From Branchiostoma lanceolatum (lineage: Eukaryota > Chordata > Leptocardii > Amphioxiformes > Branchiostomatidae): a DNA stretch of 64,000 nt. The stretch lies in assembly GCF_035083965.1 (NCBI RefSeq), contig NC_089732.1, positions 10,431,424 through 10,495,423 of the forward strand, read 5' to 3'. The position numbers were made by a program, and so were the translations under genes. The notes under the pieces were generated by a model. That model searched no databases, had not been told where the DNA came from, and was given only the letters and a program-made list of their open reading frames with translations. Below are positions 1 through 64,000 of this stretch, in pieces (position 1 is the stretch's first letter; each line of letters opens with the position of its first letter).

Positions 1-1050
1 CCTGTCAAAGTGGGATTATACTACATAGTTATCGCTTGTGGTAACATGAAGGGTGTATTCATCACGCCCTTCCCATTGGACGTAAAGAGATCTGAATCAT
101 TGTTTCAGGTAAGGCTTTGAGTACTTGGTGTTCAACTGCTGAGTGTAGAACCCACGCAGTTCCCGGGAGGGCAACACTCCTGCTTTTCACTTTTATCTGT
201 TGGATCCTGCAAAAACTCAACTTCTCAATCCACCAATGCACTTACTTTCAGCAACGGAGATGGACCCCATTCAACATCAGTATCTCACATTGCAATGTCT
301 TGGCAACGTGAATAGAAAAAGAAGAAAAAACGTCCGGTGATTTCCAGAAGCGGTCGCATTGTAAAGACCAGTTCAGTAAGTTCCAGAAAGTTCCATGGCT
401 AACAGGCACCCATTGTACGATACATATCTAGTACATCCGTCACTCGACACCGCGACCCTTATGTGAAGTATCCAAAGGACATACTATAGATTCGGAAGTC
501 CTTGAATTTCGGTACACAATGATCAACAGACATCAGTCTGCCCCCATGAGATATACATATTTCATAACCTGGATGTTCTGACATCTTCGTGAAGCTCGTG
601 CGAAGAACGGACGATGTATCTACATACACTCCGTGTGGGTGCTTCTGAACTGCGGGTTTGCTTCCGTTTTATCTAGGAAACCTGTTGCTCCTTTGCAACC
701 CTTTGTCACTCCAGTGGTTTCTCATTCGTAAAGGTAAATATCTATCAACATAACATGACGCCAGTGCCGAATACTCAATCAAAATAGTTAGAGACTACCA
801 TTCGGTGATATCAGACAAGGAGTCTGTCTTATTATAAATCATATCTTAAGCTTGGAATTGTGAAGAATAACAACATCTTCTTCCCAAGGACCCAGACAAC
901 ATTTGTTTATCTAGTCTTTTACATAGTTCTTACCAATCTATGACTGTCAATATTTAAGGTTGTTGAACATAAGAACAATGGTTTACTTTTGACAAATGTT
1001 TAAACATTACACACAACAGAGTTATCTTCTTTGGGGAGCTTACGAGACGA

Positions 1051-1085
1051 ATGATTGGTTGATTGATTGGTTGATTGATTGATTA
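1051..1085. repeat. GATT-rich microsatellite
   Basis: Imperfect tandem copies of GATTGGTT and GATT run through this stretch, seen directly. Confidence 0.8.
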
Positions 1086-1613
1086 ATGACTTAGCCACGT
1101 TCTGAAAGTATTCAAGGACCTAGTAGACTTTTAAAAGATTAGCGACCCCAGGACCTACTGTCTTTCCTCTTTCTTCCGTTTTATGCAGATTGATACGAAA
1201 TGTCTTTTCTTGTACACTAAGGACCATTCTATCACAGGAAAGACTTTGGTTGATTAATAGACGGGCAATCTTCTGCCGCTCCTGAAACCTCGGTGAAGGA
1301 AATGGGAAACCCTGGGGACACATCCATCTTTAGTACGGCTTTTACGAATCAATAAAAGAGTTCCCTGCAAGACTTATGCGCGCTCAAAAAAATCGACGCT
1401 GTCGCAGTTATCGGGGACTTTGACTGATGTATGAACGCGCTGCAGCATTTATTCATATCTCTGGAAGTTTTGCGGCCGGATACAAGTTAGAAAAGACTTC
1501 ACTATTACGCTCTTAGTTACTCTTTATCAAATGAAGTAACATTTTAGTTTTGGGCTGATCTTCTACGCATTTCATCTCTTTTTCTCACTCGAAAATGTAT
1601 ATCCTAGGTCCCT

Positions 1614-1768
1614 AGGACTTTAAATGATGTAAACTGTATCTTTGTTATATACTTTGTCTGCCCCTTACCGCTTCCCTCATGACCTAAATCTAAAGCCGCC
1701 TGCAGACCGATTTGAGCTTCCCATGAATAAACAAAGGTCCAAACAAACAAACAAACAAACAAACAAAC
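1614..1768 (+). repeat. dispersed repeat copy A, non-LTR-like 3' end with CAAA tail
   Basis: About 140 bp here match, in inverted orientation, 5728-5863. Shared landmarks are AGGACTTTAAAT, CTGTATCTTTGTTA, CTCATGACCT, CTGCAGACCGATTTGAGCTT and AAACAAAGGT. The + copy ends in a (CAAA)n run at 1741-1768. A conserved body ending in a short tandem tail is typical of CR1/L2-type or SINE 3' ends; the class is inferred. Confidence 0.65.
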
Positions 1769-2982
1769 TGAAGCATGTTGTTAGAACACCTAGCTACACA
1801 CGGCGGTGAAAGGTATAGTGCGGTGCAGGGAAATCTCAAGCCCTCAGCTTTCTAAGTCTACTATGCTCTGTTTCGTGAAACTAGACATTCACTGAAATCA
1901 ATGCCGGGCATGCGTACCCATACATTCCCATCTACATAATGGAACGAAGAGCGTACCACCCAGAACGCCCTCTCTGTTACCAGTTCCATCGCCTCTTACT
2001 TATCGTCTAGCGTCTTTCGTCACCAAATTTCTACTTGTCGATATGTGCAGACTGATTTAGAGCGTCCCTAAAGAATCCTGACCTGCGGACCCTTAGATAA
2101 GGTAGTACAATATTGCACGACACAATGGATACATACATCACCAAGCTTATCAGGGCTCAACATTGGATACTTCTTTATGCTCCCTTTTTATGTTCTTCAT
2201 CGAAGCGAACAGTAACCAATGTAACCCTGTGGTGGGGACAGACTAGTTGAGCGGAGACAGTTCATCATAAACTCACCTTGACCAGAAGTGAATGCCCGAC
2301 CTTGTACTTGGGATTGCCAAGTTCTGTACGCCGTGTAAATCTCAGAAGTACACTCGTAGGTCTACATGGGTCTTCGAGTGCAAAGAACTTAAGAAGATAG
2401 TAACAAGAGAGCTCTACTTAAGAATGTCCTGTAAGTAGGTAAACAATAGTACAGACTATCAATTCATCTAGATCAGGGTGTGCAGTGTCTTCGTCCATAG
2501 ACAGTACTGCTATAGACGAGCTATGCAAAGGTACTGATTGATCACTTATATACCCCAAATCAATCTCTATCACTGTGGATGTACATTGATGGTTATATAT
2601 TGCTCAGTTAACTGAAAACTAAAAAGAGAATGGTATATAGCCTCATCAAGGGAGGGCTTTGATTATCTTCCAAGGACCCCGGCTTCATTACTGTCTCTGG
2701 AAATGATTGTTGATTGCCCATTTCCACGGCAGGTTAATACCTTTAATACATTATCATTCTTTCCGCTCCAACCTCCCGGGAAACTTCCGACGTTGAAAAC
2801 TAGTGGCGAGTGGGGAAGTCGCACACTTAATTCTAAATCTATTTATTCATTAGCGGCACTAGGGGAAAGGGTGTTGGGGTGGGGGGTGGCTACCAAGTTG
2901 AATGTAGGTGGGCAAGGGGTCGGTCTATTGAGCCACTGGGACGAGTGAACAAGCTAAGTGTATGAAACAATAGTTAAATCAA

Positions 2983-3180
2983 ATGGAAGATGAGCGGCAC
3001 TTCATTTTGGATTGTAAACTTTACGATATAGAAAGAAAGGTTCTTTTCAAATGTATTAATAAGAAATTCCCATACTTAAACGCAACGGATAAATTCATAT
3101 TTTTGTTGCGTCTAGAAAACCCTTGTATCAGAAACATGATCTGTTCATACATCTACACATGTACAAAGAAGCGAGAAGAA
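2983..3180 (+). pseudogene. fragment of non-LTR retrotransposon reverse transcriptase C-terminus
   Basis: The frame opening at 2983 encodes EDERHFILDCKLYDIERK followed by a hydrophobic and basic stretch. An E-D-E-x-H-F-[IL]-x-x-C-x-x-Y segment is characteristic of the zinc-binding region just after the reverse transcriptase domain in non-LTR retrotransposons. Only about 60 residues look related and no catalytic part precedes them. It is read as a truncated relic, not an active gene. The frame runs on to 3339 without further similarity I can see. Confidence 0.5.
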
Positions 3181-3339
3181 GTTGACTCTATTGACGTCTA
3201 TTTGTTACCGGTTCCCGAGTTCACTTTAACTCGGGTTAACCAGGGGCCCGGACGTGCCCAAAAAATATCCCTGTGCAAAAAAAAAACGTTAACTACGCGG
3301 CGGGGCCCATTCTTCAATTGTGACTGTAGCGTAAGTTAA

Positions 3340-6300
3340 GAACACGTTTAGTAATAAGGGGAAGTTGGATAAACGGGCTATGATACACTGTCGGGTACTA
3401 TGGTATTTCGTCATACATAGTACATAGCTTCTCGATCCCTCGCCTGTTGCAAATGTAGTTTTGATGCAAATTCTATCAACGCTATTCACCGCCCTTTCCA
3501 AAACTCTTTATTCAACGGACCATCGATTTGAGCCGTATCTAAAACCAGATATGACCACTACTGTACAGATCGGGTTGTGGTGTGTCCTTCATGGATCATT
3601 TCATATCTATATCTCCATTGCCCAAAATATCTTACTTCTTGCACAAATGCCATATCTATCTTTGTTCATCGATATTCTCGCGCTCTTAGACTGGTATTTT
3701 CTCCATTTTTTTAAAGTTACATACTTCTATACAAAATTTTATACAAACAATCAATTGCTACCCCTCATTATTCAATTTCCACCAGCAAAGGTCTGTCGAA
3801 TGAGACAAAAAGTTCGCTCCATCTCCGACATCGACTGACCTATCTTACAGTGAAGTATGACCTGCTTTCCTCGCCGTTTTGCAGCCTAACCACTTTTTTA
3901 GCCCGCAAGGCAGTTGTAATCACAAAGATTGAAGATGAGTTACTTTTTTCCAATAAAGGTGGTGATATCAAGACGTGATTAAGGCCAGGAGCTTGTTGGA
4001 TACCATTAGAGCCATGTCTGAATCAATGTGTCAACCACAGATCTCTAAGATGTATAGTGAAATTAGCCTAGTTTTCCACTTACATGCACGGAGTTCCTCG
4101 CGGCTGTGCTGTGTTATCAAGTTTGTTGGCTTTGATAAGTTGGCAGTCGTGGTGTCGAATTGAAATGCATGTCAAAAAGCACTCTACAGCGGATTTTCAG
4201 GCACGTTTGATCCACTACATTTGTCATTCTCTAGTACTCTACTGCTGTTTAGTCGGAAACTTTAAATTTTTCTTACGTCCAAATTTCGTGTTGGAATTAG
4301 TTTAGAATTTGTTCATAATGATTTCTACTGACACAGGTGACCAATGCCAATCTATTGCATATGTTAAGATACACGGTCAAAGTTTTTTTTTCCATTCTAA
4401 ATACATTATCTCTTAATTTACGTTTATGCAGAACAATGGTAGACTATTTCATAAACAGGTTGCTGGCCCTCAAATATTTATGATTAAGGCATGGTGGATT
4501 TAGGATGACATAAAATCTACATAAGTCACTTCTAGTATATCGCTTTTAATGCTGATTCGTAAAGCCAACCTGAGCTGTAAGCAGATTACAGCTCGACTTT
4601 CATTTCAATATCCTGAATGTCAGTTTCAAAAAAATTACTTTGTTCCTCAACTCATATTGTTCATTACCCTCGGATAATTTCCATCTTTCAGGTTCAACTA
4701 GATATGAGTACAATTCTTCGTGAATTGTATCCTCGGTATATGCTGATGTGAAGGACCTTTGGGAAGGCACCGGGTTCTAAAACTGCTGGAGAATATCCTA
4801 TTAACTCGCAGTCCACCGATAGACCTAACCTCAGAAGACCACGTCAGCCTGGGGAAAACTACTTTACGCTGAAATCCAGCCATTGCCGATGGCAGAAAAG
4901 ATAGGTGGAAAACTACGATAGATAAAGTACGTGGGCTAGAGCACACCTTATCCCACAAGAGCGGCAAGTATCCTCCCAAATCCATCAGTGCCTCACCTTC
5001 TAGCTCTACAAACAGTGGGTTGACTTGCCAAAGAGGTGAGTTTAAAGTGACGTCTGGGGAGGCGACATGTGTGAACGCCCTACTTTTCTTCGCCGCCACT
5101 AGCCTTTTTATAGATTTGACGATGCCCTAACGGTAGGTTCATCAAAAGTTTGGAGAAAGACCTTCAAGTTGGTATATATTTATTGCCAATGCCATCATAG
5201 TAGTTCGAATATTTACAACCAACGCCAGAAGAACATGCACTCGCACTACGATGTATATGTGTTGTATGAACGATGTTTAAATCACACGTCACGTTTCGGT
5301 ATACCCTGGAGCTAGTATATAGTACTTTTGAACATCAATTTTCAGTACAAGCACGCGCTAACCACTGAAACATTTCCCAGAGGTGAGGGGACGGGATTAC
5401 CGAGGATTCCTCGCCAGCTTTCCGCGAGCCATAACTCCTGAAGAACATCCATCTTTGGTGACAGACGATGGAGATGCTGGTCCTCTGCAGCCCCTGCAAG
5501 ATGACAGATTACGCAGGCGTTGAAACAGGGGAGATTCTCTTGTCGTTTTCGTCAATAAATCATTTTCAGACCTGTGATCAAAAACATGAATCTTCAGGGG
5601 ACACGGGTCATCTCGTTGATCCATAGCTTTATACCACTGAAAGGAAATGTGAGTAAAAGTGTTATCAAAAAAATAAAAAGCGAGGAATCTACAGCTCCAG
5701 TTCTCTTTAAAGTTTAGAAACAGTTTGCTTGTTTGAACCTTTGTTTAGTCATGAGAAGCTCAAATCGGTCTGCAGGTCGCTTTTCATCGAGGTCATGAGG
5801 GGAGCGGGAAAGGCCAGGTAAATATATAGTAACAAAGATACAGTTTATATGATTTAAAGTCCTAACACATATGATTACACATACATGGTACGAAATTTTA
5901 GAGCTTGGTTCGTCTCCGTTTGTTTTGGTCATTTCTGATTTCTGTTGCGTTAAGAGTCTCTTAAAGGAAGCCAGGGTTGCAGCCGTGCATGTGTCTGGTG
6001 GTAGACTGTTCTAGACAGAGGGTCCACGGTAGCCTATGGATCTTCTGTGGGAAGCGTATCCTATGTCTTCCCTTGTTTTGAGGAGTACCTGATGTTAAAA
6101 TGTACACCCTCCCACGCACACACACAACTTTCTGATTGATTTCAGCAGAGTAGAGTCCTGAGATTACAGGTTTCGATAGCCCCCTTTCTAATACTTTCCG
6201 GAGATTAAACAAATTTGGTCATGTATAGTAAAAAGGAACGGCTCTGTCATCCAGGTGTACTTATCGGCAAAGTGCACGCCTTCGGCGCTAATGATAGCAA

Positions 6301-7311
6301 ATAATGAGTACAGTCCGCTAACAAATGTTTCTCCCGTAATCCTGATGAATTTAAGATATTGTTTGTAAATGTTACAAAGCGTACGTGGCCGAGAGCAGAC
6401 TAATTCGTTCCTGGTAACTTATTTCTTTGTAACGTATGTAGCTATAATTCAGGGATAATCAATCACATATTGATGATCTCTGAATGATTCTAGAAATTGT
6501 TTTTCACAAATACATATTTGAATTGAATATCTGCCAAAATCTATTTGCTGTGGGGAACGAATTTCATTCCTAAATGTAGATTCGAGCAGCGATAACTGCA
6601 ATACTATATTCCAATTGTCGAACATAAGTAATTACTTGCGTTTAGATATTGACATTGGTGATATGTTTCCCATCGTTATAGAAGATGATGCGTTTCCCGC
6701 TAACCAAAAAGCAACAATTTCGAACATCATTCTCTGTGTACCTAATCCGGAAATGCAACTTGTTGGGAGAAATTATGCTTCAATCATCAAATTCAGCTCA
6801 TTTATATTTTCGTAATTGGCATGCGTTTTACTTTAATTGCTATCCATCCTCCCATTGTTTGGTGAATTGATGAAGCAAACCCTTGTTGAATGTACGGCTG
6901 TATGATAATAGGAACAAATAGTCACCAGGGATTGTAAAGCGTTCACAAACTGTAAGCCCCGACTTTAAGAAAAAACCCTGGGGGATGGCAATATTCATTG
7001 GTGTCAGGAATAATGTACGACATCGCCATGCATGTAAGAACGTCTAAGATGGTATCACTTGAAGACGGGAAAACAAATGATTTCATTAAGTAGGTGCCCA
7101 TAAACCATAACAAATCAGTGAGAAAAAGTTGTTCGTTCAAAGTGGAGATATTTGTATAAGCTAAAGGCAGTTATCTGTGTAATAAAACAACGTGATACCA
7201 CTATGCCAAACATTCCCTGAGGTGCCAATCATAAAACATGTGGAGTTAAGAAACCGCACGTACGCCAAGTCATGTGAAACACATTACACGTTCTATTCTC
7301 TTTGCCATTAT
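3340..7311. other. intergenic, no gene recognised
   Basis: Short open frames on both strands (for example 3461-3838 + and 4698-5099 -) have no recognisable domain, no repeated counterpart and no consistent splice structure. The only feature I can support is the dispersed repeat at 5728-5863. Confidence 0.55.
5728..5863 (-). repeat. dispersed repeat copy B (inverted relative to copy A)
   Basis: This is the reverse complement of the repeat at 1614-1758, sharing the same blocks with perhaps 80-85% identity by eye. On the minus strand it ends near 5728 with a CAAACAAGCAAAC-like tail, so both copies end in a CA/AAC-rich tail. Confidence 0.65.
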
Positions 7312-7730
7312 GCCATGTTGATTCGACTATATGGATGACATCCTCTGGGAATCCAAACTGAAGCGAGCGTGCGAATAAAGAAAAAGTTTGGCAAAAAAAA
7401 AACGTCGCCTTCATTATCAAATGTACTTGTTCAAGAAGTATGAACAAATGACTAAAGACAAAGAGTATGGTATACCGAATAATAGATTATTCATTTTTGT
7501 TCTTTGACTAGTACTTTGGAATTGACGTAGACATTCTATGACATTAGTATCCGTTTTCCGAACTTATCTTCTATTTTCAATTTACGGCACATATTTGCAC
7601 ATTTTGCAGCTGTGTGGTACGATTTACAGTATGGTCGAAAACTTTGGATTTTTTTTTTGGTGTTTTATTTTTCTAACGGACGGAAATTGATGCGCCGCGG
7701 ATGTCATCCATTTGCTCGAATCAACATGGC
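7312..7730. mobile_element. 419 bp terminal-inverted-repeat element (MITE-like)
   Basis: The ends are exact inverted copies of GCCATGTTGATTCGA, followed on both sides by a diverged ATGGATGACATCC block. There is no coding capacity. The ATGGATGAC(A/G)TCC sub-end is shared with the element at 11371-11800, so both belong to one family or superfamily. No convincing target duplication is visible. Confidence 0.65.
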
Positions 7731-8149
7731 TTTAACCTCTAGCCGACTAGCGTACCCTTTTGGCACCGAATTTGTACTGGCTACCAGCTCAGGCAGCATG
7801 GCGAAGGTTAAGTAGACGGAAGGGGAATTCAGTGTAACCAAAAGAGAGGCTGTGACGCCGTATGGATGTCTATCTCCTTATATGGTGCTTGCACACATGT
7901 GATGATGACGTAGGAACTGTTCCTTGGTAGATTCGAATTTTCATATATGTTCTCATAGTCATATGATTATGACACAGGTACAGATTATGAACATGCAGAT
8001 TGATACATGTATGTCTTCTGACTCTTCCAAGCTCAACCAACAAGTCGTCGCGTCCAATCACCCTATTTTTGCCCCCCATCACAGTACGTAGTGCACTATT
8101 CCTAGCAGGACCCTTGGGAAATGCAATTACAATTTACACCTATTTTCTC

Positions 8150-8270
8150 ACTCAACTCATGTAAAAATGAGTACCTAGGGCTAGGGACGTCCTCTCGGAG
8201 TAAAGCAGGAGGCCCCGTGTTTGAGGAGGGCTGCACCTCGAACACGTGTAAAGAAGTCACCGCAATTAAT
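8150..8270 (+). repeat. dispersed repeat family R1, copy 1
   Basis: The landmarks are GTAAAAATGAGTACCT, a GACGTCCTCTCGGAGTAAA block and CCCCGTGTTTGAGGAGG. Matching landmarks occur inverted at 40245-40375, and the first part recurs at 19080-19165. The segment CGTGTTTGAGG...CCTCGAACACG can form a hairpin. No open frame is apparent; it looks like a short non-autonomous repeat. Confidence 0.5.
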
Positions 8271-9439
8271 GAAAGGATCCATCCCGATGTGAGTGGATCA
8301 AACCTTGCAGTCTAGTCTGACGTACCTTGTACTTACTGTAAAAAAAGGGCTGTTACGCCTAAAGGCGGTTTACCGGTTATGCGAAACAAACTAGACTATC
8401 CATGGCCACCTGTTGCTGATCATATTCTGTGCACGCATACACTTGGCTGGATAGGATATTATGATACATGTATCGGGACTTAACCGATTTCCACCAACTA
8501 TTTCTAGACATCCCACTGGCAGTAGAAATACTATCAAGTGTTTGTTCGCCTCGTAAAAAAGTGCGTAGTTACTCATTGTTAACATCAAATTGTGATCCAT
8601 TTCGTTTGTATGTACTCTGTTGACGAATTCAAGAGCGCCGCAAGCAGTTTTCATAATAACTGCAAGGAGAAACCCTCGACAGAATCGTCTGAAAACAACG
8701 TGTACAAAACATCAATCTCCACATTATAAATCGGTCAGAATACTTTTCCTTTCCTCTCCAAATGTTGATAACCAAACTACACACTTCAAAGTTGGCTCGT
8801 GAATTTGTTTTATTGCTAACGTTGGCAGTTCTGGCACACGGACCACAGCTCGACCTTGGAGACGCTGGACTGCGCTCCAGTTGGACCCGCTTATCACTGT
8901 ACAACAAATACTGCCACAAAGAGACGCGGCAACACAATCATTTCGTGCTTATGAGCTGATAACAGCTGCATTGTGAGTTCTAGTGGCGAGATCTGGAGTG
9001 AACCAGCTATGTGTAAGGAGATCTAGATAAGACACCGGTACCCTTTCAACCCATAGTTCTTACCATGTCCACATGTTAAACATATAAGTGGATGAACAGT
9101 TGACTAAAAGGCCATTTTTTCCAAGATAAAACATATATATCCACATGAGATAAAGAATGACAAGTATTGTTCCTTTGTCTATGAATAGATTTCATTTTTC
9201 TTATACCCGAGGAGCGATTCGATCCATTGTTTGGCTAATGTTCTAGAGCGCACATAGTTTGCTTCTCTGTATTCAAAGGAACTTTGCAGCAAGAAACAAG
9301 CCCTACACGTATTTCATATGCCATATCTTATACAATCGTCTTAAAATTACGGCGTTTCTAGCATTGCAATTGCCTGTTACACGACTTAACGCCTACAAGT
9401 CGTTTCAAATTTGGCGCGCGATAACCAGACTCATCAGCT

Positions 9440-9475
9440 GTTCTATTCATATGCAAATGAGCGTCACCCGTTGCC
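9440..9475. promoter_or_regulatory. candidate promoter-proximal octamer upstream of LEXM
   Basis: A perfect octamer ATGCAAAT lies at 9451-9458, about 170 bp before the LEXM start codon, in a locally GC-richer stretch (9400-9630) suitable for a promoter. POU-factor binding is inferred only from the motif; 8-mers also occur by chance. Confidence 0.25.
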
Positions 9476-9628
9476 AGGGCCGACCAGTCCATGTGTTCGG
9501 TTGTTCCAGCTGACAGGGCTCGCTTCCCCTGCCTGTCCTCGGCTTTACCACCTACATTACCCAACTATATGGTGATGTAGCGTGTGAAATTGTAATCGGA
9601 TTATCACAGCAAGAAAGTCGACTGTAAA

Positions 9629-12600
9629 ATGGCTAAGAAGAGTTTCACGGGGGCACCGTTCGGCGTTCAAACCGCCAGGTAAGTTTTGTGTTGGTTGTAA
9701 CCGAACCCTGTCTGCTTCATTGGGCCCATTTTCAATCACGACCGACTGTTGCGCGCCGCTGAATTTCTGATTCTATCTCGCCCTGTTGCAAAACATTGGG
9801 GGAATATTCATAGAGGTAGCATTCGTTTGTTAAAACGTTTTTGCAATATCCATGATTTCAAGCTGTTGTTTTCTATTGTCGCGGTCATGTTGTGCTGTGT
9901 TGTTTATAGAACGGCCTTTCTCACTAGGGTCACAATTTATGTGATTTTCCTCTTTCAAATGTGGATTACAGCTTGTGACAAATATAATCTTAATTCACTG
10001 TTTGTCCTAACTTCCACCGAATCCTTCACATAAGAAGCCAGGATTTATCAATTCTACGGTCTGGTGTTTACGAAAGAATCATGCCGTTTCAAAATCTTAT
10101 CCAGTTGCTTGAGTAATTATTTTTGGCGTAATCATGCCGTATTGTTCGTATGTAGACAGTTGATTTAATTATTTACGCCAAAACAATACACGTCTCTCTT
10201 TCTCGGTCGAAGCAACAAAGAAATCCGTCGATACAAAGTTTCCTGTGTTGCCAAGGGACTTCTTGTGCTATGTCGCTATGTTTAAAACGTTGTGATGCAT
10301 TCAAAGTATTTCTGCTGTACGCGAGTTGAAATGTTTAACCATGCAACAATGCAAAATACTGTTACAAAAATACAAGTGGCGTCTTTCAAACATAGTAAAA
10401 CTTGGGTCCGTGACTTGCACTGCATATTTTCACAATTGTAGAATATGACCAACGAATATGTCAAGCCCTGACATATATATAATCATAGTCATCTTGCCTA
10501 CGTGTACATGTAACTAGCACAAGCCAAATTATGCAAACAACATTCAGGACATGCAAACTAAACTAAAGGGAAGAAATACAGTAAATAGAAGATCTATGTA
10601 AACTGTCAAAAAAATTAGCTATATTTTTTCTTTAGTTTCAATATTAGTGGCGCAATATATAAACATTCCTTGCTTGAACAGGTGTTGTTTCATTGAAATG
10701 ATAGGATAATTTTATCGTTAGCTTCAATGGCTTAGTAAGGTGAGTTCTAAACCAGGATTATACAAAGTGTGAATGGTTGGCATTAAAAGTAGCAAGGACA
10801 TAATGTCCTTGAAAGTAGCAACCAACAACTATCTATAAACTAGCAAATCTGATAACTATCATTTTGTCAAATCTCTATTTCAATTTCCAAAAAGAATGAC
10901 AAAAAGAAAAAGGTAAAGAAAAGATAGTGCCCTTGAAAAAGTAAAGAGGGGGTTGCCCTGTGTGTTTGTGAAGTAACTAACCCCCATTCATCCATTTATA
11001 AGGGAGCTATTGTGTTCTGGAACATGCTAATGTTACATGAAGAATGAGGTCACGAAAACACCATTCACTGGATGGCATTCTGTAGATAGACAACCATGTA
11101 CTCCCAAACTATGGAAACTTAGTAAAAAAGACCAGCCTGTAAAAATGTATGAATATGGGAAATCATAATATAAAACAAGATTTGAACAGAGAACACAAGC
11201 AAGGGCCCATTCACACTTGTGCATACATTCAAGTTTAAGTCGGTATGAGTTGTATATTCTTTAGGTCTAGGTAAAGTTTGTGGCTGAGGAAGTCATTTTT
11301 TTTGTTCCATAAGCAGGTTGCACAACAGTGGGTCAAAGTAGGAAATAACTTCTTCCCAGCAAGTTTTTCCTTAAGGCTGCACCAAGTAATTTTTATGGAT
11401 GACGTCCTTTGGAGACCCTAAATCTAATGCGAGAGCGCGGAAAAAAAACAAGAAGGGCCGAAAAAAACAAGATGCCTAGATTTGAAATATAATAGTTGAC
11501 GACACGTTAGGACGCAAATTGAATGAGAGAACACAGTGTAACAACTAACAATTCTTTGATCCATCATGAAAAAAGCAATAATTTGAATAAATCAGTTGAA
11601 GTTAAACAGCAGTTGTTGTCCTGTCCTGTTTCTTTCCATATCCCATTGATTTTGCAGGCCTGCAGAAATATATTAAATAAAAAAGGAACTCTTTGGTCAT
11701 AGTTACAGGAAGCGCAATTTCTTTTTTTTTTTTTCTTGGAACAGACCAAAATCAATGCGCGCGCGGACGTCATCCATAGAAATTATTTGGTGTAGCCTAA
11801 CAACCAAAAAAAAATATCAATACGCAACCATACAAAATTGAATAAATGCAGAAGTGTGAACGGGCCCTAACATTGGCATCTACTAGAGTCAATTCCATGT
11901 CACCGAGAGGGTTTTCAGGTAATATTGCTAGTGAGTTCAAACAATTTTAGATAAAAGACTATTCCAGTCAAAATAGTTCTAAATTGTTCAAACAATCAAG
12001 AAAGAAAGTTTGAACATGTTTGAACTTATTTACATATGTTGGAACTATTTGGAAAGTAATTGCACAAATATCTCTTTATTTAGAACAATTTTCAAACATC
12101 TATGTGATTGTTTCACTGTTCGAACATGTTGGAACAATTTGCATCATTTTTCAAATGGTAGATCTGGGTTATTGCCCCCATAAAAGTAGGTGCTAATCGC
12201 ACTCTATTGTCCGCCTCTGTATATTTTTAGATTTCACGTCTGGACTTTTGTCTTGAGGTGTCAATGCATGCCACCCAGGCCTAATCCCCTATACTTTGAA
12301 GGGATGTGTGAATTGCTCTGTTCCCATCCCACTGACCCAGTTATACCATGTTGTTATAATGTTGGAACATGTAGGAACAAATGATCAACCTATTTTCCAA
12401 CAGTTTCGAAAATAATACAAATAACATGTGCAATGTTAGAAATTTGTCTAACATGTTGGAACACAGCAGAAACTATTAAGAACATCAAATGAATGTTGGA
12501 AATTGTTCTAAACAGTCACTTATCTCCCTTAGATTGTTACAAAGGTTTTGCAAATGTTAGAACAAAAGGCAACAAACACCCTCTCGGTAATGTGGAATTG

Positions 12601-15600
12601 ACTCTAACTATGTAAATTCATCTTCCTAAAACTGATTTCACAATGAAAGAAATTATTGTCCATCCTTTTAAAGTAGCCAGATCTACAACATTTTCCTGCA
12701 AAATAAGCCCAGAATCAATGCCTGAATACATGACATTACTATTGTATGACCATAAAGACACACCATGTCTTTTCCCATTGATATCAGTGTGAGCAATGTT
12801 ACCTTACTGACAGCATGGCATTGTTACATGAACGTGACTATGAATTATGCAACATGGCATCTCCAGTGGGAATTTCTTGTGAACAGTGATATCATAATAT
12901 CCTCATGTGTCTTCCTTTTTGCTGCCAAGATACGTCTAGGCGTATCTGTATAAGTCAGACGGTATAATATCGTCAATATGTCAGGATATAGACGTTTGTG
13001 TTAAGCTTAGCTTTGGCAGACATTTTTCATCAGTTTCATCTGTAGTATGGTTGACATATTTCTAAACTCTTGTTTTAAGTATAATACAGTTAGGCATTCA
13101 ACACTGCTAGTTCAACAGTCATATTGGGTATAATATTTGTTTTGCAAAAAAATTACAAAATGGCTATGATACATGCCAGTTCCATGTTGCACCGTAAATC
13201 GAAAAAAATATTTCACTGGTTCTATGTGCATGGTTTCCCAGCTTTCATCTTTATAAGTATTTAGCATAACTGAATTTAAAAGTTTGCCCTTACAATGCAA
13301 TAGCATAATTCTTTACCATCCCCTCCAGAAATGTCAGAATGGACTATCCCAAACAGGTGTATACCTGACACCTGTTAGTTACACCTGCAGTGCCCAGCAA
13401 CCAGCATGGCACTGATTACAAAACCCCACCTCCACTCAAGCGGAAAACAAGCTACCACTCCCTATTAGATTAAAATTCTTTCGACCAAAAGACTTTGGCT
13501 TGATCCAGGGGGTACATTCAATATTGTCTTCAGTTGCTTATGGTCACAAATCTTCACTGCAAATATGGGGACAAAGAATCGGGTGTTTGTCTATGAATTC
13601 AGTCCAATAGTAGAAGGATCAGTTCAAGTAGCTGAGCTCCTGTCTGTTCCAGACACCTCAAACATACTAGTATAAACAACATCTGGTGTGTTGAAATTAT
13701 GTTGTAGACAATGTGGTCAACTTTCTGTAAGTCATTTTTTTATAAATTAAGAAAGATATTTCAGCAACATTTTACATGTAATATGCATACAAACTTGTGC
13801 ATCTCTTAATGAATGAATCTTTTGTAACTAGCATCAAACAATACTGTTAAAACATGTTAGCTATTAAAGCATTGTCGATATCATTGAAGATATCACTGAA
13901 TGAAAACTACATTGAGAAGAACAAAACAAGTTGCAAAATATGCTTTTCTGCCCTAAGAATTGGAAACCTCTTGATACTCCAAATTTCCCATACAAGGTGC
14001 ATTCACTGCTACTGACATATCTACCTACAATTACATCTTTTGTGTCTTTTGTTCAGCATTAAAAGGTTACAGTTTTGACAGCAGCCTTTATGTTGGCTTA
14101 GTCCTTTCTCTCTCTGCTTGCTGAAAAACATTTGCATGTCTGGAATCCTTAATTTGACTATGGTTGCTTTTACAGGTAAAGCTTTTACGGGTGCAAGTTT
14201 TTTTCTCACTATTGTGCCCAACAGTAACAAAAGCAATACACACAGTAACAACTTTTGACACAGTACACCAAGGAGGTTATAACTATCTGCTATAACCTCC
14301 TTGAGTACACTTAGTAAGTGCGGTTGCCAGGATATTAGTTAGTTTTTATGGGAAAATATATCTGAACATGAAAGGTTTATACACATATACAGGCATTATA
14401 GGGGGCATCTGATACATAGTAACCATCCACTCTACCAAACAGACCATTCAACTACTTTACACGGTACTGAATAGGCCATTCTAGAAGTCAGTAAACACTT
14501 GAATGTATGTTTGGTGGATACTACTCCAAAAGATCCCATTAGCCATCCAACTACAAGAAACAAAAGAATTTCAAAGTATTTGTACCTGTTTATAATGTAT
14601 GTTCCTGCTAGTTGATAAAATACTGTTAATGGTAGCTGAGTCTATAGCCTGGGTACCATCTTACATAGTAAACGCTGGCTCAATCTTTTCGCTTGCTAAC
14701 CACGTTTAATAGCAAGCGAAAAGATTGAGGCAGTAATAATACTTGGGAGGATGGTACCCAGTCAGTATAATGTCCCTAAAGATATCTACATGACTGTACA
14801 CGGTAGGGTCAAACAATTAGCTGTTTTCCCTAAGGGGTAAATACATTACTATATCTTTGTTTTAAGTGTCCACCTCAAGAGTACACAGCTGTTTTACCCG
14901 AGCACCCTCTTACACCACTTCATGAGGAGGTTACGTTGTATCCAATCACCGAACACACTACTTCATCTAACTTAGTGGTCTCTCACAGGGACAAATGAGT
15001 GTGTCGTGTGACTCGAAGAAGGCCATTTGGAGCTAATTTCTTGTCTTGTGGAAGTTGATAATACATTGATGATATCAATCACCTTAGATAAGTGGCATTA
15101 TGGTTAGTCTTTTTAAGACAAAAGCTACATGTGAAGGGCTGAATGTCAAGAAGGGAATTAGAAAGGGACCTTTTATTGTTTGCTTAGTTAAGGCATTACA
15201 GTTCGATCTCTGCATGGATTGCAGGAACTTTACAGATGTAACTAGTGTACGCCACCCAAGTCTCCTTGTTTACGTTTTGGAATTTGGTAATGAGACCACA
15301 TCAAAACTGTTGATAAGATCAGGACTGTCTCCAGGCCAGCTTTAATTTTTTTTCGTCCCAGTCATTGTTTGGGAGCCCATATTGCTAAATTTCATTGTTT
15401 AAAAAATCTGTCATTTTAAACTGACAGAAATACATTTTCAACAATTCCATGCCATGTCCATGAATAAGATGGAGTTGATAAAGTGTTGATGAAGTTGATT
15501 CATTGATATGATGTGTAATATATGATGTTGACCCAATTTGTTATGTTGTCAAGAATATTCTGTTGTATAACTGCAGGTTTGATGTTGCCGCTGTGCACCC

Positions 15601-18600
15601 CAAGAGTAAGAAGCCAGGAACCTTCACACAAGTTCCCTACGACAAGTATTCCACAACAGATCTGGTGAGAAAACAATTTAAGACACAGTATACCTTGTAC
15701 CCCATTATTTTGTCTCTTTGATATCAATGCTTTGTATGCAAAATTTGAAAAGCATGAGGTATTACTTAACATGGAGCTTAGCACAATGTAACAATTTACT
15801 GTTCCTTTAGAATATACTTACTAAATACTGTGTCTTCCCAACAACAGATTGTTTAATATCATGATTGTCTAGATGTCAAAGGGGGCCTGCATGAGGTACT
15901 AAAATTCTTCATGGGCATAACATGTCACAAAGATTTCAGAAATATCTCCAACACATTAAGTTAGATTTAACCTGACCAGCAAATTACCCTTTACCACGTA
16001 TTGAAGACTTTGTGGTACAATTTCTTAAATTGAGCAAAATCAAAGACACTGAAGCTATCATAAGGACCTTGTTGCGGGGCAAGTCATTATTAAGCTGATG
16101 TGTTACGCCAAAGGGTGTTATACTGGCTAATTATAGAAACAGATACAGACAGATAAAGGGAGCAAGGGGCCAGCCAGCACCTGGCCTGGCCATTAACCTT
16201 CTCCCTACTGCCTAACTCCGTAACCAATAGGGGATTGGGTGCCAAACGGCTACTTCAGTAAGCTAAAGGTTAAGGCAAAGCAGCTGATCATGCTGACAGT
16301 ACCCTTATTTGATTTTACAGAAGAGGAAGCTGGGCCCCGGTGTGTACGAGGTCTATCCCATAATCGGCGCTTTCAGCCAACGGCAGGTGGAGGAGCGCGC
16401 CGACGGACCAGGATGGGAGCGGGCGTACGAGACCCAGCGAATGGCCGCCCTACCGCATCTACTGAACAGGGACCACTGGGAGAGAAAACAGAGACAAGTA
16501 AGAGATCTTTACAACATGTGATGTAGGGACTTGTAGTAGAATTCTATGGATGGGAAACTTAATGTCAATGGAAAGTTAGGATACCTGAGGGTAAAGGAGC
16601 ATTCATTGAAGCATCTTATGCATTAAGTGCCGGATGTTTGAGTATCACAAGGCAATATAATAAGAAAGCTTATTTATGAAACACTGTTTAGAAAAAGTAT
16701 ACAGACAATAATTACATTATGAAAAAAGATTTAAGCAGTCTGTTACATTGTCATCCAATCCACCGTTATCACAAAGTAAATAGATACAATGAATCTACAT
16801 GAACTTTAATAGAAATCTGTTAGTAAGCAGTGGTTCCAACATTGGAAAACCAACTTGAAGCTTTTCCTTAGAACATATGAGTTACTGGTATTTTCAACAT
16901 TACATCTATATTCATGAATATCTCTTGTTCATTTGCCAGAAAAAAATGCTGGGACCCGGCACCTATGAGGTTCAGGCGCTGGACTTTGTGAATGCCCTGG
17001 ACCAGAAACCTGCCAGTGTGAGAGGCATCATTCAGACGAAGGAGCAACGATTCAGGGAGAGAGTTAAGGTAAACCTCAGCTTCTTCTTTATGATTGTTTA
17101 TCTATAGAAATGACATTGATATCAATAATAAAAGCCTGATACTATTATTAGTACTACAGAAAAAGACTAAACCCATGCAATATTAAGGCAATGTTTCCAA
17201 TGACAACTAGAATCAATAAGATAGATTAATTACTATACACATGCAACATTGAGACAATGTTTCTGATCACAACTAGAATTAATAAGATAGATTAATTACT
17301 ATACACATGCAACATTGAGACAATGTTTTTGATCACAACTAAATTGATAAGATAAAGTGACTCTATGGTTTAAAGACATGTAGCATGGGTCTGTAATGCA
17401 AAGACTATGGGTCTGTAATGCAAAACATACATACTGATCACAACTCTAAGATATGTGTGATAAAGATAAACAAAATGTACATGCCTCTGCATTTCTTAGA
17501 CTTAGACATGATGGAATCATGAAATAACATTAGTCACAATTATATCATGAAATAACATTAGTCACAATTACAGCAAGCTCTATTAGTTCTGATAACACTC
17601 TAAAACCTGACATAATACATGTAATCTTAAACCTGCAAATAATCTCGAAAATAATATGTGTACCATACCACCAAAGAAAAGACTGGAGTCAGTCAAGGGA
17701 GGGATTCCTCCATTGGAGCAAAGACCCCCTGACATAAGTGAGTGAGACACCATACCATCAGTGCCTTATAATTTCTTACTGTAAGGTATGATAACCCTGA
17801 TAACACTGTTTTTTTACACCTGAACAGTGGGAGGAGACCCCTGGCCCTGGGACGTATGGAAAGGGAGGCATCCCAGCTGCTGCTAAGGAAGAGAAGGCCC
17901 AGGAGTCTGCCAGCAGGGTGGGACTGCTGAGCTCTGGGGCACCCTCCTCCAGGACACTGCCTATTGTGGTAGGTCAACTTCTGATCTGTTTAACTCTCTG
18001 CTGCGCAAGATGACTAATCAGTATCAGTTAGTTCATAGATGAGATGGAAGCAGGGAGAAGTTTAATGAAAGCCTTGAAAAGTGTATCTATCTTAGGTAGG
18101 TCAAGGGATAGGTGAGGTGAGGTATCTATCTATATGTTGTGCACAATTGACCCCAATGTTATCATAGAAAATGCTATCTGAAATATCAGTTTATTGCACT
18201 GGTCTATCAATCTTATTCTAACATAGATTTAGATGTGAAGTCAATGTCACCTGCAGTACACTTCAAGTGTCAGCAGGCTCTATAGAGATCTGGACTGCTC
18301 CTGACACTATGAAGAACGATGTAGAAAAAAAGTTTAACTCTTCACCGTTTAGCACACTGAAGTAGCAATTTTGGCACCCCACTTTCTATTAGTTACCAAG
18401 TTAGGCAGCAGAAAGAAGGTTAAAACATGAATGGAGCAAAATTGATCACGATTCAATAGAAATATAGTATCTGAAATAGTAACTACACAGTGTACTAGTA
18501 TTCATGACATCACACATAGTGATCTAATTCCTGACACTGTGCTTGGTTCAGGGAACGGACTTGGCGCCTGGCAGGTACGAGAGGAAGAGTTTTACGGAGG

Positions 18601-21203
18601 AGCTGTCGGACAGGATGGTGAGCAAGCGGGGACCGTACGACCTCTTCACCGGAGAACGCAACAAACCCATCACCGTGGGACACTTTGCCGTACCTGTGAG
18701 TCAAAATCAGCCATTGCATGATATTAGAGCTTCATACTTTGTTTTTTTTAGTGCACTGTGTTCTTGCTGAATTCGACACCATTAAAGTCAATGTATTGAT
18801 GTTATCTTCTGTCATTCCTGCTTAGTATTACCACCTTGGACATTTGTAGATACAGTATTATTGTAAAAATGTAACATCAAAATTGCAAAATTAATGTAAA
18901 GATCAATCTCAGTTTGTCTCGTTATTGCCACTTTAGAATAAGGATATATCAAACAGCAAGAACAAATCACTTATAGGCATCGTGTTGGCATATAATGGTT
19001 AAAGGGTGTTTGGCCCAAGTTACATGCCATTGATGTTGACTGGCCTTGAAAAAGGCACTAAACACAACTTTCCTCACTCCACCCAGGTGTAAAAATGGGT
19101 ACCTGACTTTGGTTGGGAAGGCAGTGGAAGGAGAGGGTTGGGCTCCGCCTCCCAAAACCGTGTCCTTGACACAGTGGATAACAACTCACTGCCCCAACTG
19201 CCTCAAAAAGGCTATGGGACTATATACTATCACCTTTTTTTTAGTACAAATCACAAAAGCACAATCTGAACCTACTTCAACAATTCATCAAAAACTCGTC
19301 ATCAGTTATGGACCTGGTTTCTGATTCATTGAGACTTTTACCCATGTTTTAACCTTACTAACTTCTATATTCTCCACCCTAGAAAACCACCAACCTGGGA
19401 CCTGGCGAGTACGAACTGAAGAGTTTCCTGGTGAAGTGGGCGGACGAACACAACACGCACAAGGGCAAGTTCAGCAAACTCACCCAGCACCCCAAGATCC
19501 CCGGGGACAGGATATACTGTCACACTTTGTCGCAGTGCCCCAGACCTGAGGTAAATAAACAAGCAAATAAATCGTCTAGAGCTGCTGAAATAGGATACAA
19601 TATGTATTTGATATCTATCTATTTTATTTTATGTCATTTTTATCCAGGGTTGCTCAGCTCAGTGATTAACATTGCTTCGCAGTGGAGACCTGCGTCATAA
19701 ATTGTATATGAGAATGGCCAGGAATAATCATTAGATACATGACAGGACCAATATGTCAGACAGTAATAAAGAACAAAAATCAATCTATGTTTATAACATA
19801 ATCATGATCATAATATCATCAAATGAATTTGATGTTGGACTATTTTTCTGACATGCAACCAGCTCTAGAGAGATTGTTAGGATTTTCAAACCCAACATCT
19901 GCTTGGAGATTATTACATGTACCAAATTGAATGCAAATGTGGGACCAAGCCATCACTGTAACCAAGGACATCCTATATAATGTCCTTGCTGTAACATATT
20001 GACTTTTTCCTCATGCACAATCACAACGCACCATATGGTGTGTTAAACTTGTTTTTTGTTCCTTTCTCCTTCCAGGGAACCCCAGGTCCTGGTACACACT
20101 CACCAAAAGAGATCCCCACAGCCTCGGCACACCACCTGCCTGCCTTCAAGTCTTCTGCTGAGCGCTTCGACAAACGAGCCAACAAATTCTTCCTGGGAAG
20201 TACAGTAAGTAACACTAATGCAAAGGTTTTAAGTTGATTCAATGTTTTATCAGATGGTCTCTTTTTTACATGTTTTAAGTAGAAAACTTCTGGAACTTTG
20301 TTAGTGTACTGTTGAATGAATTCTAGTGACCACAAGAGTCATGTAACTGATCTGAGTCCTCAAACACTAGATGAAACAAAATAAATCATTTCAGTGACTC
20401 TTTCCATTTGACAATCCCTCTCCTAATGTATTTCATTATTAGTTTAATAGTATATAATACTGTTGTCAATTATGGAATGTCAATCTTGATTGGTAGTTTC
20501 TACTTTGAGATTTGCCTTTCCACTTCCTTTTCCAGAATCCTGTAGGCCCAGGCCGGTACGAGGTGCGACGTTGGGAGCGTGCACAACACGTCAACGCCAA
20601 CAGTAGCGTCTTTAACTCTAAGACATCGCGGCAACAGAGTCTGAGCAGGAAGAAGTTCATGAAGTGAGTCACTTTTAACTTTCACAAAAGACATTGTCAA
20701 GATTAAAAAGTGGAATCAACATTTAGCAGTGATAGACATTAAAAGTGTATAAAGTTAGATACAGGTTAAGTACATACGGTATATGAAAATTGCCAAAGAT
20801 GTACATATACATGTAAGTTACTGGGTAGACACTTTTTCCAGAAAAGCAGTGAACTAATTTTGCTTCTTTTCACTATCAAAAGTGTTGTCCTTCACAAAAA
20901 TATAGAAGAGGAACTTTGCGTTAATTGAAATTTAGGATTTGATTGATTTTTCTCTAAGAAGGAAAACAGTAATTCAGTGGTAACACAATCTTTCCAGATT
21001 ATAATTTCTTACACATTTCTTATACATAATACACAATCTCCTTTGTATATAACCTAATATTTCTAACCGTCACCTTTTTTTTCAGTGAGAGAATCCGAAT
21101 GAAGGATGTACGTGTACAAGACCGGGTCTTCATCGTAGAACCACAAACACCAGACACTTACCTGATGAACATGAACCAACCACAGGCAGTTGCTGTAGCT
21201 TAG
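9629..21203 (+). CDS. LEXM: LEXM / CIMAP2, SHIPPO-repeat ciliary microtubule-associated protein, ten exons
   Basis: Coding exons: 9629-9678, 15577-15664, 16321-16497, 16940-17068, 17828-17968, 18552-18695, 19383-19550, 20076-20204, 20536-20663, 21086-21203. All junctions are GT-AG and phases agree, giving 423 codons, close to vertebrate LEXM. The start MAKKSFTGAPFGVQTARFD and the following HPKSKKPGTFTQVPYDKY are the family signature N-terminus. Exons 3-10 each begin with a SHIPPO/STPGP-like motif: LGPGVYEV (about residue 49), LGPGTYEV (109), TPGPGTYG (152), LAPGRYER (199), LGPGEYEL (247), TPGPGTHS (301), VGPGRYEV (345) and a decayed TPDTY near the C-terminus. The family is known as lymphocyte expansion molecule, renamed ciliary microtubule-associated protein 2; a structural role on axonemal microtubules is the current view. 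Intron 1 is nearly 5.9 kb and holds transposon remnants. Confidence 0.93.
11371..11800. mobile_element. 430 bp terminal-inverted-repeat element in LEXM intron 1
   Basis: The left end TTAAGGCTGCACCAAGTAAT and the right end (reverse complement TTAGGCTACACCAAATAAT) are imperfect inverted repeats. Both continue into TTTNTATGGATGACGTCC. The interior is A- and T-run rich with no gene. The inner block is shared with the 7312-7730 element. Confidence 0.65.
14269..14303. repeat. short perfect hairpin in LEXM intron 1
   Basis: CAAGGAGGTTATA and TATAACCTCCTTG are 13 bp inverted arms around a 9-base loop. There is no T-run or other terminator context, as expected in a eukaryote. Function unknown. Confidence 0.6.
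14649..14761. mobile_element. 113 bp hairpin element in LEXM intron 1
   Basis: The outer arms CTGGGTACCATC / GATGGTACCCAG and the inner arms CAATCTTTTCGCTTGCTA / TAGCAAGCGAAAAGATTG pair across a 10-base loop. This is the layout of a small fold-back MITE. No exact target duplication was found. Confidence 0.65.
17162..17358. repeat. three tandem copies of a 64-68 bp unit in LEXM intron 4
   Basis: CATGCAA(C/T)ATT...AACTA(G)AAT(T/C)(A/G)ATAAGATAGA recurs starting at 17174, 17242 and 17306. Copies 2 and 3 are nearly identical; copy 1 is diverged. This is a local intronic tandem duplication. Confidence 0.75.
19080..19165 (+). repeat. dispersed repeat family R1, copy 2 (LEXM intron 6)
   Basis: GTAAAAATGGGTACCTGACT and the adjoining GGTTGGGAAGGCAG block correspond to the start of the repeat at 8150-8270. 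The later part of the family is absent, so this is a partial copy. Confidence 0.4.
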
Positions 21204-23089
21204 TTGTAACAACACTACACTGTTGTTACAACTATTGTAGTGTTGTTACAACTATTTTGTAATAGGAAAAAGAATCATTGAAAAAATGTTGGTAATATTA
21301 TGTCTTTTTCATCTAACTCACACCTGTAATGCTGAATATCTCAGTCATGGTATCAAACTATACAAGGATACATCTGAATGAAAAAAGGTTATTTTTACAT
21401 TTACTGTTGAAATAAACAGGGTATGTACAAATTATGTAACAGCATAGGATGCTGCTATGGGTTAAAAGTTATTGCTGCTAATGACTGATTGTGAAAAAAG
21501 AAAACATTGTGAAGAAGGCACATCAAATATTTTGATATAATTTTAATAAGTCTTCATAGTCTGACAATACAAGTGAACTATTGTCTACTGATTAAGAAAT
21601 AAAAGAGAGACATCTTTCTTGAATATCCAAACAAACAAGTCATAGATTTGAACTTGAACATGTAAATTTTGTTATGTGCCTTCAGGGAAAGTGGGGTTAG
21701 AAAGGTGTTATCAGAGGAATGTTTGGGAGTATATAAAGCCATTGTTTTGAAGTTGTTGTGTGCTTTTGCTGCTACATACAGTAGAGATATCATATATTTT
21801 CTGTAAATATACAAGTCCAATTAGTACTGTTCAATGCATCTCAATTTCTTTGTGGCATGAAATATTGAATACCGTCCCTTAAGGTTTGTGGAAAAATAAA
21901 AACTTGTTATTACAAAACCCTGTTGTGTGTACAGTGTACTTAATTAGTTTGAAAGATTCTTTCATTTCCTAAAATGTTAATCTCTGTGAAGATGTATCAA
22001 TCTATAACTATAAGCGTCAGTCATCTGCATGCAGTAATAAACACCATGCATGACATGCATATGGTGTGATTCTGATAGAGGAACACACAATTTTAAGTCT
22101 AGAAAGAAAGGGTGGGAGGGATCTATTGCCATTTATCTAATTACTTTTTTTGTCTTGAACAACAGTTTGTCAAATTGAATATTGATACCATGTGCATCAA
22201 AACGTAGTTTTATTTTCAATGAAGCTTTATGCAAATGTAAGACTCTACAACTGTTACATTATTGTAGAAAACACAATTTGGTACAATTACAGTCACAACA
22301 GCAGCCTAACTCCAATTATCTATACATGCACATGTTTGAACCTACATGTACCTCCACTTAAGCTGTTGATTTACAACAAAACAAGAGAGAGTGTTTATCA
22401 AAAGGTACCTCTCTCCCTCTCAAATGTAACCCTCAAGTCAAGCCTTCAAAACCAAAGTTTACCATCATCTTCTCTCTAGAATAGTATACTAGTAACTTAT
22501 ATCTCCCTATTAAGTTCATGGCCCAGAAGAGGTCTCTTGGCCTTGCACTAAGCAATCTCATCAAAAAAAATACCAATATTGTCCTCCCTTGCAGCAGCAA
22601 ATGTTAATTGACACAAGCATTTGCTTATCAACAAGGCAAATTATAATGTACATCATGTACCTCCCAAAGAGAAGATTTGCAGATAGTCCAGCCATATATA
22701 GATTGAAGCAAAAGAATAGAAACATAAACTTCATCATCAGTAACCACATCATCAGTAACTAACCTGGCAAGGAAAGTTCTACAAAACCTCATAATACTAG
22801 TAATATACAATCAATTCTACAAAGCTAAATGGAAAACAGTTTAATTACATGACTGTTTTCCCAAAGGGAAACTCTTCACACTTATTACAAGGGAATGCTA
22901 GATTAGCTATGTTTAGCATATGTATGTTTTTGAAAATCGTCGACATTGTCCAAAACACACGAGAAGTTTATGTAGGTTCAAATCAAAGGTCCAACTTCTC
23001 ATCAGTAATGATATCAACTACATGTACATAACTTTGTTGTTCCTCTGTGCTGGCCCACAACAGACAAATGACTACTTTTCTACAGTACG
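21204..23089. other. LEXM 3' UTR and intergenic spacer to the convergent zinc-finger gene
   Basis: AATAAA poly(A) signals occur on + at 21411-21416 and 21895-21900, either of which could end the LEXM transcript. A short duplication of TGTTGTTACAACTATT sits just after the stop (about 21221-21256). On the minus strand an ATTAAA (22845-22840) could serve the zinc-finger gene. No further gene is visible. Confidence 0.55.
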
Positions 23090-26000
23090 TCAAAAGCTGA
23101 CTTCAACTTCATGTGCCTCATAGATCAGGAGTTCTCTACTTGCTGCACTTGCCTCAATTCCCAGCTCTTCTCTACTTGCTGCACTTGCTTCAACTCCCAA
23201 CTGTTGGGAAACATGTTTCTTTTTGAAGTGTCTTGCCAGGTGATTAGGACGACTGAACACCCGGCTGCACTCCTCACACCTGTAAGGTTTCTCACCTGTG
23301 TGAGTGTGCATGTGCAACTTCAGAGCACTCCACTGCCTGAATGGTCTTTGACACTCCTTACACGTGTAGGGTTTCTCCCCCGTGTGAATTAGCATGTGTC
23401 TCTTCAGCTGACACAGCTGTTTGAACTGCCTGCCGCAATTCCCACACCTGTGGGGTTTCTCTTCTGTGTGGGTCCACATGTGACTCTTCAGATCACCCTG
23501 CCGTATGAACTGCTTGCTGCACTTGTCACACATGTAGGGCTTTTCACCCGTATGAATCTTTAAGTGATTTTTTAGATAGCGTCGAGTATAAAACCGCATA
23601 TCGCACGTCTCACACTTGTAAGATTTCTCCCTGGGACCGTGAGTCTGCAGGTGACACTTGAGAGAACCCAATGAACGTAATTGCATGCCACACTTCTCAC
23701 ATACATGCATGCAAGCTGTAGTCTCACTGTGAGTTTGCTTGTGTCTGTTCAGATTACCCTTCCTATTGAACTGCTTGCCGCACTCCTCACATCTGTACAT
23801 GTAGAGCTTTTCCCTCGTGTGAGTGTACATATGTTGCCTCAAAAGAAGTGGCGAACTGAACTGCCGGCTGCACACCGTACATTTGTAGGGATTCTCCCCT
23901 GTGTGAGTGCTCATGTGCTTTCTAAGCATGTGTTGCTTCAGATTATCTGGCCTTCTGAACTGCCTTCTGCACTCCTTACACGAGTAGGGCTTCTCTCCGG
24001 AGTGAGTCTTCACATGTTGATTTAGATGCTTCCTCTCAACGAACTCTTTGCTGCACTCCTCACATCTGTGAAGTTTTTTCCCTATGTGAGTGTACATATG
24101 TTTCTCCAGCTCATGAGGCTTACTGAACTGACTGCTACATTCCTCACACTTGTAAGGTTTGCTCCTTGTGTGAATCTCCATGTGTCTCATCAGATTACGC
24201 TTCGAAGGGAACTCACTGCTGCACTCCTTACACCTAAAGGGTTTCTCCCCTGTGTGAGTGTGCATGTGTTCCTTCAGGGAACGAGAACCACTGAGACACT
24301 TGCTGCATTCCTCACACCAGTAGGGATTCTTCCCAGTGTCTTTCCAGTGCTCATCAGATGGTGCTGTAGCAGCCTGGTTGTCTGGTATAGACAGTGATAC
24401 TTGGTCCTGTGCTGCTTCTTCATCTTCTTGTGAGATGTCCTCATCCCCGCAACCGTCACTGTCACCTCCCATCCCTTCTTCCATCATGTCACCTGGTTCA
24501 TTTTTCCCGTCCATAATTTCCTGCTCCTTTCCTTCACTCTGTTCCATCCTCACAGTGGGAGGGGGGCATGTGGTGACGGTCAACAGAGGAACCTCCGTCG
24601 CAAGCACTTGAGAGCCTTGCACCGAATTCAAGATGGTAGAAGGACGAACAGCTACAGATCTGACTTCACTCTCAGACTGTCCCCTTTCTGCGGAGGTACG
24701 AGCTCTATTCTGGTCAGCAGAAGGCTTTGCAGGCGTATTTGTTGCGTGTTGTGGTGCAGGAAAGTCTGCTGTTGTACTTGCGCTTGTTTCCATCATTTTT
24801 GTTGACTCAGAAATGCTGCTAATCTCCCCTGTGCAAGTCGGTGTGTGTGTCATAAGATGACTACGCAAACTGAACTGCCTGCTGCACTTCTCACACCTGT
24901 AGGGTTTCTCCTCCGTGTGAGTGCGCATGTGTTGCTTCAGATTTCTCAGCTCAATGAATCGCTTGCTGCACTCCTCACACATGTAGGGTTTCTCACCTGT
25001 ATGAGTACGCATGTGCTGCTTCAGATTATCTGACCTTCTGAACTGCCTGCTGCACTCCTTACACGAGTAGGGCTTCTCTCCGGAGTGAGTCAGCATGTGT
25101 TCCTTTAGATGCTTCCTCTCAATGAACTCTTTGCTGCACTCCTCACATCTGTGGAGTTTTTTCCCTGTGTGAGTGTACAGGTGTTTCTTCAGCTCATGTG
25201 GCTTACTGAACTGACTGCTACATTTCATACACTTGTAAGGTTTGCTCCTTGTGTGAATCTCCATGTGTCTCATCAGATTACGCTTCGAAGGGAACTCACT
25301 GCTGCACTCCTCACACCTGAAGGGTTTCTCCCTTGTGTGAGTGTACATGTGTTCCTTCAGGGCACGAGAATCCCTGAGACACTTGCTGCATTCCTCACAC
25401 CTGTAGGGATTCTTCCCAATGTCTTTCCTGTGCTCATCAGATGGTGCTGTAGCAGCCTGGTTGTCTGGTATAGACAGTGATACTTGGTCCTGTGCTGCTT
25501 CTTCATCTTCTTGTGAGATGTCCTCATCCCCGCAACCGTCACTGTCACCTCCCATCCCTTCTTCTATCATGTCACCTGGTTCATTTTTCCCGTCCATAAT
25601 TTCCTGCTCCTTTCCTCCACTCTGTTCCATCCTCTCAGTGGGAGGGGGGCATGTGGTGACGGTCACCAGAGGAACCTCCGTTGCAAGCACTTGCGAGCCT
25701 TGCACTGAATTCAAGATGGTGGAAGGACTAACAGCTACAGATCTGACTTCACTCTCAGACTGTCCTCTTTCTGCGGAGGTACGAGCTCTATTCTGGTCAG
25801 CAGAAGGCTTTGCAGGCGTATATTTTGTTGCATGTTGCGGTGCAGGAAAGTCTGCTGTTGTACTTGTGCTTGTCTCCATCATTTTTGTTGACTCAGAAAT
25901 GCTGCTTATCTCCCCTGTGCAAGTCTGTGTGTGTGTCTTTAGATGACTACGAGTAGGCACACTGAACTGCCTGCTGCTCTTCTCATACCTGTAGCTATAG

Positions 26001-27465
26001 GGTTTCTCCTCCGCGTGAGTGCGCATGTGTTGCTTCAGATTTCCAGGATGACTGAATCGCTTGCTGCACTCCTCACACATGTAGGGTTTCTCACCTGTAT
26101 GAGTACGCATGTGTCTCTTCAGATTATCTGGCCTTCTGAACTGCTTACTGCACTCCTTACACGAGTAGGGCTTCTCTCCTGAGTGACTCAGCATGTGTTC
26201 CTTTAGATGCTTCCTCTCAATGAACTCTTTGCTGCACTCCTCACATCTGTGGAGATTTTCCTCTGTGTGAGTGTACAGGTGTTTCTTCAGCTCATGTGGC
26301 TTACTGAACTGACTGCTACATTTCTCACATTTGTAAGGCTTGCTCCTTGTATGAATCTCCATGTGTCTCCTCAGATTACGCTTCGAATGGAACTGCTTGC
26401 TGCACTCCTCACACCTGAAGGGTTTCTCCCCTGTGTGAGTGTGCATGTGTTGCTTTAGATTTCCCAGCACACTGAATCGCTTGCTGCACTCCCCACACAT
26501 GTAGGGTTTCTCACCTGTGTGAGTGTGCATGTGTTCCTTCAGGGCACGAGAATCGCTGAGACACTTGCTGCATTCCTCACACCTGTAGGGATTTTTCCCA
26601 GTGTGTTTGCTGTGCTCATCAGATGGTGCTGTAGCAGCCTGGTTGTCTTCCTTCTGAATTGCTTGTGATGAGGATTCCTTACGAAAAAAAAAGAATAAAA
26701 TACAAACATAAAGCCTAAAGCATACAACCAGGTATCAAATACCATCCTAAATGTAATAAATATATCTCAAATCCTGGGCATGCATTTTTAACAGTATCTA
26801 ATTGACTAAAATCAGTTGCTGACTATTTTTTTCTGAATACCATCATTACAATTTAGATATTCAATCAAGACTGTTATGTTTAAGTACAAATCATTCACCT
26901 CATTGGTTGGTATAGACCGTGATACTGGGTCCTGTGGTGCTTCCTCATCATCTTGTGAGTTATCTTCATCACCACAGTCATCACTGTCTCCTCCATCTTC
27001 TATGTCGGTGTCTTCCCTAGTTGTCTGCATATCTTCTGTGGCTTGAGGTTGGGGGATGGCATTTTGTGGCTTTGCAGACTCCTCTGCACATTTGTTATGT
27101 ATTTCTTGGCCATGCTTTTGCAGGACAGTGTCAAGAAGCTCTTCTGACAGGATAACACCCTCTGCATGGGTTTCTCCACTCTCTTGCTGTGGTAGGGTGC
27201 CATGTGGGTCTTCTGACGCAACATGTGCATCGAGTCGTTGTCTGTCGTCAGCCTCGCTGTACTCTAAGGTCATCAGCTCTTGTAGAAGGGCGACCAGGTT
27301 GCGTTTGTCTACGCCCTGTTTGCCTACCTCAATTTTACGCCTGCGGAGCTCCAACACGACCTCCTCCATAAAGAGCCTGGGCAGCACAGCCAGGGACACC
27401 TCCTTACACAGGCCAGTCAGACCTTTGGTAACCAGGTCACTCAGACTCAGAGAGGAGGAAGCCAT
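23090..27465 (-). CDS. giant C2H2 zinc-finger protein, two coding exons, 1384 residues
   Basis: Exon 1 is 27465-26899 (189 codons) and exon 2 is 26677-23090. The intron starts GTGAAT and ends in AG after a T-rich tract, and the phase is kept. The start MASSSLSLSDLV is chosen because upstream in-frame sequence shows no conservation cue. Residues 1-100 form a Leu-rich helical region (ELRRRKIEVGKQGV, LVALLQELMTLEY) that I do not match to SCAN, BTB or KRAB. An acidic tract follows (DSDDCGDEDNSQDDEE). From about residue 220 there are 28 C2H2 units in three blocks (about 220-441, 611-803, 971-1347), separated by two near-identical linkers of about 170 residues. TGEKP-type linkers join most fingers. 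Finger 8 is broken. The role is presumably nuclear DNA binding; the target is unknown. Confidence 0.9.
24330..26680 (-). repeat. internal module duplication in the zinc-finger gene (period 1083 bp)
   Basis: The block covering the end of the linker and the first fingers recurs with an offset of 1083 bp (for example 24274-24465 versus 25357-25548) and again about 1182 bp further upstream. The extra 99 bp correspond to one additional finger (84 bp) plus a 15 bp insertion in finger 8. The long linker is also near-identical in its two copies. This points to tandem duplication of a linker-plus-fingers module. Confidence 0.85.
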
Positions 27466-28850
27466 GGTCGGGACCAGGATGAGTGCAATTGAACCACACT
27501 TCTGATTGGAGCACTTTGACTTCTCTGGAACACAAACCACACAGTATCCATAAGCTCGCTCACACTTCTGAGTAGAAGGAATTGTGTATGCGTAAAATGT
27601 CAAAGGTGAAGACCCATAAGACATGAACAAAACATGTTCGGGACATAGTGTTGTGCAAATTGAGACAATGGTCCAGAGAAAGAACTGTTTACAAGTCAGG
27701 GGCCTTCAACTTTAACATATTTCCCACAATTCCTGTCACCGCTAGCGCTCATGTGTACCTAGAAGTGTGAACGAGCTTATCCAGGAGACTAAAGGTTTTT
27801 GTAGCATTTAACAATAAATGTTAAACATGTTGTTGACAAAGCAGCAATACACAACATATGATATTATAACCAGCAGGGCTCTGAGCTTCTCTCAATCGTT
27901 ACATTTTTATACTCCACTTTTGCCAGGTATTTGCGAAAACTTGACGTTCAGGCACTGTTGCTGCCCACATACGCAACATTATCACTTGAAGCATTCAAAC
28001 AAAAAATAGAGTGACAGGTTGTCCTCAAGTCAAACTCTCAAAGAGTTTCCATGGCTATTTAGTAATCCCCCCCCCCCGCCGCCGCCTTTTTGTTTTAGAC
28101 AAATAGTTTCATACAACATCAAGCAACGTTATGCTGCAGTTCTTTTCTCTCATGAAATAGAACTCTAATTAGGCACTACTTGAAGCATGAAATCATTCAA
28201 ACACATTATTTGAAACACCAATTTCATGGTTGCAGAGAAAAAGAACACATGATCATGTTCATTTTTTTCGTGACAGAATCTGAGGTTCAGTCAGAGAAAA
28301 TTATTTCTTTGATCGCTGATAGACGCCGATATTTCAAATTGTAGCCAGGTGAACGTACCTGCCAGTTATCTTGGATACCACCGTGTCTTGAGTGGGGAAT
28401 GGTGACCTGCAGAGCTCTTCATAGATTCAGATATTCTACTAAATCGACTCCTTGACTGTTGATTTGAATAAGTTATGAGCTGATCGAACGTTCTTCAGGT
28501 CACTAGGCCGTTCCAAAAAAAGATTTATAGCGGGGGGGAGGGGGTGATAACAACCTAAATTTAAATACCTCTCAAGTCCTACTTCCTAGCACTCTAACCC
28601 CCAGAGCCCTACAATTCTGACTATTTCAACCCTCTATCTCCTCGATTCCTAAGGATTTAAAATTCCCTACGCCCTAGTAGAGTCTATTACTATGTCATCG
28701 AACCCTCCTAAATATTTGGAACAGTCCATACCGTGTAAAATTGCCCGTAGAATTGTGGGTAATAAACATGGCTGCCCCCTGTGTTTGTTTTCCGTCTTTT
28801 CTGGTACATTTCTAGATATTTCGCTGGTTTCCGTGATACCTACAGGGAAG
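27466..28850. promoter_or_regulatory. head-to-head spacer between the zinc-finger gene and WDR83
   Basis: The start codons of the minus-strand zinc-finger gene and plus-strand WDR83 face away from each other across about 1.4 kb, so both promoters must lie here unless upstream noncoding exons exist. A C-run followed by CCGCCGCCGCC lies near 28066-28085, and a G-run near 28531-28545. No TATA element is obvious. Confidence 0.45.
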
Positions 28851-31800
28851 ATGGGAACCAAACTCCCAACCAAGGTTGCAAGAACTCTTGAGTGCAAGCA
28901 GGGAGCTGTAAGAGCCGTCAGGTTCAACGGTATGTAGCAGAATTTCGATGTCGGGAATATCCCCCTCCCCCTTGATTTGTTTACATGCATCGCGATTTAA
29001 AAAAAAAACACATATCGCATGATTTATATAAGTTATTATAACGTTATATATATATATATATATTACTTTGTTGGACTTGATTTTCAGACACTGAAGTCTG
29101 AATAATAGGAAAATTTGATATTTCAATATCATTCATATGCACTACACTACTAGTAGTCACCAGGCAGCATAAAAAAAATGAATTTATACATGTATGTGGC
29201 TCAGGTGGTTATATGGAGGAAATATTTTTAAAAATTGAACGTTGATGTTGTTATTGACTCGAGCATTTATACTGCACAGTTACCCAGTATGCATTTGAGA
29301 CTTATGCTGTCAAGATGTCAAGAAATAGTACTGTGATATTGGTAGTGTTAACAAGCAGGTTATATATTCTTGATTTTAACAATTTGACACATACATGTAT
29401 ATGTAACATGGTTACATCCTGGAACATATATATAATATATGGAGTGAACCAGAGCTAGAAATTGTATGGATACCAGGCTATTCTACAGGGAGGTGATCAA
29501 AGGCATGAATGAAGTTAGAATATGATCCATATCGTCTAATGTAAAACAGTAACCTTCACCCCTTTCCCCAGATGACGGGAACTACTGTATGACATGTGGC
29601 AGTGACAAGTCCATCAAACTGTGGAACCCACACAAGGGAACCCACATCATGACGTACTCAGGACACGGCTACGAAGTTCTTGACGTCGCTGCGTAAGTCT
29701 CTCAAGACTCAAGACTTTTGTTTAACTCTTAAGTGTTATGGTGCAGTCTAAATAGCCGATTTAATATTACCTGCTACATAAACATCAGAGCCAATTAGAT
29801 TCATCATCATCATACTCCGGTGAGGTATACTACTTCACTAGATAAAGTTTTTCCAGTAGTTCTTGTCCTTCAATTAGATAAACCTTTCCAAAACATGGAC
29901 CATGCTAAGCTGTACAAAATGGAATTTCATCTTACATTGGCTTGTGATGCTGTAACACTTGCAACATCCACTTTTCTTTAGACGACATCACAAAATTGTA
30001 CATGGCTTTCTTTTCTATGGGGGGTAGGTAGTCACAGAGTCTCAGTTTTGTTTGATATTACTGTAATGCACATGTTTTAATTGAAGTATAATTCAAAAGC
30101 TTATCTTTTCACTTACAATTGCAGGTTGTTTTGCTTAATGAAGTATTGATAATTGTTTTCTTTCCATGGCCAGGTCATGTGACAACAGCCAACTAACATC
30201 TACTGGGGCAGACAAGATGGTAATATTATGGGATGTCTCCACAGGAAAGATGGTGCGAAGGTTCAGAGGTCATGTTGGGGTGAGTGTCTTGGACTTTAGT
30301 TTAAAGAGTATTAACTCTCTGTTGGATATTTTTGTACATCTACATGTATATTAGATCAACTTTAGATATCATAATTTTCAACAAGTATTTGTAACCTATT
30401 GTGTTCCCCACTTATTTGTCGTCTTTGTACATTTCAGCGTGTAAACTGTGTGAAATTCAATGAAGAGTCGACTGTCATTGCATCAGGTAAGTCAGCACTC
30501 TCATGACTGGGATGGATGCCTACATTCTAAAATCTGATTGAAACCTTCTTATTGAAATACACATACGGTATGGTACCCTTTAGCCCATTTCCAAGGATGA
30601 ACTTCCACTAGTTTCAGGTCTTATCAAGCAACAGACAATTCAATTCATATACAGGCACAGACCAGAGGTAAGCATTGTTAAACTACTTCATAAAAATGAT
30701 GAGTTCACAGCTTACAAATCAATAAAATAAGGTACAAAATACATGATTACCAAATGAATTTACATCTCTAATATATAGAAAGTATATTAAAAGCAGCAGA
30801 ATGGATTAAGATCTAGACATCCAACTTTCATAAAGTCAGTGAAGCTTTGAATTTAAGTACACATAGTAACTATTATGTGGCTACAATCATTGTGATAACA
30901 TGTACAGTTCGTACTAGTACCCACTGCTGTTCTTTGCACATCTTATAGTATAAGTTATACATCTTCCATGCAAATATCCAGTGGAGCTAAAACGGCTAGA
31001 TTAAAGATAAGAATAAAAGCTACCCCTTGTACTACAAATTCAAAGAAGCGTTGCATCAGTGATACCCAGGCATTGTGAAATATTTGATACTTCGAGTTGA
31101 ACTACAACTGTTACAGTACAAGATTTCAGGAATGACGTCACGCTGTTTCCCCATCCAGGATCCATCGACAACACAGTTCGACTCTGGGACTGTCGAGCCA
31201 AGAAATATGACCCCATCCAGATTCTGGATGAAGCGAAGGACGGAATTTTCAGCATAAAATTATCGGACCATGAAATCCTCACAGGGTTGGTTCACTTCTA
31301 TATTTAAGAAACTAGATGATGTTCTTATTATTATGGGGTAGGTATGTCACTAGACTCTGGAGAGTGTAATACCGGTACATGAAATATTTGTCTCGTTTTG
31401 TGTTAAACTTTTGGGTTTTTGCTGTGACCCCTTACTGAGAAACTATCACACCTTAAGCATATGCTCTGTCTTCCCGTACATTGCTACCACTGTTTCGTAA
31501 GACATAGTTAAAGCTGCCTTTCCCTTATACTGTGAAACATAGCCTCCATAAACTTAAATGAAGTTACAATGTATGGCAACACTGAACATATCTTGTGCAC
31601 TTCAGGTCTGTGGATGGCAGAGTCAGAAGATACGACTTGCGTGTGGGAGAACTCCTTGTAGATTACGTAGGAAGTAGGTGTATTCTTCATTTCCTTATCC
31701 CATAAATATTCTATTAGGCTCATGAAGATAATGTCATATGCAAGTCAATTTTCTCCATGTTGTGGACTTTATGTCAACCATGATTGAATTCAATGTCTAA

Positions 31801-33277
31801 AATGCAACTTTGAACAGATTTTCAACTATGTCTGCAGTAGAGTAGTCGCAAATTTTTGTGTTGGAACAAAGTTTTAACTCTGTACCAAGTACCAAATACC
31901 AAGGGTCTGTAATTATGATGCTTGAATCTGATTATCCCTTTCATGTTGCATGACTTTCAATGTTTTTCTGCAGGCCCTGTGACGTGTGTTTGCTTCACCA
32001 AAGATGGCCAGTGTGTCCTGAGCTCAGCACTAGACAGTACCCTACGACTGTTGGACAAGGACACAGGGGAGCTGCTCGGAGAGTAAGCCAGCTTGGAAAC
32101 ATTATACCATATTCTAAACTGTTTTGTCTAACCTTCTGCTCAATGGAGGCAGTCATCTTGGTCACCTGACCCAGTCCAACCAATCACATCTTTCATGTTC
32201 GTAACCTGAACCAGTCCAGTCAATAAGACTGTTTTGCCAAGAATGCCTTCATATGGTTTTGATACTGTTCAGTTTTAATTTTAGTGTTGTCTGTTTCTAA
32301 CAGAGATTTTCTTGGAGATGTATTGGAAAAAAGTAGTATCAATGGAAGCCTGCCTTATCGTTTGGACATAACTTTCTAAACTACATGAATCTGAAGACCA
32401 AACACTATTTTTTGATCATCCCCAGCAAATCTCATACATGGACATATCAAGTTCTGTCACTGCCACTCCACTTTGAAAAGGATATCCTCAAATGTACCAG
32501 ACAATCTCAGGTCAAGAGCTAGTAATCATCAAGTGATGAAGTCTTGCACTTATAAAAGATTTCTGCATGTTTTTTCAGGTACACAGGTCACAAAAGCACA
32601 GAGTTTAAGATAGACTGCTGCCTCACCAACAGTGATGCACATGTAGTCAGCGGCTCAGAGGATGGCAAGATTTACTTCTGGGACCTGGTAGATGTAAGTA
32701 ATAGGTTGTCTTTAATCATCATTCCAGGTGGCTTGCCCAAAATAAGGCCAGACTCTCTCTCCATGATTTCCTGGTACCGAGGGTGATGCGGGATACACTG
32801 TGTTGTATTTTCTTTATGTCATACCCAACCAAAAAAAAAATGCAAAATGCACCAGATGTTGAGAAAATTTGGTGTCTTGGAGCTAAAAACAACAGCAATT
32901 CCAACTTCTGAATCCGGTATTCAAATTTTCGACAGTGCATGCAAAGTGCATTCAAATGATTCTATGGAAGATTGTGTACTTTACAAGTGATTTGTGTGTG
33001 ATGATCCAAAATATCACCAGGTCCAGAACACCCATATTGAATGTTATTATGGCCAAGGTTTGACAAAGATACTTATATATTAAGCTGAAAATTGTTGTGT
33101 TTTATTATTAAAAAAATTCTTTTCCTTTTTTTTCAGAGCAAAATTGTCCACACACTTTCCAAGGAAGGAAAAGGTGTTGTCCATTCCCTCAGCTACCATC
33201 CCTCCCTCCCCTGCATGCTTTCAGCTGCTGAGAACTTGGTCAAGGTCTGGAGGGAGGAAGACTACCAAGAGGACTAG
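28851..33277 (+). CDS. WDR83: WDR83 (MORG1), seven-WD40 scaffold protein, nine exons
   Basis: Coding exons: 28851-28929, 29572-29692, 30174-30279, 30438-30486, 31159-31285, 31606-31673, 31974-32082, 32579-32693, 33137-33277. All are GT-AG with matching phases, giving 304 residues; vertebrate WDR83 is about 315. Signature stretches include QGAVRAVRFN, CGSDKSIKLWNP, YSGHGYEVLDV, VILWDVSTGKMVRRFRGH, GSIDNTVRLWDCR, DHEILTGSVDGRVRRYDLR, LLDKDTGELLGEY, SEDGKIYFWDL and VKVWREEDY, covering seven blades. The family scaffolds ERK-module components, associates with spliceosomes and modulates PHD3/HIF signalling. The start at 28851 matches the family's short N-terminus; an in-frame ATG at 28692 would add 53 residues with no WD40 character. 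A poly(A) signal AATAAA lies at 33653-33658. Confidence 0.95.
29045..29064. repeat. TA dinucleotide microsatellite in WDR83 intron 1
   Basis: An uninterrupted TA run is seen directly. Confidence 0.75.
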
Positions 33278-33874
33278 CCCACGGGCAGCTTTACCTCAGT
33301 AGCAACATTGGAGTTTTCAGAACCGTTGGATTAGATCATCCAACCCATGCATATACGTTGTTTCCTGACTATCATAATGTGTTTATTAACTGGTTGGAAA
33401 AATTGATTTACTAGTAGCACTAGTAACTTACATGGACTACATGTATGTCTGTTACCAAGAGTACCAGTGAAGCATTTGTCACTATTTGACATATCTATTT
33501 TTCCAAGTGAAAGGGAAGGCAATGTGTAGAAATGTTCTCATCTAACATCCTGGAAACTATGAATGTATAATTAATGAATGAATGAAAATCATTATTATTT
33601 TCGAATGAAAAAGTTGACCTGTGTCATGGTGTACATTTGGACTGTGTATTTGAATAAAGCCATTCTACATCAGTTCTTTTGTTGTGTTCAATGCTTGAAT
33701 ATATATTCTATGAAGCCTCAAATGATATGTTTGCCTTAGGATAAAACACTCAAACATTCAAGGAACAGAAATGCCTGTAGATTCAGTTCAGTTCTGCCAA
33801 AGGCCATATTTGGGAAGTTAAAATTGAAGGATGTCGACATTTGTGACCAAAAAAGTACTTGATCTATCAGCTTA

Positions 33875-33879
33875 TACAG
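33875..33879. repeat. left 5 bp target duplication (TACAG)
   Basis: TACAG sits immediately outside the left inverted repeat, and the same 5 bp in the same orientation follows the right one at 37673-37677. A 5 bp match has about a 1 in 1000 chance, but its exact abutment to both repeat ends supports a genuine insertion footprint. Confidence 0.65.
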
Positions 33880-34262
33880 CACCCCCATGAAACTCCTTAT
33901 GGGCCGTACCCGGTCTTATGGGCCGTACCCGGTAAAATTATGGGCCGTACCCGGACTTATGGGCCGTACCCGGTAAAATTATGGGCCGTACCCGGACTTA
34001 TGGGCCGTACCCTGTACCTATGGGCCGTACCCAATGGCCGACATCGCCCGGCCACAGGGCGAAGTGGCGTGAAAGTCGCGTCTAGATACCCTGTACCGCA
34101 ACGATACACAATCACACATAGCCTATGCTCTGGCAAACATTCCTGGCCACCTCTCTGCCGAGTGGCGTTGTACAAATCGCCCCCAATATCGAGAACACTC
34201 ACGCAAGCTGTGGCGAGATGCCGGCTGCAGTGCTCGCGTGGGGTCGAGAAACCCGGAAGTGA
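33880..34262 (+). repeat. left terminal inverted repeat, 383 bp
   Basis: Seven tandem copies of TATGGGCCGTACCC, spaced by short GG(A/T)C, GGTAAAAT or TGTACC segments, fill the first 145 bp or so. A unique GC-rich 230 bp follows, up to CCCGGAAGTGA. Similarity to the right repeat stops abruptly after this. The long open frame across it is a by-product, not a gene. Confidence 0.9.
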
Positions 34263-34683
34263 GCTTCGCATCGATCATCATCATCAGCTGGGTTGTGTGG
34301 GAGGCGTCGCGAACCGGACAAAACTCTCGAGCTCCTTGCTATCGGTACGCATTTCACAATTTCATCCATGGTATATAACTTTTATTACCGCCCTATTAGG
34401 TCACTCCTCCAACAGAGAGTCACTGTAACGTAAGATTTTGTTCTTGTTATTATGATTACAGGGGATTTGATTTGTTTGTAAAGCGTGGAAGGGGTCGGGA
34501 GGTGTAGCATGACAGGGAGCCCGAGCATGCTGCACTGCACAAGTGACCATATACCGACGAGACAGTGGTGTAATAGAGACAACAACAACAGCATATTGCT
34601 AAAACTCTAGGTGAAGATGAACTGTTTCTAGTTTAATACTCTCTAACATGATCTTTGACTGTCTTATTCAATCTTCATTCCAG

Positions 34684-35586
34684 AGTATTGCACAATGACA
34701 AGAAAAAAGCCTATCAAGCTCCATCTTGGAAAGAAGGACAAAAGGACATATGCTGCCATCCCCTTTCCCAAAAGGAAAGTGATACATTGTCTGACTCCCC
34801 GGCCAAGTTGGGCACTCAGACGACCAGCCCCCGTTGAACAAGGTACTCTCAGTTGGCAAAAGAAGATTTCAGTACTTATGGGTACAGGTGACTCACAAAC
34901 AAACCTGGGTAAACCTATTTGGAGTAAGACATTAAAATCCTTCTCACATAACCAATGCAATATTCATACAGAAATTTGAAAGTATAGTGTTCAGCTGGCA
35001 GAATTTGATAGCAGCATTATTGTATGACTACAATCACAGATCTTATAAGGTCTTGGAGTCTTCATGTGTGCTCATGTGGTAGTTTACTTCATGTCAATTT
35101 TTGTTCTTGTAGATTGTGATAATTTCTAATCTACAAAAGAGTCATTCATTCAGTAGGCAAGCAGAAATCAATAACAACTTGAATTTCAAAGGGACATTGA
35201 TCCATCACACTATTTGCCAATAAAGTCACAGTTTATTACTCTATATCTGTAAACCTTATGCTTAAAAGTTATAACACATTAAGTACCGTAGTAACAGTAA
35301 TTTCGTTTTTTTCATTTCAGGGCCTGTGGATTCCCCAACGACAAGTAGCAAGCCTGTCTACCCCTGTCAAAGTACAGATGTCATCTTTACAGAAACAGAC
35401 CACCCTGAACAGTGGGAACCACCAACTAGGCTGGCTCTTGTGAAGGCAAAAAACCATCCCTTTGATCTGACATCAAGGGCACGCCCTAAATTTGGTGCTC
35501 CTTTGAAGGGGCAGACTGGTGTAAGGCAGTACCATAGAACAGATCTTTCAAAGATCCTGCCTCATGAGCGAATTGGTCTTCTATAA
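34684..35586 (+). CDS. unrecognised 137-residue basic protein, two coding exons, inside the TIR element
   Basis: Coding exons are 34695-34842 and 35321-35586 (414 nt with stop), joined by a GT-AG intron with a strong polypyrimidine acceptor; the phase is kept. An acceptor ending TTCCAG at 34683 precedes the start, so a noncoding first exon probably lies between the left inverted repeat and there (a GTACGC donor follows 34343). The protein starts MTRKKPIKLHLGKKDKRTY, is Lys/Arg-rich at the N-terminus, has PRPSWALRRPAPVE in the middle and ends SKILPHERIGLL. I see no signal peptide, membrane segment or known catalytic motif. Clean splicing over two frames argues for a real gene; function unknown. 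Confidence 0.6.
35046..35087 (-). pseudogene. zinc-finger fragment in the intron of the 137-residue gene
   Basis: GGTCTTGGAGTCTTCATGTG and TGCTCATGTG here match the stretch at about 35902-35937 that encodes HLSTHEDPKT in the convergent zinc-finger gene. It is a short displaced copy with no open finger around it. Confidence 0.5.
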
Positions 35587-35818
35587 GTAAACTTCACTGC
35601 TGTATTCAAAATTTCAATGTAATTTTTTTCTCCACTTTGCCAAACATTATCTTATTTCAAAGTGGAATGATTGTTGCATTGTCAAAATCATTCATTGATT
35701 TGAGTACTAGTTTGAAAAAGTAATTGCATATTGTTCAGATCTTACAGGACTTACATGGTTAATGATTAAAGATATGGAACATAATTAGGGGCTGCATGTA
35801 ACGTATGACTTTGTATGA

Positions 35819-36869
35819 TCAATCAGTAGAATTTTTGTGCACTGTTGCCATGTGGCGCATGAGCTGCCTCGCTCCCTGGTAGCTTTTACTGCACATGTTA
35901 CAGGTCTTGGGGTCTTCATGTGTGCTCAAGTGTCTTTTCAAACTTTGTTTCTGTTTGAAAGAAGCAGTGCACACCGTGCACTTGTGATCCTTGGCCTGCT
36001 GATGGATCTTCAGGTGGTCACATGTCTTCTGTGGGGCTTGGGCCTTCCGGCGATGGTGGTACAACTTTACTTTGTTTGCAAATGTCAGTTTGCAGGTTGT
36101 GCAGGTGTGCTCTTTGGACTCATGTATGAAACAGTGTTGCCTGAAACCAGAATATGACTTAAAACTCTTGCCACACTCCTTGCAGACTAGTACTTTATTA
36201 TTGTGCTGAATGTCTACATGTTTTTTTAGTGCAAACTTGTCATGAAAGGATGTAGAGCATTTCTCACAAGTAAACGTTGCTCTGTGTCTGAGGTTGTGTC
36301 TTCTGTAGTGGGAAGCAGGTATATTTTCCCCACAGATGTCACACAAGACGATGTTTGATTCTAAAAGGGGAGAAGTGAGATATCTGTTATTTTAGTATGC
36401 ACACATAGTTTGTTTATGTATACAAAATATGTGACAGTGTGAAGGGCTCAAAAGAAAAAAAAGTACCAACAAACAACTTAGTAACTGTAAATTTGGAACA
36501 AAATTTCACTCAGTCTGACACCTGTTATTCACTCATATTGCAAATCCTCCCAGAGTTATCTATGACGCTGGTACCCAAGCTATCAATCACTGGTTTTAAG
36601 AGAAATAGAGTCATAAAATTGTGGTACACAGGGATGTAACAATGCGCATGCAATGCACTTTTTCAATATTGAATGATACAATGAGACAAGTATATGAAAG
36701 TAGATATTCTCCAATGCTCTATACATACATGCTATACTGTATATTCACAGAAATAATTGAATAAAGAAAGGTCACCTGCAGTTGTGGCACCTGTTTCCTG
36801 TCCTACAATTTGTGGTGGCTCGGCATCATCTGTGACAACTGCGTCTGGGGGTTCTTCACCTGAATTCAT
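35819..36869 (-). CDS. C2H2 zinc-finger protein, 211 residues, two coding exons, inside the TIR element
   Basis: Exon 1 is 36869-36776 and exon 2 is 36360-35819. The donor GTGACC and the acceptor after CCCCTTTTAG keep phase, giving 212 codons with the stop. Residues 1-32 are acidic (MNSGEEPPDAVVTDDAEPP). From about residue 37 there are about six C2H2 units: CDICGENIPASHYRRHNLRH, FTCEKCSTSFHDKFALKKH, LVCKECGKSFKSYSGFRQH, HTCTTCKLTFANKVKLYHH (long or disrupted His spacing), HKCTVCTASFKQKQSLKRH and KTCNMCSKSYQGARQLMRH. An alternative in-frame ATG at 36914 adds 15 residues. The linkers are not TGEKP, unlike the large gene at 23-27 kb, so the two are not recent duplicates. It may bind DNA, possibly the repeat array in the flanking inverted repeats; that is speculation. 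Confidence 0.75.
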
Positions 36870-37289
36870 CTTTGGCAGTGGTAGTAGTGGGATGGTCAAA
36901 TTATTTGTATACAAAATGCCATGTTTATTGTTGCAATCAAATTTAATGACAAATTCTAGTACCTATAATTCCAGTTTACAACACCAAAAAAAGGTTGCTT
37001 CTGAGGTTCGGTCCACTACACTCAGATCTAGTTTCCCCTCCCACCCTATATGATAGTATATTCAGAGAACCCTGTGGACAGAGATTATATCTCTATTGTA
37101 ATCCATCTGATTCCTGTTGTTTCCACATTGGCTAGAATTCTAGAAACAGGTTATTCCATTGTGCGTTACCAAATCGTATATTTCACGGAATGATAGTCTA
37201 AATTCACTAGACATTTCACCAACCTTCCGTTGCACCTGCCGGCTGGACTGAACGCGGGTAAAAATGAAATTTCCCGCCAAAGAACAGCA

Positions 37290-37672
37290 TCACTTCCGGG
37301 TTTCTCGACCCCACGCGAGCACTGCAGCCGGCATCTCGCCACAGCTTGCGTGAGTGTTCTCGATATTGGGGGCGATTTGTACAACGCCACTCGGCAGAGA
37401 GGTGGCCAGGAATGTTTGCCAGAGCATAGGCTATGTGTGATTGTGTATCGTTGCGGTACAGGGTATCTAGACGCGACTTTCACGCCACTTCGCCCTGTGG
37501 CCGGGCGATGTCGGCCATTGGGTACGGCCCATAGGTACAGGGTACGGCCCATAAGTCCGGGTACGGCCCATAATTTTACCGGGTACGGCCCATAAGTCCG
37601 GGTACGGCCCATAATTTTACCGGGTACGGCCCATAAGACCGGGTACGGCCCATAAGGAGTTTCATGGGGGTG
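37290..37672 (-). repeat. right terminal inverted repeat, 383 bp
   Basis: This is the reverse complement of 33880-34262. Every stretch I compared, including the seven-copy TATGGGCCGTACCC array, is identical. Identity ends at TCACTTCCGGG, beyond which the two insides differ. Confidence 0.9.
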
Positions 37673-37677
37673 TACAG
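37673..37677. repeat. right 5 bp target duplication (TACAG)
   Basis: TACAG directly follows the right inverted repeat and equals the left flank at 33875-33879. Confidence 0.65.
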
Positions 37678-37769
37678 GCAGTTCAGGGAATGTTTGCCTC
37701 GGAATGAGCAAATGTGCAACTAAAATGGTTCATTTCTAATAGATTCTTGAAATTCAATTAGTCGGGGTG

Positions 37770-38874
37770 AGCCTCAAGGTCAAGAACAAGAGCAGGAAAG
37801 AACTGGAGTAAAAACCCCATAAGAGCCCATCTCATTTCCCAAGTCGCGGAATGGCCAAATCTGGGAATGAGCGACGCTTCGTTAGCGAGATACGGGCCTT
37901 TTCGGAACGGGGGCTCCAAAATGGGGGTGTGATAGGGGATGAATTTCCGCTTTTTCAATTTTAGAAAAAGGACATTTTTCGACTTCATTGTTGTCAGAGT
38001 GTACTTCTTATGAACTCTATTCTATTCATACGTAATGCCACCGTGAAAATTGCCTTTATTCTCAAGTTATATGGCAAAACATGATCTGGACTGTTGCAGT
38101 TCGTGGTCAGGGCTTTGTAAAAGTGGACATTTAGGTGTGTTTACCATACCATACCATTACCATATGAATCATAACCAGCAGATGGTGGGAGGGAATCTCG
38201 TAGTTTTTGCTTGAAGATTTACCATATGCAGACAAAGTCCTTGGCTACTATTTGATAAACAAACCACAAAAAGTCTCAAAGAGTCATAAAACTTTAATCA
38301 TATTTCCTAGTACTCAATGTACGTACATGTGTATTGATCATTGCAACTAATATTGAACCGCCCTTTGATGTACCAGCTTCATAGGAAAACTACCATACGT
38401 ATAGCTATGACATGAATATCAAAGATTCTGTCTTCAAGCATTACACAGCTACGATTTTCCCTTCAACCATCTGCTTAGTTATGATTCATATGGTAATGTA
38501 AAATACACCGAAATGTTCACTTTTGCAAAGCTCTGGCCACGAACTGTAACCGCCCAGATGACGTTTTGACGTATAACTTGAGAATAAAGCAATTTTTGCG
38601 CGGAGGCATTGCATATGAATAGAATAGGGTTCATAAGAACTACATTGTGACAACAATGAAGCCGAAAAATGTCTTAAGTTTCCTTTTTCTGAAATTCAAA
38701 AAGCGTAAATTTCATCCCCTATCACACCCCCATTTTGGAGCCCCCGTTCCGAAAAGGCCCGTATCTCGCTAACGAAGCGTCGCTCATTCCCAGATTTGGT
38801 CATTCTGCGACTTGGGAAACGAGATGGGGTTTTAGGTCCCTTTCTTTCCTGCTCTTGTTCTTGACCTTGAGGCT
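37770..38874. mobile_element. 1.1 kb imperfect palindrome (fold-back element)
   Basis: The arms begin AGCCTCAAGGTCAAGAACAA on the left and end in its complement on the right. Pairing continues inward with roughly 80-90% identity past the TTCATCCCCTATCACACCCC block to CATATGAATCATAAC(C/T)A near the centre at about 38322. There is no coding capacity. It lies just 92 bp beyond the TIR element. A target duplication could not be defined. Confidence 0.8.
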
Positions 38875-39801
38875 TAGCCGTAACACATCAATACCAGGTA
38901 TAAATCATGGATAAACCGTTCTCGATATTTGTTTACTAATTATTAAAGATGCTTTACCAGAGGGACTAGAACGAACGGCCGAATATGGAGATTTTCTGTC
39001 ACATCTCTAGTTGCATATCAGGCACTTTGAAGATAAAAAATATAATAAGCTTCGAATCGATATGACCCCCTCTTCTGCTGTAAGCTACCGTATACAATTG
39101 CATGCAAATCCTGCACTGTGTAAACTTTCTTCTTTCCACTTAAGTACACGAACACATACACACATAGAAACAGTCGTTGTTGAGAAACTTTAATTTCTAT
39201 GACATAGCTACTAGGTTACAATATTTACTGTTTATTCAATCATAACTTCTCGACTGTAGCCATTCAGACGAGATCTGCATTTATTCATTTTGGAATGATC
39301 GTGAAGTTGGTAACAGTGTATGAACAACATAACTGGTTGCAATTTCCACCTCAGAGACAGCAGTCTTTATACAAATATCTGCTTCGGAATACATAATATG
39401 GCCGAGATAAAACAGCGCTCGCTATTCTAGGCAAGAAATCACATTCTATTGAATTCAATATTAATCAAAATCAATGTAATTCAGATTATTTAAAATCATT
39501 AAGGACAGTGTAAATCTATTAACGGTTGATAATCACAACAACAAGCTATGTCTTTACCTCCTGTGACTGACTATGCACCTGCCACGCTAACGTTATAATT
39601 TTTCCTAAGATCTTCATAAGATGTGACATTTTTTTTAAACTTTCAACTCTTGGATTATGAACAGAAGTGGGATTTGAGAAAGACAAACTTCTAGAAACAT
39701 GTTATAAGCAGCCTTGGTATCTGGGGTGAGGCTGAGTGGCCCCTTCTCTTCGGGCGAGGCTGAACTTGAACTTCTGCGTCAGTCGGCCCCAGCAAGAAGA
39801 A
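38875..39801. other. spacer, no gene recognised
   Basis: AT-rich sequence with only short open frames and no repeat structure I can define. Confidence 0.5.
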
Positions 39802-39922
39802 GATGCCAGCCCTTGTATGGGTTCGGACAGGCTCAGCTACCGGCCCTTCAAACCGCTCCTAGATCCTGCGGTTTGCAGTGCCGGTAGCTGAGCCTGTCCG
39901 AACCCATACCAGGGCTGGCATC
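39802..39922. mobile_element. 121 bp hairpin element
   Basis: GATGCCAGCCCT...ATGGGTTCGGACAGGCTCAGCTACCGG pairs with CCGGTAGCTGAGCCTGTCCG...AGGGCTGGCATC. The arms are about 42 bp and almost perfect around a loop of about 35 bases. This is a typical small MITE-like fold-back. Confidence 0.75.
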
Positions 39923-40244
39923 AGCTTGACGACAAACTAAAGAAAACGTCACGGTTAATACCCATCAAGATTTTTGCTCCGTAACCTTTGACCTTTTTAT
40001 TACATGTGGCGATTTATTCTGAAATAACGTCAAAGTACGTCAGTTATCCAGCTCATCTTCACGTGTCAGTGAGGACCTCTAGCGATTTATTTGATAACTG
40101 CTGCTGTTTGTTACTGTTTTCGTGCCATGATAAATTTTTAGCCGTTAGTCGGCACTTCTGAGCCGTATGCAAAATGTAGCGTGTCATTCGTATCATTACC
40201 GTCGCCGATAAGGTTATAACAGTTCACCAGGTTGTATTATTTCA

Positions 40245-40375
40245 GCCAGTAGGTACCCATGTGAGTAATGAGGCTGTTGTAACGCACTCGAGGCACCTCC
40301 TCGAACACGGGACCCCCATTTTTCGTCTCTTCCGAAAGACGGTGCAGCTCCGACAAGGATACCCATGCATAGGGT
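40245..40375 (-). repeat. dispersed repeat family R1, copy 3
   Basis: On the minus strand it shows GTCTTTCGGAAGAGACGAAA, then CCCGTGTTCGAGGAGGTGCC, matching the order of blocks at 8150-8270. It is followed directly by a GTTT microsatellite. Confidence 0.5.
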
Positions 40376-40378
40376 AAC

Positions 40379-40424
40379 GTTTGTTTGTTTGTTTGTTTGT
40401 TTGTTTGTTTGTTTGTTTGTTTGT
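40379..40424. repeat. GTTT tetranucleotide microsatellite
   Basis: About 11 uninterrupted GTTT/TTTG units are seen directly. Confidence 0.95.
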
Positions 40425-40427
40425 AAC

Positions 40428-40567
40428 GACCAGCATAACTCGAGAAGGTTTGGATGGATTGTCTTGATATTTGGTTGGTGGGTAGGTCTTGATGAGACTT
40501 GGAAATGATTAGATTTTGGGTCCCCTAGCGGCTTGGGTCCCCTAGCGGCTTGGGTCCCCTAGCGGCT
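40428..40567. repeat. dispersed repeat family R2, copy 1, ending in three 17 bp tandem units
   Basis: GACCAGCATAACTCGAGAAG through GGAAATGATTAGATTTTGGG matches 56798-56898 at about 90% identity. At its end TGGGTCCCCTAGCGGCT is repeated exactly three times (40517-40567). Both copies abut a microsatellite (GTTT here, TG at 56.76 kb), suggesting that this family targets or spawns such tracts. Confidence 0.7.
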
Positions 40568-40696
40568 TGATGGATCTAAGTGCCGATAGGATATATCTGA
40601 ATGTCTTATATGATTCTGAGCGTACACTGAGCTAATTAATGGCCCGTTTACACTTAGTACTTGTGTATATATTAAAGTCAGTATGTACGGGGTACC

Positions 40697-41756
40697 CGAC
40701 CTGTAGCGTATGTAATCCGACCTGTAGCGTATGTACCCCGACCTGTAGCGTATGTACCCGACATGTTAGCGTATATACCCCGACCTGTAGCGTATGTACC
40801 CCGACCAGTAGCGTATGTACTCCGACCTGTAGCGTATGTACCCCGACTTGTAGCGTATGTACCGCGACCTGTAGCGTATGTACCCCAACCTGTAGCGTAT
40901 GTACCCTGACCTGTAGCGTATGTACCCCGATCGGTAGCGTATCTACCCCAACTTGTAGCGTATGTACCCCGACCTGTAGCGTATGTACCCCGACCTGTAG
41001 CGTATGTACCCCGACCAGTAGCGTATGTACTCCGACCTGTAGCGTATGTACCCCGACTTGTAGCGTATGTACCGCGACCTGTAGCGTATGTACCGCGACC
41101 TGTAGCGTATGTACCCCAACTTGTAGCGTATGTACCCCGACCTGTAGCGTATGTATCCCGACTTGTAGCGTATGTATCCCGACCTGTAGCGTATGTACCC
41201 CGACCTGTAGCGTATGTACCCCGACCTGTAGCGTATGTACCCCGATCGGTAGCGTATGTACCCCGACCAGTAGCGTATGTACCCCGACCTGTAGCGTATG
41301 TACCCCGACTTGTAGCGTATGTACCCCGACCTGTAGCGTACGTACCCCGACCTGTAGCGTATGTACCCCGACTTGTAGCGTATGTACCCCGACCTGTAGC
41401 GTATGTACCCCGACTTGTAGCGTATGTACCCCGACTTGTAGCGTATGTACCCCGACTTGTAGCGTATGTACCCCGACTTGTAGCGTATGTACCCCAACCT
41501 GTAGCGTATGTACCCCGACCTGTATGTAGCGTATGTAGCCAGACCTGTAGCATATGTACCCCAAACTGTAGCGCATGTACCCCGACCAGTAGCGTATGTA
41601 CCCCAACTTGTAGCGTATGTACTCCGACCGGTAGCGTATGTACCCCGACCTGAGCGTATGTACCCCGACCTGTAGCGTATGTACTCCGACCTGTAGCGTA
41701 TGTACCCCAACTTGTAGCGTATGTACCCCGACCTGTAGCGTATGTACCCTAACCTT
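40697..41756. repeat. 21 bp minisatellite, about 50 copies
   Basis: The consensus unit is TGTAGCGTATGTACCCCGACC with recurrent variants (CTTG, CCAG, TCGG, ACTCC, ACCGC). Because 21 is divisible by three and the unit lacks stops in several frames, both strands show long false frames (up to 380 codons, heptapeptides such as VHTLQVG). Variant order repeats at a larger scale: the string starting GACCAGTAGCGT at 40803 recurs at about 41012. No start or splice context supports coding. Confidence 0.95.
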
Positions 41757-42640
41757 GGCGACCAGGACATTCATACAATCATTCGCACATTCAGTTTAAT
41801 GTATTCAACTATAGAGAGCAAACGTAAACTGTCTGGGTTCAAATCGTGTCTTTAGTAGCAGTTGTCGACGAAGCATAAGATCGTCAAGTGTACAGCTATG
41901 CCACTCTGGCATTTTGAAACATTATCTCGAAATTTACATGAAAACAATATTTCACAATGTTTGTACTCTATACCTCTAGAACTAACAATGTGTAATACTA
42001 CAAACATCTATACACCACAAGTAGCATAAATACAATAGTTCACAATATTTCTATTAGTACCCTAGCCCTAAGACTACAAAACTGTAAAGTTAACCTAACC
42101 TGTCATAAATACTAGCTAAAATACAACAACTACAGTCTCCATGCATAGAAGCCCCATTTATGAAGAATTAAGAAAACTATTTTGGGTCAGCTCAAAAGGC
42201 TTAGGCTTAGGAGTATGTGCTGAGGGTTAGTCAAAAGAGTAAATGTTAGTGTTAGTGTGAGCCTTTACCCAAGCCTTTTAAGCATGGCTAGCTTCAAAGG
42301 AGCTGAAATAATTTTCATGGGAGTTCTGTACACAAGACTTTAAGCCATAGACTAGTCTAAGCTACTTCAACCTAAGCTAACAAAGTCCAGGCTACCATAG
42401 TCTTAACTACTAGAGTCTAAGCTATCTCTGTCTATTGACTTCTATGTAATGCCACAAAGAAGAATCACTGCCGGAAGTTCTTCACAGCGCCGTTGCCTCT
42501 GTGCCAAGTCCCGAAGATGTCTTCTCCTTCACACGCCGGATCACAAGTCCCGAAGTTGTCTGGTCACTTCCAGGTCGCCGAGGTCTGCATGTGTCTGGTT
42601 AAGGATCATTTTGGTGCAAAATATCCATTTAAAGGGTTCG
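41757..42640. other. spacer between arrays, no gene recognised
   Basis: This stretch is rich in CTA, TAG and AAGC(C/T)TA runs, for example many TAAGCTA-like and CCTAAGC words near 42330-42430, which suggests old tandem decay. No open frame of interest. Confidence 0.45.
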
Positions 42641-44460
42641 TCTTATATCTGGAAGAAAAGCAACAGGTACACACAGACACACCTGTGGAGAAAAAGACAC
42701 AAGCACACATATCTTCATTCTGAAAGAAAAGCAACAGAAACACACAGACAGACCTGTGGAGAAAAAGACACAAGCACACATATCTTCAATCTGAAAGAAA
42801 AGCAGCACACAGACAAACCTGTGGAGAAAAGTCACAAGCACACATGTCTTCTATCTGAAAGAAAAAGCAACAGAAACACACAGACAAACCTGTGGAGAAA
42901 AAGACACAAGCACACATATCTTCAATCTGGAAGAAAAAGCAACAGAAACACACAGACAGACAAACCTGTGTAGAAAAAGACACAAGCACACATGTTTTCT
43001 TCTGAAAGAAAAGCAACAAAACTCACAGACAGACCTGTGGAGAAAAAGACACAAGCACACATATCTTCACTCTGGAAGAAAAGCAACAGAAACACACACA
43101 CAGACAGACAAACCTGTGGAGGAAAAGACACAAGCACACATATTTTCACTCTGAAATAAAAGCAACAGAAACACACAGACAGACAAACCTGTGGAGAAAA
43201 AGACACAAGCACACATATCTTCAATCTGGAAGAAAAAGCAACAGAAACACACAGACAAACCTGTGGAGAAAAAGACAAGCACACATATCTTCAATCTGGA
43301 ATGAAAGGAACAGAAACACACACACAGACAGACAAACCTATGGAGAAAAAGACACAAGCACACATATCTTCAATCTGAAAGAAAGGCAACAGAAACACAG
43401 ACAAATCTGTAAAAAAAGTCACAAGCACACATATCTTCAATCTGAAAGAACGGCAACAGAAACACAGACTAATCTGTAAAAAAAAGTCACAAGCACACAT
43501 ATCTTCAATCTGAAAGAACGGCAACAGAAACACAGACAGACAGACCTGTGGAGAAAAAGACACAAGCACACATATCTTCAATCTGGAAGGAAAGGAACAG
43601 AAACACACACACAGACAGACAAACCTATGGAGAAAAAAGACAAGCACACATATCTTCAATCTGGAAAAAAAGCAACAGAAACACACACACAGACCTGGGG
43701 AGAAAAAAACACCAGCACACATATCTTCAATCTGAAACAAAGGCAACAGAAACAGACAGACAAACCTGTGGAGAAAAAAAGACACAAGCACACATATCTT
43801 CAATCTGGAAGAAAAATAACAGAAGCACACGCACACACAGACAAACCTATGGAGAAAAAGACACAAGCACACATTTCTTCAATCTGGAAGGAAAGGAACA
43901 GAAACACACACACAGACAGACAAACCTGTGGAGAAAAAGACCAGGCACACATATTTTCAATCTGAAAGAACGGCAACAGAAACACACAGACAAACCTGTA
44001 GAGAAAAATACACAAGCACACATATCTTCAATCTGGAAGGAAATGACAGAAGCACACAGACAGTCAAACCTGTGGAGAAAAAGACACAAGCACACATTTT
44101 TTTCCTTCTGGAAGAAAAGCAACAGAAACACACACACACTCAGACATGTTGAGAAAAAGACACAATCACACATATCTTCACTCTGGAAGAAAAGCAACAA
44201 CACACAGACAGACAAACCTGTGGAGAAAAAGACACAACACACATGTCTTCACTCTGGAAGAAAAGCAACAACACACAGACAGACAAACCTGTGGAGAAAA
44301 AGACACAAGCACACATATCTTCACTCTGGAAGAAAAGCCACAACACACAGACAGACGAACCTGTGGAGAAAAAGACACAAGAACGCATATCTTCACTCTG
44401 GAAGGAAAGCAACAGAAACACTCACACAGACAGAAGGACTTGTTGAGAAAAGACAACCAC
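42640..44460. repeat. tandem array of 64-76 bp units, block 1 (about 25 copies)
   Basis: The core is ACCTGTGGAGAAAAAGACAC, then AAGCACACATATCTTC, then (A/C)(A/T)CTGGAAGAAAAGCAACAG and a variable (ACACACAGACAGACAA) stretch. Starts of AAGCACACA at about 42700, 42771, 42835, 42907 and 42983 show unit lengths varying by expansion of the CA/GACA part. Open frames such as 43548-44471 are repeat by-products. Confidence 0.9.
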
Positions 44461-44764
44461 AGATATCCTGATTTTTGTATTATTCATTAATTATTATTCA
44501 TTTATTATTATCTATCGATTATTTTTTATTGATTATTATCTATCGATTATTTTTTATTGATTATCTATCAATTATTTTTGTTGATTATTATCTATCGATT
44601 ATTATTGATTGATTATTGTTTATTGATATCTATATTAATATTAATATGAATATTTAATGATATTTATTATTGATATTAATTATTTACTATTCACCATTCA
44701 CTATTTTTTATTTATTTATTTATTTACTTACTTATCTACTCATTTATCTTTTTTTTTTTTTCAT
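44461..44764. repeat. AT-rich low-complexity block between two array blocks
   Basis: Runs of ATTATT, TATCGATTATT and ATTTATTT dominate. It splits two blocks of the same array, so it is an insertion into, or local replacement of, array DNA. Confidence 0.8.
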
Positions 44765-45962
44765 TCTGGAAGGAAAGGCAACAAAAACACACAGACCTGT
44801 AGATAACAGAGAAGCACACATATCTTCGAATTCCTTTCTGAAGAAAAGCAACAGAAACACACAGACCTAGTTGAGATAAGACAAGCAGTAATATCTTCCT
44901 TCTGGGAGAAAAGTGAACAGATTCACACACACAGACAAACCTGTAGAGAAAAAAGACACAAGCACACATAGCTTTATTCTGGAAGAAAAGCCCAGACAGA
45001 CAGACAAACCTGTGGAGAAACAGACAAGAACACATATCTTCATTCTGGAAGGAAAAGCAGCAGAAACACACAGACAAACCTGTGGAGAAATAGACAAGAA
45101 CACATATCTTCATTCTGGAAGGAAAAGCAACTGAAACACTCAGACAGACAAACCTGTGGAGAAATAGACACTAGAACACAATATCTTCATATCATTCTGG
45201 AAGGAAAAGCAACTGAAACACTCAGACAGACAAACCTGTGGAGAAATAGACACTAGAACACAATATCTTCATATCATTCTGGAAGGAAAAGCAACTGAAA
45301 CACTCAGACAGACAAACCTGTGGAGAAATAGACACTAGAACACAATATCTTCATATCATTCTGGAAGGAAAAGCAACTGAAACACTCAGACAGACAAACC
45401 GGTGGAGAAATAGACACCAGAACACAATATCTTCATATCATTTTGGAAGGAAAAGCAACTAAAACACACAGACAGACAAACCTGTGGAGAAATAGACAAG
45501 AACACATCTTCATTCTGGAAGGAAAAGCAACAGAAACACACACACAGACAGACAGACAGACCTGTGGAGAAATAGACACCAGAACACAATATCTTCATTC
45601 TGGAAGGAAAGGAAAAGAAACACACAGACAGACAAACCTGTGGAGAAACAGACAAGAACGCATATCTTAAATTTGGAAGGAAAAGAAACAGAAACACACA
45701 GAAAAACCTGTGGAGAACAGACAAGAACGCATATCTTAAATCTGGAAGGAAAAGAAACAGAAACACACAGACGAATCTGTGGAAAACAGACAAGAACACA
45801 TACCTTCAATCTGGAAGAAAAGCAACAGAAACACACAGACAGACAGACCTGTGGAGAAAACGACAAGAACACATATCTTCACTCTGGAAGAAAAGTAACA
45901 AACACACAGACAAACCTGTGGAGAGAAAGACAAGAACACAGATCTTTATTCTGGAAGAAACA
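44765..45962. repeat. tandem array of related units, block 2 (about 16 copies)
   Basis: The same core as block 1 occurs with variant units, including a homogeneous sub-array of about 91 bp units at about 45130-45440 in which GACACTAGAACACAATATC and TTCATATCATTCTGGAAGG recur. This shows local homogenisation separate from block 1. Confidence 0.88.
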
Positions 45963-47405
45963 TGGCTTGTATCTTAAGTCGGTATCTGCCTTCAAACACA
46001 GCTAACATCTTAAGTCGGTATCTGCCTGCAAACTAACATAGCTAACATCTTAAGACGGCACCTGCCTTCAAACAGACATAGCTAACATCTTAAGGCGGTA
46101 TCTGCCTTCAAACAGACATAGCTAATATCTTAAGACGGTACCTGCCTTCAAAGAGACATAGCTAATATCTTAAGACGGTACCTGCCTTCAAACAGACATA
46201 GCTAACATCTTAAGACGGTACCTGCCTTCAAAGAGACATAGCTAATATCTTAAGACGGTACCTGCCTTCAAACAAACATAGCTAACATCTTAAGAAGGTA
46301 CCTGCCTTCAAACAGACATAGCTAACATCTTCAGACGGTATCAAACAGACATAGCTAACATCTTAAGACGGTATCTGCCTTCAAACATAGCTGACATCTT
46401 AAGTCGGTATCTGCCTTTGCATGTAGCTAACATCTTAAGTCCGTAAGTCCGTATCTGCATTCAAACAAGCATAGCTTACATCTTAACAGACGGTATCAAA
46501 CAGACATAGCTAACATCTTAAGACGGTATCTGCCGTCAAACAGACATAGGTAACATCTTAAGACGGTATCTGCCTTCAAACAAACATAGCTAACATCTGA
46601 GACGGTATCAAACAGACATAGCTAACATCTTAAGACGGTACCTGCCTTCATACAAACATAGCTAACATCTTAAGAAGGTACTTGCCTTCAAACAGACATA
46701 GCTAACATCTTCAGACGGTATCAAACAGACATAGCTAACATCTTAAGACGGTATCTGCCTTCAAACATAACTGACATCTTAAGTCGGTATCTGCCTTTGC
46801 ATGTAGCTAACATCTTAAGTCCGTACCTGCAGTCAAACAAGCATAGCTTACATCTTAACGGACGGTATCAAACAGACATAGCTAACATCTAAAGACGGTA
46901 TCTGCCGTCAAACAGACATAGCTAACATCTTAAGGCGGTATCTGCCTTCAAACAGACATAGCTATCATCTGAGACGGTATCAAACAGACATAGCTAACAT
47001 CTTAAGACGGTATCTGCCTTTGGATGTAGCTAAGTCCGTATCTGTATTTAAACAAGCATAGCCGACATCTTAAGACGGGATCAACAGACACAGCTAACAT
47101 CTTAAGACGGTATCTGCCTTCAGACATAGCTAACATAAAGCCGATATCTGCCTTCATACAGACATAGCTTACATCTTAAGACGGTATCAAACAGACGAAG
47201 CTAACATCTTAAGTCACTATCTGTGTTCAGACGTAGCTAACATTTTGAGTCGGTATCTGCCTTTAAACAGCTATAGCTAACATCTTAAGCGGTAGCTTAG
47301 GGGTTAAGACGGTATCTGGCTTCAAACAGACGTAGCCAACATCTTAATACAGTATCTGCCATTTAAACAAGGAACAACACTTTAAGACGGTATCTGCCTT
47401 CACAT
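45963..47405. repeat. tandem array of about 39 bp units (about 35 copies)
   Basis: The unit is ACATAGCTAACATCTTAAGA followed by CGGTA(C/T)CTGCCTTCAAACAG. A shorter form lacking CTGCCTTC is interspersed. A compound segment of several hundred bp recurs (around 46320-46560 and 46690-46920, including TTTGCATGTAGCTAAC), indicating higher-order duplication. Confidence 0.92.
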
Positions 47406-48690
47406 CCGTTTGAATCGTTGAATCAGTCTGAGGTAATCGGTGCAGGACAATAGTCTGCTGTGCGGCTGTGAATCATAGTGACAAGTGGTTTCGCTCCACC
47501 ACGGCTACTAGACTCGCCACAAGACTAACAACCAAAACCCTACTTGGCACAATAGTGCCTGAATAACGACCTCACCATAAGGGCCACAGATTAGGCCCCC
47601 ATCCTCAAGCTAATCACTAAAAGCTAATCCTATGCCGACTGTACGCCACACCCCTGAAAGCACGAGTGAAAGCACCCCCGTACGGCAACCAGGGAGTCGT
47701 CCTCATCCCACCATGGACGATCCGCTCAGGTGCCACACGCAACCTAGAAGGTTCCCTTTCCTCGGCAGTTTTCAGCGGTCACAATGGTCCAAAACTGCAG
47801 CTTCGAAGAGGAATAGGATCCCTGGTCACCCCCATACTGATTGCTCAGTACTGCCGCTCGAATGCCTAGGTGACCGACAGTGGTGCACAAGCAGTTGACA
47901 ACCGCACGGCGGACGAGCCGAAGCCGCCCAGTGTAACGTCGCCTTCACACGTTCCCACAAGTCACATCGGAGTCTCTCCGCACCCTACACCCCTGCCACC
48001 TCGACACTCCCCGGTACAGTGAGGCCGTGAGCTACAACTATTTCAATGTTTCATATTTAATACCCTAACGGAGTGTACCAGTGAGGACGTCGTGATGGAA
48101 CGGAAACGCCCGCATCAGTGTGTAGCCAACCCACGTGTGACAAGGGGCCCATGACCGCACCAGCAAATCAGCCTGATACCGCCTGCCGCGGAGGGCCAGC
48201 CCTCGCGCGACCACGTGGGGTACCATCCTCACAGACTGCCTGGCTTTGTGACCACCACTGCCCTCGGCGCGATAAGTCAGGGTTCAACACAAGGTATCAC
48301 ACAAGGACAGACTTTTCATTGACTGGCTGAACGATAATAATGTGGGCTATGAGATCCGGTATCGCCTGCAGATGCTGGGACCCATCAACTTCCACTGCCT
48401 ACAAGACGTAGTCTTGGACACCCCGGCGGTTACCCGGAAGGCCTGACCCGAAGTCACCCTGCCTGTGGAACTTTCGCCCGTATTATCGTTCCGATCGCAC
48501 GTACCACACCAAGCCAGTACTAGAACTCGCTGTCCCGCGGACTCTCACCATCTAACAGGGGTTAAACGCACAGTATGCTAACAACAGCCTAACCGTCTAT
48601 CCAGTTTTGGAGCACCACTTATTTCCGGGCGCTCACTGATGGCCAATGCACAGCAAGTTACCGCACCTGTTACCGCAGATGGATTATTTC
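47406..48690. other. GC-richer spacer inside the satellite zone, no gene recognised
   Basis: Composition changes sharply to about 55% GC with many CCAC/CACCC words. The open frames (47632-47898, 48118-48330) lack domains and splice context. No tandem unit is visible. It could be the remnant of a larger element. Confidence 0.45.
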
Positions 48691-49446
48691 TAATTGGGTA
48701 CCTGCCCAAATCAAATGGAACAACACATCGATGATCTTAATTGGGTACCTGCCCAAACCATGTGTAACAACACATCCATGACTTTAATTGGGTACCTGCC
48801 CGACAAGGCTAGGGAGGTAGAGGGAGCCTGTCCCCTGCATTCTGGTAAAGATCCAGCCCATCACCAACAATAGACTTTAATTGGGTACCTGCCCGACAAG
48901 GCTAGGGAGGTAGAGGGAGCCTGTCCCCTGCACTCTGGTAAAGATCCAGCCCATCACCAACAATAGACTTTAATTGGGTACCTGCCCGACAAGGCTAGGG
49001 AGGTAGAGGGAGCCTGTCCCCTGCACTCTGGTAAAGATCCAGCCCATCACCAACAATAGACTTTAATTGGGTACCTGCCCGACAAGGCTAGGGAGGTAGA
49101 GGGAGCCTGTCCCCTGCACTCTGGTAGAGATCCAGCCCATCACCAACAATAGAGCACATTACTTAATACTAACTACTGCGTGCACAGTGCGCCTACATTT
49201 ACATATCCAAATGACCATCCCTAATGACAATGACATTACATTGCCTACCTGTTTAGGTGAGCTAGAACATACAGAAATGTCAGCCCAAACCAGGTGTAAC
49301 AACACATCCATGACTTTAATTGGGTACCTGCCCAAACCAGGTGAAACAACACGACTTTAATTGGGTACCTGCCCGACAAGGCGAGGGAGGTAGAGGGAGC
49401 CTATCCCCTGCACTCTGGAAGAGATCCAGCCCATCACCAACAATAG
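48690..49446. repeat. 93 bp tandem repeats (four copies) plus satellites of the same family
   Basis: Units start at 48781, 48874, 48967 and 49060 (exact 93 bp spacing). Each begins ACTTTAATTGGGTACCTGCC, continues CGACAAGGCTAGGGAGGTAG and ends CACCAACAATAG. The units differ at only one or two sites. A fifth separated copy is at 49354-49446. Short AATTGGGTACCTGCCC pieces also precede the array near 48695 and 48738. Confidence 0.92.
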
Positions 49447-49473
49447 AGCACATAACCTACTGCGTGCACACGG

Positions 49474-51313
49474 TTGACTTATCTGGCTGCTCTACACAAG
49501 GAAGATGGTATAGACTCATTGTTTGTTCCCCTTGTATATTTTTTTGTTTTCAAAAAATAATGTTTGAGGTCTAAATAGGTTTGATTGAAACTAAAACAAC
49601 CTTCATGGCAGTTTCCTTCAAATTACCTCATGACTCATAGATCGTTTTCTCCCTACGAACATCTTAAGTCACTACTTTCAATTGTGGTTATAAAACAAGT
49701 TAACAAAGAAGAGTATAACGAGAAGCTAGATAGTACAGAACACAAAATGTCTCTATTACAATCCATAGTCTTTTCCACAAACATGCTAATCAACTTACTG
49801 AGTAGTAAAACCGGAAGGCGGGAGAAAATAGAGAAGATCAGGCAAGTAACCAGTGCAGGGATCCAACCTCCTGGGTTATAACACCGGGAACGAACCAGAC
49901 TACAAACGTTGCATCGGCAAATGAGAGAAAAATCATAAGAGAAAGATAGTGTAGTCCTGGAAAATACCTACCTCCGTGGAGGGGGCTCTGAAGACTCAAA
50001 CCCAGATCGTACACCGTATTCGTGTACGTACAACGTGCTAGCGATCAGAACAATAGAGACAGTAACCATATCTATTACTGTACATCAACATTGGAACATT
50101 TTGGGGTGTGCTCTCTTTTCAGTATTATGTGCAAACTACACCACCATGCCTCGGAGCTTTGCTCTGACGTTCCCCTCGCCGGCACTATGAATTTCAGCCC
50201 CAATTTGGGAATAAGGAGCCCTGGTGTTGCTGCAAGCCAAATGTCGGCTATTCAAAGCCTTCGGGCAAGCAGCCCGCACCAGCATCATAGTCCTGTAAAC
50301 AAGGCATACAATTTGGGTGTCCGCTCAGTCCAGACTTCGTCCATGCAGGACTCGGTGGTGTACAATAGTCCAATCTGTTTGCACTTTAGGCCCTTAATAA
50401 TGGCCTGTTGGGAGGATCATTGTCCCAATCCCACACCGTGATGGTGATAACCCCTGCGTTTGTGTAAATGTACAGCAATAGATATGATCACTCTACTCTA
50501 TGGTTCTAAACTCTCGCAACGTTGCACGGACAAGAACACGGCGTACAATTTGAATATGACTCGACAGAACCACCCGCAACGAAGGCAAGTATCTTATAGG
50601 ACTGCACAGTCTTCCGCCTATGATTTTCCTTTCATCTGCCAAGGCAATGTTCGCAGTCAGGGTCCATCCCGGTACTGTAACCCAGGAGACCGAATCCCCT
50701 GCACTGGTCACGTGACCGACATTTTCTGTTTTCTTCCACCTTACGATTGAACTCCTCAGCAAGTTGGTTTGCATGTTTGTGAAAAGCACTATACATCATA
50801 AAGAAGACATCTTGTATCCTCTTCTTTCTAACTTCTCGTTATATACTCCATCGTTTAGCTGATTTTGGAACCACAATCAAAATAGGTGACGGAAGATTTG
50901 AGTGGATGGCTAAAGTTGTAAATCGAAGAGAAACCAGATTGGCATAGAAGTTGTTTTTAGAAAAGCTGTTTTCACCTAACTTTGAATTCTACGACAGAAT
51001 CTGCATTCGACTAGAAATGTATACGTAAGTCCAAAATGTGATTGAATTTGAGAGTATCTTACTTTCAGATATACCATCGTTTTCCCATAAACTTCATCAG
51101 ACAAATGAAATGTCGAAGGACTTTTTTTAGTTTCTTTCAACAATGACTGCTGAGACATATAGATGTATATGTGGGTGTGATGCTGTGAAGATCAATGTCA
51201 AAGGTCAGCGAATGCGTGATTTGCAATGTTGAGACCCTGCCTCTGGACCAAAAGGTCAGGGGCAGTCGAATCCCCGCTGTTGTCGCTCATCGTGCAAGGG
51301 TTGCAGTCTCAGG
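49474..51313. mobile_element. 1.84 kb fold-back unit, copy 1
   Basis: The unit recurs in direct orientation about 2755 bp downstream. Within it, the left arm (about 49650-50110) and the right arm (about 50450-50905) are diverged inverted copies: for example CACAAACATGCTAATCAACT on the left versus CACAAACATGCAAACCAACT read on the minus strand of the right arm. The central loop contains a 139-codon frame (50022-50441) without recognisable domains. This architecture suits a fold-back or long-TIR non-autonomous element. Confidence 0.7.
51225..51290 (+). repeat. tRNA-like segment, copy 1 (possible SINE head)
   Basis: CCTCTGGACCAAAAGG resembles an anticodon arm and is followed by AGGGGCAGTCGAATCCCC, a T-arm-like hairpin with a B-box-like core. 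The second copy at 53988-54054 has cleaner pairing (CCTCTGGACCAAGAGG and GGGGTGCGAATCCCC). No convincing D-arm or acceptor stem was found, so this is not called a functional tRNA. Confidence 0.3.
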
Positions 51314-51410
51314 TAAAACATGGATTTTACTAGGGTACCTGCCCAAACCAGGTGTAGCAACACATCTATGACTTTAATTGAGTACCTGCCCAAACAACAA
51401 CACTTCCATG

Positions 51411-51503
51411 ACTTTAATTGGGTACCTGCCCGACAAGGCTAGGGAGGTAGAGGGAGCCTATCCCCTGCACTCTGGTAGAGATCCAGCCCATCACCATCAA
51501 TAG
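51411..51503. repeat. isolated copy of the 93 bp repeat
   Basis: ACTTTAATTGGGTACCTGCC...CACCATCAATAG matches the array units at 48781-49152, but sits between the two copies of the 1.84 kb duplication. Confidence 0.85.
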
Positions 51504-52227
51504 AGCACACATTACCTAATACTAACTACTGCGTGTACAAAGTGCGCCTACACTATATAATACAAATGATCATACTAATGATAATGACGTCACATTGCCT
51601 ACCTGTTTGGGTGAGCTAAAACAGACAGAAATGTCAGACCACCCTTCATAGGCTCCCCTAGTACTGGTGCAGCTTTACCACCCCCCACCCCCCCTCGTAC
51701 TGGCAGGTACCGACTTAAGATGTTACAGAACCAATGATAATTATAAAGCACCTTATTATCACAGTAGGATGATGCAATGTTTAAACGCACAATTTTAAAC
51801 TATTAGAATCGTAAAACTATTCGTTAGGAATTCACATATACACAGTAGCTTATATATCAGCATACACTAAAGTTTGCTGTCCAAGTTGGAACGTTGTTGA
51901 AATAACCGCAGGTACATGTGAAATCAAATCGAAGTCCACAACATGTTTTTTTTATTATGAGACCAGCTGAAATACATGATGTACATACATTGAATAATTT
52001 ATTCATAATAGCTTCAGGGCACAATGTCACAAACTTTAATGTCCATTAACTTTATTTCACATCTTTATTAATAATTGTTGCATATGACAATTTCGTGGCG
52101 AAAATCATCAGAATTCGAATTACTGCGTTGAAAACAAAAATGTCTTCACACAAACTTGCAGTTCATCATAGACGTTTACAGCAAGCCGTCTGCTGTGCAA
52201 GCTAGCTAGTGTTGAGTCAAGTGTATG
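51504..52227. other. spacer between the two duplicated units, no gene recognised
   Basis: AT-rich DNA with a C-run near 51681-51694. No gene or defined repeat seen. Confidence 0.5.
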
Positions 52228-54074
52228 TTGACTTACTTGGCTGCTCTACACAAGGAAGAGCTCAGAAACATTGTTGTAGACTCATCATTTGTTCCCCGTG
52301 TATTTTGTTTTCAGAAAAATAGTGTTTGAGGTCAAAATAGGTTTGGTTGAAACAAAAACATGGCACAGTTTCCTCCAATTTACCTCATGACTCATACAGA
52401 TCTTACTCCTACGAAAGTCTTAAGTTACTACTTTCAATTGTGGTTATAAAACAAGTTAATAAAGTAGAGTATAGCGAGAAGCGAGATAGTACAGAACATA
52501 AAATGTCTCTATTACAATCCATAGTCTTTTCCACAAACATGCTAATCAACTTACTGAGTAGTAAAACCGTAAGGGGGAAGAAAACAGAGAAGATCAGGCA
52601 GGTAACCAGTGCAGGGATCCAACCTCCCGGGTTATAACACCGGGAACGAACCAGACTGCAAACGTTGCATCGGCAAATGAGAGAAAAATCATAAGAGAAA
52701 GATAGTGTAGTCCTGGAAAATATCTACCTCCGTGGCGGGGTCTCTGAAGACTCAAGCCCAGATCGTACACCGTATTCGTGTACGTACAACGTGCTAGCGA
52801 TCAGAACAATAGAGACAGTAACCATATCTATTACTGTACATCAACATTGGAACATTTTGGGGTGTGCTTTCTTTTCAGTATTATGTGCAAACTACACCAC
52901 CATGCCTCGGAGCTTTGCTCTGACGTTCCCCTCGCCGGCACTATGAATTTTAGCCCCCATTTGGGAATAAGGAGCCCTGGTGTTGCTGCAAGCCAAATGT
53001 CGGCTATTCAAAGCCTTCGGGCAAGCAGCCCGCACCAGCATCATAGTCCTGTAAACAAGGCATACAATTTGGGTGTCCGCTCAGTCCAGACTTCGTCCAT
53101 GCAGGACTCGGTGGTGTACAATAGTCCAATCTGTTTGCACTTTAGGCCCTTAATAATGGCCTGTTGGGAGGATCATTGTCCCAATCCCACACCGTGATGG
53201 TGATAACCCCTGCGTTTGTGTAAATGTACAGCAATAGATATGATCACTCTACTCTATGGTTCTAAACTCTCGCAACGTTGCACGGACAAGAACACGGCGT
53301 ACAATTTGAATATGACTCGACAGAACCACCCGCAACGAAGGCAAGTATCTTATAGGACTGCATAGTCTTCCGCCTATGATTTTCCTTTCATCTGCCAAGG
53401 CAATGTTCGCAGTCAGGGTCCATCCCGGTACTGTAACCCAGGAGACCGAATCCCCTGCACTGGTCACGTGACCGACATTTTCTGTTTCCTACCACCTTAC
53501 GATTGAACTCCTCAGCAAGTTGATTTGCATGTTTTTGTGAAAAGCACTATACATCATAAATAAGGCATCTTGTATCCTCTTCTTTCTGACTTCTCGTTAA
53601 ACTCTTCTTCGTTTAGCTGATTTTGGAACCACAATCAAAACAGGTGACGGAAGATTTAAGTGGATGGGGAAAGGCCTGTAAGTGGTAAATCGAAGAGAAA
53701 CCAGATTGACATGGAAGTTGTTTTTAGAAAAGCTGTTTTGACCTAACTTTGAATTCTACCACAGAATCCCCATTCAACTAGAAATGTAAGTCCAAAATGT
53801 GATTGAATTTTACAGTAGCTTACTTTCAGATATACCACCGTTTTCTCATAAACTTCATCAGACAAATGAAATGTCGAAGGATTTTTGTAGTTTCATTTGA
53901 CAATAGCTGCTGAGACATAGATAGGTATATGTGGGTGTGATGATGTGTTAAAGATCAATGTCAAAGGTCAGCGAATGCGTGATTTGCAATGTTGAGACCC
54001 TGCCTCTGGACCAAGAGGTCAGGGGTGCGAATCCCCGCTGTTGTCGCTCATCGTGCAAGGGTTGCAGTCTTCAG
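52228..54074. mobile_element. 1.84 kb fold-back unit, copy 2
   Basis: This is the direct repeat of 49474-51313. The 139-codon loop frame at 52778-53197 differs from copy 1 by only about three bases, two of which change residues. The flanks are more diverged and carry small indels (the offset drifts from 2754 to about 2760). Confidence 0.75.
53988..54054 (+). repeat. tRNA-like segment, copy 2
   Basis: CCTCTGGACCAAGAGG can form a five-pair stem, and GGGGTGCGAATCCCC a four-pair stem with a seven-base TGCGAAT loop. That spacing is what a tRNA 3' half would show. The upstream half does not fold as a D-arm by eye. Confidence 0.3.
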
Positions 54075-54474
54075 GACGGGATGTTGAAATAATTTACCTC
54101 TTCAGCATGAATATGAATATCATAAAAGTATGTACATATAACACATTTATCATGATAAAAGAAGCCGACGCCTTGGTGTGCACACAACTTTATTTACTAT
54201 GGTACGATGCAGTAGAATGTGCAACGTATCTCGTAGCCTCTTCAGTGTAAAATAAAAGTCTGCAAAGACAGTTTGTACATGTATAGTCTTTATCATATGG
54301 CAATCATCACATACATTTCTAAAATTTCTGAACCGGTCTTTGTTTTGTCAACACCTACCCACATACCAAATATCAAAAATCTGTTCACAACTTCTTGAGT
54401 TATGAGTTGAAACGGTAGTGCTGCATGAGCGCATTCAGATCATCAAAGAACATGGAAGCTTTGATTAAATAAAA

Positions 54475-54562
54475 TGTGGAGCAAGCGGGAGTGGGATGTG
54501 GAGCAAGCGGGAGTGGGGTGTGGAGCAAGCGGGAGTGGGATGTGGAGCAAGCGGGAGTGGGA
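54475..54562. repeat. 22 bp minisatellite, four copies
   Basis: TGTGGAGCAAGCGGGAGTGG followed by GA recurs four times with one G/A variant. Confidence 0.95.
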
Positions 54563-54605
54563 TGGATAGAAATTAAAGGAAATTTAACTGACCTGATTTT
54601 AAATA

Positions 54606-54744
54606 GTCTCCAAGCAAATGTAAGGATCCGGAGGAAACCAATGACTACAAAAGGTCGATACTAGAGAAGATAACAAAAGATATGGCAACAGGTAGGAACC
54701 ATTGTCAGTGAGAATGAGCCGGATCCTTACATCTGCTTGGAGAT
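54606..54744. mobile_element. inverted-repeat element, 139 bp
   Basis: GTCTCCAAGCAAATGTAAGG followed by ATCCGG pairs with CCGGATCCTTAC and ATCTGCTTGGAGAT; one mismatch is visible in the arms. The end ACATCTGCTTGGAGATTA also occurs in LEXM intron 7 (19895-19912), suggesting a dispersed family. Confidence 0.65.
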
Positions 54745-55474
54745 TAATTTTGCAGTCTGTATGGCATCCAGGACATCATGCAGCAGATTCGGAAATCCAT
54801 CAGTGAGTGGTGGGGAGGGCGAGGGCGCTCACATTCTCATCTATCCAATGGCTTTACTCGACCTGAAGTAAACAACACAACAGGAGTCTCAAAAGTCTAG
54901 CTTCGGTAAAGGCATCAAATGTCGATGAGGAAAACACAAAAGAGCGCATTAATGTGGCGTCATCTGTGAATTCCGTACCTATAGCTCAAATGTTACACTG
55001 TATTCTGATCTTTCAATGTTTACAATATGGCGGACAGTTTTTGTTGCCAGGACAATATCGCCACTGAAGTTGATATGCAAATTAGGATCACGTAACTGGA
55101 TGCGCTGTATGCACGACCACAGGAACAGGAGCAATAAATCGTACAGGTTGCATATTCAAACATCGAAAATACAACCATTCTATCCGATAGGTAAATAGGC
55201 CATTAAAAATTGACAATGATAGGCTGAAAGCAAGTAGGTTTACAAACCTTCCTACGTCACAGGAACACACAATAAATGGCGCTATTTACATGTTTACACT
55301 CATACATAATTATGCAAATGACGTGACAAGAAACCAGGTGCGTATCTCCAACCCTCCCCTTCCCTCAACATGCCGTGCATTTCACGTTAAACGTTCGGAT
55401 ATTAATGAAACAAACTATCAACAGTGGCGCTTTTACCGACACACTAAGAGGCATCTCCTGTTTTGATATTTACA

Positions 55475-56202
55475 GCATCACCTAACCGTCGTAAAAGAGT
55501 CGTCAAAATAGTCCGTGTTGCAAGAGAAAAATACACTAATACTTCCACAAACGACAACATAGCAAAAAAAGCCAACCGTGGTTGAAAACGCTCGCTGTCA
55601 TATACTAAACAACAAAAGAAGAATGTACACAATATAGATTTTTACTTACTTGTTTCGCTGGAAAATGAAGAATCAGTATTGTTTGTCCGGCTTCGCGTTG
55701 CAGAGGGAGACGGGTTGTGTGTGCCCAGCTATGACTGCGGCGAAAAACAAGGACAATATCCATGAATATATGTAACGTTACATCAAATTATCTCGTTCAA
55801 TATGTGACTATCATAAAACACTTGTTCACAATTAAGTCGCAATGCCTCAGCTTGAAATCTTTGCTGTAAAACTTTCAGTACAGTTTCTCCGCCCTTGTTC
55901 AAGGTTTTATCAATTTCCGAAAAGTCGTCTGTTATTTTCACAAGCCTTTGTTATGTCCAGTTTCAACTGTACGGTAAAAATACACAAGACACGAGTTGCC
56001 GACCACACTGTATTGCTTTGCTGACAAATCAACACTTTTCGTCGAAAACACCAAGAAGATTTTTCTGGAAGCTTACCTGTATGGTTCTGCGTCACATGTT
56101 TGAATCCAAAGCCATCCGACTGCCCTTCCAAGCTCTTCCGCAAGATTTTCCGGCAATTCTCGCCCATGGTATTCCAGAAGCCCTTCTCCGCAATTTTTGT
56201 GG
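55475..56202 (-). CDS. possible small two-exon gene of unknown function
   Basis: On the minus strand a frame upstream of 56069 encodes MGENCRKILRKSLEGQSDGF and then GFKHVTQNHT, ending at a consensus donor CAG|GTAAGC. At about 55618 an acceptor (TTGTTGTTTAG) opens an exon that stays in phase and encodes YDSERFQPRLAFFAMLSFVE, then VLVYFSLATRTILTTLLRRL, stopping near 55444. The join would give a short protein with one hydrophobic stretch near its C-terminus. A longer in-frame start at 56287 is possible. The real coding end lies slightly left of the listed start. No family recognised; two good splice sites could be chance. Confidence 0.3.
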
Positions 56203-56757
56203 ACAAATCTCCGCGAAAATGTGAGAAAATTGCAAGTTTTGTGTGTCGAAAGTTGGAACTTTTGGACACGTCGTGCACACGGACCACGCTACATCAGGAA
56301 TGCAACACCTGGTGAACCTGATGTCATCGCGGCGGGAAATTTGAATATCACGTGAGGTAATTCAGGCAAGGGGCGTCTCTGATTGGCCACGAAGGTACGA
56401 TATAATTGATTAAAGACATGCTGACAAAGACTTCATATTAAAATCCTTTTCTAATTATTCGTGACCTTTTTACCTTATCAACTCAAAGTAAGAAACTCGT
56501 GTAAAACTGATGAATAAAAAAAGAAACCCTGCCTAAGGCTTGGTTTACGCAAGAATTTCTAACCTCGGGTTTGGAGTGGGCGCCGAATACTCTGAGCAAA
56601 CTCGGAGTGTGCTCCGAGATTAATGGAAACGTGTGTGTAAAAAGGGCCTTAGGATACCTGTAGTGCCGATATTCACCTGTACAGTTACGTTGGCATGTGA
56701 CGTTCATCACATGTTTATTACCTTTGCTAAGAAGGTTAATATGTTTTCGGTAGCGTT

Positions 56758-56761
<4 letters not shown>

Positions 56762-56795
<34 letters not shown>
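56762..56795. repeat. TG dinucleotide microsatellite
   Basis: About 16 uninterrupted GT units are seen directly, abutting the dispersed repeat that follows. Confidence 0.95.
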
Positions 56796-56797
<2 letters not shown>

Positions 56798-57560
56798 AGA
56801 CCAGCATAACTCAAGAAGGCCTGGATGGATTGTCTTGATATTTGGTTTGTGGGTAGGTCTTGATGAGACCCGGAAATGATTAGATTTTGGGCCCCCTAGT
56901 GACTCCCAAAAGTGCTGCAGCGGAAATTCCTGTTTTGATATCTCGTGTTCAGGACATGCTATGGTCCTGATTGTTTATTGGTAGATCTCTCTTTGGACAG
57001 AAAGTAAGTGGTATAGGCTTGGGCTCCCTAGCGCCTTTCTTGGAACTGCAGGAGCAGGTTTTGCTTCAGACCTTGAAAGGGAATAACTCAAAAAGGGCTT
57101 GATGGATGGTCATGATTTTCGGTATGTACATAGCTTGAGTACTGATTTATACAATTAGATACTTATTTTGCGATTCGGTACCTACTTTGCATATGAGGAA
57201 AGTGTATACATCCGCCACATTTTATGATAGGACTCTCAAACATGTGACATATGTAAGTGAGGAAGATAGAAATATTAAAAGATATCAACTATGCAAATGA
57301 GGACTTTATTTGCATAATTAATGAGAAAATACTATAACTCAAGATGGGGTTGACTAATCATCAAGATGTTTGGTAGATAGGCAGCTTAAGTGTTGCCTTG
57401 TATCATATTCTAATTTGCATACCTAATGAGGTAATTCCAAAAACCAGCTGGGTTCCATGATATGACTATTCAAATATGTGACATTTGTATCTAAAGAAGA
57501 GAGGAATGTTGATATATAGAAAAGATGCTAAAAAACTAATTTGCATAATTAACGAAAAAC
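56798..57560. repeat. dispersed repeat family R2, copy 2, with longer extension
   Basis: The first 100 bp match 40428-40530. The DNA after it reiterates a looser theme: ATAACTCAAAAAGGGCTTGA...GGATGGTCATGATTTTCGGT, then ATTTGCATAATTAATGAGAA, which comes back near 57300, 57410 and 57540. This looks like a longer copy of a family made of diverged sub-repeats. No coding frame. Confidence 0.6.
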
Positions 57561-58247
57561 TGCTATAATTCCATACTGGTAAATGACAGCAATTTCATAG
57601 TTGTGGCATTTGCATCTGAATGTGAGCATGGCTGAATTAAATTATGACAATAAGGACCTCGATTGCATAATTGATGATAAATGTTACCCTCATACTTTGT
57701 TACAATTTCTGTTACTTGGGTGGAGAAGATGATCAACTGGTATGATTTATAATCAACAAGAAACACCCTAATACGTCAGTCATGAAGGTTAGAATCATTT
57801 GGCGAAGGTGTGAGGTCGTGGAACTCTAGTTGTAACTTACTTGAAAAATGTCAAATTTGAGAAAGATTATATCCTTAACGTCCAGAAACAAATTCACGAC
57901 TCGTCTGACCTTTATGATTAACAAAGAAAACATCACAGTGCAGTTCAAACAAAACTTTGTACTGCAGCCTTTGCGATAACTATAGATCGCCGTTGGGTTA
58001 TATTTTCAGCCGCTAGACGGCGCTTTTGATCCATGTGCCAGTTACCGGTCCTATCGTGATGGCGAACGACTTCTATACTCACCTACAATCGGTTTTCTGT
58101 TGTTTCCCATCGTCCGTGTCATAATGAAAACCATTTTCACTCTCTTTGTGATACTACATGTAATACGCTGTCATGATAGTTGATTGAACCTGGAAGGGTC
58201 ATACCTTTAAACTTGCTTAAGTTGTTTCTGTGAACTTTGTAGACCTG

Positions 58248-58445
58248 CCATCGGTTAGCCTCCATGGCAGGCTCTGAACCGGCCTTAATGGGGGCTCAAT
58301 AATACACCTTTTGCAGCCAGCCCGTAACCATCAGCCACCCCGTAACCATTTTGCCGGCTGATAGTTACAGGGTTGGCTGATAGTTACGGGTTGGCTGCAA
58401 AAAGTGTAAGCCGGTTCAGAGCCTGCAACGGAGGCTACCATCGGT
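58248..58445. mobile_element. 182 bp MITE with 8 bp target duplication (hAT-like)
   Basis: The element 58256-58437 has terminal inverted repeats TAGCCTCC / GGAGGCTA that continue with a few mismatches through GGCTCTGAACCGG and the GTAACYATCAGCC blocks. It is flanked by perfect 8 bp direct repeats CCATCGGT at 58248-58255 and 58438-58445. An 8 bp duplication with short inverted ends is typical of hAT-derived MITEs; the superfamily is inferred. Confidence 0.85.
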
Positions 58446-60331
58446 AACTATAATTACATAAAATAACTGTACAACTTCAAATTTATCATAATTCCAGGTT
58501 TGGTAGATACTATAGTGATTTCATTTTGATTTATAGTGCAGTATGAGTGATAGATACTATAGTGCAGTATGAGTGTTCTGAAAAAAAAATACAAGAACGT
58601 TTTCTGAAATAAATGGATTTATTTTTGTACAGGATAAATTAGTGTTGTTTTTTGTACAAAAGGTGGTAGACAAAATGAGTGAATAAAAAATGTATCTACA
58701 AAAGTTGTCTTCACTTTCATTGAAAGTTATATAAGCGGTAATCATAAACATGACCCCAATAAAATCAAGTCACCATCTTTCTTCCTATTTTCCTAACAGT
58801 ACTTCCCTTAGTAACACACCTTTTCTGTTGACATTTAGTTTCTGTACCAACACTGTTTCCAGAAAAACACTTCATCAAAGCTACTGAATTCTACTATACT
58901 TTTCCAGCTCTTGTGGGAATGATAGCATCATACATGTTAAAATTCACGACCAACGAAACCTAAGTAAAATGTCTGACCTAAACCATTGTATCCTTACCCT
59001 ATGTGCACTTGGAATGGCATCTTCAAACATTTCTCTCCTCATACCAAAACATCTAATAAATGATCATCAGTGTGCATTGTAGTCATGCGAAGGCGTAACT
59101 TGTTAGGACACAAAGCATGTCATGATTCAGTTTCAAACGCTACGTTCAGTTTAAGCTTGCCACGATTACTATTGTTACACATTGGCAGCATTATGGATGT
59201 CATGGAATAAAGATGTGGAAAGCAGTTACGTCTTATCAGCAACAACAACTCTCCCCTTAATGTCTTGATTTTCTTGATCTGCCACATTAAAACAATAACT
59301 CTTAAGATCATGTAAGCAAGACTTATTTTTGAACAGTAGAGAAAACTTGCATTAAGCGGCTTTTGACATATGCGGCTGCATGGCTACACAGGACACTGAG
59401 GCTTAGACAACTATCGGACTCTAGACAGTAGGCCAGTGAGGTAGTGGTAGTGTTGGGTGCATATCAAGATTGAGAAGTAACATTTTGGTTTTGCACATGA
59501 CCACAGGAAATATTGCCTTCTAACACTGGTGGGGTTTTCAGAGGACTGTGTTGATGCACATGGCAGTACTACAGTTATATTTCAAACATTTCCTATGTCA
59601 TGATTTCACAAAACATACGTTTGAACAGACCAGTCCCAGCAGACTTTCCTAACAATGCATACAGGTCCCCAAAAAAACTACATGCATAACTTACATCTAG
59701 AGTCTATAGATACTGACATGTTATTGCAGGAATTAAAATTTCTATGATACAGTTCCATACAGTGCATATATAAATCTATATACAAAAGGGTACTAATAGT
59801 GGAAACAACTTACTTTGTACACGGGCCACTTGTATAAAAATGATAGGCTTGTGCTCAATAGTTAGGCCACCAAGGATACATTGTTGTACAATGCATTATT
59901 TAAGGAAATAAGTATAATGAATTTATTTCTTGCTTAGAACTAACTACAATGGTGTACCAATAATAGCAAAGGATATTTTGATACCAAGTGTCATGGAACA
60001 TATAAAAAGTAGAAAAGTTTATGCAAAATAGTGTCATATGACTTCTCTTGGCATCCAGTTACATTGTTGGAATTTTTCTTTCTTTTCTCAGCTATGTATA
60101 TGAATATTGTACTGTAAGTTGACATAACAATACTCTTACCAGAATAAAAGTACAATTCTGTCTGACAGTTCTAGCTGTAAGGCACTGGAAACATTCAATT
60201 TGTGGAATGACAATGTCCAGTTCTCCTGAAACAGTCGCATTCACAAAAATTTGCTATTCTGTTCTACGGGTCCCTTCAACAGTCAGTAAAATTGCTCGCC
60301 CAAAGCTTAGCCTCTATTTGCATAAAAATCC
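58446..60331. other. probable 3' UTR and downstream spacer of the minus-strand gene
   Basis: No gene is seen. Minus-strand AATAAA signals lie at 59937-59932, about 395 bases past the stop of the gene ending at 60332, and again near 58620, so part of this stretch is probably transcribed as 3' UTR. Confidence 0.45.
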
Positions 60332-63300
60332 CTACACAAATCGCGGTTCTCTCTGCCCATTACTCGAGCTGTCAGGACTGTTGTTACCGTTATTCTCCTG
60401 TGAAATGGCAGCTGCAGACGACACGTTTCTAACCCGCGAACTCGACAGACTCGGCGACGCGCTCTTCAGCTCAGGTATGTTGTACCTGGCGGAGTGAAGT
60501 AGAGAGTATGATGTCGGCGTGTAACCGGAGAATTTCTGTTGCTGTCCTTTTGGGGTCGACGTTCCCCCAGACCACGACAAACTCGTGCCCGTTTTTCCAG
60601 CGGTAGTCGACGCGTTGGGCTTGGGGACGCCTGTGCTGACAGTTGGTCTACTCGGGAGGGCGGAAGAGCTCAACAGCGGTGACTTGAGGGGCAGGTTTGC
60701 TGTCAGCTTGAAGTCTCCCGTGCTGCTGCTTCTCGCGAGAGACTTCGGTACATTTGTCACGCTGCCCGCGTTGTCCACCGCCATGTACATCGAGCACCGT
60801 CTCTGTTCCTCCGTTAGGAAATCACTCGAGTCGCTGGAAAAATCGGTCTGACAGTCCTGGTCTGTTTTCATCTTCACCTCGTACTTTTTGGCGGAGGGCG
60901 ACAGAGTCGTTGGAATGGACTCCGCGGAAAGGGTAGACTTCCTCCTGGGAGGGGGGACAGGACTGGAAGAGCTGTCCGGCAGGTCAAGGTCAAGGTCATC
61001 TAGGTCATTGGCATCCAGGCTGTTGGGAGAGTCGGCCTTGTCTACATAGAAACAAAGGCAAATATGTAAGATCTCCATACTAACAGGTTCCTAATATTTA
61101 AGTTCAATACTTGTAATATGGACTGCAGATCATGTAACGATATACAGTATTGCACTACAATACTGCATTAGAGTAGTAAGTTTAACCCAGTAGGGACTTT
61201 CAGTCACATTACTGCTATACATGTAGGTCCAACTTTATCAGCACAGCATCTAATGCCACACCAATCTAATAAGGTGCTTCTCAGAGTTGCCTCAGAATTC
61301 TATCATGAAACACAAACTCTTCAGCAAAGTTTCCTTAAAATTTGCAATTCATTGTTCTCATGTTGTTGAGTATTATTGTGGAATCTTCAAAATCGAATTG
61401 GGTTCTATTGTTGTTCTAATCTACACTCTTGGTTTAAAGTTTTTGTGGAAACATCTTAGAAGCAGGTTTTTTTAAACTTATGCGGCTAAAACTACAAAGC
61501 CCTGGTACCTTTGCCCATGGAAAGCTCCACCAAGCCAGAGAAATTGTCCTCTAAATTTTCTCCCCTGCCCTCCTCATCTAGCTTCATACTGCCCGGTAGC
61601 AGCACACCCTGTGGAGGGAAAAATGCCGGGTTATGCAAAGCAGGAAACCACAACCAGCATCTAATACCAGATAATACTTTTCCAGCCACCTGCTATATAA
61701 CTGTATGCTAGAGGGTCTAAACTCACTAGATAATACTGGATACATCTTTACCTTCATTTACAAACTACAGTATGAATACAGTGGTGAAAGTCAGAAACAT
61801 CTCGTTTTAATACCATTTCACTGACATGTGAAGATGTTGATACAGATACAACAAGAAAAAAACACAAAAATGAAATATTGAAAAGTCTTGAACTCTACAA
61901 GCGGAACACTTGAAGAAAAAGAAATCTGAAGGAATAATGATAATGGTCTATAGTCATGTTGTGGTAAAAAAAAACATAGAAGAAGTGTCCATTGGAATAA
62001 CCAGAGGAGTGTGTGCTAGACAGATACAAGTACATGTACAAACAAATGTACATGTTACTAGCCATGCCCCACCTTTACCCAATCTTTCCTCAATTTATCC
62101 AGGATAGGTTAACCTCCATTAACATTAATCCACTAGATTACAAAAATCCACCACGTTGAAAGGCAGTAGGTTTGAGAAATCTCTAGTGCAGCATCCCCAG
62201 GTATGCACAGTTTAGATATACAGGAGTGCATTATACTGGGGGACGTTGGGTTGGAGATCTGTTTGGAAGTATCTTTTCAGGGTGGCAGAATTATGTACCC
62301 TGGTGGAATAATGTTAGTAGATGTTACAAACATGGAATATGAAGAACTTATAGGAAACTGAATATATGCTACCTAAGCCTTGTAAGGATCTATGTCTATT
62401 ACTGTATACTTCTACATGTCTCCCACCACCACTAAAACCACCACTAAACACAAAAACTGCCCAGGGCAGTATTACCCTTTTCTTTCTCAAGACCCTCTGA
62501 TTGCTTGACACATTCATCTGTGGAATCTGAACAGGCATACAAGTTTGTTACAAATAGACAAGACTGCATTCAGTTCAAATTAATGTGCTACAAGTCATAG
62601 AGTACAGGGGAAAACAATAAGTATCTACATGTAGGGCTGTGTACCTAAACACTGGACCTGAACCGAACTGGACTAAGTCTTGTAAAAACGTCTAGGTTCA
62701 AGAAAAAAAAGGAAAAAAATTTAGAAATAAGATCAGACTTCTCTCGCTTATATTCTCCTTTTTGTTCTAAACCAACTTAACCTTCCATAGATCCTGAAAT
62801 TTGGTCTGGAAAAAAGACAAAAACATTGCTGTTTTGTGTCTATTGCTGAACTTTTGTGTTAACTATAATTGACTGTATATAATTTTGCTAAAAGGTATTT
62901 CTAGCACACATATGCCATGGGTTCAGGTCTGAACTTACAAGTCCGGATCTAAACCTCTGGACATGAATCCGGACCTGAACCTTAACACGAGTTTAGGTAC
63001 ACAGTACTAGGCCGTTTTCTCCCATTCTGGGTGTGGACTAGTCTGAAGCAAGTGTCCATAATACACTAGGAGCTTGACTATAGAACACATGCAAGGGTAA
63101 CAGTATGGAACGTCACATTGATGGATGGAAAGAAAGACGACAGAATACACAAATGATTACAGTAACACATGCAGGAGGAAGGGATTTTCTATTGTTCATG
63201 AGAGAAGGTCTCATCTAGATGTCAATATTTCATGTACGTCTTCAAGAACTTCTGTTAGGAAGAAGTTCCCACTACAGCAATGATAAACACAAGGGATCTC

Positions 63301-63835
63301 GAATGAATAACTATTTTCCTGACCTGTTCTGAAGGGGACTCCACTCTGTCCTGGTTGTGTAGCTGACTCAGCAAGTCGTCCCCACCATTCTCGCTGGATG
63401 CTCTACAGAAACACAGTCAACATTGCTAGAATTAGTGACCAATCTGTGATGCCCTCTTGTGAGGTTAACAGGAACTGCAGTATTAACCAGCTACATGTAC
63501 AACTAAGTAAAGGTAAATCTAGTTTTATGCATAATGGTAAAAAAGAATGTGCAATAACTGTTACTGATGCTATTTTCTGTACATCTCACAAATACATCTT
63601 AGGTAACAGACATGTCTAAGCAGGTCACTAACACTATGACTCACCTTGGTTTTGTCCCCTGCTCTGACACCTGTTTCTGAGTCCCCCCAGTGTCGCCATC
63701 AATCTGGGGCTCGTCCCCAGGGTTGGAGTCCTTCCTGCTGGCACCCCCCTCCCCTGAGGGGATGACCTCCACTGGTGTGGCGGGGATCTCCTTCGGAGGA
63801 GCCAGCCCTAGGTCTGTCAGGTCCCCAAATATCTC
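60332..63835 (-). CDS. C-terminal part of an unrecognised Ser-rich acidic protein (last four exons)
   Basis: Coding exons: 63835-63645, 63402-63324, 61608-61509, 61041-60332. All are GT-AG, with phases consistent over 360 codons and a stop at 60332; the gene continues upstream beyond the window. The sequence opens with EIFGDLTDLGLAPPKEIPAT, then a Gly/Asp/Ser-rich stretch, GVLLPGSMKLDEEGRG, an Asp-Leu run (LDANDLDDLDLDLPD), PVPPPRRKST, a segment around QDCQTDFSSDSSDFLTEE, and a long Ser/Thr/Pro tail ending GQREPRFV. It looks intrinsically disordered with many phosphorylatable serines. The tail faintly recalls large WD40 scaffold proteins such as WDR62/MAPKBP1, but I cannot confirm this. The last exon could contain an additional donor. 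Confidence 0.75.
61609..63323. other. large intron of the minus-strand Ser-rich gene
   Basis: This 1.7 kb lies between the second and third visible exons. AT-rich, with no obvious coding sequence. A loose series of GGACCTGAAC/GTTCAGGTC-type words occurs near 62640-62990. Confidence 0.6.
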
Positions 63836-64000
63836 CTACAGCAGAAACAACACATTGTCAACTATCACCTAAAGCAGTATAGACTTTGATCTATTTCAAA
63901 ATAATACAAAATTCAAAATGAGAAAAATGAGAAAATTGTGAGGATATGTCTCGCAATCCCTGATGGCATGAAACCACTCAAAACGCAAATAGAATGCACG

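Follow-up and report, generated by a model that had tools for sequence, protein, structure and literature searches.

Several described transposons resemble parts of an element that we report here from the lancelet Branchiostoma lanceolatum. ProtoRAG, itself a lancelet transposon, is described as combining 5-bp target-site duplications (TSDs), CAC ends, and a tail-to-tail gene pair with terminal inverted repeats (TIRs) that have promoter activity (PMC7481187). For RAG-like (RAGL) elements, PMC7204232 gives an invariant CAC start and 5-bp TSDs and reports non-autonomous members in several deuterostomes. MuDR of maize has two convergent genes and long TIRs that hold promoters and cell-cycle motifs, and it sets a precedent for long TIRs that drive a convergent gene pair (PMC3310237). 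MuDR encodes the MURA transposase, and maize Mu elements are reported to have 9-bp TSDs and GAGATA ends (PMC3276141).

Cut-and-paste transposons that carry genes are well documented in plants. The plant Pack-MULE and Pack-TYPE elements are presented as non-autonomous, with captured gene fragments lying between their TIRs (PMC8903248, PMC6431247), and Pack-MULEs offer a precedent for gene cargo mobilized by a transposase acting in trans (PMC6431247). Capture of gene fragments by Helitrons is reported for animals as well (PMC6431247). The 2008 paper on Turmoil-1 of Caenorhabditis elegans states that transduplication of protein-coding sequence was unknown in animals before its own case. Turmoil-1 is a DNA transposon with long TIRs that belongs to the Harbingers, whose TSDs are usually 3 bp; it has a transposase, and its captured gene fragments lie within the 760-bp TIRs and show a mutated splice site (PMC2572040).

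Results

The window that we analyzed is a 64-kb stretch of lancelet DNA. It contains two arms, at 33880-34262 (plus strand; first bases, CACCCCCATG; GC, 58%) and 37290-37672 (minus strand), that are exact reverse complements over 383/383 bases (string equality, True), and the match runs inward to 387 nt at 99.7% identity by blastn. The pentamer TACAG lies flush with both outer arm ends (33875-33879 and 37673-37677; no strand assigned). Both features had been claimed in an initial annotation of this DNA and are borne out. Given the local base composition, a flush 5-bp match is expected by chance with a frequency of 0.00115. The locus thus has the general organization of a class II element, with TIRs directly flanked by a TSD, over a length of 3793 bp. 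The perfect identity of the arms could reflect gene conversion instead of youth.

We then considered whether the locus might be no transposon at all but two host genes whose promoters are inverted duplicates, the product of two separate insertions, or an assembly artifact. Duplication can produce long inverted repeats, the CpG content of the interior resembles that of host gene bodies, and the right arm, taken singly, is bordered by a 4-bp repeat, ACAG, if up to 3 bp of slack is allowed at either edge. However, such a slack match is expected about 0.2 times per arm by our arithmetic, whereas the chance of a 5-bp TSD lying flush with the outermost bases is only 0.001. When both arms were checked at the locus, neither was found to have a flush TSD of its own, so the arms and the interior form one inserted unit, which survives the objection that two independent insertions lie side by side. 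Overall, we regard a non-transposon origin as very improbable. Specifically, two solo arm insertions were rejected, since neither arm has a flush TSD and the inner end of the arm lacks the character of a terminus. A blastn search found no second copy of the element within the window, and the case for mobility therefore rests on one site.

Part of each arm is built from tandem repeats. In the left arm, seven subterminal TTATGGGCCGTACCCGG-like repeats (33897-34032, plus strand) follow an alternating spacing of 19 and 22 bp, which gives a 41-bp period, with a last spacing of 20 bp. The sequence TATGGGCCGTACCC is present in seven copies per arm and is absent from the rest of the window. The arm repeat had no match in viral contigs, and the arm 17-mer had six single matches in prokaryote genome contigs, all in unrelated bacterial MAGs and read as chance, against about 30 expected by chance by our arithmetic. 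The 11-mer core of the repeat was also found in papers that, by their titles, concern microRNAs or circular RNAs, which we take as coincidence. At gathering scores, no Rfam family was detected in the window. At its inner edge, the left arm carries CCGGAAGT (34253-34260, plus strand), mirrored in the right arm and found once more in the window, at 42471; we presume this 8-mer to be an ETS-like motif. Eight base pairs interior to the right arm lies TTTCCCGCCAAA / TTTGGCGGGAAA (37270-37281, minus strand), a 12-mer that occurs once in the window and that we assume to be E2F-like.

Two genes, tail to tail with stop codons 232 bp apart, occupy the interior. Gene 1, on the plus strand, has a predicted non-coding leader exon (34263-34344; no ATG; donor GT at 34345), a second exon (34684-34842) with the ATG at 34695, and a third exon with the stop codon (35321-35586). 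Its coding exons have GT/AG borders and specify a basic protein of 137 amino acids (pI 10.4). The coding sequence had a Fickett score of 0.80, and 82 of 655 414-mers from the window reached this value, so the score gives little support for coding; open frames and splice signals weakly suggest that gene 1 is protein coding. The 137-aa protein had no relatives in Pfam or NCBIfam and no match among PDB sequences up to an E value of 10, and the five pattern matches obtained in viral contigs included none that was confirmed. A single-sequence structure prediction for 87 residues of exon 3 was uninformative (pLDDT, 59.4; pTM, 0.12).

Gene 2 lies on the minus strand, with coding exons at 37214-37170 (the first 15 residues, ATG at 37214), 36869-36776, and 36360-35819 (with the stop codon), and GT/AG borders. 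Its 226-aa product matched Pfam zf-C2H2 in five stretches (E value, 5.9e-17, in a scan without the first exon). The Fickett score was only 0.53 despite this decisive match, so neither high nor low values of this score are a good guide. By eye, the middle fingers of the protein look irregular, and the C2H2 gene may therefore be decaying. A segment within intron 2 of gene 1 (35048-35078, minus strand) is a relic of a C2H2 coding exon; it is 94% identical to 35902-35932 and has an alignment score of 52 versus a maximum of 35 in 200 shuffles. The converging pair of spliced genes described initially, one of 137 residues and one of the C2H2 type, is thus supported by open frames, GT/AG borders, and the zinc finger match.

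To find a transposase, we turned to the open reading frames (ORFs) of at least 40 aa in the region, of which 58 were listed, and scanned nine of them with Pfam in addition to the two gene proteins. None matched a transposase, in line with the initial report that none was visible. The best weak match among the nine, Endonuclease_7 (E value, 0.063; 13.6 bits versus a cutoff of 23.6), was read as chance, and the same holds for the other subthreshold matches, to DUF7607 (0.085), RALF (0.11), and Bombesin (0.41 to 0.44). Ten other ORFs of the window yielded no Pfam family at E values up to 0.01. Within the frames searched, the element therefore fits the definition of Pack-TYPE transposons, namely, genic DNA between TIRs and no transposase.

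Might the two proteins themselves be the transposition machinery of a new autonomous class? Both genes sit between the arms, no further coding sequence was recognized there, and the C2H2 protein could bind the seven arm repeats. Against this, neither protein has a catalytic domain by Pfam or NCBIfam, nor does gene 1 by PDB sequences; the predicted fold of gene 1 is uninformative (pLDDT, 59); and 137 aa is small for a DDE enzyme. We therefore consider this explanation highly unlikely. The initial annotation had proposed either a non-autonomous transposon that captured genes or a new class. A non-autonomous TIR transposon with genes agrees with the shared flush TSD and with the lack of a transposase in the frames searched, whereas the new class gained no positive evidence.

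The same annotation had drawn a parallel with ProtoRAG. The parallel holds for the layout, since the element begins with CAC, has a 5-bp TSD, and carries convergent genes, and these traits, with the existence of non-autonomous RAGL elements, also speak for a RAG-like or Transib-mobilized derivative in which cargo replaced RAG1L and RAG2L. The parallel fails in detail. The TR1 motif CACTATG is absent from the arm ends, whose first seven bases, CACCCCC, have CAC alone in common with it, and a CAC start arises by chance 1 time in 64. For TR5 (GCCATCTTG), the best match in the arm has two mismatches and is equalled by 65% of 1,000 shuffles. The arms are also unlike ProtoRAG in that they are 383 bp long, perfect, and partly composed of tandem repeats. 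Pfam includes RAG models, and neither the two gene proteins nor the nine additional ORFs gave a RAG1- or RAG2-type match, although a non-autonomous derivative would also be without both genes. In addition, positions 8 to 10 of the arm read ATG, versus AAA in the protostome consensus given in PMC7204232. With both the arm ends and TR5 failing, we rejected membership in ProtoRAG, and we consider a derivative of the broader RAG-like or Transib kind improbable.

In favor of a Mutator-like Pack element, i.e., the reading that we favor with a transposase specifically of the MuDR superfamily, the described Mutator traits include long TIRs, promoters in TIRs, gene cargo, and a convergent gene pair (PMC3310237, PMC3276141), and TSDs in the IS256/MuDR group reportedly span 4 to 10 bp (PMC10045372). 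However, the 5-bp TSD and CACCCC ends differ from the TSDs of about 9 bp and the GAGATA ends of maize Mu elements (PMC3276141), and no MURA-type transposase matched in the frames searched by Pfam. We therefore hold this narrower assignment to be unlikely, if somewhat less so than the RAG-like one. Ginger2/TDD elements have 4- to 5-bp TSDs, TIRs of about 50 to 180 bp, and known lancelet families (PMC2836005); we rejected them because their ends are given as TGTNR (PMC2836005) versus CACCC here. No integrase-type transposase was seen. IS481EU, with TSDs of about 4, 15, or 25 bp and TG..CA ends (PMC10045372), was likewise rejected.

The CpG pattern differs sharply between the arms and the interior. 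The observed/expected ratio (o/e) is 1.0 in the arms and 1.19 and 1.16 in the first 150 bp interior to the left and right arms, respectively. Over the whole interior, it is 0.216, a value as low as which was found in 9 of 273 windows of the same length, which overlap and are thus not independent, and from which starts between about 30.8 and 37.9 kb had been left out beforehand. Across both genes, the o/e is 0.15 to 0.31, apart from 0.82 at 151 to 300 bp interior to the left arm; the CpG-rich zone is shorter interior to the right arm, where the same interval has 0.16. On the left, depletion in the flank reaches the very edge of the arm (0.13 to 0.22). The right outer flank shows no such depletion (0.60 and 0.84), which, like the short CpG-rich zone interior to the right arm, runs counter to our reading. 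Another repeat begins in the right outer flank, 92 bp from the element. The neighboring gene is an orthologue of WDR83 (E value, 5.3e-123), a housekeeping gene whose poly(A) signal ends some 220 bp short of the element, and the interior depletion resembles that of the WDR83 gene (o/e, 0.35). A depleted interior between CpG-rich arms suggests that a young insertion holds old genes, flanked by arms of promoter-like character. As signs of promoters at the arms, the sequence shows this CpG pattern and the ETS- and E2F-like sites. The interior genes are probably methylated in the germ line, and capture of these cargo genes from the host is plausible, with the host-like CpG depletion as an indirect sign. 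The depletion could instead stem from methylation of a transposon family and not from an origin as host genes.

Discussion

Together, our results are best explained by a single non-autonomous TIR transposon, because the TSD is shared and flush, neither arm has a flush TSD of its own, and no transposase was found in the frames searched. We consider it probable that this is one recently inserted, 3793-bp Pack-TYPE-like DNA transposon with MuDR-style arms that act as promoters, a transposase supplied in trans, and an older gene cargo. This transposase would recognize the ends, probably via the seven tandem TTATGGGCCGTACCCGG repeats of each arm, and 5-bp staggered cuts at integration would have generated the TACAG duplication. 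The arms would double as promoters, with the ETS-like site at their inner edges, and drive the two convergent spliced genes. Long germline methylation would have removed the interior CpGs before insertion, in which case the genes were already old and body methylated when the unit landed near WDR83.

A bolder scenario, which we rate as unlikely, is that in an animal lineage of such elements two complete spliced genes, expressed in the germ line, have long been maintained between promoter-bearing arms. The C2H2 protein would then bind the seven arm repeats, so that the cargo regulates or targets its own element while a borrowed transposase moves it.

Compared with the plant Pack elements and their gene fragments (PMC8903248, PMC6431247), the element favored here is from an animal, has a 5-bp TSD, and holds two apparently complete intron-containing genes. 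If our reading is true, the element would directly exemplify transduplication of whole genes with ready-made promoters, in a young insertion in an animal whose two apparently complete intron-containing genes are, by the CpG evidence, far older than the insertion itself. The repeat-built arms, with seven copies of a 17-mer-like unit, would provide a precise probe for the partner transposase, and this probe could test which enzymes, RAG-like, Mutator-like, or other, make the 5-bp TSD.

One inserted unit next to WDR83

The element is bounded by two 383-bp terminal inverted repeats (arms), at 33880-34262 and 37290-37672, which lie 3027 bp apart. Of the nine inverted pairs in the window that measure 40 bp or more, this one is the longest. 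As the initial annotation had claimed, the right arm is the inverted partner of the left one in all 383 bases, and TACAG stands directly outside both outer ends; given the base composition of the window, a flush 5-bp match would arise by chance with a probability of 0.00115. The same annotation had raised the alternative of two independent insertions. At the locus, the same test found no flush duplication on either arm taken singly; with up to 3 bp of slack, the right arm alone has a 4-bp ACAG, and ∼0.2 such matches are expected per arm by calculation. Each arm begins on its outer side with CACCCCCATG and ends inward with CCCGGAAGTGA, so that there is no second terminus at its inner edge. Since, in addition, the outer ends have TACAG in common and neither arm has a flush duplication of its own, the shared duplication is the mark of one inserted unit of 3793 bp.

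The left neighbor of the element, a + strand gene of at least nine exons at approximately 28853-33680 (∼28.85 to 33.68 kb), is taken as a WDR83 orthologue: nine joined exon translations matched PDB sequence 9s2f_WD ("WD repeat domain-containing protein 83") with an E value of 5.3e-123 and 413 bits, versus 208 bits for the second-best PDB sequence. Its AATAAA, at 33653, precedes the target-site duplication by ∼220 bp. On the other side, a second, older inverted repeat of the foldback type (∼37770-38874; arms of ∼450 bp, 82 to 87% alike by piece) begins 92 bp right of TACAG. Farther right, translations inspected by eye revealed two long tandem-repeat-like stretches that are open in many frames (40632-41795 and 42407-46005) and reach opposite CpG extremes, with observed/expected (o/e) ratios as high as 1.36 and as low as 0. 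The sequences at 49585-50441 and 52341-53197 form a similar pair, 2756 bp apart, with translations near-identical over most of their length by unaligned comparison.

Two convergent genes between the arms

The two convergent spliced genes proposed earlier were borne out as gene models. Gene 1 (+ strand) has coding exons at 34695-34842 and 35321-35586 with GT/AG borders, likely preceded by a noncoding leader ending at the GT at 34345. Its 137-residue protein (MTRKK...IGLL; pI 10.4) had no relative in Pfam, NCBIfam, PDB sequences, or viral contigs. Gene 2 (− strand) has three coding exons encoding 226 residues, with five C2H2 stretches according to Pfam. On visual inspection, the last histidine is missing from one finger and a second finger is truncated; gene 2 may thus be partly decayed. 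Intron 2 of gene 1 contains, in the orientation of gene 2, a 31-bp relic (35048-35078) that shares 94% identity with the final coding exon of that gene. The two align with a score of 52, compared with a maximum of 35 among 200 shuffles. This relic points to an earlier duplication within the element, whose interior thus underwent duplication before reaching its present state.

Elsewhere in the window, a large C2H2 gene (23090-27705, − strand) contains a 1214-residue stop-to-stop frame with repeated finger blocks, to which the gene 2 protein is 26 to 33% identical in the five best matches, and an upstream 297-residue frame without a Pfam match at E values up to 0.01.

Arms and mobilization

In agreement with the initial annotation, Pfam matched no transposase in the proteins of genes 1 and 2 or in nine stop-free ORFs that lie within the element or overlap it. 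These nine were taken from the 58 ORFs at 33500-38000 with a length of 40 aa or more; the weak matches in them all fell below their cutoffs.

At 33897-34032 in the left arm, a TTATGGGCCGTACCCGG-like unit is repeated seven times, with a double period of 41 bp. A 14-mer core of the unit is present in seven copies per arm and is absent from the rest of the window; the remainder of the arm is unique sequence. The innermost arm bases hold CCGGAAGT, an ETS-like motif with one more copy in the window, at 42471. Located 8 bp inside the right arm, the E2F-like TTTGGCGGGAAA/TTTCCCGCCAAA occurs once in the 64 kb. DNA transposons are described as commonly having short repeats in or near their ends, where the sites recognized by transposases reside (PMC3310237), and the arm repeats are by analogy putative transposase recognition sites.

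The parallel drawn earlier with ProtoRAG, a RAG-like (RAGL) transposon, held for the layout, the CAC start, and the length of the duplication but not for the end features: the terminal heptamer, rightly called noncanonical, is CACCCCC instead of CACTATG, which is absent, and TR5 is found at 2 mismatches, equaled in 65% of 1000 shuffles. Since nonautonomous RAGL elements are reported (PMC7204232), mobilization by a RAGL enzyme stays conceivable, and CAC and the duplication length would fit it, but the missing CACTATG and the shuffle-level TR5 leave it unsupported. Other systems share parts of the organization. Pack-TYPE elements, described in plants (PMC8903248), have a common plan with the element; a precedent from animals is Turmoil-1, in which captured fragments lie within the TIRs (PMC2572040); and MuDR has two convergent genes transcribed from promoters in its TIRs (PMC3310237), a role that is putative for the arms studied here. 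Promoter activity is also reported for ProtoRAG TIRs (PMC7481187). Among the entries listed by searches of an open-licence library, no title or abstract opening concerned an animal TIR element that carries two complete, spliced genes as cargo.

CpG profile and age

The CpG o/e ratio is 0.13 to 0.22 in the left flank right up to the arm, 1.0 in the arm (GC, 58%), and 1.19 (left) and 1.16 (right) over the first 150 bp inside. It is 0.15 to 0.31 through both genes, except for 0.82 at 151 to 300 bp inside the left arm. The whole interior has a ratio of 0.216, and 9 of 273 overlapping outside windows of the same length are at or below this value (median, 0.55). WDR83 has a ratio of 0.35, and the C2H2 gene at 23.1 to 27.7 kb has one of 0.34.

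Since the arms match over 383 bases without one difference, either the insertion is young or gene conversion has kept the arms alike, the two possibilities raised earlier. CpG loss, by contrast, is a slow process. The most parsimonious explanation is that body methylation of the genes, with their starts next to the arms unmethylated, predated the insertion of this copy. They may be host genes that were recently acquired together with their starts, or cargo that these arms have carried for a long time; the latter is mildly favored because the CpG-rich zone abuts both arms.

We propose that the two arms would be paired by a transposase acting in trans, which would cut at CAC and insert the element with a 5-bp stagger, and that, as in MuDR, the arms may double as promoters of the two convergent genes. 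On balance, we favor the view that the element is a nonautonomous gene carrier, known here from one locus, for which the neighboring WDR83 gene is a useful anchor in synteny and empty-site tests.
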